The translations under genes were made by a program, and so were the position numbers. A stretch of DNA of 53,321 nt, from contig WRHL01000005.1 in NCBI GenBank assembly GCA_009783245.1, forward strand, positions 1 through 53,321, written 5' to 3'. Below, piece by piece: positions 1 to 53,321 of this stretch. The notes beneath the pieces were generated by a model. That model saw nothing but the letters and a program-made list of their open reading frames with translations, searched no databases and was not told the DNA's origin. Each line of letters starts with the position of its first letter. Position 1 is the stretch's first letter. The DNA is from Coriobacteriia bacterium (GTDB lineage Bacteria > Actinomycetota > Coriobacteriia > Coriobacteriales > UBA8131).

Positions 1-116
1 AAAGGGGACGGGCATGACAAAGGGGACGGTCCCTTTGTCATGCCCGTCCCCTTTGTCATGCCCGTCCCCTTTGTCATGCCACCCGTCCCCTTTGTCACAT
101 CCCCTTTGTCACATCC
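1..116. repeat. Array of GACAAAGGGGACGG / CCGTCCCCTTTGTC palindromic half-units
   Basis: GACAAAGGGGACGGTCCCTTTGTC at 16-39 is near-palindromic and is followed by several CCGTCCCCTTTGTCAT half-units; the same unit recurs near 17408-17646 and 24487-24545. Confidence 0.8.
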
Positions 117-145
117 GTCCTCACTATGTCCTAAGGACACGATTG

Positions 146-679
146 TCAGAGGTGGTAGGTGGAGAGTTCGCGGTAGAGGGGGTGCGGCGTTTTGAGCGTA
201 GAACGCATGAGGGAGATGGTGCTGGTGGTGAAGTCTATCTCTGGGTGGTTCAAGGTTATGGGACGGGAGGTGTGTACAGCGCGAGCCAAGGTGATGTGGG
301 GTTTATAGCTGCGCTTCTCCAGAGCAAAACCGGCTGCCCTGAGCTCCTCTGTGAGGGTGGCGACCAGGGTGGTGAGCGCTGGGTTGTCCTCAACTCCCAC
401 CCACCAGGTATGGCCCTTGCCCTTGTGGCCGGGGAAGCTGCCTATACCGCGCAGCCTGACCTGCAGTGGGGCCGTCAGTGCGGCGCGGCAGGCGACCGTC
501 ATCGCCTCCTGGACCTGCTGAAGACGCTCGGTCTCGCCGAGGAAGACCAGAGTCAGATGGAAGTTGTCAAGGGGGACGATGCGCCCGGCGTTGGCCTGGC
601 GCATCAGTTCCGTGGCGGTTTCAAAGAGGGCGGACTTGGTTTCCTCGTTAAAATCAATTGCGATGAAAAGGCGCATCAC
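146..679 (-). CDS. thpR: RNA 2',3'-cyclic phosphodiesterase (2'-5' RNA ligase family)
   Basis: MRLFIAIDF start and two HxT motifs (FHLTLVFLG, KPHITLAR). Confidence 0.88.
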   Translation of the reverse strand: MMRLFIAIDFNEETKSALFETATELMRQANAGRIVPLDNFHLTLVFLGETERLQQVQEAMTVACRAALTAPLQVRLRGIGSFPGHKGKGHTWWVGVEDNPALTTLVATLTEELRAAGFALEKRSYKPHITLARAVHTSRPITLNHPEIDFTTSTISLMRSTLKTPHPLYRELSTYHL

Positions 680-2226
680 TCCTCCGCGTCGATGGGTCGC
701 TCGTGGAGGTTCTTGTAGCTCTCCTTGAAGAGGCGTGCGGTCTTCTCCTTATCAGGCGCAGGCGTTATCAGGCTGACGAGCGGCACAATGGCCAGCCCTG
801 CGACCATGGTGAGCGCGCCGGCGTTTATGGGTGAGGCGATGAACGGTGTACCCACAAAGCCCATGATCATGTTTGAACAGGTCAAGCCTACTGCGAAGAT
901 GAAGCATGCCCAGACAGCCGCCGTGGAAGTGCGTTTCCAGTAGAGACCGTAGATGAAGGGTGCGAGGAAGGCGCCGGCGAGCGCGCCCCAGCTGATGGCC
1001 ATAAGTTGGGCGATGAAGGTGACCGAGGAGTTGTATTGCACGAGCGCGATGGTGGCTGAGATGATGACGAAGACCACGATGAGGGCGCGGATGGAGATGA
1101 GTTGGGTGCGGTCGGTCATCTTCTTGGCGAAGTTGCCTTTGATGAGGTCGAGTGTGAGCGTGGAACTTGAGGTCAGCACCAGGGAGCTGAGGGTGGACAT
1201 GGATGCGGAGAGCACCAACACCACGGTGAGGCCTATGAGGAGGTCGGGCATGCTGGAGAGGAGCGTGGGGATGACCGAGTCGTAGACGGGGGTGCCGGCC
1301 GGGGTGAGGGCGATGTCTGCGCCCACCAGGCGGCCGAAGCCGCCAAGGAAGTAGCTGCCACCAGCGATTATCAGGGCAAATACCGTTGAGATGATGGCGC
1401 CACGCCTGATAGATGAGGTGTTCTTGATGGCATAGAACTTGGAGACCATCTGCGGCAGGCCCCAGGTACCAAGCGAGGTGAGGATGATGACGCCCACCAG
1501 GTTCTTGAGGTCAGGGCCGAACAGGGAGGTAAAGGCGCCCTCCATGCCGGCAGTGCCGGGGATGTCGTTGGGGATCTGGGAGAGCGTGATGACCGCCTGG
1601 GTGAAGCCGCCGTGCCCCAGGAGGACAGCGGTTATGACGGCGATGATGCCCAGTAGCATGATGATGCCCTGGACGAAGTCATTGACCGCCGTGGCCATGT
1701 AGCCGCCCAGCACCACATAGATACAGGTCAGAAGGCCCATGGCGATGATGGCGTACTCATAGGGCAGGCCGAAGGCCATGTAGAAGAGGCGGGAGAGGCC
1801 GTTGTAGACGCTGGCGGTGTACGGGATGAGGAAGACGAAGATGATGGCAGCCGCGGCGATGCGCAGGGGCTTGCTGTTGAAGCGGCTGCCAAAGAACTCC
1901 GGCATGGTCTGCGCACCGAGGTGGTGGGTCATGGCGCGGGTGCGGGCGCCGAGCACATACCAGGCGAGCAGGCTGCCGATGAAGGCGTTGCCCAGGCCAA
2001 TCCAGAAGGCGGCCATGCCGTATTTCCAGCCGAACTGACCGGCGTAGCCGATGAAGACCACGGCGCTGAAGTAGGAAGTGCCGTAAGCAAAGGCGGAGAG
2101 CCAGGGACCAACCTTTCGTCCGCCGAGGACAAAGCCGTCAACGCTGGTCGCTCTTTTTCTGGTGAAGAAGCCGATGGCGATAGTGACTGCAAAGAACAGC
2201 ACAATCAGGAGGATCTTCAGGAACAT
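676..2226 (-). CDS. Sodium:solute symporter (SSS family)
   Basis: 516 aa multi-TM protein with SSS-type sequence (GGRKVGPWLSAFAYGTSYFSAVVFIGYAGQFGWKYG); 4-nt overlap with thpR. Confidence 0.88.
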   Translation of the reverse strand: MFLKILLIVLFFAVTIAIGFFTRKRATSVDGFVLGGRKVGPWLSAFAYGTSYFSAVVFIGYAGQFGWKYGMAAFWIGLGNAFIGSLLAWYVLGARTRAMTHHLGAQTMPEFFGSRFNSKPLRIAAAAIIFVFLIPYTASVYNGLSRLFYMAFGLPYEYAIIAMGLLTCIYVVLGGYMATAVNDFVQGIIMLLGIIAVITAVLLGHGGFTQAVITLSQIPNDIPGTAGMEGAFTSLFGPDLKNLVGVIILTSLGTWGLPQMVSKFYAIKNTSSIRRGAIISTVFALIIAGGSYFLGGFGRLVGADIALTPAGTPVYDSVIPTLLSSMPDLLIGLTVVLVLSASMSTLSSLVLTSSSTLTLDLIKGNFAKKMTDRTQLISIRALIVVFVIISATIALVQYNSSVTFIAQLMAISWGALAGAFLAPFIYGLYWKRTSTAAVWACFIFAVGLTCSNMIMGFVGTPFIASPINAGALTMVAGLAIVPLVSLITPAPDKEKTARLFKESYKNLHERPIDAEE

Positions 2227-2431
2227 GGTGAATTCCTTAGAACATCCCTTTGGCGGTACCGTGCTTTGGGTGGCACGGTCGAAGTACGCCGAATGCGTAG
2301 TGATTAGCTATTCTAACAGTAAATACCGGGATGGGAAGAGGGTATTTTGCTGCGAATATGCTGAATTATGCTGAATTATGCTGACGCTGGCGGAAAAGGG
2401 GTTGTGTGGTGGGCTTTGGTTGTTTGGATTT

Positions 2432-2458
2432 GTGTTACGATATTCAAATTCGTAACAC
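2432..2458. promoter_or_regulatory. Perfect inverted repeat GTGTTACGA-N9-TCGTAACAC, candidate NikR-type operator
   Basis: 9-bp arms read directly; GTGTTAC-N13-GTAACAC lies upstream of a Ni/Co-type ECF transporter. Confidence 0.55.
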
Positions 2459-2490
2459 TGTTGGAAAGCCTGGGGAGTTTGCTCGACGGA

Positions 2491-2530
2491 AGGCTTTGGG
2501 AAGCTTTGGGAAGCTTTGGGAAGCTTTGGA
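2491..2530. repeat. Four tandem 10-bp units (A[A/G]GCTTTGG[G/A])
   Basis: aggctttggg aagctttggg aagctttggg aagctttgga, directly before the AGAAAGGA ribosome-binding site. Confidence 0.9.
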
Positions 2531-2545
2531 AGAAAGGACCTCCGC

Positions 2546-3574
2546 GTGCACATCCCCGATAACTATCTCAGTCCAGAAACCTGCGCTGTCATGGGGGCGG
2601 TCATGGTGCCGGTCCTGGCAGTATCAGTCAAGAAGGTCAAAGAGGAGATCTCCAAGGCGCGCATGCCCCAGCTGGGGATTGGCGCGGCCTTTGTCTTCCT
2701 CATCATGATGTTCAACATACCCGTTCCCGGCGGCACCAGCGTGCATGTCACAGGAGCGGTGTTGCTTGCCGCCTTGCTGGGGCCGTATTCTGCGGTCATC
2801 TGCCTTACCACCGCCCTGCTGCTCCAGGCCCTGCTCTTTGGCGACGGCGGCATCCTGGCCCTGGGGGCAAACACCTTCAACATGGCTTTTGTCATGCCCT
2901 TTGTGGGGTACTTTGTCTACAAGCTGATCCGGGGTAGGATGCGCTCTGAGAAGGGCGCTCTTGTTGGGCTGGCGATAGGCTCCTATGTGGGGCTCAACGT
3001 CTCGGTGCTCTTCACCTCCCTTGAGCTGGGGCTCCAACCGCTGCTTTTCCACACAGCGGCCGGACAGCCTCTGTATTGCCCCTACCCCCTCTCCATCACC
3101 CTGCCGGCCATGCTCATACCGCACCTCACCGTGGCTGGCATTGCTGAAGCGCTGTTCACTGTGGCAGTCTTCAGCTTTATCAAACGGGTCTCCCCCGGCA
3201 TGGTCTTTGAGGGGGAACAGGAGAGCAGGGGCACCGGCCCGGTCATGGGCCTGGTTGTCGCGTTGGTCTGCCTCTCCCCTCTTGGGTTGTTGGCAACAGG
3301 GGCAGCCTGGGGCGAGTGGGGCGCCGGTGAAATCAGCGAGGTGGTCACAGATGGCGAGGCCCTGGGCTTTGTGCCCCTGGGCATGCAGGAAGGCTTCCAG
3401 TTCGAAGCGCTGCTGCCGGATTACAGCTTCAGCGGCCTACCTGAGGTGGCTGGGTATATCCTGTCAGCGGTCATAGGCGCCGCCCTGCTCGTCATTGTCT
3501 TCAGGATTGTGGCAAGCCTGGTGAGGGACAAGTCCGCCAAAAACGGTGCACACAATGCCACTCAGTCAGAGTAA
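2546..3574 (+). CDS. ECF transporter substrate-capture protein, CbiM/NikM with C-terminal CbiN/PDGLE-like segment
   Basis: GTG start gives (M)HIPDNYLSPETCAVMG with the conserved His2; TM segments; C-terminal LLPDYSFSGL...; AGAAAGGA RBS. Confidence 0.85.
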   Translation: MHIPDNYLSPETCAVMGAVMVPVLAVSVKKVKEEISKARMPQLGIGAAFVFLIMMFNIPVPGGTSVHVTGAVLLAALLGPYSAVICLTTALLLQALLFGDGGILALGANTFNMAFVMPFVGYFVYKLIRGRMRSEKGALVGLAIGSYVGLNVSVLFTSLELGLQPLLFHTAAGQPLYCPYPLSITLPAMLIPHLTVAGIAEALFTVAVFSFIKRVSPGMVFEGEQESRGTGPVMGLVVALVCLSPLGLLATGAAWGEWGAGEISEVVTDGEALGFVPLGMQEGFQFEALLPDYSFSGLPEVAGYILSAVIGAALLVIVFRIVASLVRDKSAKNGAHNATQSE

Positions 3575-4382
3575 AAGCCCCGTGGCGGTGCCGGAGTGGT
3601 TGCTGGAAAGCCAGGACTTTGCGCCACCTGTGGATAAAGACGGCTTCATCAACAGGAGCATACTGTCCTTCATGCGCCTGCTGTCCCTGGTCAGGGCGCA
3701 GGAGCGGCGCGGTGGGGGCCTGGGCCGCCTGGCGGTTAACCCCTTCTTTGGGGTGCTTTGCACACTGGTGCTGATAGTTTTGGTCTCCCTCTCCACGCAG
3801 CTCACGTTTGTCTACGTTGTGCTCGCGTATCTGCTGGTACTTTTGTGTGTGATGCCGGTTAGAGACCTCATCGCCACCCTGCGGATAAGCCTTGCTGTGG
3901 CCCTGATTACCGCGCTTATCATGCTGCCATCGTTCCTTCTGGGGAACCACTACAGCATCATCGTGGTTCCTCTCAAGGTGCTGGTGACGGTCATGGCCGT
4001 GAACATCCTTGCGCGCAGCGCGGAATGGGGCCGGATAATCACGGCGCTCAGACGCTTCCATGTGCCGCATCTCTTCATCTTCATCCTGGACATCACCCTC
4101 AAATACCTGGTCATGCTGGGCGAGTTCACTTTGACGATGCTCACCGCCCTTAAGCTGCGCTCCGTGGGCAAAAACCGCAGCAAGCAGACCGCGCTGGCGG
4201 GTATTGCGGGCACGCTGTTCATCACATCCCGGGAGATGGCCGAGGAGCAATACCAGGCTATGGAGTGCCGGGGCTTTGATGGGGAGTACAAGCTATACGA
4301 TAAGTTCAGGTTCGGTTTGGCGGATGCCGTCTACCTGCTGTTGAATGTGGGGATTGTAGCGGCGTTTGTCTATCTGTATTGA
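3555..4382 (+). CDS. ECF transporter transmembrane component, CbiQ-like
   Basis: TM protein followed by the T-component region (ALRRFHVPHLFIFILDITLKYLVMLGE...EEQYQAMECRGFDGEY); overlaps the upstream gene. Confidence 0.85.
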   Translation: MPLSQSKSPVAVPEWLLESQDFAPPVDKDGFINRSILSFMRLLSLVRAQERRGGGLGRLAVNPFFGVLCTLVLIVLVSLSTQLTFVYVVLAYLLVLLCVMPVRDLIATLRISLAVALITALIMLPSFLLGNHYSIIVVPLKVLVTVMAVNILARSAEWGRIITALRRFHVPHLFIFILDITLKYLVMLGEFTLTMLTALKLRSVGKNRSKQTALAGIAGTLFITSREMAEEQYQAMECRGFDGEYKLYDKFRFGLADAVYLLLNVGIVAAFVYLY

Positions 4383-4417
4383 GAGTGGTGAGGGTGCTTG
4401 AGGATGTTGAGGCGTGT

Positions 4418-5212
4418 ATGATCGAGCTTGAGAATGTGTCCTTCTGTTATGAAGGAAATGAGGCGCTGCGCGACATCAGCCTGAGTATTGATGAGGGTGA
4501 ATCCGTGTCGCTTCTGGGCGCCAACGGCTGCGGGAAGTCGACGCTGCAGAAGCTCATCAATGGCATCATCTTTGCTGACCGGGGAACGTACCTTTTTGAT
4601 GGCGATGAGATCTCTGCGAAGACCATGAAGGACGCGCGGTTTGCCAAGGCCTTCCATCAAAAGGTGGGTTTTGTGTTCCAGAACTGCGACGCCCAGCTCT
4701 TCTGTGCAAGCGTGTTTGATGAGGTCGCCTTTGGCCCGCGGCAGATGGGCATGGATGAGGATTCCGTGGCTGCGCGCGTGGAGGAGTGTCTGGAGCTGCT
4801 TGGCTTGCAGGATCTGAGGGAGCGGCAACCCTACCACTTGAGCGGCGGTGAGAAGAAGAAGCTTGCCATTGCCAGCGTGTTGTCGCTGAATCCCCAGGTG
4901 CTGGTGCTGGATGAGCCCATGAACGGCCTTGATCCCCGGACCGAGCGCTGGTTGGTGGAGTTCCTCCATGAGCTCAACCATGCGGGCAAGACCCTGATCA
5001 TCTCCACCCATGACCTGGAGTTGGTGCAGGAACTGAGCCAGCGAGCCGTCCTCTTCAGCGAGGACCACAGCCTGGCAGCGGACCTGGCTACCACGCAGGT
5101 CATGGATGACATCGAGCTGCTCAAGCGGGTGAACCTTATTGACGAGTACTACCACCGCCACGCCGGCGAGGGCCATGGACACTATCACATCCACAACTAC
5201 CACCTGGAGTAA
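4418..5212 (+). CDS. ECF transporter ATP-binding protein, CbiO-like
   Basis: Walker A GANGCGKST, LSGGEKKK signature, Walker B VLVLDEPMNGLD, His-rich tail YHRHAGEGHGHYHIHNYH. Confidence 0.93.
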   Translation: MIELENVSFCYEGNEALRDISLSIDEGESVSLLGANGCGKSTLQKLINGIIFADRGTYLFDGDEISAKTMKDARFAKAFHQKVGFVFQNCDAQLFCASVFDEVAFGPRQMGMDEDSVAARVEECLELLGLQDLRERQPYHLSGGEKKKLAIASVLSLNPQVLVLDEPMNGLDPRTERWLVEFLHELNHAGKTLIISTHDLELVQELSQRAVLFSEDHSLAADLATTQVMDDIELLKRVNLIDEYYHRHAGEGHGHYHIHNYHLE

Positions 5213-5253
5213 ACGTGCGTACTTGGCTTCCTCTAGTGCAAGAGAGTGCGAAA

Positions 5254-6582
5254 CTACATATCGTTAAGACTTAGACATAGCCGCTCGATCTGATAGCCAT
5301 ACAGAAGCTTCTGCTCAAGGTGTTCTACCTTGGCATCCAGTTTGATGGGGCGGAATTCCTTGGGGTTGCGTTTGACTTCTGCAGCCAAGGCAAGCTTGGG
5401 TTTGTGTGATTCGATTGCAACAATGTCTATCTCGTTCTGTTCTCGATTGCGGGCCTCCCAATAAGACCCGATATCCAGATACCTTCCGCTGGCTGCGAGC
5501 ATCTCTTTGAAATAGCGCTCAAGCAGCTTGCCGGAATAGGCGGCAAACTCGTCGGTGACAATCTTCCTGAGCCTCTCAAAAGCCTTCATCTCAACCAAAG
5601 GCCGATAGTTCTCGATGAACCTGAACCAAAAGCGAATGAAAGGGTCGTCTATTTCATAGCGCACCGTTTGGGAGCCTTCCTTGGCCATGATAGGTCTCCT
5701 GTGTTTGAGTATGGAGTAATGCTCCACAAGGCGAAGCAACTGTGCGCCAAGGTTAGGCTTGCCTACAAATGATTCGATTTCGTTTTGAGTGTTGTATCCT
5801 CGCGATATAGCAGTGATGATGGAGAAATAGGTAGAGTAGTTCCTACCAAACTCCTCCACCAAGAGGTTCTTCCCCTCATCCAAGAGCGGAGAGTTGTCAC
5901 GGATGATGTAATCGATCATCTTCTTTTGGGTGAGCACATTGTTGTCGCACAGAAGCTCAACATACTTTGGTACACCACCAGTTATTGTATAAAGTGCCAA
6001 GAGGTCTTCGTTCTTGTAACCAGGCGAGTGCTCTAACAGTATCTGCTTAAGTGTTTCCACGTTGAATGGTGCAACCTTGATGATGTTATCCGCTCTGCCG
6101 AACAAGGGCTCTTTTTTATCCTCAAAGAGTTTCTTCATCAGGGTATAGACAGACCCACTGGCAACGAGATTGACGTTTGTGACTTCTTTGTTCCTGTCCC
6201 AGAATTGCTGTAAATCACTCATGAACCCTGGATTCACCTGCTCCAACTCTTGGAACTCATCAAAGAACAGGGTTACCTTGCGGGTGCCGATCATTTGAAA
6301 GAAGAGCGAGAAGAGGGACTGAAGCGTTCGGAGTTCTTGGGGGATCTCCAGTCCAGTTACTTTGTTTATCTCGCGTGAGAACTCGGCACAAAGCACCGCC
6401 TCACTTTTCTTCCCAACAAAGAGATAGGCGAATTGTTCTTCGCTGAGAGATTTGAGTACCAGGCTGGTTTTCCCTATTCGCCGTCTGCCGGTTATCAAGG
6501 TAAAGCGGGAGTGGTCAGCAAAGGCCTGTTTCCTGATCTCCAGTAATTCTGCCAGCTCGGATTCCCTGTTGTAGAAGCGCAT
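5254..6582 (-). CDS. Archaeal-type ATPase with DUF234-like C-terminus
   Basis: MRFYNRESELAELLEI, Walker A ITGRRRIGKTSL, FFDEFQEL, C-terminal nuclease-like region (YWEARNREQNEIDIVAIE...AAEVKR). Confidence 0.82.
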   Translation of the reverse strand: MRFYNRESELAELLEIRKQAFADHSRFTLITGRRRIGKTSLVLKSLSEEQFAYLFVGKKSEAVLCAEFSREINKVTGLEIPQELRTLQSLFSLFFQMIGTRKVTLFFDEFQELEQVNPGFMSDLQQFWDRNKEVTNVNLVASGSVYTLMKKLFEDKKEPLFGRADNIIKVAPFNVETLKQILLEHSPGYKNEDLLALYTITGGVPKYVELLCDNNVLTQKKMIDYIIRDNSPLLDEGKNLLVEEFGRNYSTYFSIITAISRGYNTQNEIESFVGKPNLGAQLLRLVEHYSILKHRRPIMAKEGSQTVRYEIDDPFIRFWFRFIENYRPLVEMKAFERLRKIVTDEFAAYSGKLLERYFKEMLAASGRYLDIGSYWEARNREQNEIDIVAIESHKPKLALAAEVKRNPKEFRPIKLDAKVEHLEQKLLYGYQIERLCLSLNDM

Positions 6583-6770
6583 CGGTTCTCCAATTCTATG
6601 ATGACCGTAAATTTTACCATCATTATAGAATAATACAAGTCCATTGATGGCAAGATTGATGGCAAAATTCGAAAGCCGGCACTCGTCATAATAAAAAATG
6701 AAAACATAATAACTGCCGTTGATTTCTTTTTAGACTTTTTATAAACTGTTTGTAGACTATTAGGAGGCTG

Positions 6771-7097
6771 ATGATGAGTGGGATGAAGACACTGGATATT
6801 CCAACGGCCAGTATCTCTGAAGTGAAAAAATCACCTGATACTGTGTTCAAGTTGGCTGCTGAGACCAATAATGCCGTTTATGTCTTCAACAGAGGGTCCG
6901 TCTCTGGGGTAATGCTCACCAGAGAACAATACGAATCCCTCAGCAGACAGGTTGAAGACCTAGAGGAACACCTGTTGGATGCCGAGGTCGCCCTGAGATT
7001 GTCAATGGGTGAGGTAAAGACCTACTCCGATGTCAGCGTCAGAGGACATGCAGCAAACGCGGTTCCCGTTCTGGACAGCAACGATGGCTGGGAATAA
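6771..7097 (+). CDS. Phd/YefM-family antitoxin
   Basis: TASISEVKKSPDTVFKLAAETNNAVYVFNRGSVSGVMLTREQYESL; AGGAGG RBS. Confidence 0.8.
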   Translation: MMSGMKTLDIPTASISEVKKSPDTVFKLAAETNNAVYVFNRGSVSGVMLTREQYESLSRQVEDLEEHLLDAEVALRLSMGEVKTYSDVSVRGHAANAVPVLDSNDGWE

Positions 7098-7452
7098 AGG
7101 TCGCAAGAACAGCGCTGCAAATACTGAATACTCTACCGATGAGCAATTGGGTAAAGCGGGAGTCTTTGCGTTGGAATGGACAGAGTACTCGAAGGCTGAC
7201 TATGATTCGCTGGATGGTTCTCAGTTGGTTTTTGTTAATAAGGCACTCGATCGCATCCGTCTACTAGGAATGCAGGCAGGCTCTCCCCTTGAAGGCAATC
7301 TGATTGGTTGCAGGAAACTCAAGCACCGTAAACTTGGCCTGCGTGTGGTTTTTCGCCAGTCTGACAAAGGTATCCAGATCATCCAGATAGTTGCTATCGG
7401 TTCCCGCAGCGACGCAACTGTCTACCGGCAGGCGAAATCCCGACTTGGATGA
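7084..7452 (+). CDS. RelE-family toxin
   Basis: RelE-like fold sequence (CRKLKHRKLGLRVVFRQSDKGIQIIQIVAIGSRSDATVYRQAKSRL); ATG overlaps the antitoxin 3' end. Confidence 0.75.
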   Translation: MAGNKGRKNSAANTEYSTDEQLGKAGVFALEWTEYSKADYDSLDGSQLVFVNKALDRIRLLGMQAGSPLEGNLIGCRKLKHRKLGLRVVFRQSDKGIQIIQIVAIGSRSDATVYRQAKSRLG

Positions 7453-7504
7453 GTGCAACTGGATGGCGGTGCGCTGTGATAATGCCGTAAATCCCCAGCC
7501 GCTG

Positions 7505-7625
7505 GTATAGATTGCCACGTCGTGCTGCGCACTTTGCCCAGGGGTTCGCGCAAGCGCTCCCCGTTCTCACTGAAAACGTGCCACTGGCACGTTTCCCGGG
7601 CGTTCGAACCCCGCAATGACGGAAG
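7505..7625. repeat. REP-like intergenic element with 10+1+10 bp palindrome AAACGTGCCAcTGGCACGTTT
   Basis: Palindrome at 7574-7594 between gattgcc...and cgcaatgacgg flanks. Confidence 0.55.
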
Positions 7626-7704
7626 GATAGGGGTAGGCGCAAGTGGATGCGTCAACAGCATTTGGGTTGGAGCGATGTTCCCGCGAATGAGCGCGTGGGA
7701 ATGG

Positions 7705-10263
7705 TTATTTCTTGTAGTAGGTGCCTTTGAGGGGGAGGCTTTGGCGGGCGATGCCGTCGAAGCGGTAGTAGGCGTGGGCCACCGCGGGGCTGGTGGGAAT
7801 GAGGCAGAGCTCCCCCACCCCTTTGGCGCCGTAGGCATACTCCAATAGGCGCTCATCTGCAATCTTGGTGAAGATCACCTCTATAGGAGGCACTTGCTTT
7901 GCGCGGGGCAGGCCCAGGGTGCCGAACTTCACCTGCGGATAGCCGCCTTCAACGGGGAAGTCCTCAGTGAGCGCGAAGCCCAGGCCCATGACAATGCCGC
8001 CCTCGATCTGGCCAGCACAGGAGATGGGGTTGACCGGCGCTCCTACGTCGTAGGCGGCTACGACCTTCTCCAGCCCGCCCTCATCGTCAAGGATGACCAC
8101 CTGGGTGGCATAGCTGTACGAGACATGGCTGACTGGGTTGGGCTTGGGTGAGCCCATGGCGTCGGTGGGGGGCGAGAACTCGCCGTAGAACTCGCGGCCC
8201 TCCAGGTCGGCAAGGTTATTACCGGCCTGCAGCTCCAGGGCAAGCTGGGTAGCAGCGCGGCGGGTCGCCTCGCCGGTCAGCACGGTCTGGCGGGAGGCCG
8301 TGGAGGTTCCCGCGTCCGGTGTGCGCACGGTGTCCGCGCGCTCAAAGACCACCTGGGCGGGGTCAAGGCCGGTGGCCTCGCAGAGCATCTGCAGGCACAT
8401 GGCGGCGATACCCTGACCCATGCAGGCCGCTGACGTGCGGATATGGACCTTGCCCTCCTCTATTGAGAGCAGGCAGCGGCTGGTGTCGATAAGGCCGATG
8501 CCCTTGCCGCTGTTCTTCAGGCCGCAGGCTATGCCGGCATACTTGTTGGACTCAAAGGCCTCCCTGACCGCTTCAAGCGTCTCCACCAACGCGGTGTTGG
8601 GATCGGCTATCTGGCCGTTGGGTAACACGTCGCCTGGCCGTATTGCGTTGCGATAGCGTATCTCCCAGGGGCTGATGCCCACCAGCTCAGCGAGGAGGTT
8701 GAGGTTGTTCTCCATGGCAAAGCAGCTCTGGGTGACCCCAAAGCCCCGGTAGGCGCCGGAGACCACGTTGTTGGTGTACACCGCCTTGCCGATGATGTCG
8801 ATGTTCTGGTAGTTGTAGGGGCCGGCCGCGTGGGTGCAGGCGCGCTGGAGGACCGGGCCGCCCAGGGAGGCATAGGCGCCGGTGTCAGCGATGAGCACCG
8901 CCTTCATGGCGGTGAGGATGCCGTGGGCATCGCAGGCGGTGGTGAAGTCCATCTCCATGGCGTGGCGCTTGACGTGGTAGTCGATGCTCTCCTGGCGGGA
9001 GAACTTCACTTTGGTGGGCCTCTTGGTGTGCCAGGCCATGAGCGCCGCATGCTGCTGCACGCTCATATCCTCCTTGCCACCAAAACCGCCGCCCACCAGG
9101 TTGGTGGTCACGTGGACCTTCTCAAAGGGGATGGCCAGCATGTTCGCCGTCTCGCGGCGGTCGTCGTAGACCGACTGCCCGCCGGTATACAGGTGCAGCT
9201 CATCCGTGCCAACAGGCACGGCAACAGCGACCTCTGGTTCCATGAAGGCGTGGTCGTTGTGGGGCGTTGAATAGTGACGCGTGACCACGTGGGCCGCCTT
9301 GGCTATTGCCGCATCCGGGTCACCGCGGTGCAGGTGCTCCTGGCTCATGATGTTGCCAGAGGAATGGATCAGCGGCGCGCCTTCTGCCAGCGCCTGGACA
9401 GGCGAGGTGACTGGCTCGAGCTCCTCAAAATCCACTTCGATGAGCGCCAGTATCTCATCCAGGCTCTCCGGCCGGATGCTTCCCACCAAGGCGATGGCGT
9501 CGCCAATATAGCGGGTCTCATGGCCAATGGCGATCATGACGTCCCAGTCCTGCACTACGTGGCCTATCTTGTTGTGGGGGACATCGGCTGCGGTCAGCAC
9601 GCGTACGCAGTCCGGGTGCTGCTCGGCCTTGCTGGTGTCAATACCCTTTATGAGGGCCCGAGGCGTGGGCGCGCGCAGGCACTTGGCATAGATCATGTCA
9701 TCCAGATAGATGTCATCGCCAAAGACGCCGGTACCCAACACCTTCTCCGCCACGTCGCTGCGGATGGTGTCACAGCCAATGCCAGATGTGACGGCGGGTA
9801 CAGGTAGGGGTTTATCGTCTAAGAGATAAGCGGCGGCAAGCAGGATGGCGTCCTCGATCTTCTGGTAGCCGGTGCAGCGGCAGAGGTTGTTGTTGATGGC
9901 CTTCTTGACCTCAGCGCGCGTGGGGCGCGGGTTCACATCGAGCAGGGCCTTGGCCGCGAGCACCATGCCGGGGATGCAGAAGCCGCATTGCACAGCGCCG
10001 GCCTGCCCAAAGCTCTGCACGTAGACGTCCTTCTCGTGCGCAGACAGGCCCTCCACCGTGAGCACCACAGCGCCCTCGAACTTCTCGATCTTGCGGGCGC
10101 AGGCCTTGGTGGCTTTGCCGTTGATAAGCACCGTGCAGGTCCCGCAGGCGCCCGAGCTGCACCCGTCCTTCACGGAGGTGAGCCGCAGGTCATCGCGCAG
10201 ATAGCGCAGGAGCGTCTTGTCTGCGGGTGCGTTATAGAGTGTTCCATTGATGGTGATGTCCAT
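7705..10263 (-). CDS. Selenium-dependent xanthine dehydrogenase-like molybdenum hydroxylase (2Fe-2S domains fused to Mo-binding domain)
   Basis: N-terminal CSSGACGTC, CGFCIPG...CRCTGYQ clusters; Mo-domain motifs GGGFGGKED, GAYRGFG; no FAD domain; neighbours are Se-Mo cluster genes. Confidence 0.9.
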   Translation of the reverse strand: MDITINGTLYNAPADKTLLRYLRDDLRLTSVKDGCSSGACGTCTVLINGKATKACARKIEKFEGAVVLTVEGLSAHEKDVYVQSFGQAGAVQCGFCIPGMVLAAKALLDVNPRPTRAEVKKAINNNLCRCTGYQKIEDAILLAAAYLLDDKPLPVPAVTSGIGCDTIRSDVAEKVLGTGVFGDDIYLDDMIYAKCLRAPTPRALIKGIDTSKAEQHPDCVRVLTAADVPHNKIGHVVQDWDVMIAIGHETRYIGDAIALVGSIRPESLDEILALIEVDFEELEPVTSPVQALAEGAPLIHSSGNIMSQEHLHRGDPDAAIAKAAHVVTRHYSTPHNDHAFMEPEVAVAVPVGTDELHLYTGGQSVYDDRRETANMLAIPFEKVHVTTNLVGGGFGGKEDMSVQQHAALMAWHTKRPTKVKFSRQESIDYHVKRHAMEMDFTTACDAHGILTAMKAVLIADTGAYASLGGPVLQRACTHAAGPYNYQNIDIIGKAVYTNNVVSGAYRGFGVTQSCFAMENNLNLLAELVGISPWEIRYRNAIRPGDVLPNGQIADPNTALVETLEAVREAFESNKYAGIACGLKNSGKGIGLIDTSRCLLSIEEGKVHIRTSAACMGQGIAAMCLQMLCEATGLDPAQVVFERADTVRTPDAGTSTASRQTVLTGEATRRAATQLALELQAGNNLADLEGREFYGEFSPPTDAMGSPKPNPVSHVSYSYATQVVILDDEGGLEKVVAAYDVGAPVNPISCAGQIEGGIVMGLGFALTEDFPVEGGYPQVKFGTLGLPRAKQVPPIEVIFTKIADERLLEYAYGAKGVGELCLIPTSPAVAHAYYRFDGIARQSLPLKGTYYKK

Positions 10264-10362
10264 GGTGACTCCTTTTGCTCGATGCGGCGTTTTGCCTGTG
10301 GTTCGCCAGCCCTACTGCTCTTCTCTGCCCTTTACTGCCTGCTACCGCTAACGCTGCCTATC

Positions 10363-11694
10363 TTATATCCTGGCCCAGAGTTTTGCAGCCTGCTCGCGAG
10401 ATTCACGCATCAGCTTCTCTTCATCTATGACGAGAAGTTCGCGCTCCTTCATGATGACACGGCCGTTGACAATGGTGGTGTCTACCAGGCGCCCACTGAC
10501 CCCAAAGAGGAGGTGGCTTGCCACTGTGTCCTCAGTGATAGGTGTGGGCGCCTCATAGCCGACTATGATGATGTCAGCGTACGCCCCTGGCTTAAGTGCG
10601 CCCACCTCGCCGTTGATGAGGCGGTTCATGATGGTGGCGTTGTTGTCGAAGAGCATCTGGTGCGGCTCCGGCCAGGCGACTGAGGGTATGCCCGCAACAT
10701 GTTTCTGGATGGCGTGCACGGCCCTCAGGCTCTGGGTCACGTCAACGCAGTAGCCGTCGGTGCCCATGCCCACCAGCACACCCGCTTTGAGCAGGTCAAG
10801 CACAGGCGAGCAGCCCACGGCGTTGGACATGTTGGATTCCGGCGCGTTGACAACAGCAACACCACTCTGGGCCAACAGCTCGATCTCACGCTCATTGACG
10901 TGCACGCAGTGGATGGCAAGAGAACGCTCGTTGAGCACGCGGCTGTCATACAGGCGCTCGATGACCCGCTTACCGTACTTGCTGTGGCAGTCCTCAACGT
11001 CCTCGATACCCTCGGCAACGTGGATGTGATAGCCCGCACCCACGGCTTCAGCGGCTTCGACGGTGGCGTCGAGCGTCGCAGGTGACACCGTCAGCTGGGC
11101 ATGCATGCCTACCAGGCCGCCCAGCATGTCGTCGCCGCGGGCCTTGCAATGCGTGAAGAACTCGATATTCTCGTCAATGCCCTCACGGGCGATCTGAGCG
11201 CCGTCGCGGTCCGAGATCTCATAGCTGAGGTTGCTCCTGATGCCTACCTCCGTGGCGGCCTGCGCGATGCGCTGCAGCGAGCCGCGCACGGCATAGGGGC
11301 TCGCGTTGTGGTCGATGACCGAGGTCACGCCCATGCGCGCCGCGTCGATGAGCGGGCCAACGGCGCTGTAATAGACGTCGTCAAGCGTCAGCATCCTGTC
11401 AAGCTTCCACCACAGGCCCTCCAACACATCGCCAAAGTTCATGGCGGGCTTGGAGTTGAAGTTGATGCCGCGGGCGAAGGTGCTGTAGTAATGCATGTGG
11501 GCGTTGATGAAGCCGGGCATGACCAGGCGGCCTTTGGCATCCATGATGTCCGCGTTGGGGAACTGGACGAGAAGGTCGGCTGTGGTGCCCACCGCGGTTA
11601 TCTGCTTGCCGTCGAAGGCGACGGCGCCGCCCTGGATGAAGGGCTGGGTGGCGTCTCTGGTGACTACGGTGCCGTTGGTGATGAGAGTGGTCAT
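10363..11694 (-). CDS. ssnA: Putative aminohydrolase SsnA
   Basis: Amidohydrolase motifs (PGFINAHMHYYSTFARGI, HIHVAEGIEDVEDC, HCVHVNE) and cluster context. Confidence 0.9.
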   Translation of the reverse strand: MTTLITNGTVVTRDATQPFIQGGAVAFDGKQITAVGTTADLLVQFPNADIMDAKGRLVMPGFINAHMHYYSTFARGINFNSKPAMNFGDVLEGLWWKLDRMLTLDDVYYSAVGPLIDAARMGVTSVIDHNASPYAVRGSLQRIAQAATEVGIRSNLSYEISDRDGAQIAREGIDENIEFFTHCKARGDDMLGGLVGMHAQLTVSPATLDATVEAAEAVGAGYHIHVAEGIEDVEDCHSKYGKRVIERLYDSRVLNERSLAIHCVHVNEREIELLAQSGVAVVNAPESNMSNAVGCSPVLDLLKAGVLVGMGTDGYCVDVTQSLRAVHAIQKHVAGIPSVAWPEPHQMLFDNNATIMNRLINGEVGALKPGAYADIIIVGYEAPTPITEDTVASHLLFGVSGRLVDTTIVNGRVIMKERELLVIDEEKLMRESREQAAKLWARI

Positions 11695-11722
11695 GGCGGT
11701 GCTCCTTTTCGCTGGTCAGGTT

Positions 11723-14700
11723 TCAGTTTTTGCGCAGCAGATAGCTGTAGTCGGAGTCGATGGTCTCGATCAGGGTTGCGAAGCCTTTTGCCTGTGACGC
11801 GGTGAGCTCTGCGAGGGAGGCCTCGATGACCGCGGCATCCTCAAGGCGGAGCCGGTAGCGGCCGTTGCCAAGCGGCAGGAAGCCGATGTTCTTGCTGTCC
11901 GCGAAGTCCTCCTCGGTGGAGAAGAGCGTGAACTTGTCGAGATAGGGGTTGCCGGCCGTGGGACAGAAGACGCCGCAGTTGCCGCACTCATTGCAGAGGC
12001 CGTCGAGGTGCAGTATCTGATAGCGCTTCTTGAACGCTTCCTGCGAGGCGCCCAGGTCCAGTGCCAGGTTCGCGCGGTTGGGGCACACCTGGGTGCAGAT
12101 CCCGCAGGCTGCGCTGCACGTCAGGCAGCGCGCTGCCTCAGCAGCAATGCCGGCTTCAGCGGCGATGCCGGCTTCAGCGGCAGCATCAAGCTTGCAGGCC
12201 TCCAGCACACCCCACTTGGCATGTAGTTCTTCGCGACAGGCCTCTATGGCAAAGCTGGTGAAGTCATTGTCCAGGTCGAGCTTGGCCAGTATATCTGTGG
12301 CGATGAGCTTGGCATCTGCCATGGCCTTGACCACGGTCTTGGGGCCGGCTTTGCAATCCCCCGCCACATAGACGCCCGCAAGCGAGCTCATGTTGTTCTC
12401 ATCAAGCTGGGCGAATCCCCGCCCGTCCAACTGCAAGCCATTAGTAGCAAAAGCGGTGGTGTCCACGCCTGCTCCCACGGCATTGATCACGGTGTCGAAC
12501 TGCAGCTCCATGCTTTGCCCGCTTGGGGTTATGCCAGGCCTGCCGCTTGCATCCAGCTCGCCAAGCGCCATGACATCCAGGGTCAGGCTTCCGTCAATGA
12601 AGGCCGTGGGCGAGCAGAGCTCTGTGAGCTGCACGCCGTCTGCCAGTGCCTCCTCTATCTCCTGGGGCTGTGCCGGCATGAGCTCTCTGGTGCGCCGATA
12701 CAGGATATGCGCCTCTTTGACACCCTGGTTGCGGATGGCTGCGCGCGCGCAGTCCATGGCAACGTCGCCACCGCCTATGACGGCAACGCGCTCACCTAAA
12801 TCCAGCTGCAGGCTCGTGCGACGTGATGCCTCTAAAAAGCCCAGCGCGTCATGCACGCTTACCCCGTCAACCGCCAGGTCAGAGCGCCCAGGTTTCCACG
12901 CCCCGGTAGCCAGGACGATGAAATCGAACTCCTGCCTGAGCTCAGCCAGGTCATAGTCAGCAGAAGCGCCATACTCAAAGCTGACCCCCAGGGCCTCGGC
13001 CAGGGCGACGTCAAGCGCGACCTCCTCAGAGGAGATCCTGAAGGCGGGAATCACCTGCGAGACAATGCCACCTGCCGTAGCGCGCGTCTCGCGCACCGTC
13101 ACATCCACGCCGTTGCGACGCAGGTAGGTGGCGGTTGCCAGGCCGGCCGCACCGGCGCCTATCACCAGCACCTTGGCCTCGCTCCTGAGCGGGCTTACGA
13201 CAGCAAGCGCCTGCGTGAAGGCCTGCTGGGCCGCAAGTGACGCGGCCTTCTTGGCGCTGCGTATCTGGACCTGATCCTCATAATCTATGCGTGTACAGCG
13301 GTTCTGGCACTGATGGTCGCATATGGTCCCGGTGATGGAGGGCAGCACGTTGTCGTTGAAGATGATCTGGAAGGCCTTGGCATAGTCGCCCTTGGCGACC
13401 TGCTCCAGATAGGCGGGGATCTGCTGGTTGATGGGGCAGCCGGTCTTGGAGCAGGGGGCTTCTCCGCAGTCGAAAAGCGCCAGGGCCTCAGCAGATTTGC
13501 GCGAGCCCACCCCACGGTGTTCCTTGCGATGCCGCTTCTTGCCCGTCACCCCTTCTGCCAGCGCTGAGAGCGCTTCCACATCCAGGGTCTTCTGCGCAGG
13601 GTCGATGGTCGCCTCGGCTATCACGGCCATCTGCTGCAGGCGCTCATAACCGCCGGGCTTGAGGAGGTTGGTCGCCAGGGTGACCGGCCGTATGCCGGTT
13701 GCTAAAAGCTCAGCCAGGTTGAAGGCATCGGCGCCCCCTGAATAGGAGATGCGGATCTGACCATCAAAGGCCTGGCTCAGCCTGTTGGCCGCCGTGATGG
13801 AAAGCGGCAACAGCGAACGCCCCGACATGTACATCTCCTCGCCGGGCAGCTCGCCCCGCTTGATGTCCACCGGGAAGGTGTTGGTTATCTTGACACCCAG
13901 GTCCAGCCCGCACTCTGCGGCGACCACCTGCAGGCGCCCGACCATGGCAACAGCCTCGTCGAACTGCAGGTCCTCTTTGAAGTGATGGTCGTCAAAGTGG
14001 ATGTAGCTGTAACCCATGCTGTCGAGCAGGGTGCGCGCGGTCTCATAGCCAAGCAGGGTGGGGTTGCATTTGATGCAGGTGTTGAAGCCCTTCTCGGTAA
14101 GCAGGTAGTTGGCGATCTGCTCTATCTCCTCGCGGGGGCAACCGTGCAGGGTGGAGACGGTGATGCTGTTGGAGATCTGCGTGGGGATGGCAGCCAGGTC
14201 ATCGGCGCCAAACACCTCGAAACGCTCAAGGTTGGCCGCAAGCCAATCCGTGCATTCCTTCCAGACAGCGGTCGCAGAGGCGTTGCGCATACCCTCCAGG
14301 TACGCGTCGATCTTGGGGGACTTCACCCCATCCAGGCTGTAACCCACGCTCATGTTGAAGAGGACGCCGGTGCCAAGGCCAAACTCCACGCCCAGCACAT
14401 GCACGGCGAACCAGGCTTTGACGTACTCATCAAAGGCCTGTTGCACGGTGAGCTCCGTGGACCACTCGACGTTGTAGCACTCGTCGGATGCGTTGATGCA
14501 GGGGCGCGCCACGCAGGCACGCAGTTCGTCGCCGTCCATGATCTGCACGGTCTTGAGCTCCACAAAGTGGCCGCCTGCCAAAAAGGCCGCGACGATATTC
14601 TCCGCAAGCTGGGAGTGGGGGCCCGCGGCGGGGCCTATGGGAGAGTCAAGCTCTGTGCCAAAGCGCGTGATCCGGTTGCCGCTTTGGTTGCGATAGAACT

Positions 14701-14800
14701 TCTCCGCATGGATGCCAAAGATGGTCTTGCTGGCACCGTACTCGCCCAGGGCATGCTCCATCAGCGAAGCAAAGCTCAGTGGTCTCATGATCTCGCTCAT
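11723..14800 (-). CDS. ygfK: YgfK-type putative selenate reductase (Fe-S/FAD oxidoreductase)
   Basis: 1025 aa with N-terminal DHOD-like region, GltD-like FAD domain (VIGAGAAGLATATYLRRNG), C-terminal ferredoxin cysteines (CLTCSAACGICTQVCPNR, CNECGNCGVFCP). Confidence 0.93.
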   Translation of the reverse strand: MSEIMRPLSFASLMEHALGEYGASKTIFGIHAEKFYRNQSGNRITRFGTELDSPIGPAAGPHSQLAENIVAAFLAGGHFVELKTVQIMDGDELRACVARPCINASDECYNVEWSTELTVQQAFDEYVKAWFAVHVLGVEFGLGTGVLFNMSVGYSLDGVKSPKIDAYLEGMRNASATAVWKECTDWLAANLERFEVFGADDLAAIPTQISNSITVSTLHGCPREEIEQIANYLLTEKGFNTCIKCNPTLLGYETARTLLDSMGYSYIHFDDHHFKEDLQFDEAVAMVGRLQVVAAECGLDLGVKITNTFPVDIKRGELPGEEMYMSGRSLLPLSITAANRLSQAFDGQIRISYSGGADAFNLAELLATGIRPVTLATNLLKPGGYERLQQMAVIAEATIDPAQKTLDVEALSALAEGVTGKKRHRKEHRGVGSRKSAEALALFDCGEAPCSKTGCPINQQIPAYLEQVAKGDYAKAFQIIFNDNVLPSITGTICDHQCQNRCTRIDYEDQVQIRSAKKAASLAAQQAFTQALAVVSPLRSEAKVLVIGAGAAGLATATYLRRNGVDVTVRETRATAGGIVSQVIPAFRISSEEVALDVALAEALGVSFEYGASADYDLAELRQEFDFIVLATGAWKPGRSDLAVDGVSVHDALGFLEASRRTSLQLDLGERVAVIGGGDVAMDCARAAIRNQGVKEAHILYRRTRELMPAQPQEIEEALADGVQLTELCSPTAFIDGSLTLDVMALGELDASGRPGITPSGQSMELQFDTVINAVGAGVDTTAFATNGLQLDGRGFAQLDENNMSSLAGVYVAGDCKAGPKTVVKAMADAKLIATDILAKLDLDNDFTSFAIEACREELHAKWGVLEACKLDAAAEAGIAAEAGIAAEAARCLTCSAACGICTQVCPNRANLALDLGASQEAFKKRYQILHLDGLCNECGNCGVFCPTAGNPYLDKFTLFSTEEDFADSKNIGFLPLGNGRYRLRLEDAAVIEASLAELTASQAKGFATLIETIDSDYSYLLRKN

Positions 14801-16020
14801 TTTGTCTCCTCCTCACATGATGGGCAGAACCCCTCCCACACAACCTTCTTATACATCTCAGGGTCAGTGTCACCCTCGGTGCTGAAGCACAGTACTACGG
14901 AATCCTGGTCAAGGCCCAGCGCCTCCCTGAAGCCCTGGTATTCCTCTAACGATAAAAGCGCTGATAACAGGCCTACGCCCACCGCTCCGGACTCACCGGA
15001 AAGCACAGGGGCATCACCTTTAAGCGGGGCTGCCAACACGCGCATACCCTGGGCGCTGACCCAGTCGGGCGCGGAGACAAAGAAGCCCGCCTTGTTCTTG
15101 AGTATCTCCCAGGAGATGACGTTTCCTTCTCCGCATGCCAGGCCGGCCATGATGGTCTGCAGGTCTCCGCCAACGGCAACCAGCTCTCCAGCTTGCGCCG
15201 AGCGGTAGAGGTTGTCTGCCGCCGCGGCCTCGATGATCACCGTTGTGGGGCAGGCGTCTTGATACGCGTTGGCAAAGTAGCCCTGCACCGCGCCGGCCAG
15301 CGAGCCGACGCCCGCCTGGATGAAGATATGGGTGGGGGTGACGCCCTGGGCCTTGAGCTGCTCGTCAGCCTCAGCGGCCATGGTGCTGTAGCCTTGCATT
15401 ATCCATCCGGGGATCTGGGTGTAGCCCGGCCAGGCGGTGTCCTGCACCATGACGCCATGGGGGTCTGCCTTGGCAAGCTCTGCGGTGCTCCGCACGGTGT
15501 CATCATAGTTTGTGCTGGTGATGAAGGCCTCTGCTCCTTCTTTGCGGATATTCTCCAGGCGGACCTGGGAGCTGCCGGCCGGCATACAGACAACGGACTT
15601 CTGCCCCAGCCTGTTTGCGGCCCAGGCCACTCCCCTGCCATGATTGCCATCCGTGGTGGTGTAGAAGGTGATCTCCCCCACCTGGGCTTTGGTCTCAGGC
15701 GAGATGAGCTCCCCATAGCTGAGCTCTGAGATGTCCTTGCCAAGCAACCCGGCAAGATAGACGCCTATCGCATAGGAGCCGCCCAGTACCTTGAAGGCGT
15801 TGAGGCCAAAGCGATGCGACTCATCTTTAACGTAGGCGCCCTGTATGCCCAGGTGCCCGGCCAGCGCGTCGAGCCTTGCCAGCGGGGTTGGAGCGTACTG
15901 TGGGATAGATGCGTGGAACGCGCGCACCTTTTTGACGGCGCTTGCGTCGATGAGCCCCAGGCTGGCCGAGCAGTCGCTGGGCGCCAGGGTGTTCTGGGTC
16001 CACTTGATGCTGTCTTTCAT
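14797..16020 (-). CDS. ygeX: Diaminopropionate ammonia-lyase
   Basis: PLP fold-type II sequence (KDESHRFGLNAFKVLGGSYA; TTDGNHGRGVAWAA; GVGSLAGAVQGYF); ATGA overlap with ygfK. Confidence 0.93.
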   Translation of the reverse strand: MKDSIKWTQNTLAPSDCSASLGLIDASAVKKVRAFHASIPQYAPTPLARLDALAGHLGIQGAYVKDESHRFGLNAFKVLGGSYAIGVYLAGLLGKDISELSYGELISPETKAQVGEITFYTTTDGNHGRGVAWAANRLGQKSVVCMPAGSSQVRLENIRKEGAEAFITSTNYDDTVRSTAELAKADPHGVMVQDTAWPGYTQIPGWIMQGYSTMAAEADEQLKAQGVTPTHIFIQAGVGSLAGAVQGYFANAYQDACPTTVIIEAAAADNLYRSAQAGELVAVGGDLQTIMAGLACGEGNVISWEILKNKAGFFVSAPDWVSAQGMRVLAAPLKGDAPVLSGESGAVGVGLLSALLSLEEYQGFREALGLDQDSVVLCFSTEGDTDPEMYKKVVWEGFCPSCEEETK

Positions 16021-16023
16021 ACG

Positions 16024-16434
16024 TCAGCCCTCAACCAATCCGATAGCCTCGATCTCCACCAACGCCCCCTTGGGAAGCGCAGCCACCGCAACCGCAGAGC
16101 GGGAGGGCAGGGCCTCGCCGGTGAAGAAGCGGGCGTATACCAGGTTCATCTGGGCGAAATCCTCCATATCCTGCAGGAAGACCGTGGTCTTCACCACCGC
16201 GTCAAGGCTGCTTCCCGCGGCCTCAAGCACGCATGCCAGGTTCTGTATCGCCTGCTCGGCCTGGTCGGCAGCGGTGGCGCCGACAATCTCACCCGTGGCT
16301 GGATCCAGCGGTATCTGCCCCGAGGTGAAGACCAGGTTACCTACGCGGTTCGCCTGGGCATAGGGGCCAATAGCGGCTGGCGCCTTGCTGGTTGCGATTA
16401 CCTGTCTTGTTGTTTCCTCCATGATGCCCTCCAA
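16024..16434 (-). CDS. RidA (YjgF/YER057c/UK114) family deaminase
   Basis: APAAIGPYAQANRVGNLVFTSGQIPLDPATGEIV. Confidence 0.93.
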   Translation of the reverse strand: MEGIMEETTRQVIATSKAPAAIGPYAQANRVGNLVFTSGQIPLDPATGEIVGATAADQAEQAIQNLACVLEAAGSSLDAVVKTTVFLQDMEDFAQMNLVYARFFTGEALPSRSAVAVAALPKGALVEIEAIGLVEG

Positions 16435-16576
16435 AACTGCCGTTCTTCTCGTTACCTTCTCAGAGTGTCCTTCACCCTGGGGAGTGTGCTTTGCAACTCC
16501 CCTCTTGCTTCTCCCTGTTGTTGATTTGGCACCGGTCGCCGTCCTGTCTGGACCGTACTGGCTGCGGCGCTGCCCG

Positions 16577-17236
16577 TCAGGAGCCTGTTGCGTCTTCCTC
16601 CAAACCGTTCAGATAGTTATAGAGCGTGTATTTGGAGATCCCGTAATAGTCGGAGATGCGGCCAGAGCTCTTCATGACAAGCAGAGCGCCCTTCTTGTCG
16701 AGGAACTGGATCGCCCGCATCTTGTCTTCCTTGGTCATGGCCGAGATGGGTTTGCCAATGAGCTTGTGCGACTCGTCGATCAGCTGGTCAAGCAGGTTGT
16801 TGACGTCGCCCGGGATGGTCACCGTCTCCTGGCCGAGGTCCTCGACCATCGCCAGTTCATCCAAGGTACGTTTTGCCAGCACCAGGTCGCTGATGTCGAA
16901 GTTGATGCACAGGACGGCGACTACCTCGCCCTCGTCATTGCGGATGTTGATGGTGGATGAGCGGAGCATCCGCCCGTCCTTGGAGTTGGTGATATAACCA
17001 AAACGGTTCTCAACGTCCTTATCCTTAAGGGCCTTGAGAACCGTTTCACTGGCGCTGTCGCCTACTTGCCTGCCGGTCACATGACCGTTCTCAATAAAGG
17101 CGATGCTGTGGTCCACGCCGTGCGTTGTGTCATGGATGGCCACTTCGCAGTTGGAGCCGAACTGCCGGGCGATACCAACGGCGATGTCCTCCAAAAAGGG
17201 TTTGAACTGCTGATAACCCTGCTTGTCTTTTGCCAC
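16577..17236 (-). CDS. YheO-type PAS domain / helix-turn-helix transcriptional regulator
   Basis: N-terminal YheO-like PAS sequence (FGSNCEVAIHDTTHGVDHSIAFIENGHVTGR) and C-terminal HTH (SGRISDYYGISKYTLYNYLN); GTG start, GGGAGGT RBS. Confidence 0.85.
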   Translation of the reverse strand: MAKDKQGYQQFKPFLEDIAVGIARQFGSNCEVAIHDTTHGVDHSIAFIENGHVTGRQVGDSASETVLKALKDKDVENRFGYITNSKDGRMLRSSTINIRNDEGEVVAVLCINFDISDLVLAKRTLDELAMVEDLGQETVTIPGDVNNLLDQLIDESHKLIGKPISAMTKEDKMRAIQFLDKKGALLVMKSSGRISDYYGISKYTLYNYLNGLEEDATGS

Positions 17237-17262
17237 GATAACCTCCCTTTTCCGTCTCTTGG

Positions 17263-17322
17263 AGTATACTACTGAGCAATCTGCATGTCAACTAATTATT
17301 TGTATAACTAAAAATTATTTTG
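17263..17322 (-). promoter_or_regulatory. Sigma70-type promoter TTGACA-N17-TATACT with upstream AT-rich element (regulator gene)
   Basis: Minus strand: -35 at 17286-17291, -10 at 17263-17268, AT element to 17322 shared with the ygeY promoter. Confidence 0.75.
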
Positions 17323-17458
17323 GTACGATATTGTTGCGAGGAGTATGGGTTTGACTTCACCCACCCTGCCCAGACCCGCCTGCATCAGGGAGCTAGCCCA
17401 GCGGGATGACAAAGGGGACGGTCCCTTTTGTCATATTGTCACCCCTGTCACACTATAC

Positions 17459-17671
17459 TGTCACCCCAGGCTTGACCCGGGGCCTAGCCCAGCGGCTGTG
17501 GCACAACTGGGGCTGTCGTCTATTGCTGCCGTGGGCACTACGAGGGAAAAGAGCAGCAGTGAAGAAGGAGGGGTGACATGTGTTTGGTGATGACAAAGGG
17601 GACGGTCCCTTTTGTGACAAAAGGGACCGTCCCCTTTGTCATCACCCTTTGTCATAAAGCCTGGGGTGACA
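17459..17671. repeat. Composite repeat element: 15-bp terminal inverted repeats enclosing a 61-bp perfect palindrome
   Basis: TGTCACCCCAGGCTT (17459-17473) and AAGCCTGGGGTGACA (17657-17671); palindrome 17586-17646. Confidence 0.75.
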
Positions 17672-17696
17672 AGGGAAAAGGAGGGGACTTCAGTCC

Positions 17697-19100
17697 TTAG
17701 TGGGGCGCTCGACCTGAGTGAACCGTAACGCTCTCTGGAGATGCTGCGCCCTTTGTGCTCTTCTTGCTCTTCTGCTGGCGGAAGGCCAGGTTGGCAAGGA
17801 AGGCAACCACAAAGACGACCAGCGTGGTCTCGTTGAGGATGTTGCCCAGCCACAGCGGCGCCGCCTCTATCAGGGCGGGCTGCAGGGTTATGCCGTAGCC
17901 AAGCCCAAAGGCGACGCAGATGATGAGGATGTTGACCTCCGACAGCCCATCGGCAACAATCAGCTTGATGCCGTTGATTATGATCATCCCAAAGACCGTC
18001 AGCACGGCGCCGCCCAGGACCGCGGACGGCATGGCGCTGAAGATAGCGCCGATGGGAGGAAAGAACCCGGCGAGGATCAAGATGAACGCTCCCGTAGCAA
18101 TACACCAGCGGTTTATGACTTTGGTCATCGCCACAATGCCGGCGTTTTGGCCGAAGGCCGTATTGGGCAGGCCGTTGAACAGGCCGGCAAAGGCGCAGCT
18201 CACCGCATCAGAGAGAATGGCGCCGGAGACCTCGCGGGGGGTGGCAGGTCGGTCGAGTGCGGCTGCGGTGATACCGTTGGTGTTCCCTATGGTCTCCAGT
18301 GCGCACACAATGTACAACGCGCCGATGGTGAGGATCGGACCCAGCTGGAATGCTGGCAGCACGGATGGGATGGGCAGCGCGACAGGTGCACTGTTGGTGA
18401 TGATGCTGAAATCGACCATGCCAAAACAAGCCGCAAGGACATAACCGACTATCACGGCGATAAGAATGGCAACCGTCTTGCTGAAACCCTTGCCCCAACG
18501 CTGGAAAATAAGGACCACCACCATAACCGTCAGACCGACCAGGATGTTCTGCCATGAGCCATAGGTGCCCGCCGCTATTGCCGCAGCTCCGCCAGCCAGG
18601 TAGTTAGTCCCCACTGGCAGTAAAGACAGGCCTATGGTCATAAGCACGCAGCCTATGACAACCGGCGGGAAGAACCTGCTGAGAGGTTGATAGAGCAACC
18701 CGATGGAAGCCTGGACCACCGAACCGACGATGATGGCGCCAAACATGACGTTGGGGCCGTACTCAAGGCCGACGGTCAGCAGCGCTCCCAAAAAGATGAA
18801 GGAAGTACCCATGACAATAGGCAGACGCGCACCGATCTGGATGCGCCCGAGCTTGAGCGGATAGAGCTGCAGCAGTGTGGCGAGGCCTGAGATGAGCATG
18901 GCGCATTGGATCATCAAGAGTTGCTGGGCCGTTGTCATGGTGCCCTTTGCGACAAGCGCGCTTGAGATTATTATCACCGGCGCCAGGTTGCCGACGAACA
19001 TGGTCAATACATGCTGAAGGCCCAGTGGTACTGCTACCCGCAACGGCGGACGGCCATCGAGTTGGTGGATGGTGTCTAACTCCACTTTTGCCTTGTCCAC
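17697..19100 (-). CDS. Uracil-xanthine (NCS2) permease
   Basis: LGLQHVLTMFVGNLAPVIIISSAL, GNTNGITAAALDRPATPREVSGAILSDAVSCAFAGLFNGLPNTAFGQNAG; GTG start with AAGGAGG RBS. Confidence 0.92.
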   Translation of the reverse strand: MDKAKVELDTIHQLDGRPPLRVAVPLGLQHVLTMFVGNLAPVIIISSALVAKGTMTTAQQLLMIQCAMLISGLATLLQLYPLKLGRIQIGARLPIVMGTSFIFLGALLTVGLEYGPNVMFGAIIVGSVVQASIGLLYQPLSRFFPPVVIGCVLMTIGLSLLPVGTNYLAGGAAAIAAGTYGSWQNILVGLTVMVVVLIFQRWGKGFSKTVAILIAVIVGYVLAACFGMVDFSIITNSAPVALPIPSVLPAFQLGPILTIGALYIVCALETIGNTNGITAAALDRPATPREVSGAILSDAVSCAFAGLFNGLPNTAFGQNAGIVAMTKVINRWCIATGAFILILAGFFPPIGAIFSAMPSAVLGGAVLTVFGMIIINGIKLIVADGLSEVNILIICVAFGLGYGITLQPALIEAAPLWLGNILNETTLVVFVVAFLANLAFRQQKSKKSTKGAASPESVTVHSGRAPH

Positions 19101-19200
19101 AAGAAGCCTCCTTAGCAATCCATTCCCCTGGAGATGATTCACGCCCGGATGGTGGTGATCATCTGCGCCGCCACGCCCGGGCCACGTGTCAGTCCTTCCG

Positions 19201-20133
19201 TCACGCCCGGATGGTGGTGCCTGTTGTACCCTCAATCCCCTCTTTCGCCTTGCCCAGCAGCGTTATGAGCGCACTGCGCCCCGCGCCCGAGGAGGCGAAC
19301 TGCATGGCAGCCTGCACCTTGGGCAGCATGGAGCCGGGGGCGAAGTGCCCCTCCACTATATAGCGTTGGGCCTGATCGATGGAAAGCTCGCTGAGCCACT
19401 CCTCATCCGCGCGCCCAAAGTTGATGGCGACCTTCTCCACCGCGGTGAGTATGACGAGAAAATCAGCCTGGATCTGCTCTGCGAGGCAGGCGGCAGCGAA
19501 GTCCTTGTCCACCACCGCGCTGGCGCCCCTGAGGTGCAGGCCCTCCCGCATCACGGGGATGCCACCACCGCCAACGGCTATGGCTATCTGCCCGGCCGCC
19601 AGCAACGCCTTTATCGTCTGCTTCTCGATGATGTCGACAGGCCGAGGCGATGCGACCACGCGGCGGTACCCGCGGCCCGCGTCCTCCATCATGTCCATGC
19701 CACGCGCGACCATCTCCTGCGCCTCTTCTTGCGAGTAGAAGGCGCCGATGGGCTTGGTGGGGTTGGCAAAGGCGGGGTCGTCCTTGTCGACGACGGTCTG
19801 CGTGATGATGGTGGCAACGGGGGTCGAGTTGCCGCGCGAGAGCAGTTCCTCGCGCAGCGCGTTCTGCAGGTCATAGCCTATGTAGCCCTGGCTCATGGCC
19901 ACGCACATCGACATGGGGATGAAGGGGGTCTTTGCCTCGGTCTTGGCTGCGCTCTCAAGCGCCAGGTTGATCATTCCCACCTGCGGGCCGTTGCCGTGGG
20001 CTACTACCACCTCACACCCTGCTTCTACCAGGTCGGCTATGGCGCGGGCGGTCTGCTTGGCCGCCGCCATCTGCTCGTAGAGGTTGTCGCCTAAAGCGTT
20101 GCCGCCCAGAGCAATGACAATGCGCTTTCCCAT
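19201..20133 (-). CDS. arcC: Carbamate kinase
   Basis: MGKRIVIALGGNALGDN, VVAHGNGPQVGMI, GYRRVVASPRPVDI, VGGGGIPV, DKDFAAACLAEQIQAD. Confidence 0.95.
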   Translation of the reverse strand: MGKRIVIALGGNALGDNLYEQMAAAKQTARAIADLVEAGCEVVVAHGNGPQVGMINLALESAAKTEAKTPFIPMSMCVAMSQGYIGYDLQNALREELLSRGNSTPVATIITQTVVDKDDPAFANPTKPIGAFYSQEEAQEMVARGMDMMEDAGRGYRRVVASPRPVDIIEKQTIKALLAAGQIAIAVGGGGIPVMREGLHLRGASAVVDKDFAAACLAEQIQADFLVILTAVEKVAINFGRADEEWLSELSIDQAQRYIVEGHFAPGSMLPKVQAAMQFASSGAGRSALITLLGKAKEGIEGTTGTTIRA

Positions 20134-20137
20134 GACC

Positions 20138-21334
20138 CTAGGCCTCCAGGAGGCGGGCGATGCCTGCGGCCTCGAGTTGCTGGAGCGTCTTGGCGGGGTC
20201 TTTGACCTTGCTGAGGAAGATCATCGCGGCGATGATGTAGGGCTTGAAGCCGGCCTCTTTGTACAGGGGTACGCGATAGCGGTCGAAGACGCTTGCCTCG
20301 ACCTCGCCCTGCTCGCAGGAGACGCCGGTGATGTCAGCGGGGAGGCAGTGCATGTAGAGCGCCTTGCCCGCGCGCGTGGTCTGCATGAGCGCTTCCGTGC
20401 ACTCCCAGTCCTTGTGGGCGGCGTTTTGGGCGAGCAGTTCCTTCTCAAGCGCCTTGATGCCGTCTGAGTCGCCGTTGCCGTAGAGATTTGTGCGCTGTTC
20501 CATGGCGGCGAAGGGGGCCCAGCTCTTGGGGTAGACTATGTCCGCGTCTTTGAAGGCCTCTGCCATCGAGTTGGACTGGGTGAAGCTGCCGCCGTTGGCT
20601 GCGGCGTTCGCCTTGGCGACCTCGATCACCTCTGGCATGACGTCATAGCCCTCGGGATGTGCGAGATGCACGTCCATGCCAAAGCGGCTCATGAGGCCGA
20701 TGATGCCCTGGGGCACACTCAGCGGTTTTCCGTAAGAGGGGGAATACGCCCAGGTCATAGCGATCTTCTTGCCCTTGAGATTCTCCACCCCACCGAACTC
20801 ATGGATGATGTGCAGCATGTCTGCCATGCACTGGGTGGGATGGTCTATGTCGCACTGCAGGTTGACCAGCGTGGGTCGCTGCTCAAGGTTCCCGTCCTCA
20901 TAGCCCTCCTGCACGGCCTTGCTCACCTCACGCATGTAGGTGTTGCCCTTGCCGATGTACATGTCATCGCGGATGCCGATGATGTCGGCCATGAAGGAGA
21001 TCATGTTGGCCGTCTCACGCACCGTCTCGCCGTGGGCGATCTGGCTTTTTCCCTCGTCGAGGTCCTGGACGGTCAGCCCCAGCAGGTTGCAGGCGCTGGC
21101 AAAGCTGAAACGCGTGCGCGTTGAGTTGTCGCGGAACAGCGACACGCCCAGGCCGGAATCGAAGATGCGGGTGGAGATATTCCGCTCGCGCAGGTTGCGC
21201 AGGGCGTCGGCCACCGCGAAGGTCGCCTTGAGCTCATCGTCATCCTTCTCCCAGGTGAGGAGGAAGTCATTCAGGTACATGTCCTCGGTCTTGAGGTTGG
21301 CAAGCGTGCTGGTCAGGTGGGAAAAGTCGCTCAT
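20138..21334 (-). CDS. ygeW: YgeW-type carbamoyltransferase
   Basis: Carbamoyltransferase motifs FRDNSTRTRFSFASA, HPTQCMADMLH, MHCLPADITGVSCEQGEV; cluster context. Confidence 0.92.
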   Translation of the reverse strand: MSDFSHLTSTLANLKTEDMYLNDFLLTWEKDDDELKATFAVADALRNLRERNISTRIFDSGLGVSLFRDNSTRTRFSFASACNLLGLTVQDLDEGKSQIAHGETVRETANMISFMADIIGIRDDMYIGKGNTYMREVSKAVQEGYEDGNLEQRPTLVNLQCDIDHPTQCMADMLHIIHEFGGVENLKGKKIAMTWAYSPSYGKPLSVPQGIIGLMSRFGMDVHLAHPEGYDVMPEVIEVAKANAAANGGSFTQSNSMAEAFKDADIVYPKSWAPFAAMEQRTNLYGNGDSDGIKALEKELLAQNAAHKDWECTEALMQTTRAGKALYMHCLPADITGVSCEQGEVEASVFDRYRVPLYKEAGFKPYIIAAMIFLSKVKDPAKTLQQLEAAGIARLLEA

Positions 21335-21400
21335 GGTGGGTCCTCCTTTTGGCGTGGTTGTCCAAGCTTGTGGTGCTGGGTCAGAGTACTGGGTCAGTTA

Positions 21401-22624
21401 TCAGTTGGCGGCGATGCCGTCCTTATCGTTTTGATTGCAGTAGATAGCGGGGGTAGCGGCGTACACCGCGGCGCAGGTGACCAGGTCGCGCTTCCAGGTC
21501 TTCTCGTTGGGAGCGTGGGCCTCTTCTTCCTTGCCGGGGCCAAAGCCGATGCAGGGGATGCCGTAGCGGCCCATGATGGCGACGCCGTTGGTGGAGAAGG
21601 TCCACTTGTCGACCTTGGGCGTGCCGTACATGCCCTCATAGGCCTGCACCAGCGCCTGCGTGGCGGCGTGGTCCTTTGGGATGACCCAGGTGGGGAAATA
21701 GCACTCGGTGGGATAGACCAGGCCGGTGTAGCTGGGGCGGCTGTACTCGTACATGCTCACCACGGCGCCAAACTGCTGCACGGTTGGCAGCGCCCTGATC
21801 TCGTCGAGGGCCAGCTCCCAGGTCTCGCCGTCGGTCAGGCGCCGGTCTATGGAGATGGCGCATTTGTCGGCCACGGCGCAGCGTGAGGGTGACGAGAAGA
21901 AGATCTCCGACACCGCCAGCGTCCCTTTGCCCAGGAAGGGGTCGACATGGAGCCGGTTGTTGAGCTCTTCCACCTCGGCCAGGATCTTGGCCATCTTGTA
22001 GATCGCGTTGTCGCCGCGCTCAGGAGCTGAGCCGTGGCAGGATACGCCGGCGACCTCCACGCGGATCTCCATGCGCCCGCGCTGGCCGCGGTAGATGTTG
22101 CCGTTGGTGGGCTCGGTGATGACCACGAACTCAGGGCGGACCTGCTTCTCATTTATGAGGTACTGCCAGCACAGGCCGTCGCAGTCCTCTTCCTGCACGG
22201 TGCCGGTGACCAGCACCGTATAGCTGTTGTCGATAAGGCCAAGATCCTTCATGATCTTGGCGCCGTAGACGGCAGAGACAATGCCACCCAGCTGATCCGA
22301 GGTACCGCGGCCGCCGATCTCCGTGTCATTCTCAAAGCCCTCATAGGGGTCGAATTCCCAGTTGTCTGCGTTGCCAACGCCCACGGTGTCGATGTGCGCG
22401 TCAAAGCCGATGAGGGTCGCTCCCGTACCCAGGTAACCGAGCACGTTGCCCATGGGGTCTATCTCGACCTTGTCAAAGGAGAGCGCCTCCATCTCTTGGG
22501 CGATGCGCTTGACAACCGCTTCCTCGCCGGCGCTCTCGCCGGGGATGCGCACCAGGTCACGCAGGAACCTGGTCATATCTTGCTGGTAGTCCTCAGCAGC
22601 GTTCTTGATGCTCTCGAAGTCCAT
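21401..22624 (-). CDS. ygeY: YgeY-type M20 family hydrolase
   Basis: [57 protein letters not shown]; selenium-linked cluster context. Confidence 0.92.
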
Positions 22625-22688
22625 GATCTCTCCTCTTTGCTCAGCTGTTTCCTTTGCTGTACACCTGTTTTCCGGGTGCGCAGTTGCA

Positions 22689-22748
22689 AGCATACCACTG
22701 TTTGTGTGCAATATCAACTAATTTTTAGCACTAAAAATTATTATTTTG
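22689..22748 (-). promoter_or_regulatory. Sigma70-type promoter TTGATA-N17-TATGCT with upstream AT-rich element (ygeY operon)
   Basis: Minus strand: -35 at 22712-22717, -10 at 22689-22694, AATTTTTAG-TG-CTAAAAATT palindrome upstream. Confidence 0.75.
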
Positions 22749-23000
22749 TTTAAGAGGCTTGTGTTGGGCTTAGAGGGGAGGTTGGGAGGTGGCGCGTGCT
22801 GTCTGAGTGTGGTACCCTGCTAAGGACTCCTGAGAAAGCGTAGAGGAGTTCTGGAGGAGATGACCCATGAACGGCGCATTTACAAAGACGAGGTAACGAG
22901 CACCACCCTCACCCTCGTCACCAACAACAAATAGCCTGTCAATCACCGTGAGCCCGCCCTGAGTGCGCCTCACGCCTCCATAGATACGAGAAAACCAAAC

Positions 23001-24314
23001 ATGAATAAACCTGAACTCCCGGCTCAATGCCGTGTAGAACCTAAAGCCCAAACCGAGCCAGAGCAAGAGCTCTCCGCCCTTGGCACCCTCGTGCCTATGC
23101 GCTGGCGCAGCATAGTCACCATTGTGTGGCTCGGCCAGGCCATAGCCATTGTCGCAAGCGGCGCTGCTGCCTACGCCCTCATCTGGTACATCACCATCAC
23201 CACGGAAAGCCCGCTCATGCTCATGCTGGGCACCGTCTTCTTCTTCCTGCCCATGGCGATCATCGGCCCCTTCTCCGGCACCATCGTCGACCGCTACAGC
23301 CGCAAGGCCATCATGATCATCGCCGACCTCGGCATCGCCGTCTCCATGCTTGTCATGGCTTTCATCATCATGGCCGGCATGATATCGATACCGGTGGTCT
23401 TCATAGCTATTGCAGCAAGGAGCATCTGCACGGCCTTCCATCAGCCTGCCATGCTCGCCGCCATGCCGCTGCTGGTGCCCAGCCGCCACCTGGTCCGCAT
23501 CAACACGCTCGACCAGGCAGTCCAGGCGGCGGGTAACATAGTCTCCCCCGCCATTGGCATACTCTTCTTTGAGACCATCGGGCTTCAGGCGGCGCTCTTC
23601 GCCGACGTAGGCGGCGCGACCTTCGCCTGCCTCACCCTGGCAGCCGTCACCATCCCCGCCGCGCACATGGCCAAGGAACAACGCCAAACCGTCCGCGCCG
23701 ACATGCTGGCCGGCCTGCGCATCGTGCGCGATGTCAAGGGCCTGACCGCGCTCTTTGTCCTGTTAGCCATAGGCACCGCCGCTTTCATGCCGCTCGCCGC
23801 GCTCTATACCCTCATGACCTACAGCCACTTCGGCGGCGGCGGCTTTGAAGCGGCGCTGGTCGAGGCGGTCTTCGGCTCAGGCTTCCTCTTGGGCTCCATC
23901 ATCTTGACCATCTGGGGTGGCGGCAAACGCCTCATGTATGTAGTAGGCGCTTCCCTGGTCCTACAGGGCGCTACCTTCCTGGTGATCGGTTTCCTGCCGT
24001 CCAGCATGTTTGTGACCTTTGTGGTCATCTCAGGCATAAGCGCTGTCTTCGGCTCCTTCTTCAACGGGCCGCTCAACAGCATCGTGCAACGCTGCGTCAG
24101 CCCGGAGAGGCTCGGCCGCGTCATGGCGCTCATGGGCGTGGTCACCTCACTCGCCGCGCCCGTCGGCCTCCTCATAGCCGCGCCCCTGGCCGAGGTCATC
24201 GGCATCACCCCCTGGTTCATCCTGGGCGGCGCTGCCCTGATATCCATCGCCGTCATCGCGGCGCTGATGCCCACCGTGCGCACTCTCGACATCCGCAACC
24301 AGCAGCAGCCCTAG
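23001..24314 (+). CDS. MFS transporter
   Basis: Multi-TM MFS sequence (IIGPFSGTIVDRYSRKAIMIIADL, FNGPLNSIVQRCVSPERLGRVMALMG). Confidence 0.85.
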   Translation: MNKPELPAQCRVEPKAQTEPEQELSALGTLVPMRWRSIVTIVWLGQAIAIVASGAAAYALIWYITITTESPLMLMLGTVFFFLPMAIIGPFSGTIVDRYSRKAIMIIADLGIAVSMLVMAFIIMAGMISIPVVFIAIAARSICTAFHQPAMLAAMPLLVPSRHLVRINTLDQAVQAAGNIVSPAIGILFFETIGLQAALFADVGGATFACLTLAAVTIPAAHMAKEQRQTVRADMLAGLRIVRDVKGLTALFVLLAIGTAAFMPLAALYTLMTYSHFGGGGFEAALVEAVFGSGFLLGSIILTIWGGGKRLMYVVGASLVLQGATFLVIGFLPSSMFVTFVVISGISAVFGSFFNGPLNSIVQRCVSPERLGRVMALMGVVTSLAAPVGLLIAAPLAEVIGITPWFILGGAALISIAVIAALMPTVRTLDIRNQQQP

Positions 24315-24486
24315 CCTATGACGAGAAAGGCCGCGTCTCCCCTTACGCACTTTTGAGGGAGGTGCGGCCTCCCCTCGCCAGGCACACCTCCCCCACGCGC
24401 CTCCTTATAAAGGCAGCACTCCCAACCAGGTGTTGACGCATCTACGTGCGCCTGCAAGGGCTGGGGGAGACAGCGCTCCCATCCAG

Positions 24487-24545
24487 TCCCCTTTGTCACA
24501 TCCCAAAACGCCCCGTCCCCTTTGTCACATCCCTTTGTCACATCC
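24487..24545. repeat. GTCCCCTTTGTCACATCC repeat units
   Basis: Several copies matching the arrays at 1-116 and 17408-17646. Confidence 0.7.
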
Positions 24546-24573
24546 ACTATCCTCTATCTGTCATACTGTTCGC

Positions 24574-25260
24574 ATGGAACTGAGGACAGCAGCGATACTG
24601 CCGGTAGCAGGGCTTAGCTCGCGGATGGGTTTCTTCAAGCCCCTGGCGACCCTCTCCGGCTACCCCATGATCCGCCTGACCATGCAGGCTGCACTCGATG
24701 CCGGTGTGGATGAGGTGGTGGTTGTCTGCGGGAAGAACAGCGATGCGGTTCACCTGGCTCTGAAAAGCGCGGACGACGCCTGGGACTCAGCCCCCAGCCA
24801 GACGCCCCAACACCGCGTGCATTTTGTCTATAACAGCGCATTCGCCTCCAATGAGATGCTGGACTCCGTGAAACTGGGCCTTGGCAAGCTACTCGAACTG
24901 GAGCAGGCAGGCGCCCGCCTTGACGCGGCATTCGTCATACCGGGCGACATACCAGCCGTGAACCCGCAGACCTACAGCAAGCTCATCGCCCATCAGCAGG
25001 AGACAGGAGCCCCGGTATGCATCCCCAGCCGCAAGGGCATCACGGGGCACCCGGTCCTGTTCACCCGAGAGGTCTTCGACCTGGTATTGGCCTATACCGG
25101 TCCGGGCGGGTTGCGAGGGGCTATCACACCGTTGGTATCGTCATATCTGGAGACGGACGATAAGGGCGTCACCCTTGACGCAGACACCTTTGAGGACTTC
25201 CAGCAGCTCCAGGCCTACTTGGAGCACATAAGTGCAAACCCGTCATCCATCATCCACTGA
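24574..25260 (+). CDS. MocA-like nucleotidyltransferase (putative Mo-cofactor cytidylyltransferase)
   Basis: AAILPVAGLSSRMGFFKPLATLSGYPMI, IPGDIPAVNPQTYSKLI, GHPVLFTREVF. Confidence 0.8.
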   Translation: MELRTAAILPVAGLSSRMGFFKPLATLSGYPMIRLTMQAALDAGVDEVVVVCGKNSDAVHLALKSADDAWDSAPSQTPQHRVHFVYNSAFASNEMLDSVKLGLGKLLELEQAGARLDAAFVIPGDIPAVNPQTYSKLIAHQQETGAPVCIPSRKGITGHPVLFTREVFDLVLAYTGPGGLRGAITPLVSSYLETDDKGVTLDADTFEDFQQLQAYLEHISANPSSIIH

Positions 25261-25357
25261 CAGGCACAGGACGGCTGGAAAACCCTTTATGCTACAATGG
25301 GCGCGACAGTGCTCTGAATCCCACATGCCCTGCTAGACGCGTTATGAGAGGTATCCC

Positions 25358-26869
25358 ATGTATCTGAGAGAAGACGATAAGATCTGGATCGCCAGCGGTG
25401 ACGGCGGCGCCAACCCCATCTACCTGCTACCTAAGATGGCCACGCGGCATGGGCTGGTGACCGGCGCGACGGGCACTGGCAAGACCACCACTATCAAGGT
25501 GATGGCGGAGGCGTTCTCTGAGATGGGAACCAGCGTGTTCATGGCCGACATCAAGGGCGACGTCTCGGGGATGTGCAAACCGGGCACGCCGAGCCCAATC
25601 ATCGATGAGCGCGTGCGCACCATGGGGCTTCTGGACTTCACCTTCACCGGCTACCCGGTGCGCTTCTTTGACGTCTACGCCAAGCAGGGCATCCCCGTGC
25701 GGACCACCGTGTCGCGGATGGGCCCCGTCCTGCTTGCGCGCATCCTGGGGCTCAACGACACCCAGGCGGGCGTGTTGCAGATAGTCTTCCGCGTTGCCGA
25801 CGACAACGGCCTGCTCATGCTGGACTTCAAGGATCTGCGGTCCATGGTGCAGTACGTGGGCGAGAACGCCAAGGACTTCACCGTGCAGTACGGCAATGTT
25901 GCCTCGGCCAGCATCGGGGCCATCCAGCGCGGTCTTTTGACCCTGGAGTCCGCCGGCGGCGACCTCTTCTTTGGCGAACCAGCGCTTGATCTGCAGGACT
26001 GGTTCGGTTTTGACGAGCGCGGCCGTGGCGTCATCAATATCCTGGACTGCGTCACGTTGTTCCAAAACCCGTTGCTCTACTCCACCTTCCTTTTGTGGAT
26101 GCTCTCAGAGCTCTACGAGCTGATGCCAGAAGTAGGCGACCTGGACAAACCCAAGATGGTCTTCTTCTTTGACGAGGCCCACCTGCTGTTCAACGACGCA
26201 CCCAAGGCCCTGCTGCAGAAGATCGAGCAGGTCATCCGCCTCATACGCTCAAAGGGCATAGGCATCTACTTCATCACACAAAGCCCCTCGGACATACCCA
26301 ACACCGTGCTGGCACAGCTGGGCAACAAGGTGCAGCACGCGCTGCGGGCCTACACGCCCAACGACCAGAAGGCGATAAAGGCAGCCGCGGCCTCCTTCAG
26401 ACCCAACCCCGCCTTCAACAGCGAGACCGCCATCAGCGAGCTGGCCACCGGCGAGGCGCTCATCTCAGCCCTTGACGAGAAGGGCGCGCCTCAGATGATC
26501 GAGCGCGGCTTCATACTGCCGCCCCGCTGTAACTTTGGCGTTGCTGAGCCGGAGCTCATCGAGCAGATCACCCGGGCTACACCGCTGTACACCAAGTACT
26601 ACCAATCCTATGACCGCTATTCTGCCTATGAGGCGCTGGATGAGATGGCGCAGAGGCGCGAGCTGCAAAGGGAGCGGGACGAGCTAGAGGCCCAGCTGCA
26701 GAAGGAGAAGCTCGAAAAGGAGAAGGCTGCTGCCAAGGCTGCTGCCAAGCCCGCAGCTAAGAAGACCTCCAGCCCGGTCAACAAGGTTGTTTCCAGCAGC
26801 ATGTCTCAGATTGGCAGGGATATTGGCCGCGAGCTCACCCGCGGGATCTTTGGCACCATCAAGCGCTAG
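25358..26869 (+). CDS. HerA-like/DUF853 (YjgR-type) ATPase
   Basis: Walker A GATGTGKTTTIK, MADIKGDVSG, FFFDEAHLLF, FITQSPSDIPNTVLAQLGNKVQHALRAYTPNDQKAI. Confidence 0.9.
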   Translation: MYLREDDKIWIASGDGGANPIYLLPKMATRHGLVTGATGTGKTTTIKVMAEAFSEMGTSVFMADIKGDVSGMCKPGTPSPIIDERVRTMGLLDFTFTGYPVRFFDVYAKQGIPVRTTVSRMGPVLLARILGLNDTQAGVLQIVFRVADDNGLLMLDFKDLRSMVQYVGENAKDFTVQYGNVASASIGAIQRGLLTLESAGGDLFFGEPALDLQDWFGFDERGRGVINILDCVTLFQNPLLYSTFLLWMLSELYELMPEVGDLDKPKMVFFFDEAHLLFNDAPKALLQKIEQVIRLIRSKGIGIYFITQSPSDIPNTVLAQLGNKVQHALRAYTPNDQKAIKAAAASFRPNPAFNSETAISELATGEALISALDEKGAPQMIERGFILPPRCNFGVAEPELIEQITRATPLYTKYYQSYDRYSAYEALDEMAQRRELQRERDELEAQLQKEKLEKEKAAAKAAAKPAAKKTSSPVNKVVSSSMSQIGRDIGRELTRGIFGTIKR

Positions 26870-26918
26870 ACTCTGATAATAGGGGGCGGGGATGTGAAAA
26901 CACTCCGTCCTCTTTGCC

Positions 26919-27095
26919 CTAACGGTGTTGTTGCTCTTCATTGGGTATTGCCGTTATATATCCTTTTTCGCAATGGGGACAATACCATTCATCGTACTCC
27001 ATATCTCCAGCCCATCCGCTGCCAGAGTATGGGATATAGGGCTCTCCTCGCTTGTAGTAGTCTCCTTTGCAGTGAGGACATAGCTGCTTATCCAT
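26919..27095 (-). CDS. 58-aa CPHC...CPHC zinc-ribbon-like small protein
   Basis: Manual translation: MDKQLCPHCKGDYYKRGEPYIPYSGSGWAGDMEYDEWYCPHCEKGYITAIPNEEQQHR; GGAGGT RBS 8 nt upstream; absent from ORF track (length cutoff). Confidence 0.72.
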   Translation of the reverse strand: MDKQLCPHCKGDYYKRGEPYIPYSGSGWAGDMEYDEWYCPHCEKGYITAIPNEEQQHR

Positions 27096-27161
27096 TGCGA
27101 TGCACCTCCGGTTTCAAACGCCTCATGAGTCACATTTGTTCCCAGTAGGAAGTATACAAGC

Positions 27162-28556
27162 TCACAGTGAGAGTGGGGTGGCTGACAGGGCCTTGGTGTC
27201 TTGTTGGTCGTGGCTGACCAGAAGCAGGGTACGGCCATTGAGCTGCTCTTCTAACAGCGCCATAGCCGCCTCTGTGTTTGCTGGATCCAGGCCGGCAAAG
27301 GGCTCGTCGAGCAGGAGCAGCTGGCTGGGAGCAAGCAGGGCCCGGCAGAGTTCCACCCGCCTGCGCATGCCGCCGGAGAGTTGGCTCACCGGCAACTCAA
27401 GAGAGTCCTCGGGGAGCAGGCGGGCCAGGGTCTGATGGATTACAGCCTGGCTATGGCTGTGCCCTGCGACCAGTTGGATGTTCTCCACCGCGTTGCGTTT
27501 CTCAAACAGGCGCGCCTCCTGGAAGACCATGGCAATGCGGTTGCTGTGGGTCAGGGTGCCGCCGTCAGGCTTCTCAAGGCCTGCGAGGACCCGCAGCAAC
27601 GTGGTCTTGCCGGTGCCGGAAGGGGTGTTCAAGGTGTAGCGCCCTGCGGGAGCAAGGGTGAGGTTGAGGTTGTCGATCACGGGTTTATCGTCAAAGGACT
27701 TGACCAGGCCCTGAGCTGTGACCTGCGTGGGGGTCTGCCAGATGCTTTCTGTGATGTTTTCTTGGATGAAGCGGGGTAGCGCCATGCGCCAGCTCCAGTC
27801 CTCGGAGCGCCTCAGCAGGGCGAGGAAGGCCTTCTCAGCCGCTATGCTCAATGCCACGATCACAAAGGTCCAGGCGAAGATGTCGGCTGATTGGAGGAGG
27901 ATCTTGGCCTGGTAGATGTTGGCGCCGATGCTGCCCAGTGGCAGGCCGATGAGCTCGGCGGCGACGCCGGACTTCCAGCTCATGCCCACGGCGACCTTGC
28001 TGGCAGCCTGCAGAAAGGGCAGGATGGTGGGCCAGTAAAGTGCCGTCAGCCTGCGGCCGCCGGGCACTCTGAAGACGCGAAGCATCTCCAGCAGTTTCTG
28101 GTCGCGCTGCGTGAGGCCTTCCAGCACGGCGAAGTAGATGGCCGGGAAGGCCACCAGCAATACGGCGGCGAAGCTGACCCAGCGCGCGCCGAACCAGATG
28201 AGCAGCATGACTATGAAGCAGACGATGGGCACGCTTTTGATGAAGGTCACCGCTGGGTTGAGGAATGCCTTGAAGAGGGGGCGCTTCCAGGCGAGCGCAC
28301 CCAGGGCCAGGGCCAGGAGCAGGGCGACCGTAAAGCCTAAGAAGATACGGAGCAGGGTGAAGCCGATGCTGGCCCAGAACCGCACTGTGGCGGCGTTGCC
28401 CAGCAGCACCCAGGCAGTCTGCAGGGGGCTGGCCAGCAGGATGTCGTTGTTGATGAGCAGGGCAGCCAGCTGCCACACCAGCAGCCAGAAAATGACAATG
28501 AGGGTCTTCTTTGCCCAGCTTGGCAAGCGCGAGCCACGCTTATGCGGCGTTGGCAT
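27162..28556 (-). CDS. Fused NitT/TauT-type ABC permease and ATP-binding protein
   Basis: N-terminal BPD permease (GMSWKSGVAAELIGLPLGSIG), C-terminal ATPase (PSGTGKTTLLR, LSGGMRRRVELCRALL, LLLLDEPFAGLD). Confidence 0.88.
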   Translation of the reverse strand: MPTPHKRGSRLPSWAKKTLIVIFWLLVWQLAALLINNDILLASPLQTAWVLLGNAATVRFWASIGFTLLRIFLGFTVALLLALALGALAWKRPLFKAFLNPAVTFIKSVPIVCFIVMLLIWFGARWVSFAAVLLVAFPAIYFAVLEGLTQRDQKLLEMLRVFRVPGGRRLTALYWPTILPFLQAASKVAVGMSWKSGVAAELIGLPLGSIGANIYQAKILLQSADIFAWTFVIVALSIAAEKAFLALLRRSEDWSWRMALPRFIQENITESIWQTPTQVTAQGLVKSFDDKPVIDNLNLTLAPAGRYTLNTPSGTGKTTLLRVLAGLEKPDGGTLTHSNRIAMVFQEARLFEKRNAVENIQLVAGHSHSQAVIHQTLARLLPEDSLELPVSQLSGGMRRRVELCRALLAPSQLLLLDEPFAGLDPANTEAAMALLEEQLNGRTLLLVSHDQQDTKALSATPLSL

Positions 28557-29646
28557 GGTAGTAGAAATCGTCGCCGGGGAGGGCGCCGCCTATTGAGGCG
28601 GGGTCTGCTGCGAAGAGCACCTGCAGGTAGCTGCCTAAGGCGGCCTGCATCTGGTCTCCCGTAAGGCAGACCAGGTTGCATTGCGGGATTGCCTTTTGCG
28701 CTATCTGGGGGTTGTCGATGATGCCGCGCACTACCACCAGCTGGGCGGCTGCCCCTGGGTCACGCAGAGCCGCATCCACGGACGCTGCCTGATTGACCAG
28801 GAACTCCTCGACCACCTCTGGGTGATCAGCGAGAAAGGTGGTACGTACCACGGTGACGCCGGCGACCAGCTTGCCACCCTGCGCTCCCTCAACGCGCTGC
28901 CACTCGTCGGCCAGGCTCAGGCGCACCGACAGCTCGGGATTCTTGGTGGTCACTGCCGTAACGTAGGGTTCTGGGAGCAAAGCGACCGCGGTGGGATCGG
29001 CGCTTATGGCTGCCGCCAACTCGGTGGCCTCGGACTTGTACTCCAGGCTCACCTTGTCAACCAGGCCGTTTTGCTGAAGCAGGTGGTTCATCACGTATTC
29101 AGGGGTGGTGCCCTTGCCCGTCATGAGCAGGGTGCGGCCGGTGAGGTCCTCCAGCGAGCTGATGCTGTCATCGGCGCTGACCACGTAGAGCGCGCCTAAA
29201 GTGTTGACGCTGATGGCGGTGATACCGCCGTTGGTGCGGTTATAGAGTACCGCGGCTACGTTGGCCGGCACTAAGGCGATGTCAAGATTGCCGGAGACCA
29301 TGCCCGGCAGGATCTCATCGGCCGTGCCGCTGATCTGGAAGCTGTAGTCGCCTATGAGCTGGGCTTGAGTGTCGCCCGCGGCACCCATGCCTCCCCCATC
29401 GGCCTCGGCCTTCTCCATGAAGTCCACCAGGCCTATGGAAGTGGGACCCTTCAGCGAGGCCACCCGTACGGGCACCGAGCCATAAGCGGGAGATGCGCCA
29501 CTTAACGAGCCGTCCTTATCGTCACCGTGCTCAAGGTCAGCCTGCTGCTGACCTTCACCCGCAGGCTTGCCCGCACAACCAGGAGCGAGCAAGCCCAGCG
29601 AGATAACTACTATCAGCGCCAAAAGCAGGCGCAAAGAACGAAACAA
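28540..29646 (-). CDS. NitT/TauT-type ABC substrate-binding lipoprotein
   Basis: Lipobox LLAPGC; periplasmic binding protein sequence (VRVASLKGPTSIGLVDFM, DIALVPANVAAVLYN). Confidence 0.85.
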   Translation of the reverse strand: MFRSLRLLLALIVVISLGLLAPGCAGKPAGEGQQQADLEHGDDKDGSLSGASPAYGSVPVRVASLKGPTSIGLVDFMEKAEADGGGMGAAGDTQAQLIGDYSFQISGTADEILPGMVSGNLDIALVPANVAAVLYNRTNGGITAISVNTLGALYVVSADDSISSLEDLTGRTLLMTGKGTTPEYVMNHLLQQNGLVDKVSLEYKSEATELAAAISADPTAVALLPEPYVTAVTTKNPELSVRLSLADEWQRVEGAQGGKLVAGVTVVRTTFLADHPEVVEEFLVNQAASVDAALRDPGAAAQLVVVRGIIDNPQIAQKAIPQCNLVCLTGDQMQAALGSYLQVLFAADPASIGGALPGDDFYYHANAA

Positions 29647-29648
29647 AC

Positions 29649-31397
29649 CTACTCCTCGTTTGGCATCTTCCAGGAGTGATGGTCGGTGTGCAGCAGGTGG
29701 TGCGACCGCTCGGAAAGCGGGGCTCCCAGGTACTCGTCGTAGACCAAAACGATCGAGGGGTTCTCATGCGAGAAGCGATAGACGTTGTGCTTATCCAGGC
29801 CGTAGAGGATCTGGCCGCGCACCAAGGGCGCTCCCGCATCGTCGGTGACCGGCTGGCCGCCGCCGTTCACGCAGCCGCCCGGGCAGCTCATGATCTCCAC
29901 GAAGTCATACTCCACCTCGCCGCGCCTGAGGGCCTCCATCAGCTTCTCGGTGTTACCCAGGCCGCTGGCCACCGCCACGCGCACGGGGCCGGCGCCCGGC
30001 ACCTCAAAGGTCGCCTCTTTCCAGCCGTCCAGGCCGCGAACGTCAGCAAAGGCATCTGGGTCCGGGTTCCCACCTGTCACCAGGAAGTACGCGCTACGCA
30101 GCGCAGCCTCCATGACGCCACCGGTCGCGCCGAAGATCTCACCGGCACCGGTGCCGATGCCCAGGGGGCTGTCGAACTCTTCCTCCTCCAGGCCTGCAAT
30201 GTCGATGAACTCGGACTTCAGCAGGCGCTCCAGCTCACGTACGGTCAGCACCATGTCCACGTCAGGGCCAGCGCCGGCGTCACTGAGAGCCGGGATGATG
30301 CACTCGAACTTCTTTGCCAGGCAGGGCATCAGGGATATACAACGGATCTTAGCTGGGTCCACCCCAATCTTCTGCGCGAAGAAGGTCTTGGCAATGGGCC
30401 CGAACATCCCCTGCGGCGACTTGGCTGTAGAGAGACAGTCCACCATGTCGGGGTAGTGGCCCTTGATCCAGCGCACCCAGGCCGGGCAGCAGGAGGTGAA
30501 CATGGGCCAGGGGTATTCATCCTTATGGGTGAAGCGATGGACAAACTCACTGCCCTCTTCCATGATGGTGAGGTCGGCGGCGAAGTCCGTGTCGAAGATG
30601 TAGTCGAAGCCTATCTTACGCAGGGCCGCTACCAGGCGCTTCACAGAAGCTTCCTCGTGGGTCAGGCCAAGGTGCTCGGCCCAGGCAGTGCGCACGGAGG
30701 GAGCCATCTGGATGACAGTGGTTATCTCCGGGTCATCCAAGAAGCCCAGGGCGCGGTCTGTGTCATCGCGCTCGCGCAGGGCGCCCGTGGGGCAGCGTAC
30801 TATGCACTGGCCGCAGAGTGCGCAGGTCGACTCCTCGATTATCTTGTTGTCCTTGACGCCAATGGTGGTGCGGCTGCCGCGGTTCTTCAGGTCCCAGATG
30901 TGGGTGGCTTGGACGTTATCGCAGACGTTGATGCAGCGCATGCACTTGATGCACTTGCCTGCATCGCGGATCAACGCCAGCGAGGTGTTCCACTCAAAGG
31001 GCTCGATCTGCTCCACAAAGCGGGAGTCTATGATGTTGAGATTGTTAGCCAGGGTCTGCAGCTCGCAGATGCCGGAGCGCACGCAGCTGGCACACTGCAC
31101 GTCATGTTGGGAGAGCAGCAGCTCGACATTCATCTTGCGGGACTTCTTGACCTTGGGGGTCTTGGTCTTTATGACCATACCGTCGACAACCTGGTTGTTG
31201 CAGGCGGCGATGAGCTGATCGGAGCCCTCCACCTCAACGCAACAGACGCGACAGGCGGCTATATCATTGACGCCTTTCAGGTAGCACAGTGTGGGGATGT
31301 TGATGCCGGCCTTCTTGGCGGCGCCAAGTATGGTCATCTTATTGGAGACTTGGATGATTTGACCATCGATGGTCACGGTGACTTCCTGCTTTACCAT
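29649..31397 (-). CDS. [FeFe]-hydrogenase catalytic subunit
   Basis: H-cluster motifs TSCCPAW, MPCLAKKFE, EIMSCPGGCVNGGGQP; N-terminal 2Fe-2S and ferredoxin-type clusters. Confidence 0.95.
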   Translation of the reverse strand: MVKQEVTVTIDGQIIQVSNKMTILGAAKKAGINIPTLCYLKGVNDIAACRVCCVEVEGSDQLIAACNNQVVDGMVIKTKTPKVKKSRKMNVELLLSQHDVQCASCVRSGICELQTLANNLNIIDSRFVEQIEPFEWNTSLALIRDAGKCIKCMRCINVCDNVQATHIWDLKNRGSRTTIGVKDNKIIEESTCALCGQCIVRCPTGALRERDDTDRALGFLDDPEITTVIQMAPSVRTAWAEHLGLTHEEASVKRLVAALRKIGFDYIFDTDFAADLTIMEEGSEFVHRFTHKDEYPWPMFTSCCPAWVRWIKGHYPDMVDCLSTAKSPQGMFGPIAKTFFAQKIGVDPAKIRCISLMPCLAKKFECIIPALSDAGAGPDVDMVLTVRELERLLKSEFIDIAGLEEEEFDSPLGIGTGAGEIFGATGGVMEAALRSAYFLVTGGNPDPDAFADVRGLDGWKEATFEVPGAGPVRVAVASGLGNTEKLMEALRRGEVEYDFVEIMSCPGGCVNGGGQPVTDDAGAPLVRGQILYGLDKHNVYRFSHENPSIVLVYDEYLGAPLSERSHHLLHTDHHSWKMPNEE

Positions 31398-33223
31398 GAG
31401 AAGGACCTCCCTCCACGTAAAGCGGCTAAACCAAAGTGGTCGCAGCGCAGGCAGCGGTTAGCCTCCTGCTGCGCCTCCTGGTCGCTGAAGCCGCATTCCA
31501 CCAGGCTATAGTCGCCGGCGATCTCTTGAGGCAGTACTTCGATCATATTGGCACGGGCACAATAGGCCTTGCCCTTGGGCAGAGCGGAAGGAATCTCCAC
31601 ATCCACGCTGATGCTGTGATCGAAGCCCAGGTAGGTATCGATGCTGCGCGCCGCAGCCTTGCCGGCGGCAATGGCGAGGATGGCTGTTGCCGGCCCCGAG
31701 GAGCAGTCACCGCCCACAAAGATGCCATCGGCGTGGCCGGCGCTGCCGTCCTTGGCAGCGACAAAGCGTCCCCGTTCCACTTTGAAGCCAGCAGCCTCAA
31801 AGTGGTGGTAGTCGATGACCTGACCGATGGCCAGGACCAGGGCATCACAGGCAAGCGTGACAGCTGGCTCGTCCAGGGGCACGGGCGCCGGTCGGCCGCC
31901 GGCCGGCATGGCGCCGACCATCTGCGGTTGCACCTTCAGCCCGCAGACCTTTCCGTCAGCAAGCTCGATGCCCACGGGGGCGACCAGCTCCTGCAGGATA
32001 CAGCCCTCTGCTTTTGCCGCGTCGATCTCAGCAGCTTGGGCGGTCATGTCCATCACCCTGCGGCGGTACACTATCCGCACCGACTTGGAGCCCATGCGCA
32101 GGGCGGTGCGCGCCACATCCATGGCCACATTGCCGCCACCCACCACGATGACGTCCTTATCGTTAAAGTCAGGTACCTCATCGCCACCTATGTTGTACAG
32201 GATGTCTATGGCGGAGAACACGCCCTCAGCGTCCTCGCCCTCAAGGCCCAGGCGGTTCTCCTTGTGCGCACCAATGGAGAGGTAGACGGCGTCATACTGC
32301 TCAGCGAGCTCTGCGATGGTCAGGTCCTCGCCCACCCGTATGCCGGTCTCTACCGTGATGCCCGCCGAGAGCAGGAAGTCTATCTCTGCCTGCAGGATGT
32401 CCCTGGGCAGACGATAGGCGGGGATGCCATAGCGCAGCATGCCGCCCAGCTGCGAGCGACGGTCGAAGACCACGGGCTCGTGACCCATCAGGGCCAGGAA
32501 GTAGGCGGCGGACAAGCCGGAGGGGCCTCCGCCTATGACAGCGATGCGCTTACCGGTGGGCGCCGCCTTTGCAGGCAGAACGTTGGCATCACAGTGGTCT
32601 GCGGCATAGCGCTTGATACCGCGGATGTTGATGGGGTCGTCCATCATTCCGCGGCGGCACTGCAGCTCGCAGGGATGCTCGCAGATCATGCCGCAGGCTA
32701 CGGCAAAGGGGTTGTCCTTGCGGATCAGGCTCAGGGCATCGTTGTATCTGCCGGCAGCCGTCAGGGCTAGATAGCCGGGAATGTCCACGCCGGCCGGACA
32801 GGCCGCAACGCAGGGCACCGGCGCAAAGCTGTCCGCACCGCAGTTGTTATGCTCAATGTGGAACAGGTAGTCATCCTTAAAGCCCTTGATCGAGCGCAGG
32901 GCCACCGCAGCCGCCTCGTAACCAATGGCGCAATCAGCCGAGTAATAGATGCTCTCAGCCAGCTCGGTTATCAGGTCGATGTCCTCGGGGACGCCATAGC
33001 CGTCCAGAATCCCGTCGATCAGCTCGCCCAGCTGGACCAGGCCAACGCGGCAGGGAGTACATTTGCCGCAGCTCTGCGCGACGGCCAGTTTGGCAAAGGC
33101 GCTGGCGAACTCCACAGGACAGCTGGTGGGAGCGCTCACGCCGATACGCCCCTCTAAAGCTGCATAGAGATCCTCCATCATCGCCAGCCCTCTGCTTTTC
33201 TCGTACACTTCGATAACTGCCAT
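31391..33223 (-). CDS. GltD-like FAD/NAD(P) oxidoreductase with N-terminal NuoF-type 4Fe-4S segment
   Basis: SCGKCTPCRVGL (NuoF-like), then GltD-like VIGGGPSGLSAAYFLALMGHEPVVFDRRSQLGGMLRYGIPAYRLP and VGGGNVAMDVARTALRMG. Confidence 0.9.
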   Translation of the reverse strand: MAVIEVYEKSRGLAMMEDLYAALEGRIGVSAPTSCPVEFASAFAKLAVAQSCGKCTPCRVGLVQLGELIDGILDGYGVPEDIDLITELAESIYYSADCAIGYEAAAVALRSIKGFKDDYLFHIEHNNCGADSFAPVPCVAACPAGVDIPGYLALTAAGRYNDALSLIRKDNPFAVACGMICEHPCELQCRRGMMDDPINIRGIKRYAADHCDANVLPAKAAPTGKRIAVIGGGPSGLSAAYFLALMGHEPVVFDRRSQLGGMLRYGIPAYRLPRDILQAEIDFLLSAGITVETGIRVGEDLTIAELAEQYDAVYLSIGAHKENRLGLEGEDAEGVFSAIDILYNIGGDEVPDFNDKDVIVVGGGNVAMDVARTALRMGSKSVRIVYRRRVMDMTAQAAEIDAAKAEGCILQELVAPVGIELADGKVCGLKVQPQMVGAMPAGGRPAPVPLDEPAVTLACDALVLAIGQVIDYHHFEAAGFKVERGRFVAAKDGSAGHADGIFVGGDCSSGPATAILAIAAGKAAARSIDTYLGFDHSISVDVEIPSALPKGKAYCARANMIEVLPQEIAGDYSLVECGFSDQEAQQEANRCLRCDHFGLAALRGGRSFSW

Positions 33224-33667
33224 CCTCATCTCCCTCTACGCGTGGTTTTCCTGCTCCGTGACAAGTCTGCCAACCATTATATGGGTAACGATACAAACGT
33301 GCTGCTGCCAGAATAGCAGGATTCGGCCATCAGGTATGGTTCTTCGTTGAATTGGCGGTGATTATTGCCTGAGCCTGTCTTTGGTGACGAGAAGGGCGGG
33401 TTTGCTGTTATTGACAGCAACGCCGTAATGACAGCCTGTTATCGCAGGAAGCTCAGCGAGCGTTTTGCCGGGTAGAGAGAGGGGGGGGTGAACCCATCTA
33501 TCTCATTAGCGCTCTTCTTCCTTTTTCATTCCCTTCTCATTACAGAGACAAGCAACAGTTAAAATCTGATGCTCAACAGTAATAATTATACGGTATTCTA
33601 TTTTTTCCATAGTCCAGCTCTAAACCTGACCATAACCACCGCAGCGTATGAGGTAATTGTAATCGCG

Positions 33668-35026
33668 ATGGAACATGACAACGACAAAGAGGGCGACATG
33701 AACTCTTCCCTTGATTCTGAGAGCCAGTATTACAATATTACTGACCTTGCGCCCCTGCAGCTACATAACGAGCTTTTTAATATCCAACTCAGCATCATCT
33801 CTGAACTAGAAATGAGTTCACTTCTTAAATCACTGGTTAATCGTGCTCGTTCGTTTTTTAATGCAGATCTGATCGTGCTGTTCCTTTACGACGTAGATAA
33901 AGGTGTGTTGCTATACGAAACGGACTCAAGTAAGACTGGAAAAAGCTACGAAAATATCAGCCTCATGCCAGGTGAAGGTGCGGCAGGAATGGCCTTTATT
34001 GAAAAGCGATCAATAGCAATCGAGGGCTATCGGGGGTGGGATAATCGCTATTTGTCAGAGAAAGAGATTGCTGAGGCGAATCACGCCATGGCCGTTCCCC
34101 TGTACTGGGGTGAAAATGAAATGATTGGGGCACTGACTGCTGCTCGATTTTCATCTGGCAGCAAGCCCTTCTCCGCACGAAGTGTAAAAAGGCTGGAAGC
34201 ATTTGGTTTATTGGCATCTATCGCGATTCGAAATGCCCGAGACAGAGAAATGATCATTTCACTTAACGAGCGGCTGATGGAACAGAGTGCTTTCATTTCC
34301 TCGGGATTGTCGCTCACAGAGAGCATGCTCTATCAAAGAAACCAAGAGTTGATGGAGTCTCTAAAAAAGAATGAAAGGATACAATCAGAAGAGCGCAGGC
34401 GAATAGCAAATGATATGCACGATGATGTTCTCCAACTGCTTTATGGGGCAAACAATCTTCTTGAAGCAGCTCTGAATTACTCACAGACTGATCCGACCAA
34501 AGTTCCCGATATTATCGCATCCACCAAGCAGGGCTTAGCTGAAACCGAGCGTTCTTTGCGGGGAGCAATTCATAACCTCAGGCACTCTGGATTGGAAAAA
34601 GGAAGCTTTATCGCAGGTTTGATTAACTATGCAAAAGCCATGTCCAATGATGCAGGACTCAGTTTTAGCTCCGAAGTAATCGGAGAAAAACGACTCTTGG
34701 GTGCAAGCTCTGAGATGGTAGTTTTGAGGATTATCCAAGAGGCAATACAAAATACGATTGAGCATGCGCACGCTGATAGTATTACCCTGACCGTTCATTA
34801 TCAAGACGAACAGGTTTGCTTCCTAATTGAAGATGATGGAATTGGAGTAGAATTAACTGAATCAGAAAACCGACAAATGGTATCAAAGGAAAACCATTAT
34901 GGGATGCAGATAATGTATGAGCGAAGTGAGGCAATAGGTGCTCAGTTGCGCCTCCAGTCAAGACCTGGTGTTGGTATGGGTGTTGCCTTGACCATACCCT
35001 ACACAAAAGGAAATCCAGCTGGATAA
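33668..35026 (+). CDS. GAF-domain sensor histidine kinase (NarL/HisKA_3 type)
   Basis: GAF-like region; SEERRRIANDMHDDVLQLLYGANNLLE phosphoacceptor; HATPase EDDGIGVEL; exact start uncertain. Confidence 0.88.
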   Translation: MEHDNDKEGDMNSSLDSESQYYNITDLAPLQLHNELFNIQLSIISELEMSSLLKSLVNRARSFFNADLIVLFLYDVDKGVLLYETDSSKTGKSYENISLMPGEGAAGMAFIEKRSIAIEGYRGWDNRYLSEKEIAEANHAMAVPLYWGENEMIGALTAARFSSGSKPFSARSVKRLEAFGLLASIAIRNARDREMIISLNERLMEQSAFISSGLSLTESMLYQRNQELMESLKKNERIQSEERRRIANDMHDDVLQLLYGANNLLEAALNYSQTDPTKVPDIIASTKQGLAETERSLRGAIHNLRHSGLEKGSFIAGLINYAKAMSNDAGLSFSSEVIGEKRLLGASSEMVVLRIIQEAIQNTIEHAHADSITLTVHYQDEQVCFLIEDDGIGVELTESENRQMVSKENHYGMQIMYERSEAIGAQLRLQSRPGVGMGVALTIPYTKGNPAG

Positions 35027-35036
35027 GGGAGATTCT

Positions 35037-35687
35037 GTGGATTCCAAAATAACTGTAGCAATCGTTGACGATCACCCGACTTTCAGATATGGGTTAACAA
35101 TGCTGCTTGAGTCATCGAACAATATCAGGGTGATTTGGGAAGCTGAAAATGCCCTGCAGGCGCTCACTCTCTTACAGGATGCCCAACGAACCCCAATGGT
35201 AATGCTCCTTGATGTCAAAATGCCGGGACCTGATGGTGTAAGCATGGTCAAGCGCCTCTTACAAACAAGTCCTGGATTAATAATCATCATGCTCACAGCC
35301 AGCGAGGAGCCATCATGCCTGTTGCAGGCAATCTCAAATGGTGCTACAGGCTATCTACTAAAAAGTGAATCGTCTAGTCAGATCATCGATAGCATACAGA
35401 GAGCATGCCAAGGACAACATATAGTCAACCAAAAACAAATTGATTTACTCTTGGACAATTTATCCAAACTGACGAATGAAGCTGAGCTTTCTAAAATCGG
35501 CCTGACAAAGCGTGAGATTGAGCTGGTCAGCTATCTTGCTAATGGGCTTTCCAATCAAGAAATCGCAGAAAAGATGTTCATAAGTGTTTCCAGCACAAAG
35601 CGCATGATCGATAAAATCATAACAACCCTGGGGGTTTCAAACAGAACACAGGCTGTCGCCGAACTCATCAAACATGGCTTGATTTAG
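35037..35687 (+). CDS. LuxR/NarL-family response regulator
   Basis: VAIVDDHPTFRYGL, MLLDVKMPGPDG, C-terminal LuxR HTH (LTKREIELVSYLANGLSNQEIAEKMFIS); GTG start. Confidence 0.93.
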   Translation: MDSKITVAIVDDHPTFRYGLTMLLESSNNIRVIWEAENALQALTLLQDAQRTPMVMLLDVKMPGPDGVSMVKRLLQTSPGLIIIMLTASEEPSCLLQAISNGATGYLLKSESSSQIIDSIQRACQGQHIVNQKQIDLLLDNLSKLTNEAELSKIGLTKREIELVSYLANGLSNQEIAEKMFISVSSTKRMIDKIITTLGVSNRTQAVAELIKHGLI

Positions 35688-35849
35688 GCTTCCTGTCTCA
35701 GCAAGCACCTGCAAGCCATGGAAATCATTTAGCTTCCTGATGCTTCTTTTCCACTCTTGCGTGTTTACTTTGTTTCACTCTTTCTTTCTGAAATGCAAAT
35801 CTTGAAAAACTGAGCCAAACGCCACCATAACTGGCCCCCTTTACTCTGG

Positions 35850-35875
35850 TTGACATATCGGAGCCTTTCTATACT
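35850..35875 (+). promoter_or_regulatory. Candidate promoter TTGACA-N14-TATACT upstream of the acyl-CoA dehydrogenase operon
   Basis: Direct reading; spacer shorter than optimal. Confidence 0.4.
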
Positions 35876-35946
35876 GCCTTTCAGAAGCTGATATCGGGTC
35901 TTCAGTCAAAGCTAACTGTCCCGATGCCTGTCGAAAGGAGCGAGCA

Positions 35947-37137
35947 ATGGATTTTGATTTCACCGATGAAGAACTACTATTTCAGAAGCATTTACGGGAG
36001 GGAGTAGAGCGCCTTATTGCGCCTGGGTTTAAAGAGAGATGGCATTACGACGGCTTAAACCGTGATTTGTTGCCTCCGCTCAAAGAGCTTGGGCTGCTCG
36101 GCTTTGCATGGCCTGAGGAATACGGCGGACAAGGTGTGATACTGCCCGACATCATGCACGGCATCGCTTTCCTTGAGCTGGGGCGTGCCGACTGTTCTTC
36201 GAGCATTATTTTTGGTGCGACAGTTGAGTGCGCTGAAGTACTAATGGAGCTTGGCACGAAGGAACTCCAAGATGAGTGGGGACCAAGACTTGCCACTGGA
36301 GAGGCATACTGCGGTTACTGCTTTGTAGAGCCCGGCATGGGGACAGACCTGGGGAACATCCAGACCAGAGGTGAATTGCAGGAAGATGGAAGCTGGATCA
36401 TCTCCGGTGACAAGGCATCTGTCTCATTCTGCACTTCCGATGCTTTCATTGTGGCTGTTCGTACAGGCGATCAACCGGGCGCATACGGTGTTTCATTATT
36501 CTTTGTTCCTGCCGATCTGGAAGGCGTCTCTGTTTCAATCTATGAGGATTTTGGTATGAAGGAGATCGGCCGTGGCGGTGTTGCACTCCGCAACGATCGC
36601 GTTCCAGCCAAATACCTGTTAGGGGAACGCGAAGGTGGATTCAAGCCCATTATGCACATCTTCGATGCAGGACGCCCAGCACTCGCTCTCATGTGCATAG
36701 GGGCGGCAGAGACCGTTATGGAGCAATGCGTTGAGTATTGCAAGCAACGTGAGGTTTTTGGTCAGAAACTCAGCAAGTATGAAGCTATCTCTTTCGGCCT
36801 CATTGAGCATAAAACCAAGCTTGATCTGGCTAAGATGATGGCCTTCAAGGCGTTTTGGTTGCGATCTCAGAAGAAATGGAACGCAAAGGAAGCAGGGCAG
36901 GCTAAGTTCTATGGTTGCGAGGCAGCTTTTGAGTCGATTTGGTTCTGCACTCGTGCGTTCGGACATCTTGGTTATACCTCAGAATACGATGCGCTCTACC
37001 GTCTCGCTGATGTAATGGGATTTGCTTGGGGTGACGGATCGTGGGAAGTCTGCAAGATGGTCGCAGCACGCGATGAGTTTGGAGAAGAGTACCTGCCCTA
37101 TACACGCCGTAAGCGCACTGACGCTGTTAGTAAGTAG
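35947..37137 (+). CDS. Acyl-CoA dehydrogenase family protein (CaiA-like context)
   Basis: MDFDFTDEELLFQKHLREGVERL, FAWPEEYGGQG, FVEPGMGTDLGNIQT, YCKQREVFGQKLSKYEAI. Confidence 0.9.
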   Translation: MDFDFTDEELLFQKHLREGVERLIAPGFKERWHYDGLNRDLLPPLKELGLLGFAWPEEYGGQGVILPDIMHGIAFLELGRADCSSSIIFGATVECAEVLMELGTKELQDEWGPRLATGEAYCGYCFVEPGMGTDLGNIQTRGELQEDGSWIISGDKASVSFCTSDAFIVAVRTGDQPGAYGVSLFFVPADLEGVSVSIYEDFGMKEIGRGGVALRNDRVPAKYLLGEREGGFKPIMHIFDAGRPALALMCIGAAETVMEQCVEYCKQREVFGQKLSKYEAISFGLIEHKTKLDLAKMMAFKAFWLRSQKKWNAKEAGQAKFYGCEAAFESIWFCTRAFGHLGYTSEYDALYRLADVMGFAWGDGSWEVCKMVAARDEFGEEYLPYTRRKRTDAVSK

Positions 37138-37199
37138 TCATTTCAGTTGTGCACCGCTTCTGCAACTATGCCGAAGCGGTGCTGTTTATGGAGGCTTGT

Positions 37200-37976
37200 A
37201 TGGAAAAGATTATCGTTTGCTATAAATGGGTTGTTGATGAGAATGACATCTCGGTCGATTACGACGGCAACATCAAAATGAGAGAACCCTCTTATAAAGT
37301 AAGCCTCTATGACCGAAACGCCATTGAGGCGGGCACACAACTTGCAGAGAAGTGTGGCGCCCAATGTGTGGCGCTTACAGCAGGGGACGCAAAGTCTGAA
37401 AAGTCACGCAAGGAGGCGCTCTGTGCTGGTCCAAGCGAAGGATTTGCGGTGATTGATGATGCGTTGGAATCCGCTGACAGCCTACTTACCGCAACTATTT
37501 TATCCGCTGCCATCAGCAAGATCGGTGATGCCCAGCTCGTTATCTGTGGAGAGGGATCCGGTGATGTCTACGCGCAACAGGTAGGACCTCGTATTGCAGC
37601 TGCTCTTGGCTGGCCCTTACTGACATATGCAACAAGCATAGAGGTAGATGGAGAAAAGCTCAGGATAAAAAGGGATGGCTCGGAAGGGACTGAGCTGCTG
37701 GAGGCCGTTCTTCCTTTGGTAGTAACTGTGGCTGGAGATTGCAATACTCCGAGAATGCCTGGCTTGAAAGATGTCATGGGAGCGGGCAAAAAGCCCTTTA
37801 CCATTTGGTCGCCCAGCGAACTCAACTGTAGTGCAGAGGAACTAGTTAATGGACTCGCAACAATGGAGATCATTGGTAATCGTCCTGATAGGAAGAACAT
37901 CGTAATAAAGGGTTCAGGTAAGGAAGCCGCTGATGAAGTCATCAGGGGGCTTATCAGCGAAGGCGTATTAGGGTAA
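37200..37976 (+). CDS. Electron transfer flavoprotein beta subunit (EtfB/FixA-like)
   Basis: MEKIIVCYKWVVDENDISVDYDGNIK, GEGSGDVYAQQVGPRIAAALGWP, resembles E. coli FixA. Confidence 0.92.
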   Translation: MEKIIVCYKWVVDENDISVDYDGNIKMREPSYKVSLYDRNAIEAGTQLAEKCGAQCVALTAGDAKSEKSRKEALCAGPSEGFAVIDDALESADSLLTATILSAAISKIGDAQLVICGEGSGDVYAQQVGPRIAAALGWPLLTYATSIEVDGEKLRIKRDGSEGTELLEAVLPLVVTVAGDCNTPRMPGLKDVMGAGKKPFTIWSPSELNCSAEELVNGLATMEIIGNRPDRKNIVIKGSGKEAADEVIRGLISEGVLG

Positions 37977-37986
37977 GGAGAACCAG

Positions 37987-38922
37987 ATGAGCAAACAAGT
38001 ATTGGTATTCTCTGAATTGGTTCGAAACATACCAGAGTTGATTACTGCCGCAAAGTCATTAAGCGAATCCGTTTCAGCCGTTGTTATTGGCAGCGAGGAG
38101 GACGCGAAACTCGCCATTGCATGCGGAGCTCAAAAAGCATTTCTGGTTGATGTTGTAGCCGATACTCCCTCTGAAGCCTATGCCTCTACCATCGCTGCAA
38201 TTGTGCGGGATGCTGATGCAAGTGCCCTTCTGGCAAGCTTAACTCCTAAAGGACGCGCAGTTGCTGCGTTTGTCGCACAAATGCTCAATGCTAGCTGCGG
38301 GTCGGAATGTAAAACCATTCAAAAGATCGATGAGACCTACTCCTTCAGCCGTGCGATATACGGAGGCAAGGCGACATCTTTCGAAAGAGCTTCCACTGAG
38401 GTCTTTGTGGCAACCATACCCCTTCGCTCGTTTGAGGCAGCGGCCTCAGATCAAACAAACCAAGGCGAGATCATCAGAGTTGCATCGCAGGCAGCAACAT
38501 ATCCTGTAAAAATAGTCGAAGTAGTCCCGCGAGAGGGCGATAGTGTCGATGTTACTACTGCAAGTGTGGTCGTCTGTGTTGGCCGTGGGGTTGTAAAAGA
38601 AGACGATCTGCCCATGGTAAATGAACTCGCTGAGGCTATTGGCGGTGTAGTAGGTTGTACCCGTCCTATCGCTATGGACTTCAAGTGGTTTCCCCAGGAC
38701 CGCTACATCGGTCTTTCCGGCAAGTCGATAAAACCGAAACTATTCATTGGCGTGGGTGTATCAGGACAGATCCAATGCTTAGCAGGCGCTAATGACTCGA
38801 AGGTGATCGTCGGCATTAACAAAGACGAGAATGCGCCCATTTTTGAATATAGCGATTACGGAGTTGTAGCTGACTTATATGAGTTTGTTCCTGCGCTGAT
38901 AGCTTCGATAAAAAGCCTGTGA
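37987..38922 (+). CDS. Electron transfer flavoprotein alpha subunit (EtfA/FixB-like)
   Basis: C-terminal EtfA FAD motif (GLSGKSIKPKLFIGVGVSGQIQCLAGANDSKVIVGINKDENAPIFEYSDYGVVAD). Confidence 0.94.
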   Translation: MSKQVLVFSELVRNIPELITAAKSLSESVSAVVIGSEEDAKLAIACGAQKAFLVDVVADTPSEAYASTIAAIVRDADASALLASLTPKGRAVAAFVAQMLNASCGSECKTIQKIDETYSFSRAIYGGKATSFERASTEVFVATIPLRSFEAAASDQTNQGEIIRVASQAATYPVKIVEVVPREGDSVDVTTASVVVCVGRGVVKEDDLPMVNELAEAIGGVVGCTRPIAMDFKWFPQDRYIGLSGKSIKPKLFIGVGVSGQIQCLAGANDSKVIVGINKDENAPIFEYSDYGVVADLYEFVPALIASIKSL

Positions 38923-38953
38923 GCGCCATTCACCAACATTAGAGGAGGATTCA

Positions 38954-40384
38954 ATGGAGGTCTTTAAAACAAAAAAAGGGCTTATCAAATTTGCGATTTC
39001 GCTCGTGGTAGGTTTGGTAATCGCCTTTCTACCTGCAAGTGAGACATTAACGCGTGAAGCGCTGATTTTCCTGGGTGCTTTTGTATGGTACATATTAGTT
39101 TCCTCGTTCGATATCATCCCGATGCACATCAGTGGAATAATCGTGGCAACTGTATTGGTTGTAACCCGTGTATTGACTTTTGAAGACGCATTCAAATCAT
39201 TTGGTACTGCAACACCTTGGCTCATCTTTGGTGTTCTGGGTTTTGCCGCAGCGCTCCAGGCAACAGGGTTAATGAAGCGAATAGCGCTTTGGGTATTGCG
39301 AATATTCCCTAAGTCATTTGGCGGTAGGGTTACAGCTCTGACAGCCGTCAGCGCAATACTTGGCCCTGCTATTCCCTCATCACCGGCAAAAGCCTCGCTT
39401 ATCGCCAGCTTGGCAGTACCTATCTCGCAAGAGTCTGGTTATGAGAAGAATTCTAAACAGGCTGCTGGCCTTTTTACAGCATTCTTCGCTCCTGTTGTAT
39501 TGTTCAGCCCAATCTTTGTCAGTGGGGCAGTCGGAGTTCCTGCGATGATGGCATTCATGCCAGATATCAAGTTTTCCTGGCTGAGCTGGTTTGGCGCTAC
39601 CTGGTGGCTCGGTTTGACGCTCCTGATTCTGGGATATGTCTTTGTTCGATTCTTTTACCGTCCAAACAAAGCAGAGCGGGTTGCTGCTCAGGCACGAGTC
39701 GATGCCAGCGAAAAGAAAGAAGACTCTGTGACGCTTGCTCTCAGAGAGATGGGTCCGATGAGTCTGCACGAAAAAATCGGACTGATCACTTTGCTTGTGG
39801 TAATAGTAATTTGGATAACCGAAAGCTTCCATGGAGTAAGCACTGCTATGGTCGCAATCTGCGCGCTGCTTCTCATCACGCTAATCGGCATTTTCAAAAC
39901 TGAGGACTACGTGACCAAGGTGCCTTGGCCGATGATCCTTATTGCTGGAACTATTATGACAATGGTAAGCTGCTTCAGCAGTTTGGGAGTCAGCGCTTGG
40001 TTGGGTTCTGTGCTTGGACCGATCATGGGCCCTGTTGGGACAAACCCCTATCTCATGATACTTGCTATCTGCATCGCTGGTTTCATCCTTCGTTTCTTCA
40101 TAGTTTCACAGCAGGCGATAATTGCAATCATGCTGGGAGTATTTGGTGCTGTGGCCGTACCGGCTGGTATTAGCATCTTCATAATCGTCTTCATTACCTG
40201 GATGGCGACAGCAACCTGGCAGGTACCTTATGTCAACTCGTCTTACTTCACCGCACGAGGAATAACGGACCAGATGTGCGAGCATAAATACCTGAGAACA
40301 GGTTCTTATTGTATGGCTGCGATTGTAATGATTGTATGTGTTGCGTCTGTTCCGATTTGGCAACTGACTGGTTGGATAGTGTAA
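38954..40384 (+). CDS. DASS/SLC13-type anion symporter
   Basis: TM protein with DASS-like motifs (FGTATPWLIFGVLGFAAALQATGLMKRIA, AILGPAIPSSPAKASLIASLAVPI). Confidence 0.8.
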   Translation: MEVFKTKKGLIKFAISLVVGLVIAFLPASETLTREALIFLGAFVWYILVSSFDIIPMHISGIIVATVLVVTRVLTFEDAFKSFGTATPWLIFGVLGFAAALQATGLMKRIALWVLRIFPKSFGGRVTALTAVSAILGPAIPSSPAKASLIASLAVPISQESGYEKNSKQAAGLFTAFFAPVVLFSPIFVSGAVGVPAMMAFMPDIKFSWLSWFGATWWLGLTLLILGYVFVRFFYRPNKAERVAAQARVDASEKKEDSVTLALREMGPMSLHEKIGLITLLVVIVIWITESFHGVSTAMVAICALLLITLIGIFKTEDYVTKVPWPMILIAGTIMTMVSCFSSLGVSAWLGSVLGPIMGPVGTNPYLMILAICIAGFILRFFIVSQQAIIAIMLGVFGAVAVPAGISIFIIVFITWMATATWQVPYVNSSYFTARGITDQMCEHKYLRTGSYCMAAIVMIVCVASVPIWQLTGWIV

Positions 40385-40399
40385 ACAAACTCAACAGAT

Positions 40400-40433
40400 A
40401 ATCAGGGAGATGAATAAAGCCATCTCCCTGATT
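40400..40433 (+). terminator. 13-bp perfect stem-loop (AATCAGGGAGATG-N8-CATCTCCCTGATT)
   Basis: Direct reading; only a weak T-tract follows, so it may be an attenuator or processing hairpin. Confidence 0.55.
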
Positions 40434-40467
40434 CTTTCTATGATGCATCAGTAATATGGAGGTAAAA

Positions 40468-41712
40468 ATGAGAGTGCAAGATATTCCTGTGTTTGGCAAC
40501 TTATCAGATGTGCAAGTGATCTTCTCTGGCGTGAACATCGCCTGCCCTTTTGCAGCCTACCTCATGGCCGAGAACGGGGCGCGTGTTATCAACCTCGAGC
40601 CAGCTGAGCGACCGGAAAACGCCAGGTACAGAGCCCAACCCTATGGTTTCCTTTGTGAACGTAAGAATGAGCTTTGCGTTAACCTGAATATGTCGAGCGA
40701 AAAGGGCCAGGAGGTTTTTTTAGATTTACTCAAGACAACTGACATCTTTTTAGAAGGTTTTAAGGGCGGTACCTTTGAAAAATGGGGTTTGACGGATGAA
40801 CGTATGTGGGAAGCTAACCCAAAGTTGGTGATTGTTCATATCTCAGGTTTTGGTCAAACCGGTGTACCCGAATACGTGTCACGTGCATCCTATGACCCCA
40901 TTGGGCAGTGTCTTGGCGGTTATGTTTGGCTCAATGGTGAGCTCGATGGACAGCCGCAAACAGCCAAACCATATACCGGCGATTATGTAACAGCCCTATT
41001 TGCCTGCTGGTCAGCTTTAGCGGCTTTAGTTGGAGCACGCACAAACGGCAAGGGCGAGAGTGTGGATTTGGCAATGATCGAAGCATTATGGAAGATTCAG
41101 TATGACTACCCACTAGTATATTTTCGCGATGGCGTTGTCAAGGGCAGAATGGGCAATAATGACCCTAAGGTTATCGGCTTTGGCGCTTATGAGTGTGGAG
41201 ACGGTGAATACGTCTTCATCGCGCTCTCCGGTTTTGGGCCTGTGACTAAGATGGCTAAGGCCATAGGGTACTCAGATCCGGAGCTAGACCTTGAGAAAAC
41301 CATGATCCTGTTGCGCGGAAATCCTGTGCACACACGTTACGACGATGCTATTCACGAGTTCTGTATGCAACACACAGCCGCCGAAGTCGATGAATTAATG
41401 CTTAGGTTCAGTGTTCCCTGCTCCCGTGCCTATAACATTGAGTCAATCCAGGAGAACCCACAAGTCAAAGCGCGTGAGTTGTTTGGTGAATGGGAAGACA
41501 AGCACTTTGGAACCCTGAAAGCTATTAATCCTGTGCCGAAAATGAAGAACCGCCCACAACAGATTTGGACAGGAGTGCGTTATTGGGGAGAAGACAACGA
41601 CGACATCCTGAAAGATATAGGGTACAGCGAAGAAACTATAGAACAGCTCTACGAACAGGGAATCATTACTAGAACCCCTGAAAACGGAGGGTATCCCATA
41701 CCAGCTGTCTAA
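40468..41712 (+). CDS. Family III CoA-transferase, CaiB-like
   Basis: VIFSGVNIACPFAAYLMAENGARVINLE, TTDIFLEGFKGG, NPKLVIVHISGFGQTGVPEY; recognisably similar to E. coli CaiB. Confidence 0.92.
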   Translation: MRVQDIPVFGNLSDVQVIFSGVNIACPFAAYLMAENGARVINLEPAERPENARYRAQPYGFLCERKNELCVNLNMSSEKGQEVFLDLLKTTDIFLEGFKGGTFEKWGLTDERMWEANPKLVIVHISGFGQTGVPEYVSRASYDPIGQCLGGYVWLNGELDGQPQTAKPYTGDYVTALFACWSALAALVGARTNGKGESVDLAMIEALWKIQYDYPLVYFRDGVVKGRMGNNDPKVIGFGAYECGDGEYVFIALSGFGPVTKMAKAIGYSDPELDLEKTMILLRGNPVHTRYDDAIHEFCMQHTAAEVDELMLRFSVPCSRAYNIESIQENPQVKARELFGEWEDKHFGTLKAINPVPKMKNRPQQIWTGVRYWGEDNDDILKDIGYSEETIEQLYEQGIITRTPENGGYPIPAV

Positions 41713-41793
41713 TTAGTGTCGGCAGAGCTTGCCGCAGGGGCTTACCCCTGAGATAGATATCGATACACGAAACAAGAGGGAAAGAGGAGTTTG

Positions 41794-43098
41794 ATGAGCG
41801 AAGAGGCATTTGATGCAATTGTCGTTGGCGGTGGTGTTTCCGGTTGTGTGGCAGCATATGTAATGGCCAAAGAGGGGTTGAATGTCCTCCTGGTCGAACG
41901 TGGAGCCGAATGCGGCGAAAAGGAAATGACTGGTGGGAGGATTTACACTCATAGCTTAAAACAATATATGCCAGAGTGTTTTCAAGACGCACCTCTAGAA
42001 AGGCGTGTAGAAAAAGAACGTATCAGCTTCACTTATGACAACTCTGCGTTCACCGTTGACTATACTGAAGATCGAGATGCCGACCCGAAGAGAGACTCGT
42101 ACTCGGTTTTATCAAGCAGGCTTGTACGTTGGCTGGGAGAGAGAGCGGAAGAGGCAGGCGCTATGGTAGCCTGCGGTATCCGCGTCGATGATCTGTTGAT
42201 ACATGATGGCAGGGTTTCGGGCATCATCGCCGGCGATGACGTACTGGAGGCAAAAGTCGTCGTCTTAGCCGACGGGGTAAATTCCCTTTTGGCCGAGAAG
42301 GCAGGTATCGAGCGTGATGTCAGCGCCCATCGTATGGCAGTGGGAGTAAAAGAGCTGATTGAGCTTGACGAGGAACAGATCTGTGATCGATTCGGTGTCG
42401 AGCAAGGCAAGGGTGTTGCCTGGCTCTTCGCTGGTGGTGTTACTGAAGGCGCATATGGTGGCAGCTTTCTTTATACCAACAAAACCTCTGTCTCCCTAGG
42501 CTTGATTCGTACTCTGAGTGATATTGAAAAAGGTGAATTGAGCCTACCCGCCCAACTTGATGCTTTCAAAAAACACCCGGTTGTGGCCCCTTTGCTGAAA
42601 GATGGAAAAACAATCGAATACTCTGGCCATATGGTTCCCGAACCCGACTTGGACTTTGTCCCTGGTGGCAAGCAGCTTCATGTGCCAGGTTGTATTGTGG
42701 TAGGCGATGCAGCAGGCCTGATAATCAACATCGGTTTCATGGTCCGTGGTTTGGATCTTGCTGTTGCGTCAGGTGGAATTGCTGCTCGGGCTATCGCCGA
42801 AGCTCATGCGAATAAGAAACTGGATTCGGCAGGTTCGCTGTACGAGCAATATCTAAAAGACAGCTTCATTTTGCAGGATATGGATGTTTATAAGCGCTTT
42901 CCTATCATTATGACAAATCATCGCATCTTTAATGAGTACCCGCAGATGCTTACTGGTCTGATGTCAGATATGTTTGTACTAAACCCCGACGAGCACTCGA
43001 AGCCAGTTATGGGTAGAGCGATGGCTCGTATCAAAGAAGCCGGTGGAATTCGCTCTTTCTTAAGGGATTTTCGTGGTTTTGCTAAAGCGTTGAGATAG
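41794..43098 (+). CDS. FixC-like ETF-quinone oxidoreductase family flavoprotein
   Basis: FDAIVVGGGVSGCVAAYVMAKEGLNVLLVERG, GDAAGLIINIGFMVRGLDLAVASG. Confidence 0.92.
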   Translation: MSEEAFDAIVVGGGVSGCVAAYVMAKEGLNVLLVERGAECGEKEMTGGRIYTHSLKQYMPECFQDAPLERRVEKERISFTYDNSAFTVDYTEDRDADPKRDSYSVLSSRLVRWLGERAEEAGAMVACGIRVDDLLIHDGRVSGIIAGDDVLEAKVVVLADGVNSLLAEKAGIERDVSAHRMAVGVKELIELDEEQICDRFGVEQGKGVAWLFAGGVTEGAYGGSFLYTNKTSVSLGLIRTLSDIEKGELSLPAQLDAFKKHPVVAPLLKDGKTIEYSGHMVPEPDLDFVPGGKQLHVPGCIVVGDAAGLIINIGFMVRGLDLAVASGGIAARAIAEAHANKKLDSAGSLYEQYLKDSFILQDMDVYKRFPIIMTNHRIFNEYPQMLTGLMSDMFVLNPDEHSKPVMGRAMARIKEAGGIRSFLRDFRGFAKALR

Positions 43099-43111
43099 TA
43101 AGGATGCAATC

Positions 43112-43402
43112 ATGACACAGTATCTGAATGTAGATGGCCTGCTTGGAATAGATAGATTCAATGTTGATGAGCATACTGCACATATTGAATTAAACAAGGA
43201 CTGGAAAAATGAAGTGGAAATAGATCGACTTGTCAGAGCATGTCCTGCGGGTCTCTACCGATATAACGATTGTGGCGAACTGATATTTGACTATGCAGGA
43301 TGCCTTGAGTGCGGAACATGCAGGGTATTGGGGCTTGGAAACGTAGTTGAGAAATGGGAGTGGCCACAAGGTGGTTTTGGAGTCTCTTATCGCTACGGAT
43401 GA
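43112..43402 (+). CDS. FixX-like ferredoxin
   Basis: ACPAGLYRYNDCGELIFDYAGCLECGTCRVL. Confidence 0.92.
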   Translation: MTQYLNVDGLLGIDRFNVDEHTAHIELNKDWKNEVEIDRLVRACPAGLYRYNDCGELIFDYAGCLECGTCRVLGLGNVVEKWEWPQGGFGVSYRYG

Positions 43403-43477
43403 TTCAGGTAATACAAACCATGAAAGAATACTTTAACACTATCACCCGTCATGTAGGGTTGAAGACAGGATTGCCAA

Positions 43478-44488
43478 ATGTTTGAGCAGTATCCCAACAT
43501 TTTTTGTATTCCTGTGCCCTTGGGAGAGGGTTTCGCTGGTCACACAAATTGTTATGTACTGAAAACTGAAGCCGGTGTTGTCCTGATAGATTTTGGATGG
43601 AATGCGGAAGAGTCGTTTCTCACGCTCACAGCAAATCTAAACAAGGCGGACGTGTCGCTTAGGGACATCAGATATCTTGTCGCCACCCACACACACCTTG
43701 ATCACTATGGTCTGATAAATCGTTTGCGTCTGCTTACCGATGCATCTCTGGTTGTGCACAGGTTGGACTATCAGCTTTCTGCAGAGCAACAAGCTCTAGC
43801 TGGATCAACTCTGGAAGAGCCGGGGAAAGAAGGGGGGTTGCACCGTGAGAAGGAGTGGTTACGTGCTTGTGGGATGTCGGGGAATGGCCTGACTTCTCTG
43901 GCAGAGATGTTGAAATCACCCATACATGTCAATGGTGATGTGTTTCCTGACCTCTGCGTTGGTGGTGGTGAAGTAATCAGCTTGGGCTCGATTAATCTGG
44001 AAATACTTTGGACTCCTGGCCACACAAAGGGACACATTTGCCTCTTTGATAAAGAGAGAAGGATTCTCTTCTCGGGAGATCATGTTCTTGAGGAAGCAAC
44101 TCCGAATATTGGATTAGAGATGGATATCGACAGTAATCCACTTGCCGACTATCTCTCTTCTCTCAAACACCTGGAAGAACTGGATATACACCTGGTGCTC
44201 CCTGGACACGGCAAACCATTTGGAAGCCTTAACAAGCGCATTGAAGAGATCTGCCTACACCATACAAATAGACTTAAAGAGATTCATGGCCTCTGCGTAA
44301 AAGAAGCAAAGTCTGTTTTTGAGATTGCGGAGAAAACTGCCTGGTTTGCCCCATGGAGTGAACTGCCTTTGTACAGTAAGCGCGCAGCTCTTGCAGAGGC
44401 TCTGGCTCACACAGAGCTTTTGTATTCCCGAGGTTTGTTAAAAAAGGGAATAGAAGACGGGGTGTTTCTTTATTCGCAAACTGAATGA
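43478..44488 (+). CDS. MBL-fold metallo-hydrolase
   Basis: ATHTHLDHYG, TPGHTKGHICLF, FSGDHVLEEATPNI, LVLPGHGKPF. Confidence 0.92.
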   Translation: MFEQYPNIFCIPVPLGEGFAGHTNCYVLKTEAGVVLIDFGWNAEESFLTLTANLNKADVSLRDIRYLVATHTHLDHYGLINRLRLLTDASLVVHRLDYQLSAEQQALAGSTLEEPGKEGGLHREKEWLRACGMSGNGLTSLAEMLKSPIHVNGDVFPDLCVGGGEVISLGSINLEILWTPGHTKGHICLFDKERRILFSGDHVLEEATPNIGLEMDIDSNPLADYLSSLKHLEELDIHLVLPGHGKPFGSLNKRIEEICLHHTNRLKEIHGLCVKEAKSVFEIAEKTAWFAPWSELPLYSKRAALAEALAHTELLYSRGLLKKGIEDGVFLYSQTE

Positions 44489-44538
44489 CGTATGCGGCCT
44501 TCGATCTGACCGCCAAACAAGTCCGACGAGGAGAAAAG

Positions 44539-46131
44539 ATGCAACAAACCTCTTATTTTCTTAGAAGAAGCAGTTCAATGTGGCCAGATCGTCTGGCGGT
44601 GGTATCAGGTGATACCGAGCTTACCTATTGCCAATTAAACAAAGTCGCTAATAAATGGGCTTCTGCACTCAAAGCATATGGGATACATGCAGGCAGTCAT
44701 ATAGTTTATGTTGTGAATAACAGCGCTGGCGCCGTAACGATATGGGAGGCTACTCAAAAGATCGGGGTTTGCGCAGTTCCGCTGAATACCCGTCTTGATG
44801 AGAAAACAATGACAGACATGTTAATGCTCATCGAGGCTCAGGCAGTGATTTTCGACTCAAAAAACGCTCAGAAAACCATTAATGTGCTTCGCTCCATCGA
44901 TTACCAAGGCCTGGTGATATCTCTCGAGAGTGAACAGGGTGCTTCCTGCTGCGAAATGCAAGATATTAGCGGCACGGTCTTTGATGAAGAGGCTTTCCTG
45001 TTGATGGGGACAGAGGATGAAATCGATGCAGACTATCCTTCCAATACACCCTCTCTCATTCTTTTTACCAGTGGAACAACAGACAAACCAAAAGCTGTAT
45101 TGAGAACAAGGCAGATGGTTTTCGATATTTCCATTGTGCAGATGATTGAGAACAGAAATTTGGATGGAACGCTCGATGTCATGTACTCGCAAAACCCTCA
45201 CTACCATTATGGAGGGATTATCCTGATGTTAAAAATGTGCGCTCTCGGAGGGACGCTAATAACAGAAGCACGCTTTGACCCGAAGAGGGCTGCTCAAATG
45301 ATAGAGCACTATCGAGCAACACAGGTTTTTATGATTCCCCCTACCCTGTTCACCCAAATGTTTCTATCCAAGGTATGGCAGGATCATGATTTGAGTTCTG
45401 TAAGACAGGCGCAGTGTTCAGCCGGGGCATCGAGTTGCAAAATATCAGAAGCCGTCTTCCAAATGTTTCCAAATACACGATTTCGAGTTTCATATGGCGC
45501 TTCTGAGTCAGGCAGCCCCACTTCAGCAAGTTTCACACAAGAGCAACTTGTAAGGCGTCCTGAGCTGGCTTCGTCAATCGGTAGGCTCAACGCGAATGTT
45601 GAAATGAGGTTAGTTTCCGACTCAGGTCGCCCATGCAAGACTGGTGAAGTTGGAGAAGCCCTTGTCAGATCCTCCGTTGTATTTGCAGGATATATAGGAC
45701 AACCAGAACTAACACTGCAAGCTTTTGAACAAGAAGGCTGGTTGCATACCGAGGATCTCATGCGAAAGGATGAAGAGGATTATTATTTCTTGGTGGGCCG
45801 ATCACGAGATATCGTAAAGTCCGGTGGTGAGAATGTATACGCACAAGAGGTTGAGCGCTGTTTGAATGAATTCCCCTCGATTGTCGACAGTGCTGTAATC
45901 GGCATGCCAGATGAGTGGTTTGGAGAGGTGGTTGCTGCGGCCATCGTACTGGATCATGATACAGAAAACATCGATATCAAGGGCCTGCTTGAATTCTGCG
46001 AATCAAAGATGCCGAGTTACATGAAACCAAGATATTTGGCACGAATGGAAAAGCTTCCAACAAACAGTATCGGAAAGATCCAAAAGAGTGAGCTTCGCGC
46101 ATGCCCAGAATTATTTAAGAGGATTCGGTGA
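44539..46131 (+). CDS. Acyl-CoA ligase (class I adenylate-forming, CaiC-like)
   Basis: LILFTSGTTDKPKAVLRT, VSYGASESGSPTS, GWLHTEDLMRKDEEDYYFLVGRSRDIVKSGGENVYAQEVE, PTNSIGKIQK. Confidence 0.93.
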   Translation: MQQTSYFLRRSSSMWPDRLAVVSGDTELTYCQLNKVANKWASALKAYGIHAGSHIVYVVNNSAGAVTIWEATQKIGVCAVPLNTRLDEKTMTDMLMLIEAQAVIFDSKNAQKTINVLRSIDYQGLVISLESEQGASCCEMQDISGTVFDEEAFLLMGTEDEIDADYPSNTPSLILFTSGTTDKPKAVLRTRQMVFDISIVQMIENRNLDGTLDVMYSQNPHYHYGGIILMLKMCALGGTLITEARFDPKRAAQMIEHYRATQVFMIPPTLFTQMFLSKVWQDHDLSSVRQAQCSAGASSCKISEAVFQMFPNTRFRVSYGASESGSPTSASFTQEQLVRRPELASSIGRLNANVEMRLVSDSGRPCKTGEVGEALVRSSVVFAGYIGQPELTLQAFEQEGWLHTEDLMRKDEEDYYFLVGRSRDIVKSGGENVYAQEVERCLNEFPSIVDSAVIGMPDEWFGEVVAAAIVLDHDTENIDIKGLLEFCESKMPSYMKPRYLARMEKLPTNSIGKIQKSELRACPELFKRIR

Positions 46132-46138
46132 ACACCTC

Positions 46139-47683
46139 ATGGCAAAAAAACAACGCTCCCCCTGGTTTATCTATATTTCGCTTTTAGTAGCAAACTTCAC
46201 AATTTATGAGTCAATGGCTTTTCAGGCAACAGCGATTCCCTCAATTGTTGCTTTCTTTGAGATTTCTGTCGGGAATTCTGCTTTCATCCAAACTTGTTTT
46301 TATCTTGGGTGCACAGTTTTTATGCCCATTTTCGGACGAGTCGCTGATGTATTTGGTCGGAGACGAATCCTTCTCATTGCAATGGTTGTTTTTGCTATTT
46401 CTGAAGCTTTAGCTGCGCTCAGTCCTAATTTCCCCGTCTTCCTTTTTGCGCGATTTATACAGGGTCTTGCTACTGCCGCCATTCTCCCTGCCGCTATTGC
46501 ATACGCTCGATTGCTCTTTCCAACAAAAGGCCAGGGGAAGGCTTTGGGAACCTATACGTTGTTTTCCTCTATAGGAGCGCTGACCGGAGCCTTCATCTCA
46601 GGACTCTTGGTCGACACCTTTGGGTGGCCTTCCATTTACTGGTGTAGCATGCTTATTGCCGTGGCGGGCTTCCTGATTGTTTTCTTCATTATTCCAGAAA
46701 CAGAGCGTTCAGAGGGGGTATCGTATGATTTTGCTGGTGCGATGGCAATGTTCATTGGTATTGGTTGTATATTGATCCTTCCCAATGTTATTACGTTTTT
46801 TGGTTTCCAGTCTATTGTCTTTTCCCTTGTGATTACTGGGGCTATTCTTGGGCTTGTAGCTTTTTGGATCATAGAAGGAAAAGTATCTCACCCCATCATG
46901 GATAAGAGTGTTTTGAAAAGCAGAGCCTTCATTATTCCGGGCCTGGTAATCTGCTTGGCTGTCGTTGTAATGAATGGGACAGTCTATATGCTGTCATTCT
47001 TCCTACAGCGAGCTATGGGCTTTAATGCTTCACAGACAGCATTTGTCCTTATGTTCTTGTACATAGGAACTGGCTCCGGAGCCTTTCTCAGTGGTTGGTT
47101 GATGGAAAAACTCTCTCCAAGATACCTTATCAACAGCGGAATAATACTTGGAATACTTGGTGTCTTTCTCTTTTCACACATTAATCCTGATACTCCCACC
47201 TGGTATATCATCATTTCTGTGATGATATTAGGGTTTGGCGTGGTCAGCTGTGTGCCCGCAGTTAATAAGACGGGCATTTCTGTAATGCATCCCAGTAAGA
47301 TGGGGGCAGGCGCAGGAGCCCTGTCAACAATGAAGGAGCTTGGATCACCTCTTGGGAGTGCGTTTTCTCTTACAGTATTCGGTACACTTACAAGCATCTT
47401 CACTGCCGCATCTTTGGTTAGTAAGGCACGTGATGCCAACCTGCCAGAAAGCATTATTACTCGCCTTGAACAATTACAGCCTGGCGATGTTGCCAGTCAG
47501 GAATTAATGGACCAACTGAGCGCCCATGGAATCAGTTATGCCGAATTACAGCATGCTGCAAATATCGAAGGTATGTTTTCAGCTGTACATGATGTGTCAC
47601 TTATCCTCCTTGCACTTGCTGTTTTGGTATTCCTCCTATCTCTTGCTATTCCTGTGGTTCGCCCAGCATACAACAGTAAGTAA
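46139..47683 (+). CDS. DHA2-type MFS transporter
   Basis: AFQATAIPSIVAFFEISVGNSAFIQT, GRVADVFGRRRILLIA, LGTYTLFSSIGALTGAFISGLLVDTFGWPSIYW. Confidence 0.9.
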   Translation: MAKKQRSPWFIYISLLVANFTIYESMAFQATAIPSIVAFFEISVGNSAFIQTCFYLGCTVFMPIFGRVADVFGRRRILLIAMVVFAISEALAALSPNFPVFLFARFIQGLATAAILPAAIAYARLLFPTKGQGKALGTYTLFSSIGALTGAFISGLLVDTFGWPSIYWCSMLIAVAGFLIVFFIIPETERSEGVSYDFAGAMAMFIGIGCILILPNVITFFGFQSIVFSLVITGAILGLVAFWIIEGKVSHPIMDKSVLKSRAFIIPGLVICLAVVVMNGTVYMLSFFLQRAMGFNASQTAFVLMFLYIGTGSGAFLSGWLMEKLSPRYLINSGIILGILGVFLFSHINPDTPTWYIIISVMILGFGVVSCVPAVNKTGISVMHPSKMGAGAGALSTMKELGSPLGSAFSLTVFGTLTSIFTAASLVSKARDANLPESIITRLEQLQPGDVASQELMDQLSAHGISYAELQHAANIEGMFSAVHDVSLILLALAVLVFLLSLAIPVVRPAYNSK

Positions 47684-47748
47684 TTCAAGGCAGATTCTGA
47701 ATGAAATGACAGGTCTTCCTCCCGTTATCCTTGTTCAATATCTCAGCC

Positions 47749-49071
47749 TTACAACAGTGAGCGCTTCCCTGGGTAAAGCGGAGAGAAGTCGGTTACCTGC
47801 TCGACCTGGACGTATAACTGCAGTAAACCATCCTCATGGAGTTTCGCAAAGGGTTCTGTTCCCCACAAAAGGTCTGCCACGGTCTCCTCGTCGACTGGGT
47901 TTCCTTCCAAGACCTGCACAAATACATCCAATATTAAGCACGTATCGCTGAATTCCGCCTTGAAATCCATGATGCCAGGCAGAGTAAAGAGTGCGTCTTC
48001 TAACTCAGGCATGCCAAAGCTCCACCGCTCAAGACCGACCGTATCGCATAGCCGGCCCCTCACCCTGTCGATGCGCTTGAGGGCGGAGCCGCAGCGGCAG
48101 GCTCCCGGCAGCAGGCGTGCCCGGTCGCCCGTGCGGTAGCGGATGAAGGGCATAGCCTGCTGATTGATGGTGGTGAAGACCAGCTCGCCCCAGGTGCCGT
48201 CGGGCAAAAGCTCGCCGGTATCAGGGTCGATGACCTCGAAGAGCAGATCCGTCTCCCTGATGTGACAACCCTTATGTTGATCGCACTCCACCGCTCCGCC
48301 AAAGGCGAATTCCGTCATGCCAAAGTGGTTGTAGACCGGCACACGCCAGATCCGCTCGATCTCTTTTGTCAGGGTTGGCCCGGCGTGGTCAGCTGAGAGC
48401 AGGACAGCCCTCAGCTTTAACTCTATGCTGTTATGCTCACACCAGCGAGCAAAGGCGAACAGGTGCTGGGGGAAGCCCACCAGCGCCCTGACCTGCTCCT
48501 CTTTGCAGCTTGCTGCCAGCTCTGAGAAGCTTTTGGGTATGCCATAGGGAAGGGCTCTGCCTGGCACTTTGGTCACAGCCTCGCTGATGAGCTGCCCCAG
48601 GCCACCGGGGCGCTCGCAGGGGTAGAGCACGGCGATGCACTCCCCCTCTGCGGCGAGCATGCGCATGCCTGCTGTGAAGTACTCGACAGTCCTTGCGTGG
48701 TCTGCCTCCGTGAAAGCGATGCGTTTGGGCGGGCCCGTGGTGCCGCTGGTTGGCAGGGTGACTATGCGGCTGATCCCCTGCGCATCAACGCAGAGTAGGG
48801 GCTCAAAGCCCTGGGCAAAGGCTGCTGCATCCATCAGTGGCAGGGTTTTGAGCTCTTCAAGCGAGCCGAGTCTATCTATGGGCAGGTGCTGCTGGTAGAA
48901 GCGGCTTCTCTGTCTTGCCCGAGCAAGCGTTGTGTTGAGGCGCTGCAGCTGCAGCGCTCTGAGCTCAGCTTCTGTCAGCGACCCCTCGATGCCTTGTTGT
49001 ACATCGAAGGCCCAGGCCAGATAGCCGGGACTTTTTCTGAAAGGACTCCCTGGGTTGGCGGTGTCAGTCAC
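47749..49071 (-). CDS. PaaK-like AMP-dependent CoA ligase (DVU_1553-like)
   Basis: TLPTSGTTGPPKRIAFTEADHARTVEYFTAGMRML, YNHFGMTEFAFGGAVEC, IRYRTGDRARLLPGACRCGSALKRIDRVRGR; GTG start overlaps upstream TGA (GTGACTGA). Confidence 0.83.
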   Translation of the reverse strand: MTDTANPGSPFRKSPGYLAWAFDVQQGIEGSLTEAELRALQLQRLNTTLARARQRSRFYQQHLPIDRLGSLEELKTLPLMDAAAFAQGFEPLLCVDAQGISRIVTLPTSGTTGPPKRIAFTEADHARTVEYFTAGMRMLAAEGECIAVLYPCERPGGLGQLISEAVTKVPGRALPYGIPKSFSELAASCKEEQVRALVGFPQHLFAFARWCEHNSIELKLRAVLLSADHAGPTLTKEIERIWRVPVYNHFGMTEFAFGGAVECDQHKGCHIRETDLLFEVIDPDTGELLPDGTWGELVFTTINQQAMPFIRYRTGDRARLLPGACRCGSALKRIDRVRGRLCDTVGLERWSFGMPELEDALFTLPGIMDFKAEFSDTCLILDVFVQVLEGNPVDEETVADLLWGTEPFAKLHEDGLLQLYVQVEQVTDFSPLYPGKRSLL

Positions 49072-50395
49072 GGTACAGGCTTCTTCCCTGGGTATCGCTG
49101 AGGTTATAGGCACAGAAGGGAACCAGGTTGCCACGCTGGTCCATCTCAAAGATGTAGCAGCGCCGCAGGCGTTCGAAGTCCATGCTGAAAGCATCCATGA
49201 AAGCCATGCCGGTGATGGAGAAACCGCGCGCCTTTGTCTGCCAGAGGAACTCATCCAGGGAACCTGACGGGGGCTTCTCTGCAGGAATCGCAGCGAGGTC
49301 TGTCCCCCAGCGGCGCAGTTGGATGTCCTGCGCACGCGTGACGGGGTCTGGGGTGCAACAACTTGGCTCTTCAACAGGCGTTGTGCAGCAGGGGGTTTGC
49401 TTTGCTCCCAGGGGTTGGAGTCGGCCTTCAGCATCAATGAGATAGTTCGCGTTGAAGGAGCAGTGGGCCTGCTCAACGCTTCCACCTGAGAAGTGGCTGA
49501 GTTGGATCATCCCGCTACTCTGCTCCTCCATGAGCGCAAGTACCTCAGGTATGGTCAACCTGTCAGCCTCAACACCGCAGCGGCCAATGCGACTCAACGG
49601 CTGGATATGGACGCCGCGCACCACAGGGCTTTGGGAGATCCCATAGGAGATCACGCCCATAAGCTCAGCATCATTGATACCCTTTGCCAGGGTGGGTACC
49701 AGCACCACCGGCAGGTCTGCAGCTCCGCAATTATCAATGGCGCGTTTCTTCAAGCCCAGGATCCCAGCGCCCCGCAGCCACATGCCAGCCTGCTCGCTGA
49801 TACCGTCGAACTGCAAGAAGACGCAGGTCAGACCCGCATCTTTCAAGCGCCATGCAAGCCCTGCATCCTCTGCGAGCAGTATGCCGTTGGTGTTGAGTTG
49901 GAAGTAGGTGAACCCCCGTTCCCTGCCCAACTGGATGATCTCACATAGGTCGTGACGCAGTGTTGGTTCTCCCCCACTGAGTTGGATGTGGCAGGCCCCC
50001 GCCTTCTCCAACAACGTGTCATACCAGCTGGCAATGGTCTTCAGGCTGGGGTCATCCCCCGCCGCAGAGCCGGCGCTTGCAAAGCAGACTGGACAGCAGA
50101 GGTTACAACGCTGTGTGACTTCAAAGAGTACGCAGCAGGGGCGCACTTCATGTTGTGTGCAGTCAACGCAGCCATCGGGACAGGAAGCCAGCTCACCGGG
50201 AGAGCAACAAGAAGCGCCACCTTGAGTTTCCTTCTCCCAACCCTCAAAGGGCAACTCCCGTGACCAGGCCAGCGTAGAGAAACTCCCATGCTCCGGACAG
50301 GTTTTCTCCAGATAAACTCCATCTGTGCCCTCGACACGCCAAGCGGGAATCGCCTGCAGACAAACCGGACACACGCTCCCCGTCTCGCATCTCAA
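49064..50395 (-). CDS. Radical SAM protein, TrsS-like
   Basis: FEVTQRCNLCCPVCFASAG (CxxxCxxC), IQLSGGEPTLRHDL, many CC pairs and N-terminal CPVC; TTG start with AAGGAGG RBS. Confidence 0.82.
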   Translation of the reverse strand: MRCETGSVCPVCLQAIPAWRVEGTDGVYLEKTCPEHGSFSTLAWSRELPFEGWEKETQGGASCCSPGELASCPDGCVDCTQHEVRPCCVLFEVTQRCNLCCPVCFASAGSAAGDDPSLKTIASWYDTLLEKAGACHIQLSGGEPTLRHDLCEIIQLGRERGFTYFQLNTNGILLAEDAGLAWRLKDAGLTCVFLQFDGISEQAGMWLRGAGILGLKKRAIDNCGAADLPVVLVPTLAKGINDAELMGVISYGISQSPVVRGVHIQPLSRIGRCGVEADRLTIPEVLALMEEQSSGMIQLSHFSGGSVEQAHCSFNANYLIDAEGRLQPLGAKQTPCCTTPVEEPSCCTPDPVTRAQDIQLRRWGTDLAAIPAEKPPSGSLDEFLWQTKARGFSITGMAFMDAFSMDFERLRRCYIFEMDQRGNLVPFCAYNLSDTQGRSLYRD

Positions 50396-50452
50396 TTCCC
50401 TTTTCCTCCTTGTTAAGACTTCCTCGAGTTACTCTTTGAGATTGCTCTGCAT

Positions 50453-50878
50453 TCACGTAAGGCAATTGAACGGGTTCACTATCCTCAGCTTGCCATCAAC
50501 CAATAAGCCATCGGACATATCTTCGCTGTACAATATGGTGCATTCGGCTTCCAGTGCTGAGGCTACAATCAGGGAATCGTAGTACGAGAGATGATATCTT
50601 TCCAGCAGCTTAAAGGTGCGCATAATACAGGATATGTCGATTGTTTTGACAGTGAACACCTCTGCCAATGTGAGGGTAAGCGCCCTGACTCTTTCAAGAG
50701 GTATATTCTTCTTCCTAATGAGCACATTAGCTATCTCACTCATTACCTGCGTCGAGATACAGGCTTCTTTGCAGTGGTCGATGGCCTGTTGAGCCTTTGC
50801 TCTTTTTACAGGATCATCACTCGATTGGGTGTAGACCAATACGTTTGAATCGATGAACGCTCTCTCATTTTCGCTCAT
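50453..50878 (-). CDS. PIN-domain ribonuclease toxin (VapC-like)
   Basis: AFIDSNVLVYTQSSDDPVK, STQVMSEIANVLIRK, LSYYDSLIVASALEAECTILYSEDMSDGLLVDGKLRIVNPF. Confidence 0.85.
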   Translation of the reverse strand: MSENERAFIDSNVLVYTQSSDDPVKRAKAQQAIDHCKEACISTQVMSEIANVLIRKKNIPLERVRALTLTLAEVFTVKTIDISCIMRTFKLLERYHLSYYDSLIVASALEAECTILYSEDMSDGLLVDGKLRIVNPFNCLT

Positions 50879-51074
50879 GAAGCTCATCCCTATCAAAGAG
50901 AAGGTCATCTGTTGTGATGCCGATGAAGGGCAGCCTTTCGCTTCTTCTGGGCCTAGCGTATACACCTATGACGGTTCCTCGATTGGTGACTTCGATCTCT
51001 TCTTCCTTACCTTCAAGAACAAGGCTTGAATAGTGCCCGAAGTTCTGTTTGAATTGTGTGGAATTGACCCTCAT
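50865..51074 (-). CDS. Phd/VapB-like antitoxin
   Basis: VNSTQFKQNFGHYSSLVLEGKEEEIEVTNRGTVIGVYARP; overlaps the PIN toxin. Confidence 0.8.
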   Translation of the reverse strand: MRVNSTQFKQNFGHYSSLVLEGKEEEIEVTNRGTVIGVYARPRRSERLPFIGITTDDLLFDRDELHERK

Positions 51075-51261
51075 GACTACTCCTTTCGCTGTACTTGTTC
51101 ATTATAGAATATATACATGATCATTTACAATTTGATAGTGACCATTTACTTGATATTATGATGACTACTCCATGATGCCCATGCTTTCAAAGCGGTGAGA
51201 GGCCTTGCACATGGTGATAAAATAAAGGCTTGTCTGAGAGGCAAGCGATAAGGGAGGATGC

Positions 51262-51687
51262 ATGGACCTGTTCGAGCGGATGCTCAAGCTCTCCGCACAG
51301 GGTTTCGCCTGTGCGCAGATCATGATGATCCTGACGCTTGAGGCTGAGAACACGGAGGACCCGGACCTCATCCGCACGCTGGGCGCCCTGAACAACGGCT
51401 TTCGTGACAACGGCCTCATCTGCGGCGCCTTCACCGGCGGCGCGTGCATGCTCAGCTATTACGCGGGCCAGGGCGAGGCAGTTGAGGTCGCTGACCCGGA
51501 CTATGACGCCATGACGCAGGAACTGTTCGCCTGGTTCAGCGCGCAGATCGGCGAGCGCTTTGGCAGCATCACCTGCCCCGGCATACTCGAAGGCGACGCG
51601 GCGAACAAGCGCAGCCGCTGTCCCGACATTGTCGAGCAGACCTTTAATAAGGCCATCGAGATCCTCGATGAGCGCGACCTCCTCTAG
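51262..51687 (+). CDS. C-GCAxxG-C-C family (DVU_1555-like) redox protein
   Basis: GFACAQ, LICGAFTGGACMLSYYAG, ITCPG...SRCPDIVEQTFNKA cysteine pattern; GGGAGG RBS. Confidence 0.82.
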   Translation: MDLFERMLKLSAQGFACAQIMMILTLEAENTEDPDLIRTLGALNNGFRDNGLICGAFTGGACMLSYYAGQGEAVEVADPDYDAMTQELFAWFSAQIGERFGSITCPGILEGDAANKRSRCPDIVEQTFNKAIEILDERDLL

Positions 51688-51714
51688 CTTTCCATAACGA
51701 TAAGGACGGGTCTT

Positions 51715-52878
51715 TTGCTGCCAGAATCCCTCATCTACCTCAACAATGCCGCGACCTCCTGGCCAAAGGCGCCTGGTGTTACCGAGGCCGTAGCGCAGGC
51801 CCTGCGCCAACCGCCTGGCGCTGCGAACCGCGGCGGCATTGAGGACTTCGACGTCATGGGCGCCCTGCGCAAGGAGCTTTGCTGTGTTTTGGGGGTTACG
51901 GATCCCTCACGCATCGCCCTGGGGGCAAACGCCACCTGGGGGCTTAACGTGGGCATCTTTGGTCTGGGACTTACGGCTGGCGACTGCGTGCTCACCACCA
52001 AGGCCGAGCATAACTCGGTGCTGCGGCCGCTCTATGCGCTCAGCCAGGGCGCTGGAGTTAAGGTGCATTACCTGGATACCGACAGGTTTGGGCGTGTACC
52101 AGTTGGAACGTGGTCTGCTGCCATCGCTAAGTTGCAGCCGCAACTGTGTGTCTGCACGCATGCCTCCAATGTCACCGGCGCAGTCAATGATGTGGCCGCC
52201 CTTGCCGCCGCGGCCCATGCGGGCGGCGCCCTCCTCCTGCTTGATGTGGCACAAAGCCTGGGCTGGCTTGACGTCGCATTGGAGGAGTGGGGTGTTGACC
52301 TGGCAGCCTTCACCGGGCACAAGTACCTGCTGGGACCGCAGGGCATAGGCGGCCTGTATGTGCGACCAGGGCTTGACCTTATCCCCCACCTGGTGGGTGG
52401 TACCGGCATCCATTCTGACAGCGAGCTTATGCCGCCTGAGATGCCGCTGCACCTGGAGGCTGGCACTGGCAATGAGCCCGGAGCCTACGGCCTCTTGGCA
52501 GCGTTGAGTTGGCTGCGGGAGAACCCGCTGACCGCTGATGCGCATGACGCTATAGAAGCAGAGCTGCAGTTCCTCAAAGCCGCGCTTTCGGAACTGGGAG
52601 CAATCGTTATAGACCCCGGACCAGGCGGTACCCCGGTCCTCTCCTTCACCTTTGCTGACATGACGCCCCAGGATATCGGCAGTCTTCTCTGTGACAGCTA
52701 TGACATTGTGGTGCGCACCGGGCTGCATTGTGCGCCATACATCTTCAGTTGCCTGGATGTCGATCCAACAGAAGGAACCGTGCGCGTGAGCCTCAGCCGC
52801 TTCACCATCCACGCAGAGATCCTGGCCTTCATCGAGGCCATGCGAGACATCATCACCTCATCCGCGGGCTGGAGCTGA
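51715..52878 (+). CDS. Class-V aminotransferase fold PLP enzyme (cysteine desulfurase/selenocysteine lyase-like, EF2568 type)
   Basis: IYLNNAATSWPKAPGV, TKAEHNSVLRPL, FTGHKYLLGPQGIGGLYVR, active-site loop RTGLHCAPY. Confidence 0.9.
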   Translation: MLPESLIYLNNAATSWPKAPGVTEAVAQALRQPPGAANRGGIEDFDVMGALRKELCCVLGVTDPSRIALGANATWGLNVGIFGLGLTAGDCVLTTKAEHNSVLRPLYALSQGAGVKVHYLDTDRFGRVPVGTWSAAIAKLQPQLCVCTHASNVTGAVNDVAALAAAAHAGGALLLLDVAQSLGWLDVALEEWGVDLAAFTGHKYLLGPQGIGGLYVRPGLDLIPHLVGGTGIHSDSELMPPEMPLHLEAGTGNEPGAYGLLAALSWLRENPLTADAHDAIEAELQFLKAALSELGAIVIDPGPGGTPVLSFTFADMTPQDIGSLLCDSYDIVVRTGLHCAPYIFSCLDVDPTEGTVRVSLSRFTIHAEILAFIEAMRDIITSSAGWS

Positions 52879-52880
52879 AC

Positions 52881-53162
52881 ATGCGCTTTGAGTCCAAGAA
52901 GATAGAGAATTGCTTTACCGACGCCGAGAATCACGAGTATCGCATCGAGGTCACCGGCGAGGAGTTCCTCCTGCTCCTTAAGGAGAAGACTGCCTCAGTC
53001 AAGGTCAACCGCCAACTGCGCCGCCCAGCCTTTATGGCAGAACTCAAGGACGGCACGCGCCTTAAGGGTATACTCGAAAAACCCGTCATCAAGGTAGGCT
53101 ACCCCCAGGACTCCGCTGCAGAGCAAAAAGCCCTCTTCGAGTCTTGGCTCTCTTCCCTATAG
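52881..53162 (+). CDS. 93-aa conserved-looking hypothetical protein
   Basis: Starts 3 nt after the aminotransferase stop codon; MRFESKKIENCFTDAENHEYRIEVTGEEFLLLLKEKTASVKVNRQ... Confidence 0.65.
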   Translation: MRFESKKIENCFTDAENHEYRIEVTGEEFLLLLKEKTASVKVNRQLRRPAFMAELKDGTRLKGILEKPVIKVGYPQDSAAEQKALFESWLSSL

Positions 53163-53236
53163 CTACTTTTCAGCAGACAACCCCACAAACCTCCCAACGT
53201 TGCGCATAGGCAACGCTCCCACTTCAATGCTGCCGA

Positions 53237-53260
53237 CCCTTGCACATGCGCCTGCAAGGG
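53237..53260. terminator. 8-bp stem hairpin CCCTTGCA-N8-TGCAAGGG
   Basis: Direct reading, downstream of the right-hand operon; could equally be a REP-type repeat. Confidence 0.4.
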
Positions 53261-53321
53261 TCTACCGGCTGCAAGCCCTATAATACTCCCGTCATTGCGA
53301 GCGCAGGCGAAGCCGGAGCGC

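Follow-up and report, generated by a model that had tools for sequence, protein, structure and literature searches.

Genetic organisation of the TrsS locus

The window, i.e., the whole stretch of DNA analysed, is the complete contig C5 (53,321 bp). A five-gene TrsS locus lies at 47749-53162, in two divergent halves. All five genes are where an earlier note on this DNA had placed them, and its family calls for TrsS, DVU_1553 and DVU_1555 are upheld by scores above the NCBIfam cut-offs. The features are listed below.

7705-10263: Se-XDH (TIGR03311, 1286 bits)
24430..25260, plus strand: MocA/DVU_1551-like nucleotidyltransferase (NF045665 and TIGR03310, both below cut-off)
47749..49071, minus strand: DVU_1553-family PaaK-like adenylate-forming (CoA) ligase (NF045666)
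49064..50395, minus strand: TrsS, a radical SAM enzyme of Tes-like type; rubredoxin-like and auxiliary cluster motifs (NF045646)
About 50453-51074: VapBC-like toxin-antitoxin pair, between the two divergent halves
51262..51687, plus strand: DVU_1555-family C-GCAxxG-C-C protein (C1555), putative redox/metal protein (NF045669, PF09719)
51715..52878, plus strand: class-V PLP cysteine desulfurase, type II, SufS-like (TIGR01977 below cut-off; alignment with 5b7s)
52881..53162 (start about 52881), plus strand: conserved small protein of 93 aa, outside the described families (9-sequence alignment)

Since the window is a whole contig and ends 160 bp past the locus, the latter is truncated on its right side. 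The VapBC-like pair has a G+C content of 44%, against 55-62% for the genes of the locus. The Se-XDH and the MocA-like protein that the earlier note reported in the same window are both present. The latter is shorter than DVU_1551 proteins and reaches neither the cut-off of NF045665 (DVU_1551; about 136-137 bits vs 315) nor that of TIGR03310 (108 bits vs 186); it is the probable catalyst of the MCD-forming step.

TrsS matches NF045646 over its full length with 509.5 bits (curated cut-off 490). Its fold matches that of the tetraether lipid synthase Tes (7tol) over the whole length (TM 0.80, E 3e-38), and the ligands of the rubredoxin-like site, of the N-terminal cluster and of the SAM cluster of Tes are retained (C9, C12, C33, H36; C72, C76, C79, H82; and C97, C101, C104, respectively). 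M397 is the retained counterpart of the labile methionine of Tes, and C413 and C428 align in the C-terminal region, while the alignment is uncertain for the third cysteine of the C-terminal cluster (perhaps C312). Because the mappable metal ligands are retained, TrsS probably performs Tes-like radical chemistry. Its score against the Tes family is below the cut-off (290 bits vs 450). Pterin, suggested by the Pfam name 'HMPTM', was rejected as a substrate, since those who solved the Tes structure were unable to confirm a pterin activity for MJ0619. Scanning the collection with a single TrsS query gave no matches; a query built from a two-sequence alignment gave 80 loci, only one of which (L120) has an in-frame TGA (Sec), near the end of the match. 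The paper cited for TrsS is Haft and Tolstoy 2025 (mSystems).

The ligase exceeds the cut-off of NF045666 (385 bits vs 300), and its nearest solved structure is PaaK (4r1l, E=4e-34). Its start is most likely the GTG at 49071, judging from the sequence; the ORF that begins at 49485 is a mere frame extension. This start overlaps the TrsS stop, so the two genes are probably translationally coupled. The ligase is found directly downstream of TrsS, at less than 400 nt, in 41 of 67 main-clade loci.

In the other half, the C-GCAxxG-C-C protein passes NF045669 (151.9, i.e., 152 bits; cut-off 103) and also matches PF09719; genes of its family occur in 26 of the 34 main-clade loci with full flanks. The next gene had been described as an EF2568-like class-V PLP enzyme. 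It is class-V cysteine-desulfurase-like and not an EF2568 equivalog, since it misses the cut-offs of both TIGR01977 (EF2568; 279 bits vs 377) and SclA (selenocysteine lyase; 213 bits vs 525). The catalytic PLP lysine (FTGHK) and cysteine (RTGLHCAP) align with those of the SufS-type 5b7s, and homologues lie within the same cluster at seven named loci and in two same-family genomes. The 93-aa protein, encoded directly after the desulfurase and conserved in the same cluster elsewhere, has five invariant residues in an alignment of nine sequences (C11, R48, P49, K62 and G63). It matches no NCBIfam or Pfam family, and its AlphaFold model (pLDDT 94.7) has no significant match in the PDB (best E=0.25); it is a conserved cluster member outside described families. 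Judging by its gene content, this gut-type version of the cluster appears to bring along a sulfur donor enzyme of its own, together with a small protein not described before.

The cluster is inherited with an aldehyde oxidoreductase

AOR and TrsS are present in the identical 6 of 447 genomes from two groups: they share 2 of 251 genomes of the class (chance 1 in 31375) and, in a second order with 196 genomes, both are confined to one set of 4, where the fourth TrsS (G413) scores 486.6 bits against the cut-off of 490 and contains two TGA codons. More broadly, AOR is over the cut-off in 41 of the 44 main-clade TrsS genomes and in 0 of the 7 sister-clade ones. It is encoded inside the locus in 32 of the 34 fully flanked main-clade loci, and the dicluster protein in 33. 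The coupling to a molybdenum hydroxylase put forward in the earlier note therefore stands, as does its statement on Desulfovibrio: homologous clusters of Desulfovibrionaceae adjoin an AOR of the XO family. The partner differs from the one it had in mind: the window's Se-XDH was rejected as a general partner, Se-XDH being present in only 2 of the 34 fully flanked main-clade loci.

The partner of the locus is the MOP-type Desulfovibrio AOR (NF045668), which the same genome encodes on contig C34 (C34:29-2740; 1136.9 bits, cut-off 1100) and which matches the AOR of D. gigas (1sij, E=4e-253). It is followed by a dicluster oxidoreductase (NF045663, L044:2893-5217; 626 bits, cut-off 530), and the pair (C34:14-5217) starts 14 bp into the contig. 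C5 terminates in a CGTCATTGCGAGC-type repeat-like tail; no end overlap was found between C5 and C34, and the contigs could not be joined. The physical link is seen in the same-family genome G501, where AOR is linked to TrsS. In the same-family locus L147, AOR, dicluster and NuoE/NuoF genes adjoin the small protein, the desulfurase and C1555, and TrsS. In another, L146, MocA and XdhC homologues adjoin the ligase and TrsS, followed by C1555, the desulfurase and the small protein. The model NF045664, named 'XdhC family aldehyde oxidoreductase maturation factor' by NCBIfam, has only a partial match in the genome studied here (164 bits at C49, cut-off 350), which is 79.7% complete. The DVU_1556 methyltransferase and the DVU_1557 redox protein were not seen in the stretches read of the window, C34 and C44.

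A likely biogenesis system and its alternatives

What is observed in the following reading is that the genes belong to these families, that they cluster in a conserved way and that they co-occur with AOR. The gene set that travels with the Desulfovibrio-type AOR most likely helps to build it, and we consider it likely that the MOP-type AOR has a biogenesis system dedicated to it, of which the locus forms one arm, split by the contig edge. The class-V enzyme would strip sulfur from cysteine as a persulfide. An XdhC-type chaperone, holding the cytosine-dinucleotide cofactor made by MocA, would receive this sulfur from it, perhaps with the help of the C-GCAxxG-C-C protein and the small protein; in Rhodobacter, NifS4 supplies sulfur to XdhC in the sulfuration of the molybdenum cofactor (PMC2997495). 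Together with the adenylating ligase and, in most cases, a methyltransferase, TrsS would apply Tes-like chemistry: a 5'-deoxyadenosyl radical would take a hydrogen from an unreactive carbon, with a sulfur of the C-terminal cluster holding the carbon, and the step may make, or put in place, an organic group that AOR or its electron-transfer partner requires. More tentatively, this radical coupling could yield a novel organic modification, placed on the molybdopterin dinucleotide or the AOR polypeptide or serving as a dedicated redox carrier, with the gut variant obtaining its sulfur through its own desulfurase and 93-aa protein. Counted against the biogenesis reading are the solved structure of the D. 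gigas AOR, for which we know of no unusual pterin modification, the missing overlap between C5 and C34, the weak XdhC match and the low DVU_1551 score.

The sister clade separates TrsS from AOR. Its members (Methanomassiliicoccales, Syntrophorhabdus and Dehalococcoidia) have a TrsS above the TrsS cut-off and keep the ligase, both beside corrinoid or Hdr-like genes, and they lack AOR; a view of TrsS as an AOR-only family was thus rejected. In their fully flanked loci the ligase accompanies TrsS in 6 of 6 cases and methyltransferase and dicluster-like genes are there in part, whereas none of them has AOR, XdhC, the NTP transferase or C1555. The product of TrsS and the ligase therefore need not concern molybdenum, which also counts against the biogenesis reading, and an action of these two on the molybdenum cofactor itself is at most a possibility. 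Such loci would suit a separate module in which TrsS, the ligase and the DVU_1556 methyltransferase make a small lipophilic or redox electron carrier for the dicluster or Hdr-like oxidoreductase, and only XdhC, MocA/DVU_1551, the desulfurase and C1555 serve the molybdenum cofactor; it is also a lipid-coupling enzyme that TrsS most resembles. However, the main-clade link with AOR is as tight as that with the dicluster protein, and a more distant TrsS-like group adjoins molybdenum oxidoreductases of another superfamily, which favours a molybdenum-related role. We regard a separate module as possible, if doubtful.

It is improbable that the cluster is a catabolic operon in which AOR oxidises an aldehyde, the ligase makes the CoA ester of the acid, and TrsS and the rest supply the substrate. 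AOR does produce carboxylic acids and the ligase is PaaK-like, but this would leave unexplained the overlap of the ligase and TrsS genes and the conserved XdhC, NTP transferase and desulfurase, and the ligase stays with TrsS where AOR is absent.

A general selenium requirement of the cluster was rejected by profiling, so the selenium part of the 'sulfur/selenium delivery' once proposed for the locus finds no support. SelD is over its cut-off in 23 of the 44 main-clade TrsS genomes (21 are without it) and YqeB is present in 11. The genome studied here (G000, 79.7% complete) has a best SelD score of 52 bits (cut-off 125) and no YqeB match; neither protein was found in G024, which is 99% complete and has the full cluster. 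SelD is also absent from 5 of the 7 genomes with the desulfurase and small-protein variant, including the isolates Lachnoclostridium An196 and Megasphaera paucivorans. It is thus very unlikely that the desulfurase acts as a selenocysteine lyase and that the Se-dependent XDH of the window obtains its selenium ligand from this locus, given also the missed SclA and EF2568 cut-offs and the rarity of Se-XDH in flanked loci, even though an Se-XDH family gene lies 40 kb away, two related loci (L072 and L073) have Se-XDH beside the cluster, TrsS is known as a selenoprotein elsewhere, and TIGR01977 is a proposed Sec lyase family beside an orphan selD (according to Haft and Self, EF_2568 is the neighbour of selD EF_2567, in line with the earlier note). 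Within the biogenesis reading, the cluster probably helps to build AOR with sulfur rather than selenium, and the profile opens a clear contrast to testing, in which sulfur would be used and selenium would be dispensable.

Comparison with known systems

The MOP-type AOR is among the structurally best-known molybdenum enzymes, and the gene set inherited with it is widespread but uncharacterised: we found no published function for it in the literature, and the D. vulgaris fitness paper, in which the AOR is the tungsten enzyme DVU1179, makes no mention of DVU155x. If a radical SAM enzyme that has the metal sites of Tes is one-to-one with AOR in the groups tested, then a cofactor chemistry or else a partner molecule has so far gone unseen.

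The closest known system is the TrsS/DVU_1551-1557/pterin_aldehy set of NCBIfam (NF045646, NF045663-NF045669; Desulfovibrio vulgaris region), with which the locus shares gene families, the AOR and dicluster genes being elsewhere in its own genome. Here, in contrast, the locus is in two divergent halves with an added class-V desulfurase and 93-aa protein, and DVU_1551 and XdhC_rel are below cut-off in an incomplete genome. With Tes/GDGT-MAS (PDB 7TOL, 7TOM), TrsS shares the fold, the mapped ligands, the labile methionine and two C-terminal cysteines; it differs in its subthreshold score, in its middle region, in being bacterial and in being clustered with a molybdenum enzyme. The Rhodobacter NifS4-XdhC system likewise has a cysteine desulfurase among the maturation genes of an XO-family enzyme, and the catalytic lysine and cysteine are present here; the desulfurase of the locus is instead SufS-like, of the EF2568 type, and has an extra small partner, and its contact with XdhC is putative. 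The selenium-dependent molybdenum hydroxylase (SDMH) system (SelD, YqeB, YqeC, EF_2568) has in common an XO-family enzyme, XdhC/MocA-type helpers and an EF2568-like protein, but across the genomes studied here SelD and YqeB are not required, and the partner is an enzyme other than the TIGR03311 Se-XDH. Most parts of the cluster were already named as AOR-linked by NCBIfam; what is new is the variant with a desulfurase and a small protein, and that a general need for selenium is excluded.

Genes of the locus and their assignment

All five genes that the earlier note had described are present in the window, in two halves separated by a toxin-antitoxin pair:

47749-49071, minus strand: DVU_1553-like CoA ligase
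49064-50395, minus strand: TrsS-like radical SAM protein
50453-51074, minus strand: VapBC/Phd-like toxin-antitoxin pair (PIN domain PF01850 and a 69-aa antitoxin, the latter read from the sequence), 44% G+C
51262-51687, plus strand: DVU_1555-like C-GCAxxG-C-C protein
51715-52878, plus strand: class-V PLP enzyme
52881-53162, plus strand: small protein

The ligase and TrsS genes overlap, the GTG start of the ligase lying inside CGTGACTGA, and the PIN/antitoxin pair is outside the system. The NCBIfam models bear out the proposed assignments to TrsS, DVU_1553 and DVU_1555, all over cut-off (509.5 bits vs 490, 385 vs 300 and 152 vs 103, respectively). The last small gene matches nothing in NCBIfam or Pfam. 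The PLP enzyme had been called EF2568-like: it does belong to class V, but it scores below the cut-off of TIGR01977 (EF2568; 279 vs 377) and of SclA (NCBIfam; 213 vs 525). Because its alignment to a SufS-type structure places the PLP lysine in FTGHK and the persulfide cysteine in RTGLHCAP, it most likely functions as a cysteine desulfurase. The window also contains:

40456-47683: AT-rich run, 46.7% G+C (CaiB-like CoA-transferase, FixC-like flavoprotein, small ferredoxin-like protein, MBL-fold hydrolase, AMP-dependent ligase, MFS transporter), resembling a separate CoA-linked catabolic operon

Co-occurrence with a molybdenum hydroxylase

The suggested coupling of these families to a molybdenum hydroxylase is upheld by their co-occurrence with the Desulfovibrio-type aldehyde oxidoreductase (AOR, NF045668). 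In the window's class (251 genomes), only two genomes, from different families, have TrsS over cut-off, and AOR is over cut-off in exactly those two (chance 1 in 31375). In the order of Lachnoclostridium An196 (196 genomes), four genomes have AOR and the same four have TrsS; three of these TrsS proteins score over cut-off, and the fourth reaches 486.6 bits with two in-frame TGA codons (G413:C98:10727-11986), likely a selenocysteine form. We also mapped the neighbourhoods of eighty named TrsS loci by tblastn and placed them in a tree, where they form a main and a sister clade. Of the 51 genomes searched, the tree puts 44 in the main clade, where 41 have AOR over cut-off, and 7 in the sister clade, where none does; two of the three main-clade exceptions have split or frameshifted AOR genes. 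The families also cluster: the 34 main-clade loci with 8 kb on both sides encode the dicluster protein (33), AOR, DVU_1557 and the ligase (32 each), the methyltransferase (31), XdhC and the DVU_1555 protein (26 each), and the NTP transferase (25).

The window is a complete contig (C5) of a 1.99 Mb draft genome (79.7% complete). A profile search of this genome placed an AOR over the NF045668 cut-off (1136.9 vs 1100) at the first bases of contig C34, with the dicluster oxidoreductase NF045663 following it; the best solved matches to this AOR come from D. gigas and D. desulfuricans. The ends of C5 and C34 show no overlap that would join them. In genome G501 (L147), which belongs to the same family, AOR, the dicluster protein and NuoE/NuoF adjoin the small protein, desulfurase, DVU_1555 protein and TrsS. 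In another (G506, L146), MocA- and XdhC-like genes adjoin the ligase and TrsS, past which come the DVU_1555 protein, desulfurase and small protein, and then NuoF/HoxU-like genes.

The window ends (53200-53321) in a CCGTCATTGCGAGCGCAGGCGAAGC tail that resembles a dispersed bacterial repeat and is the likely cause of the assembly break. The AOR on C34 (L044:14-2878) falls in a subgroup scoring ~1110-1170 bits, with catalytic loop GLSELFQ vs GVGELPLT and the glutamate retained; Oscillospiraceae AORs have similar loops.

TrsS outside AOR clusters

Sister-clade proteins score over the TrsS cut-off as well (545-564 bits in the three tested). The clade retains the ligase and lacks AOR, XdhC, the NTP transferase and the DVU_1555 protein; around its TrsS lie genes for corrinoid-binding and RACo proteins, for a URO-D family protein, or for Hdr-like proteins. 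Loci L096, L101, L102 and L111, from Methanomassiliicoccales, Syntrophorhabdus and Dehalococcoidia, are of this kind. A TrsS-like paralogue that is more distant than the sister clade adjoins DMSO-reductase-family molybdenum oxidoreductases and DUF169 proteins, and in genome G024 a MobA-like gene adjoins its equivalent (L035). The window's own genome encodes one:

L034:12439-13908 (contig C44): a further TrsS-like radical SAM protein that stays under the cut-off (378 bits); neighbours are molybdopterin oxidoreductases, NrfD and a ferredoxin-DUF169 protein

Given these contexts, the TrsS-ligase unit is portable, and its action on the molybdenum cofactor is therefore something we still infer.

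A selenium role is not general

Delivery of selenium, the other role that had been envisaged, fared worse. Of the 51 genomes searched, 25 have SelD and 13 have YqeB over cut-off; the 44 main-clade genomes account for 23 and 11 of these, respectively. The locus occurs independently of SelD. Genome searches found neither marker in G024 (99% complete, canonical cluster), nor in the window's genome, where absence is weak if taken alone because the genome is incomplete (79.7%). The variant with desulfurase and small protein is represented by seven named loci, and only 2/7 checked variant genomes (six from these loci plus the window's own) have SelD over cut-off. A role in selenium therefore does not hold for these loci in general, and the variant's desulfurase most likely handles sulfur. 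Another part of the window bears on selenium:

7705-25260: cluster of Se-XDH (TIGR03311), SsnA, YgfK, DAP ammonia-lyase, carbamate kinase, YgeW and YgeY

This cluster sits in a genome where neither SelD nor YqeB was found over cut-off, and two further SelD-negative drafts (L072, L073) have a Se-XDH-like gene. The 'selenium-dependent' XDH family may have selenium-free members, or these drafts may be incomplete.

TrsS chemistry and a model

The predicted structure of TrsS (pLDDT 89) aligns along its entire length with the tetraether lipid synthase Tes (TM 0.80, E 3e-38); its match to MoaA is far poorer. Tes binds a rubredoxin site through C9-X2-C12-X20-C33-X2-H36, an N-terminal cluster through C73, C77, C80 and a His, the SAM cluster through CX3CX2C, and a C-terminal cluster with a labile Met439 (PMC9433317). 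The equivalents in the window's TrsS are C9, C12, C33 and H36; C72, C76, C79 and H82; C97, C101 and C104; and M397, given a construct offset of 20. C413 and C428 align to Tes cysteines and, like C312, are invariant in 48 sequences. By analogy, the natural inference is that TrsS would perform Tes-like C-H activation via a carbon-sulfur intermediate, which concerns the type of chemistry and leaves the substrate aside. A pterin substrate, as the Pfam name suggests, was rejected: the authors of the Tes structure (PMC9433317) could not confirm the earlier report of pterin methylation by MJ0619, so the name lends it no support.

In the model we propose, the desulfurase would pass sulfur to an XdhC-type chaperone and on to Mo=S, by analogy with NifS4-XdhC, the precedent for such a route (PMC2997495). 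TrsS, the ligase and the methyltransferase may build or attach an organic group that AOR or its electron partner requires.

Comparison with known systems

NCBIfam family names already tie these families to AOR, and a 2026 review counts TrsS among selenoprotein families, giving Haft and Tolstoy 2025 as its source. As far as we checked, what is new is the small-protein family (its predicted model is confident and has no match among known folds), the variant in which this protein accompanies the desulfurase (represented by seven named loci, two genomes of the same family and the window itself), the one-to-one pairing of TrsS with AOR in two taxa, and the finding that the selenium reading fails.
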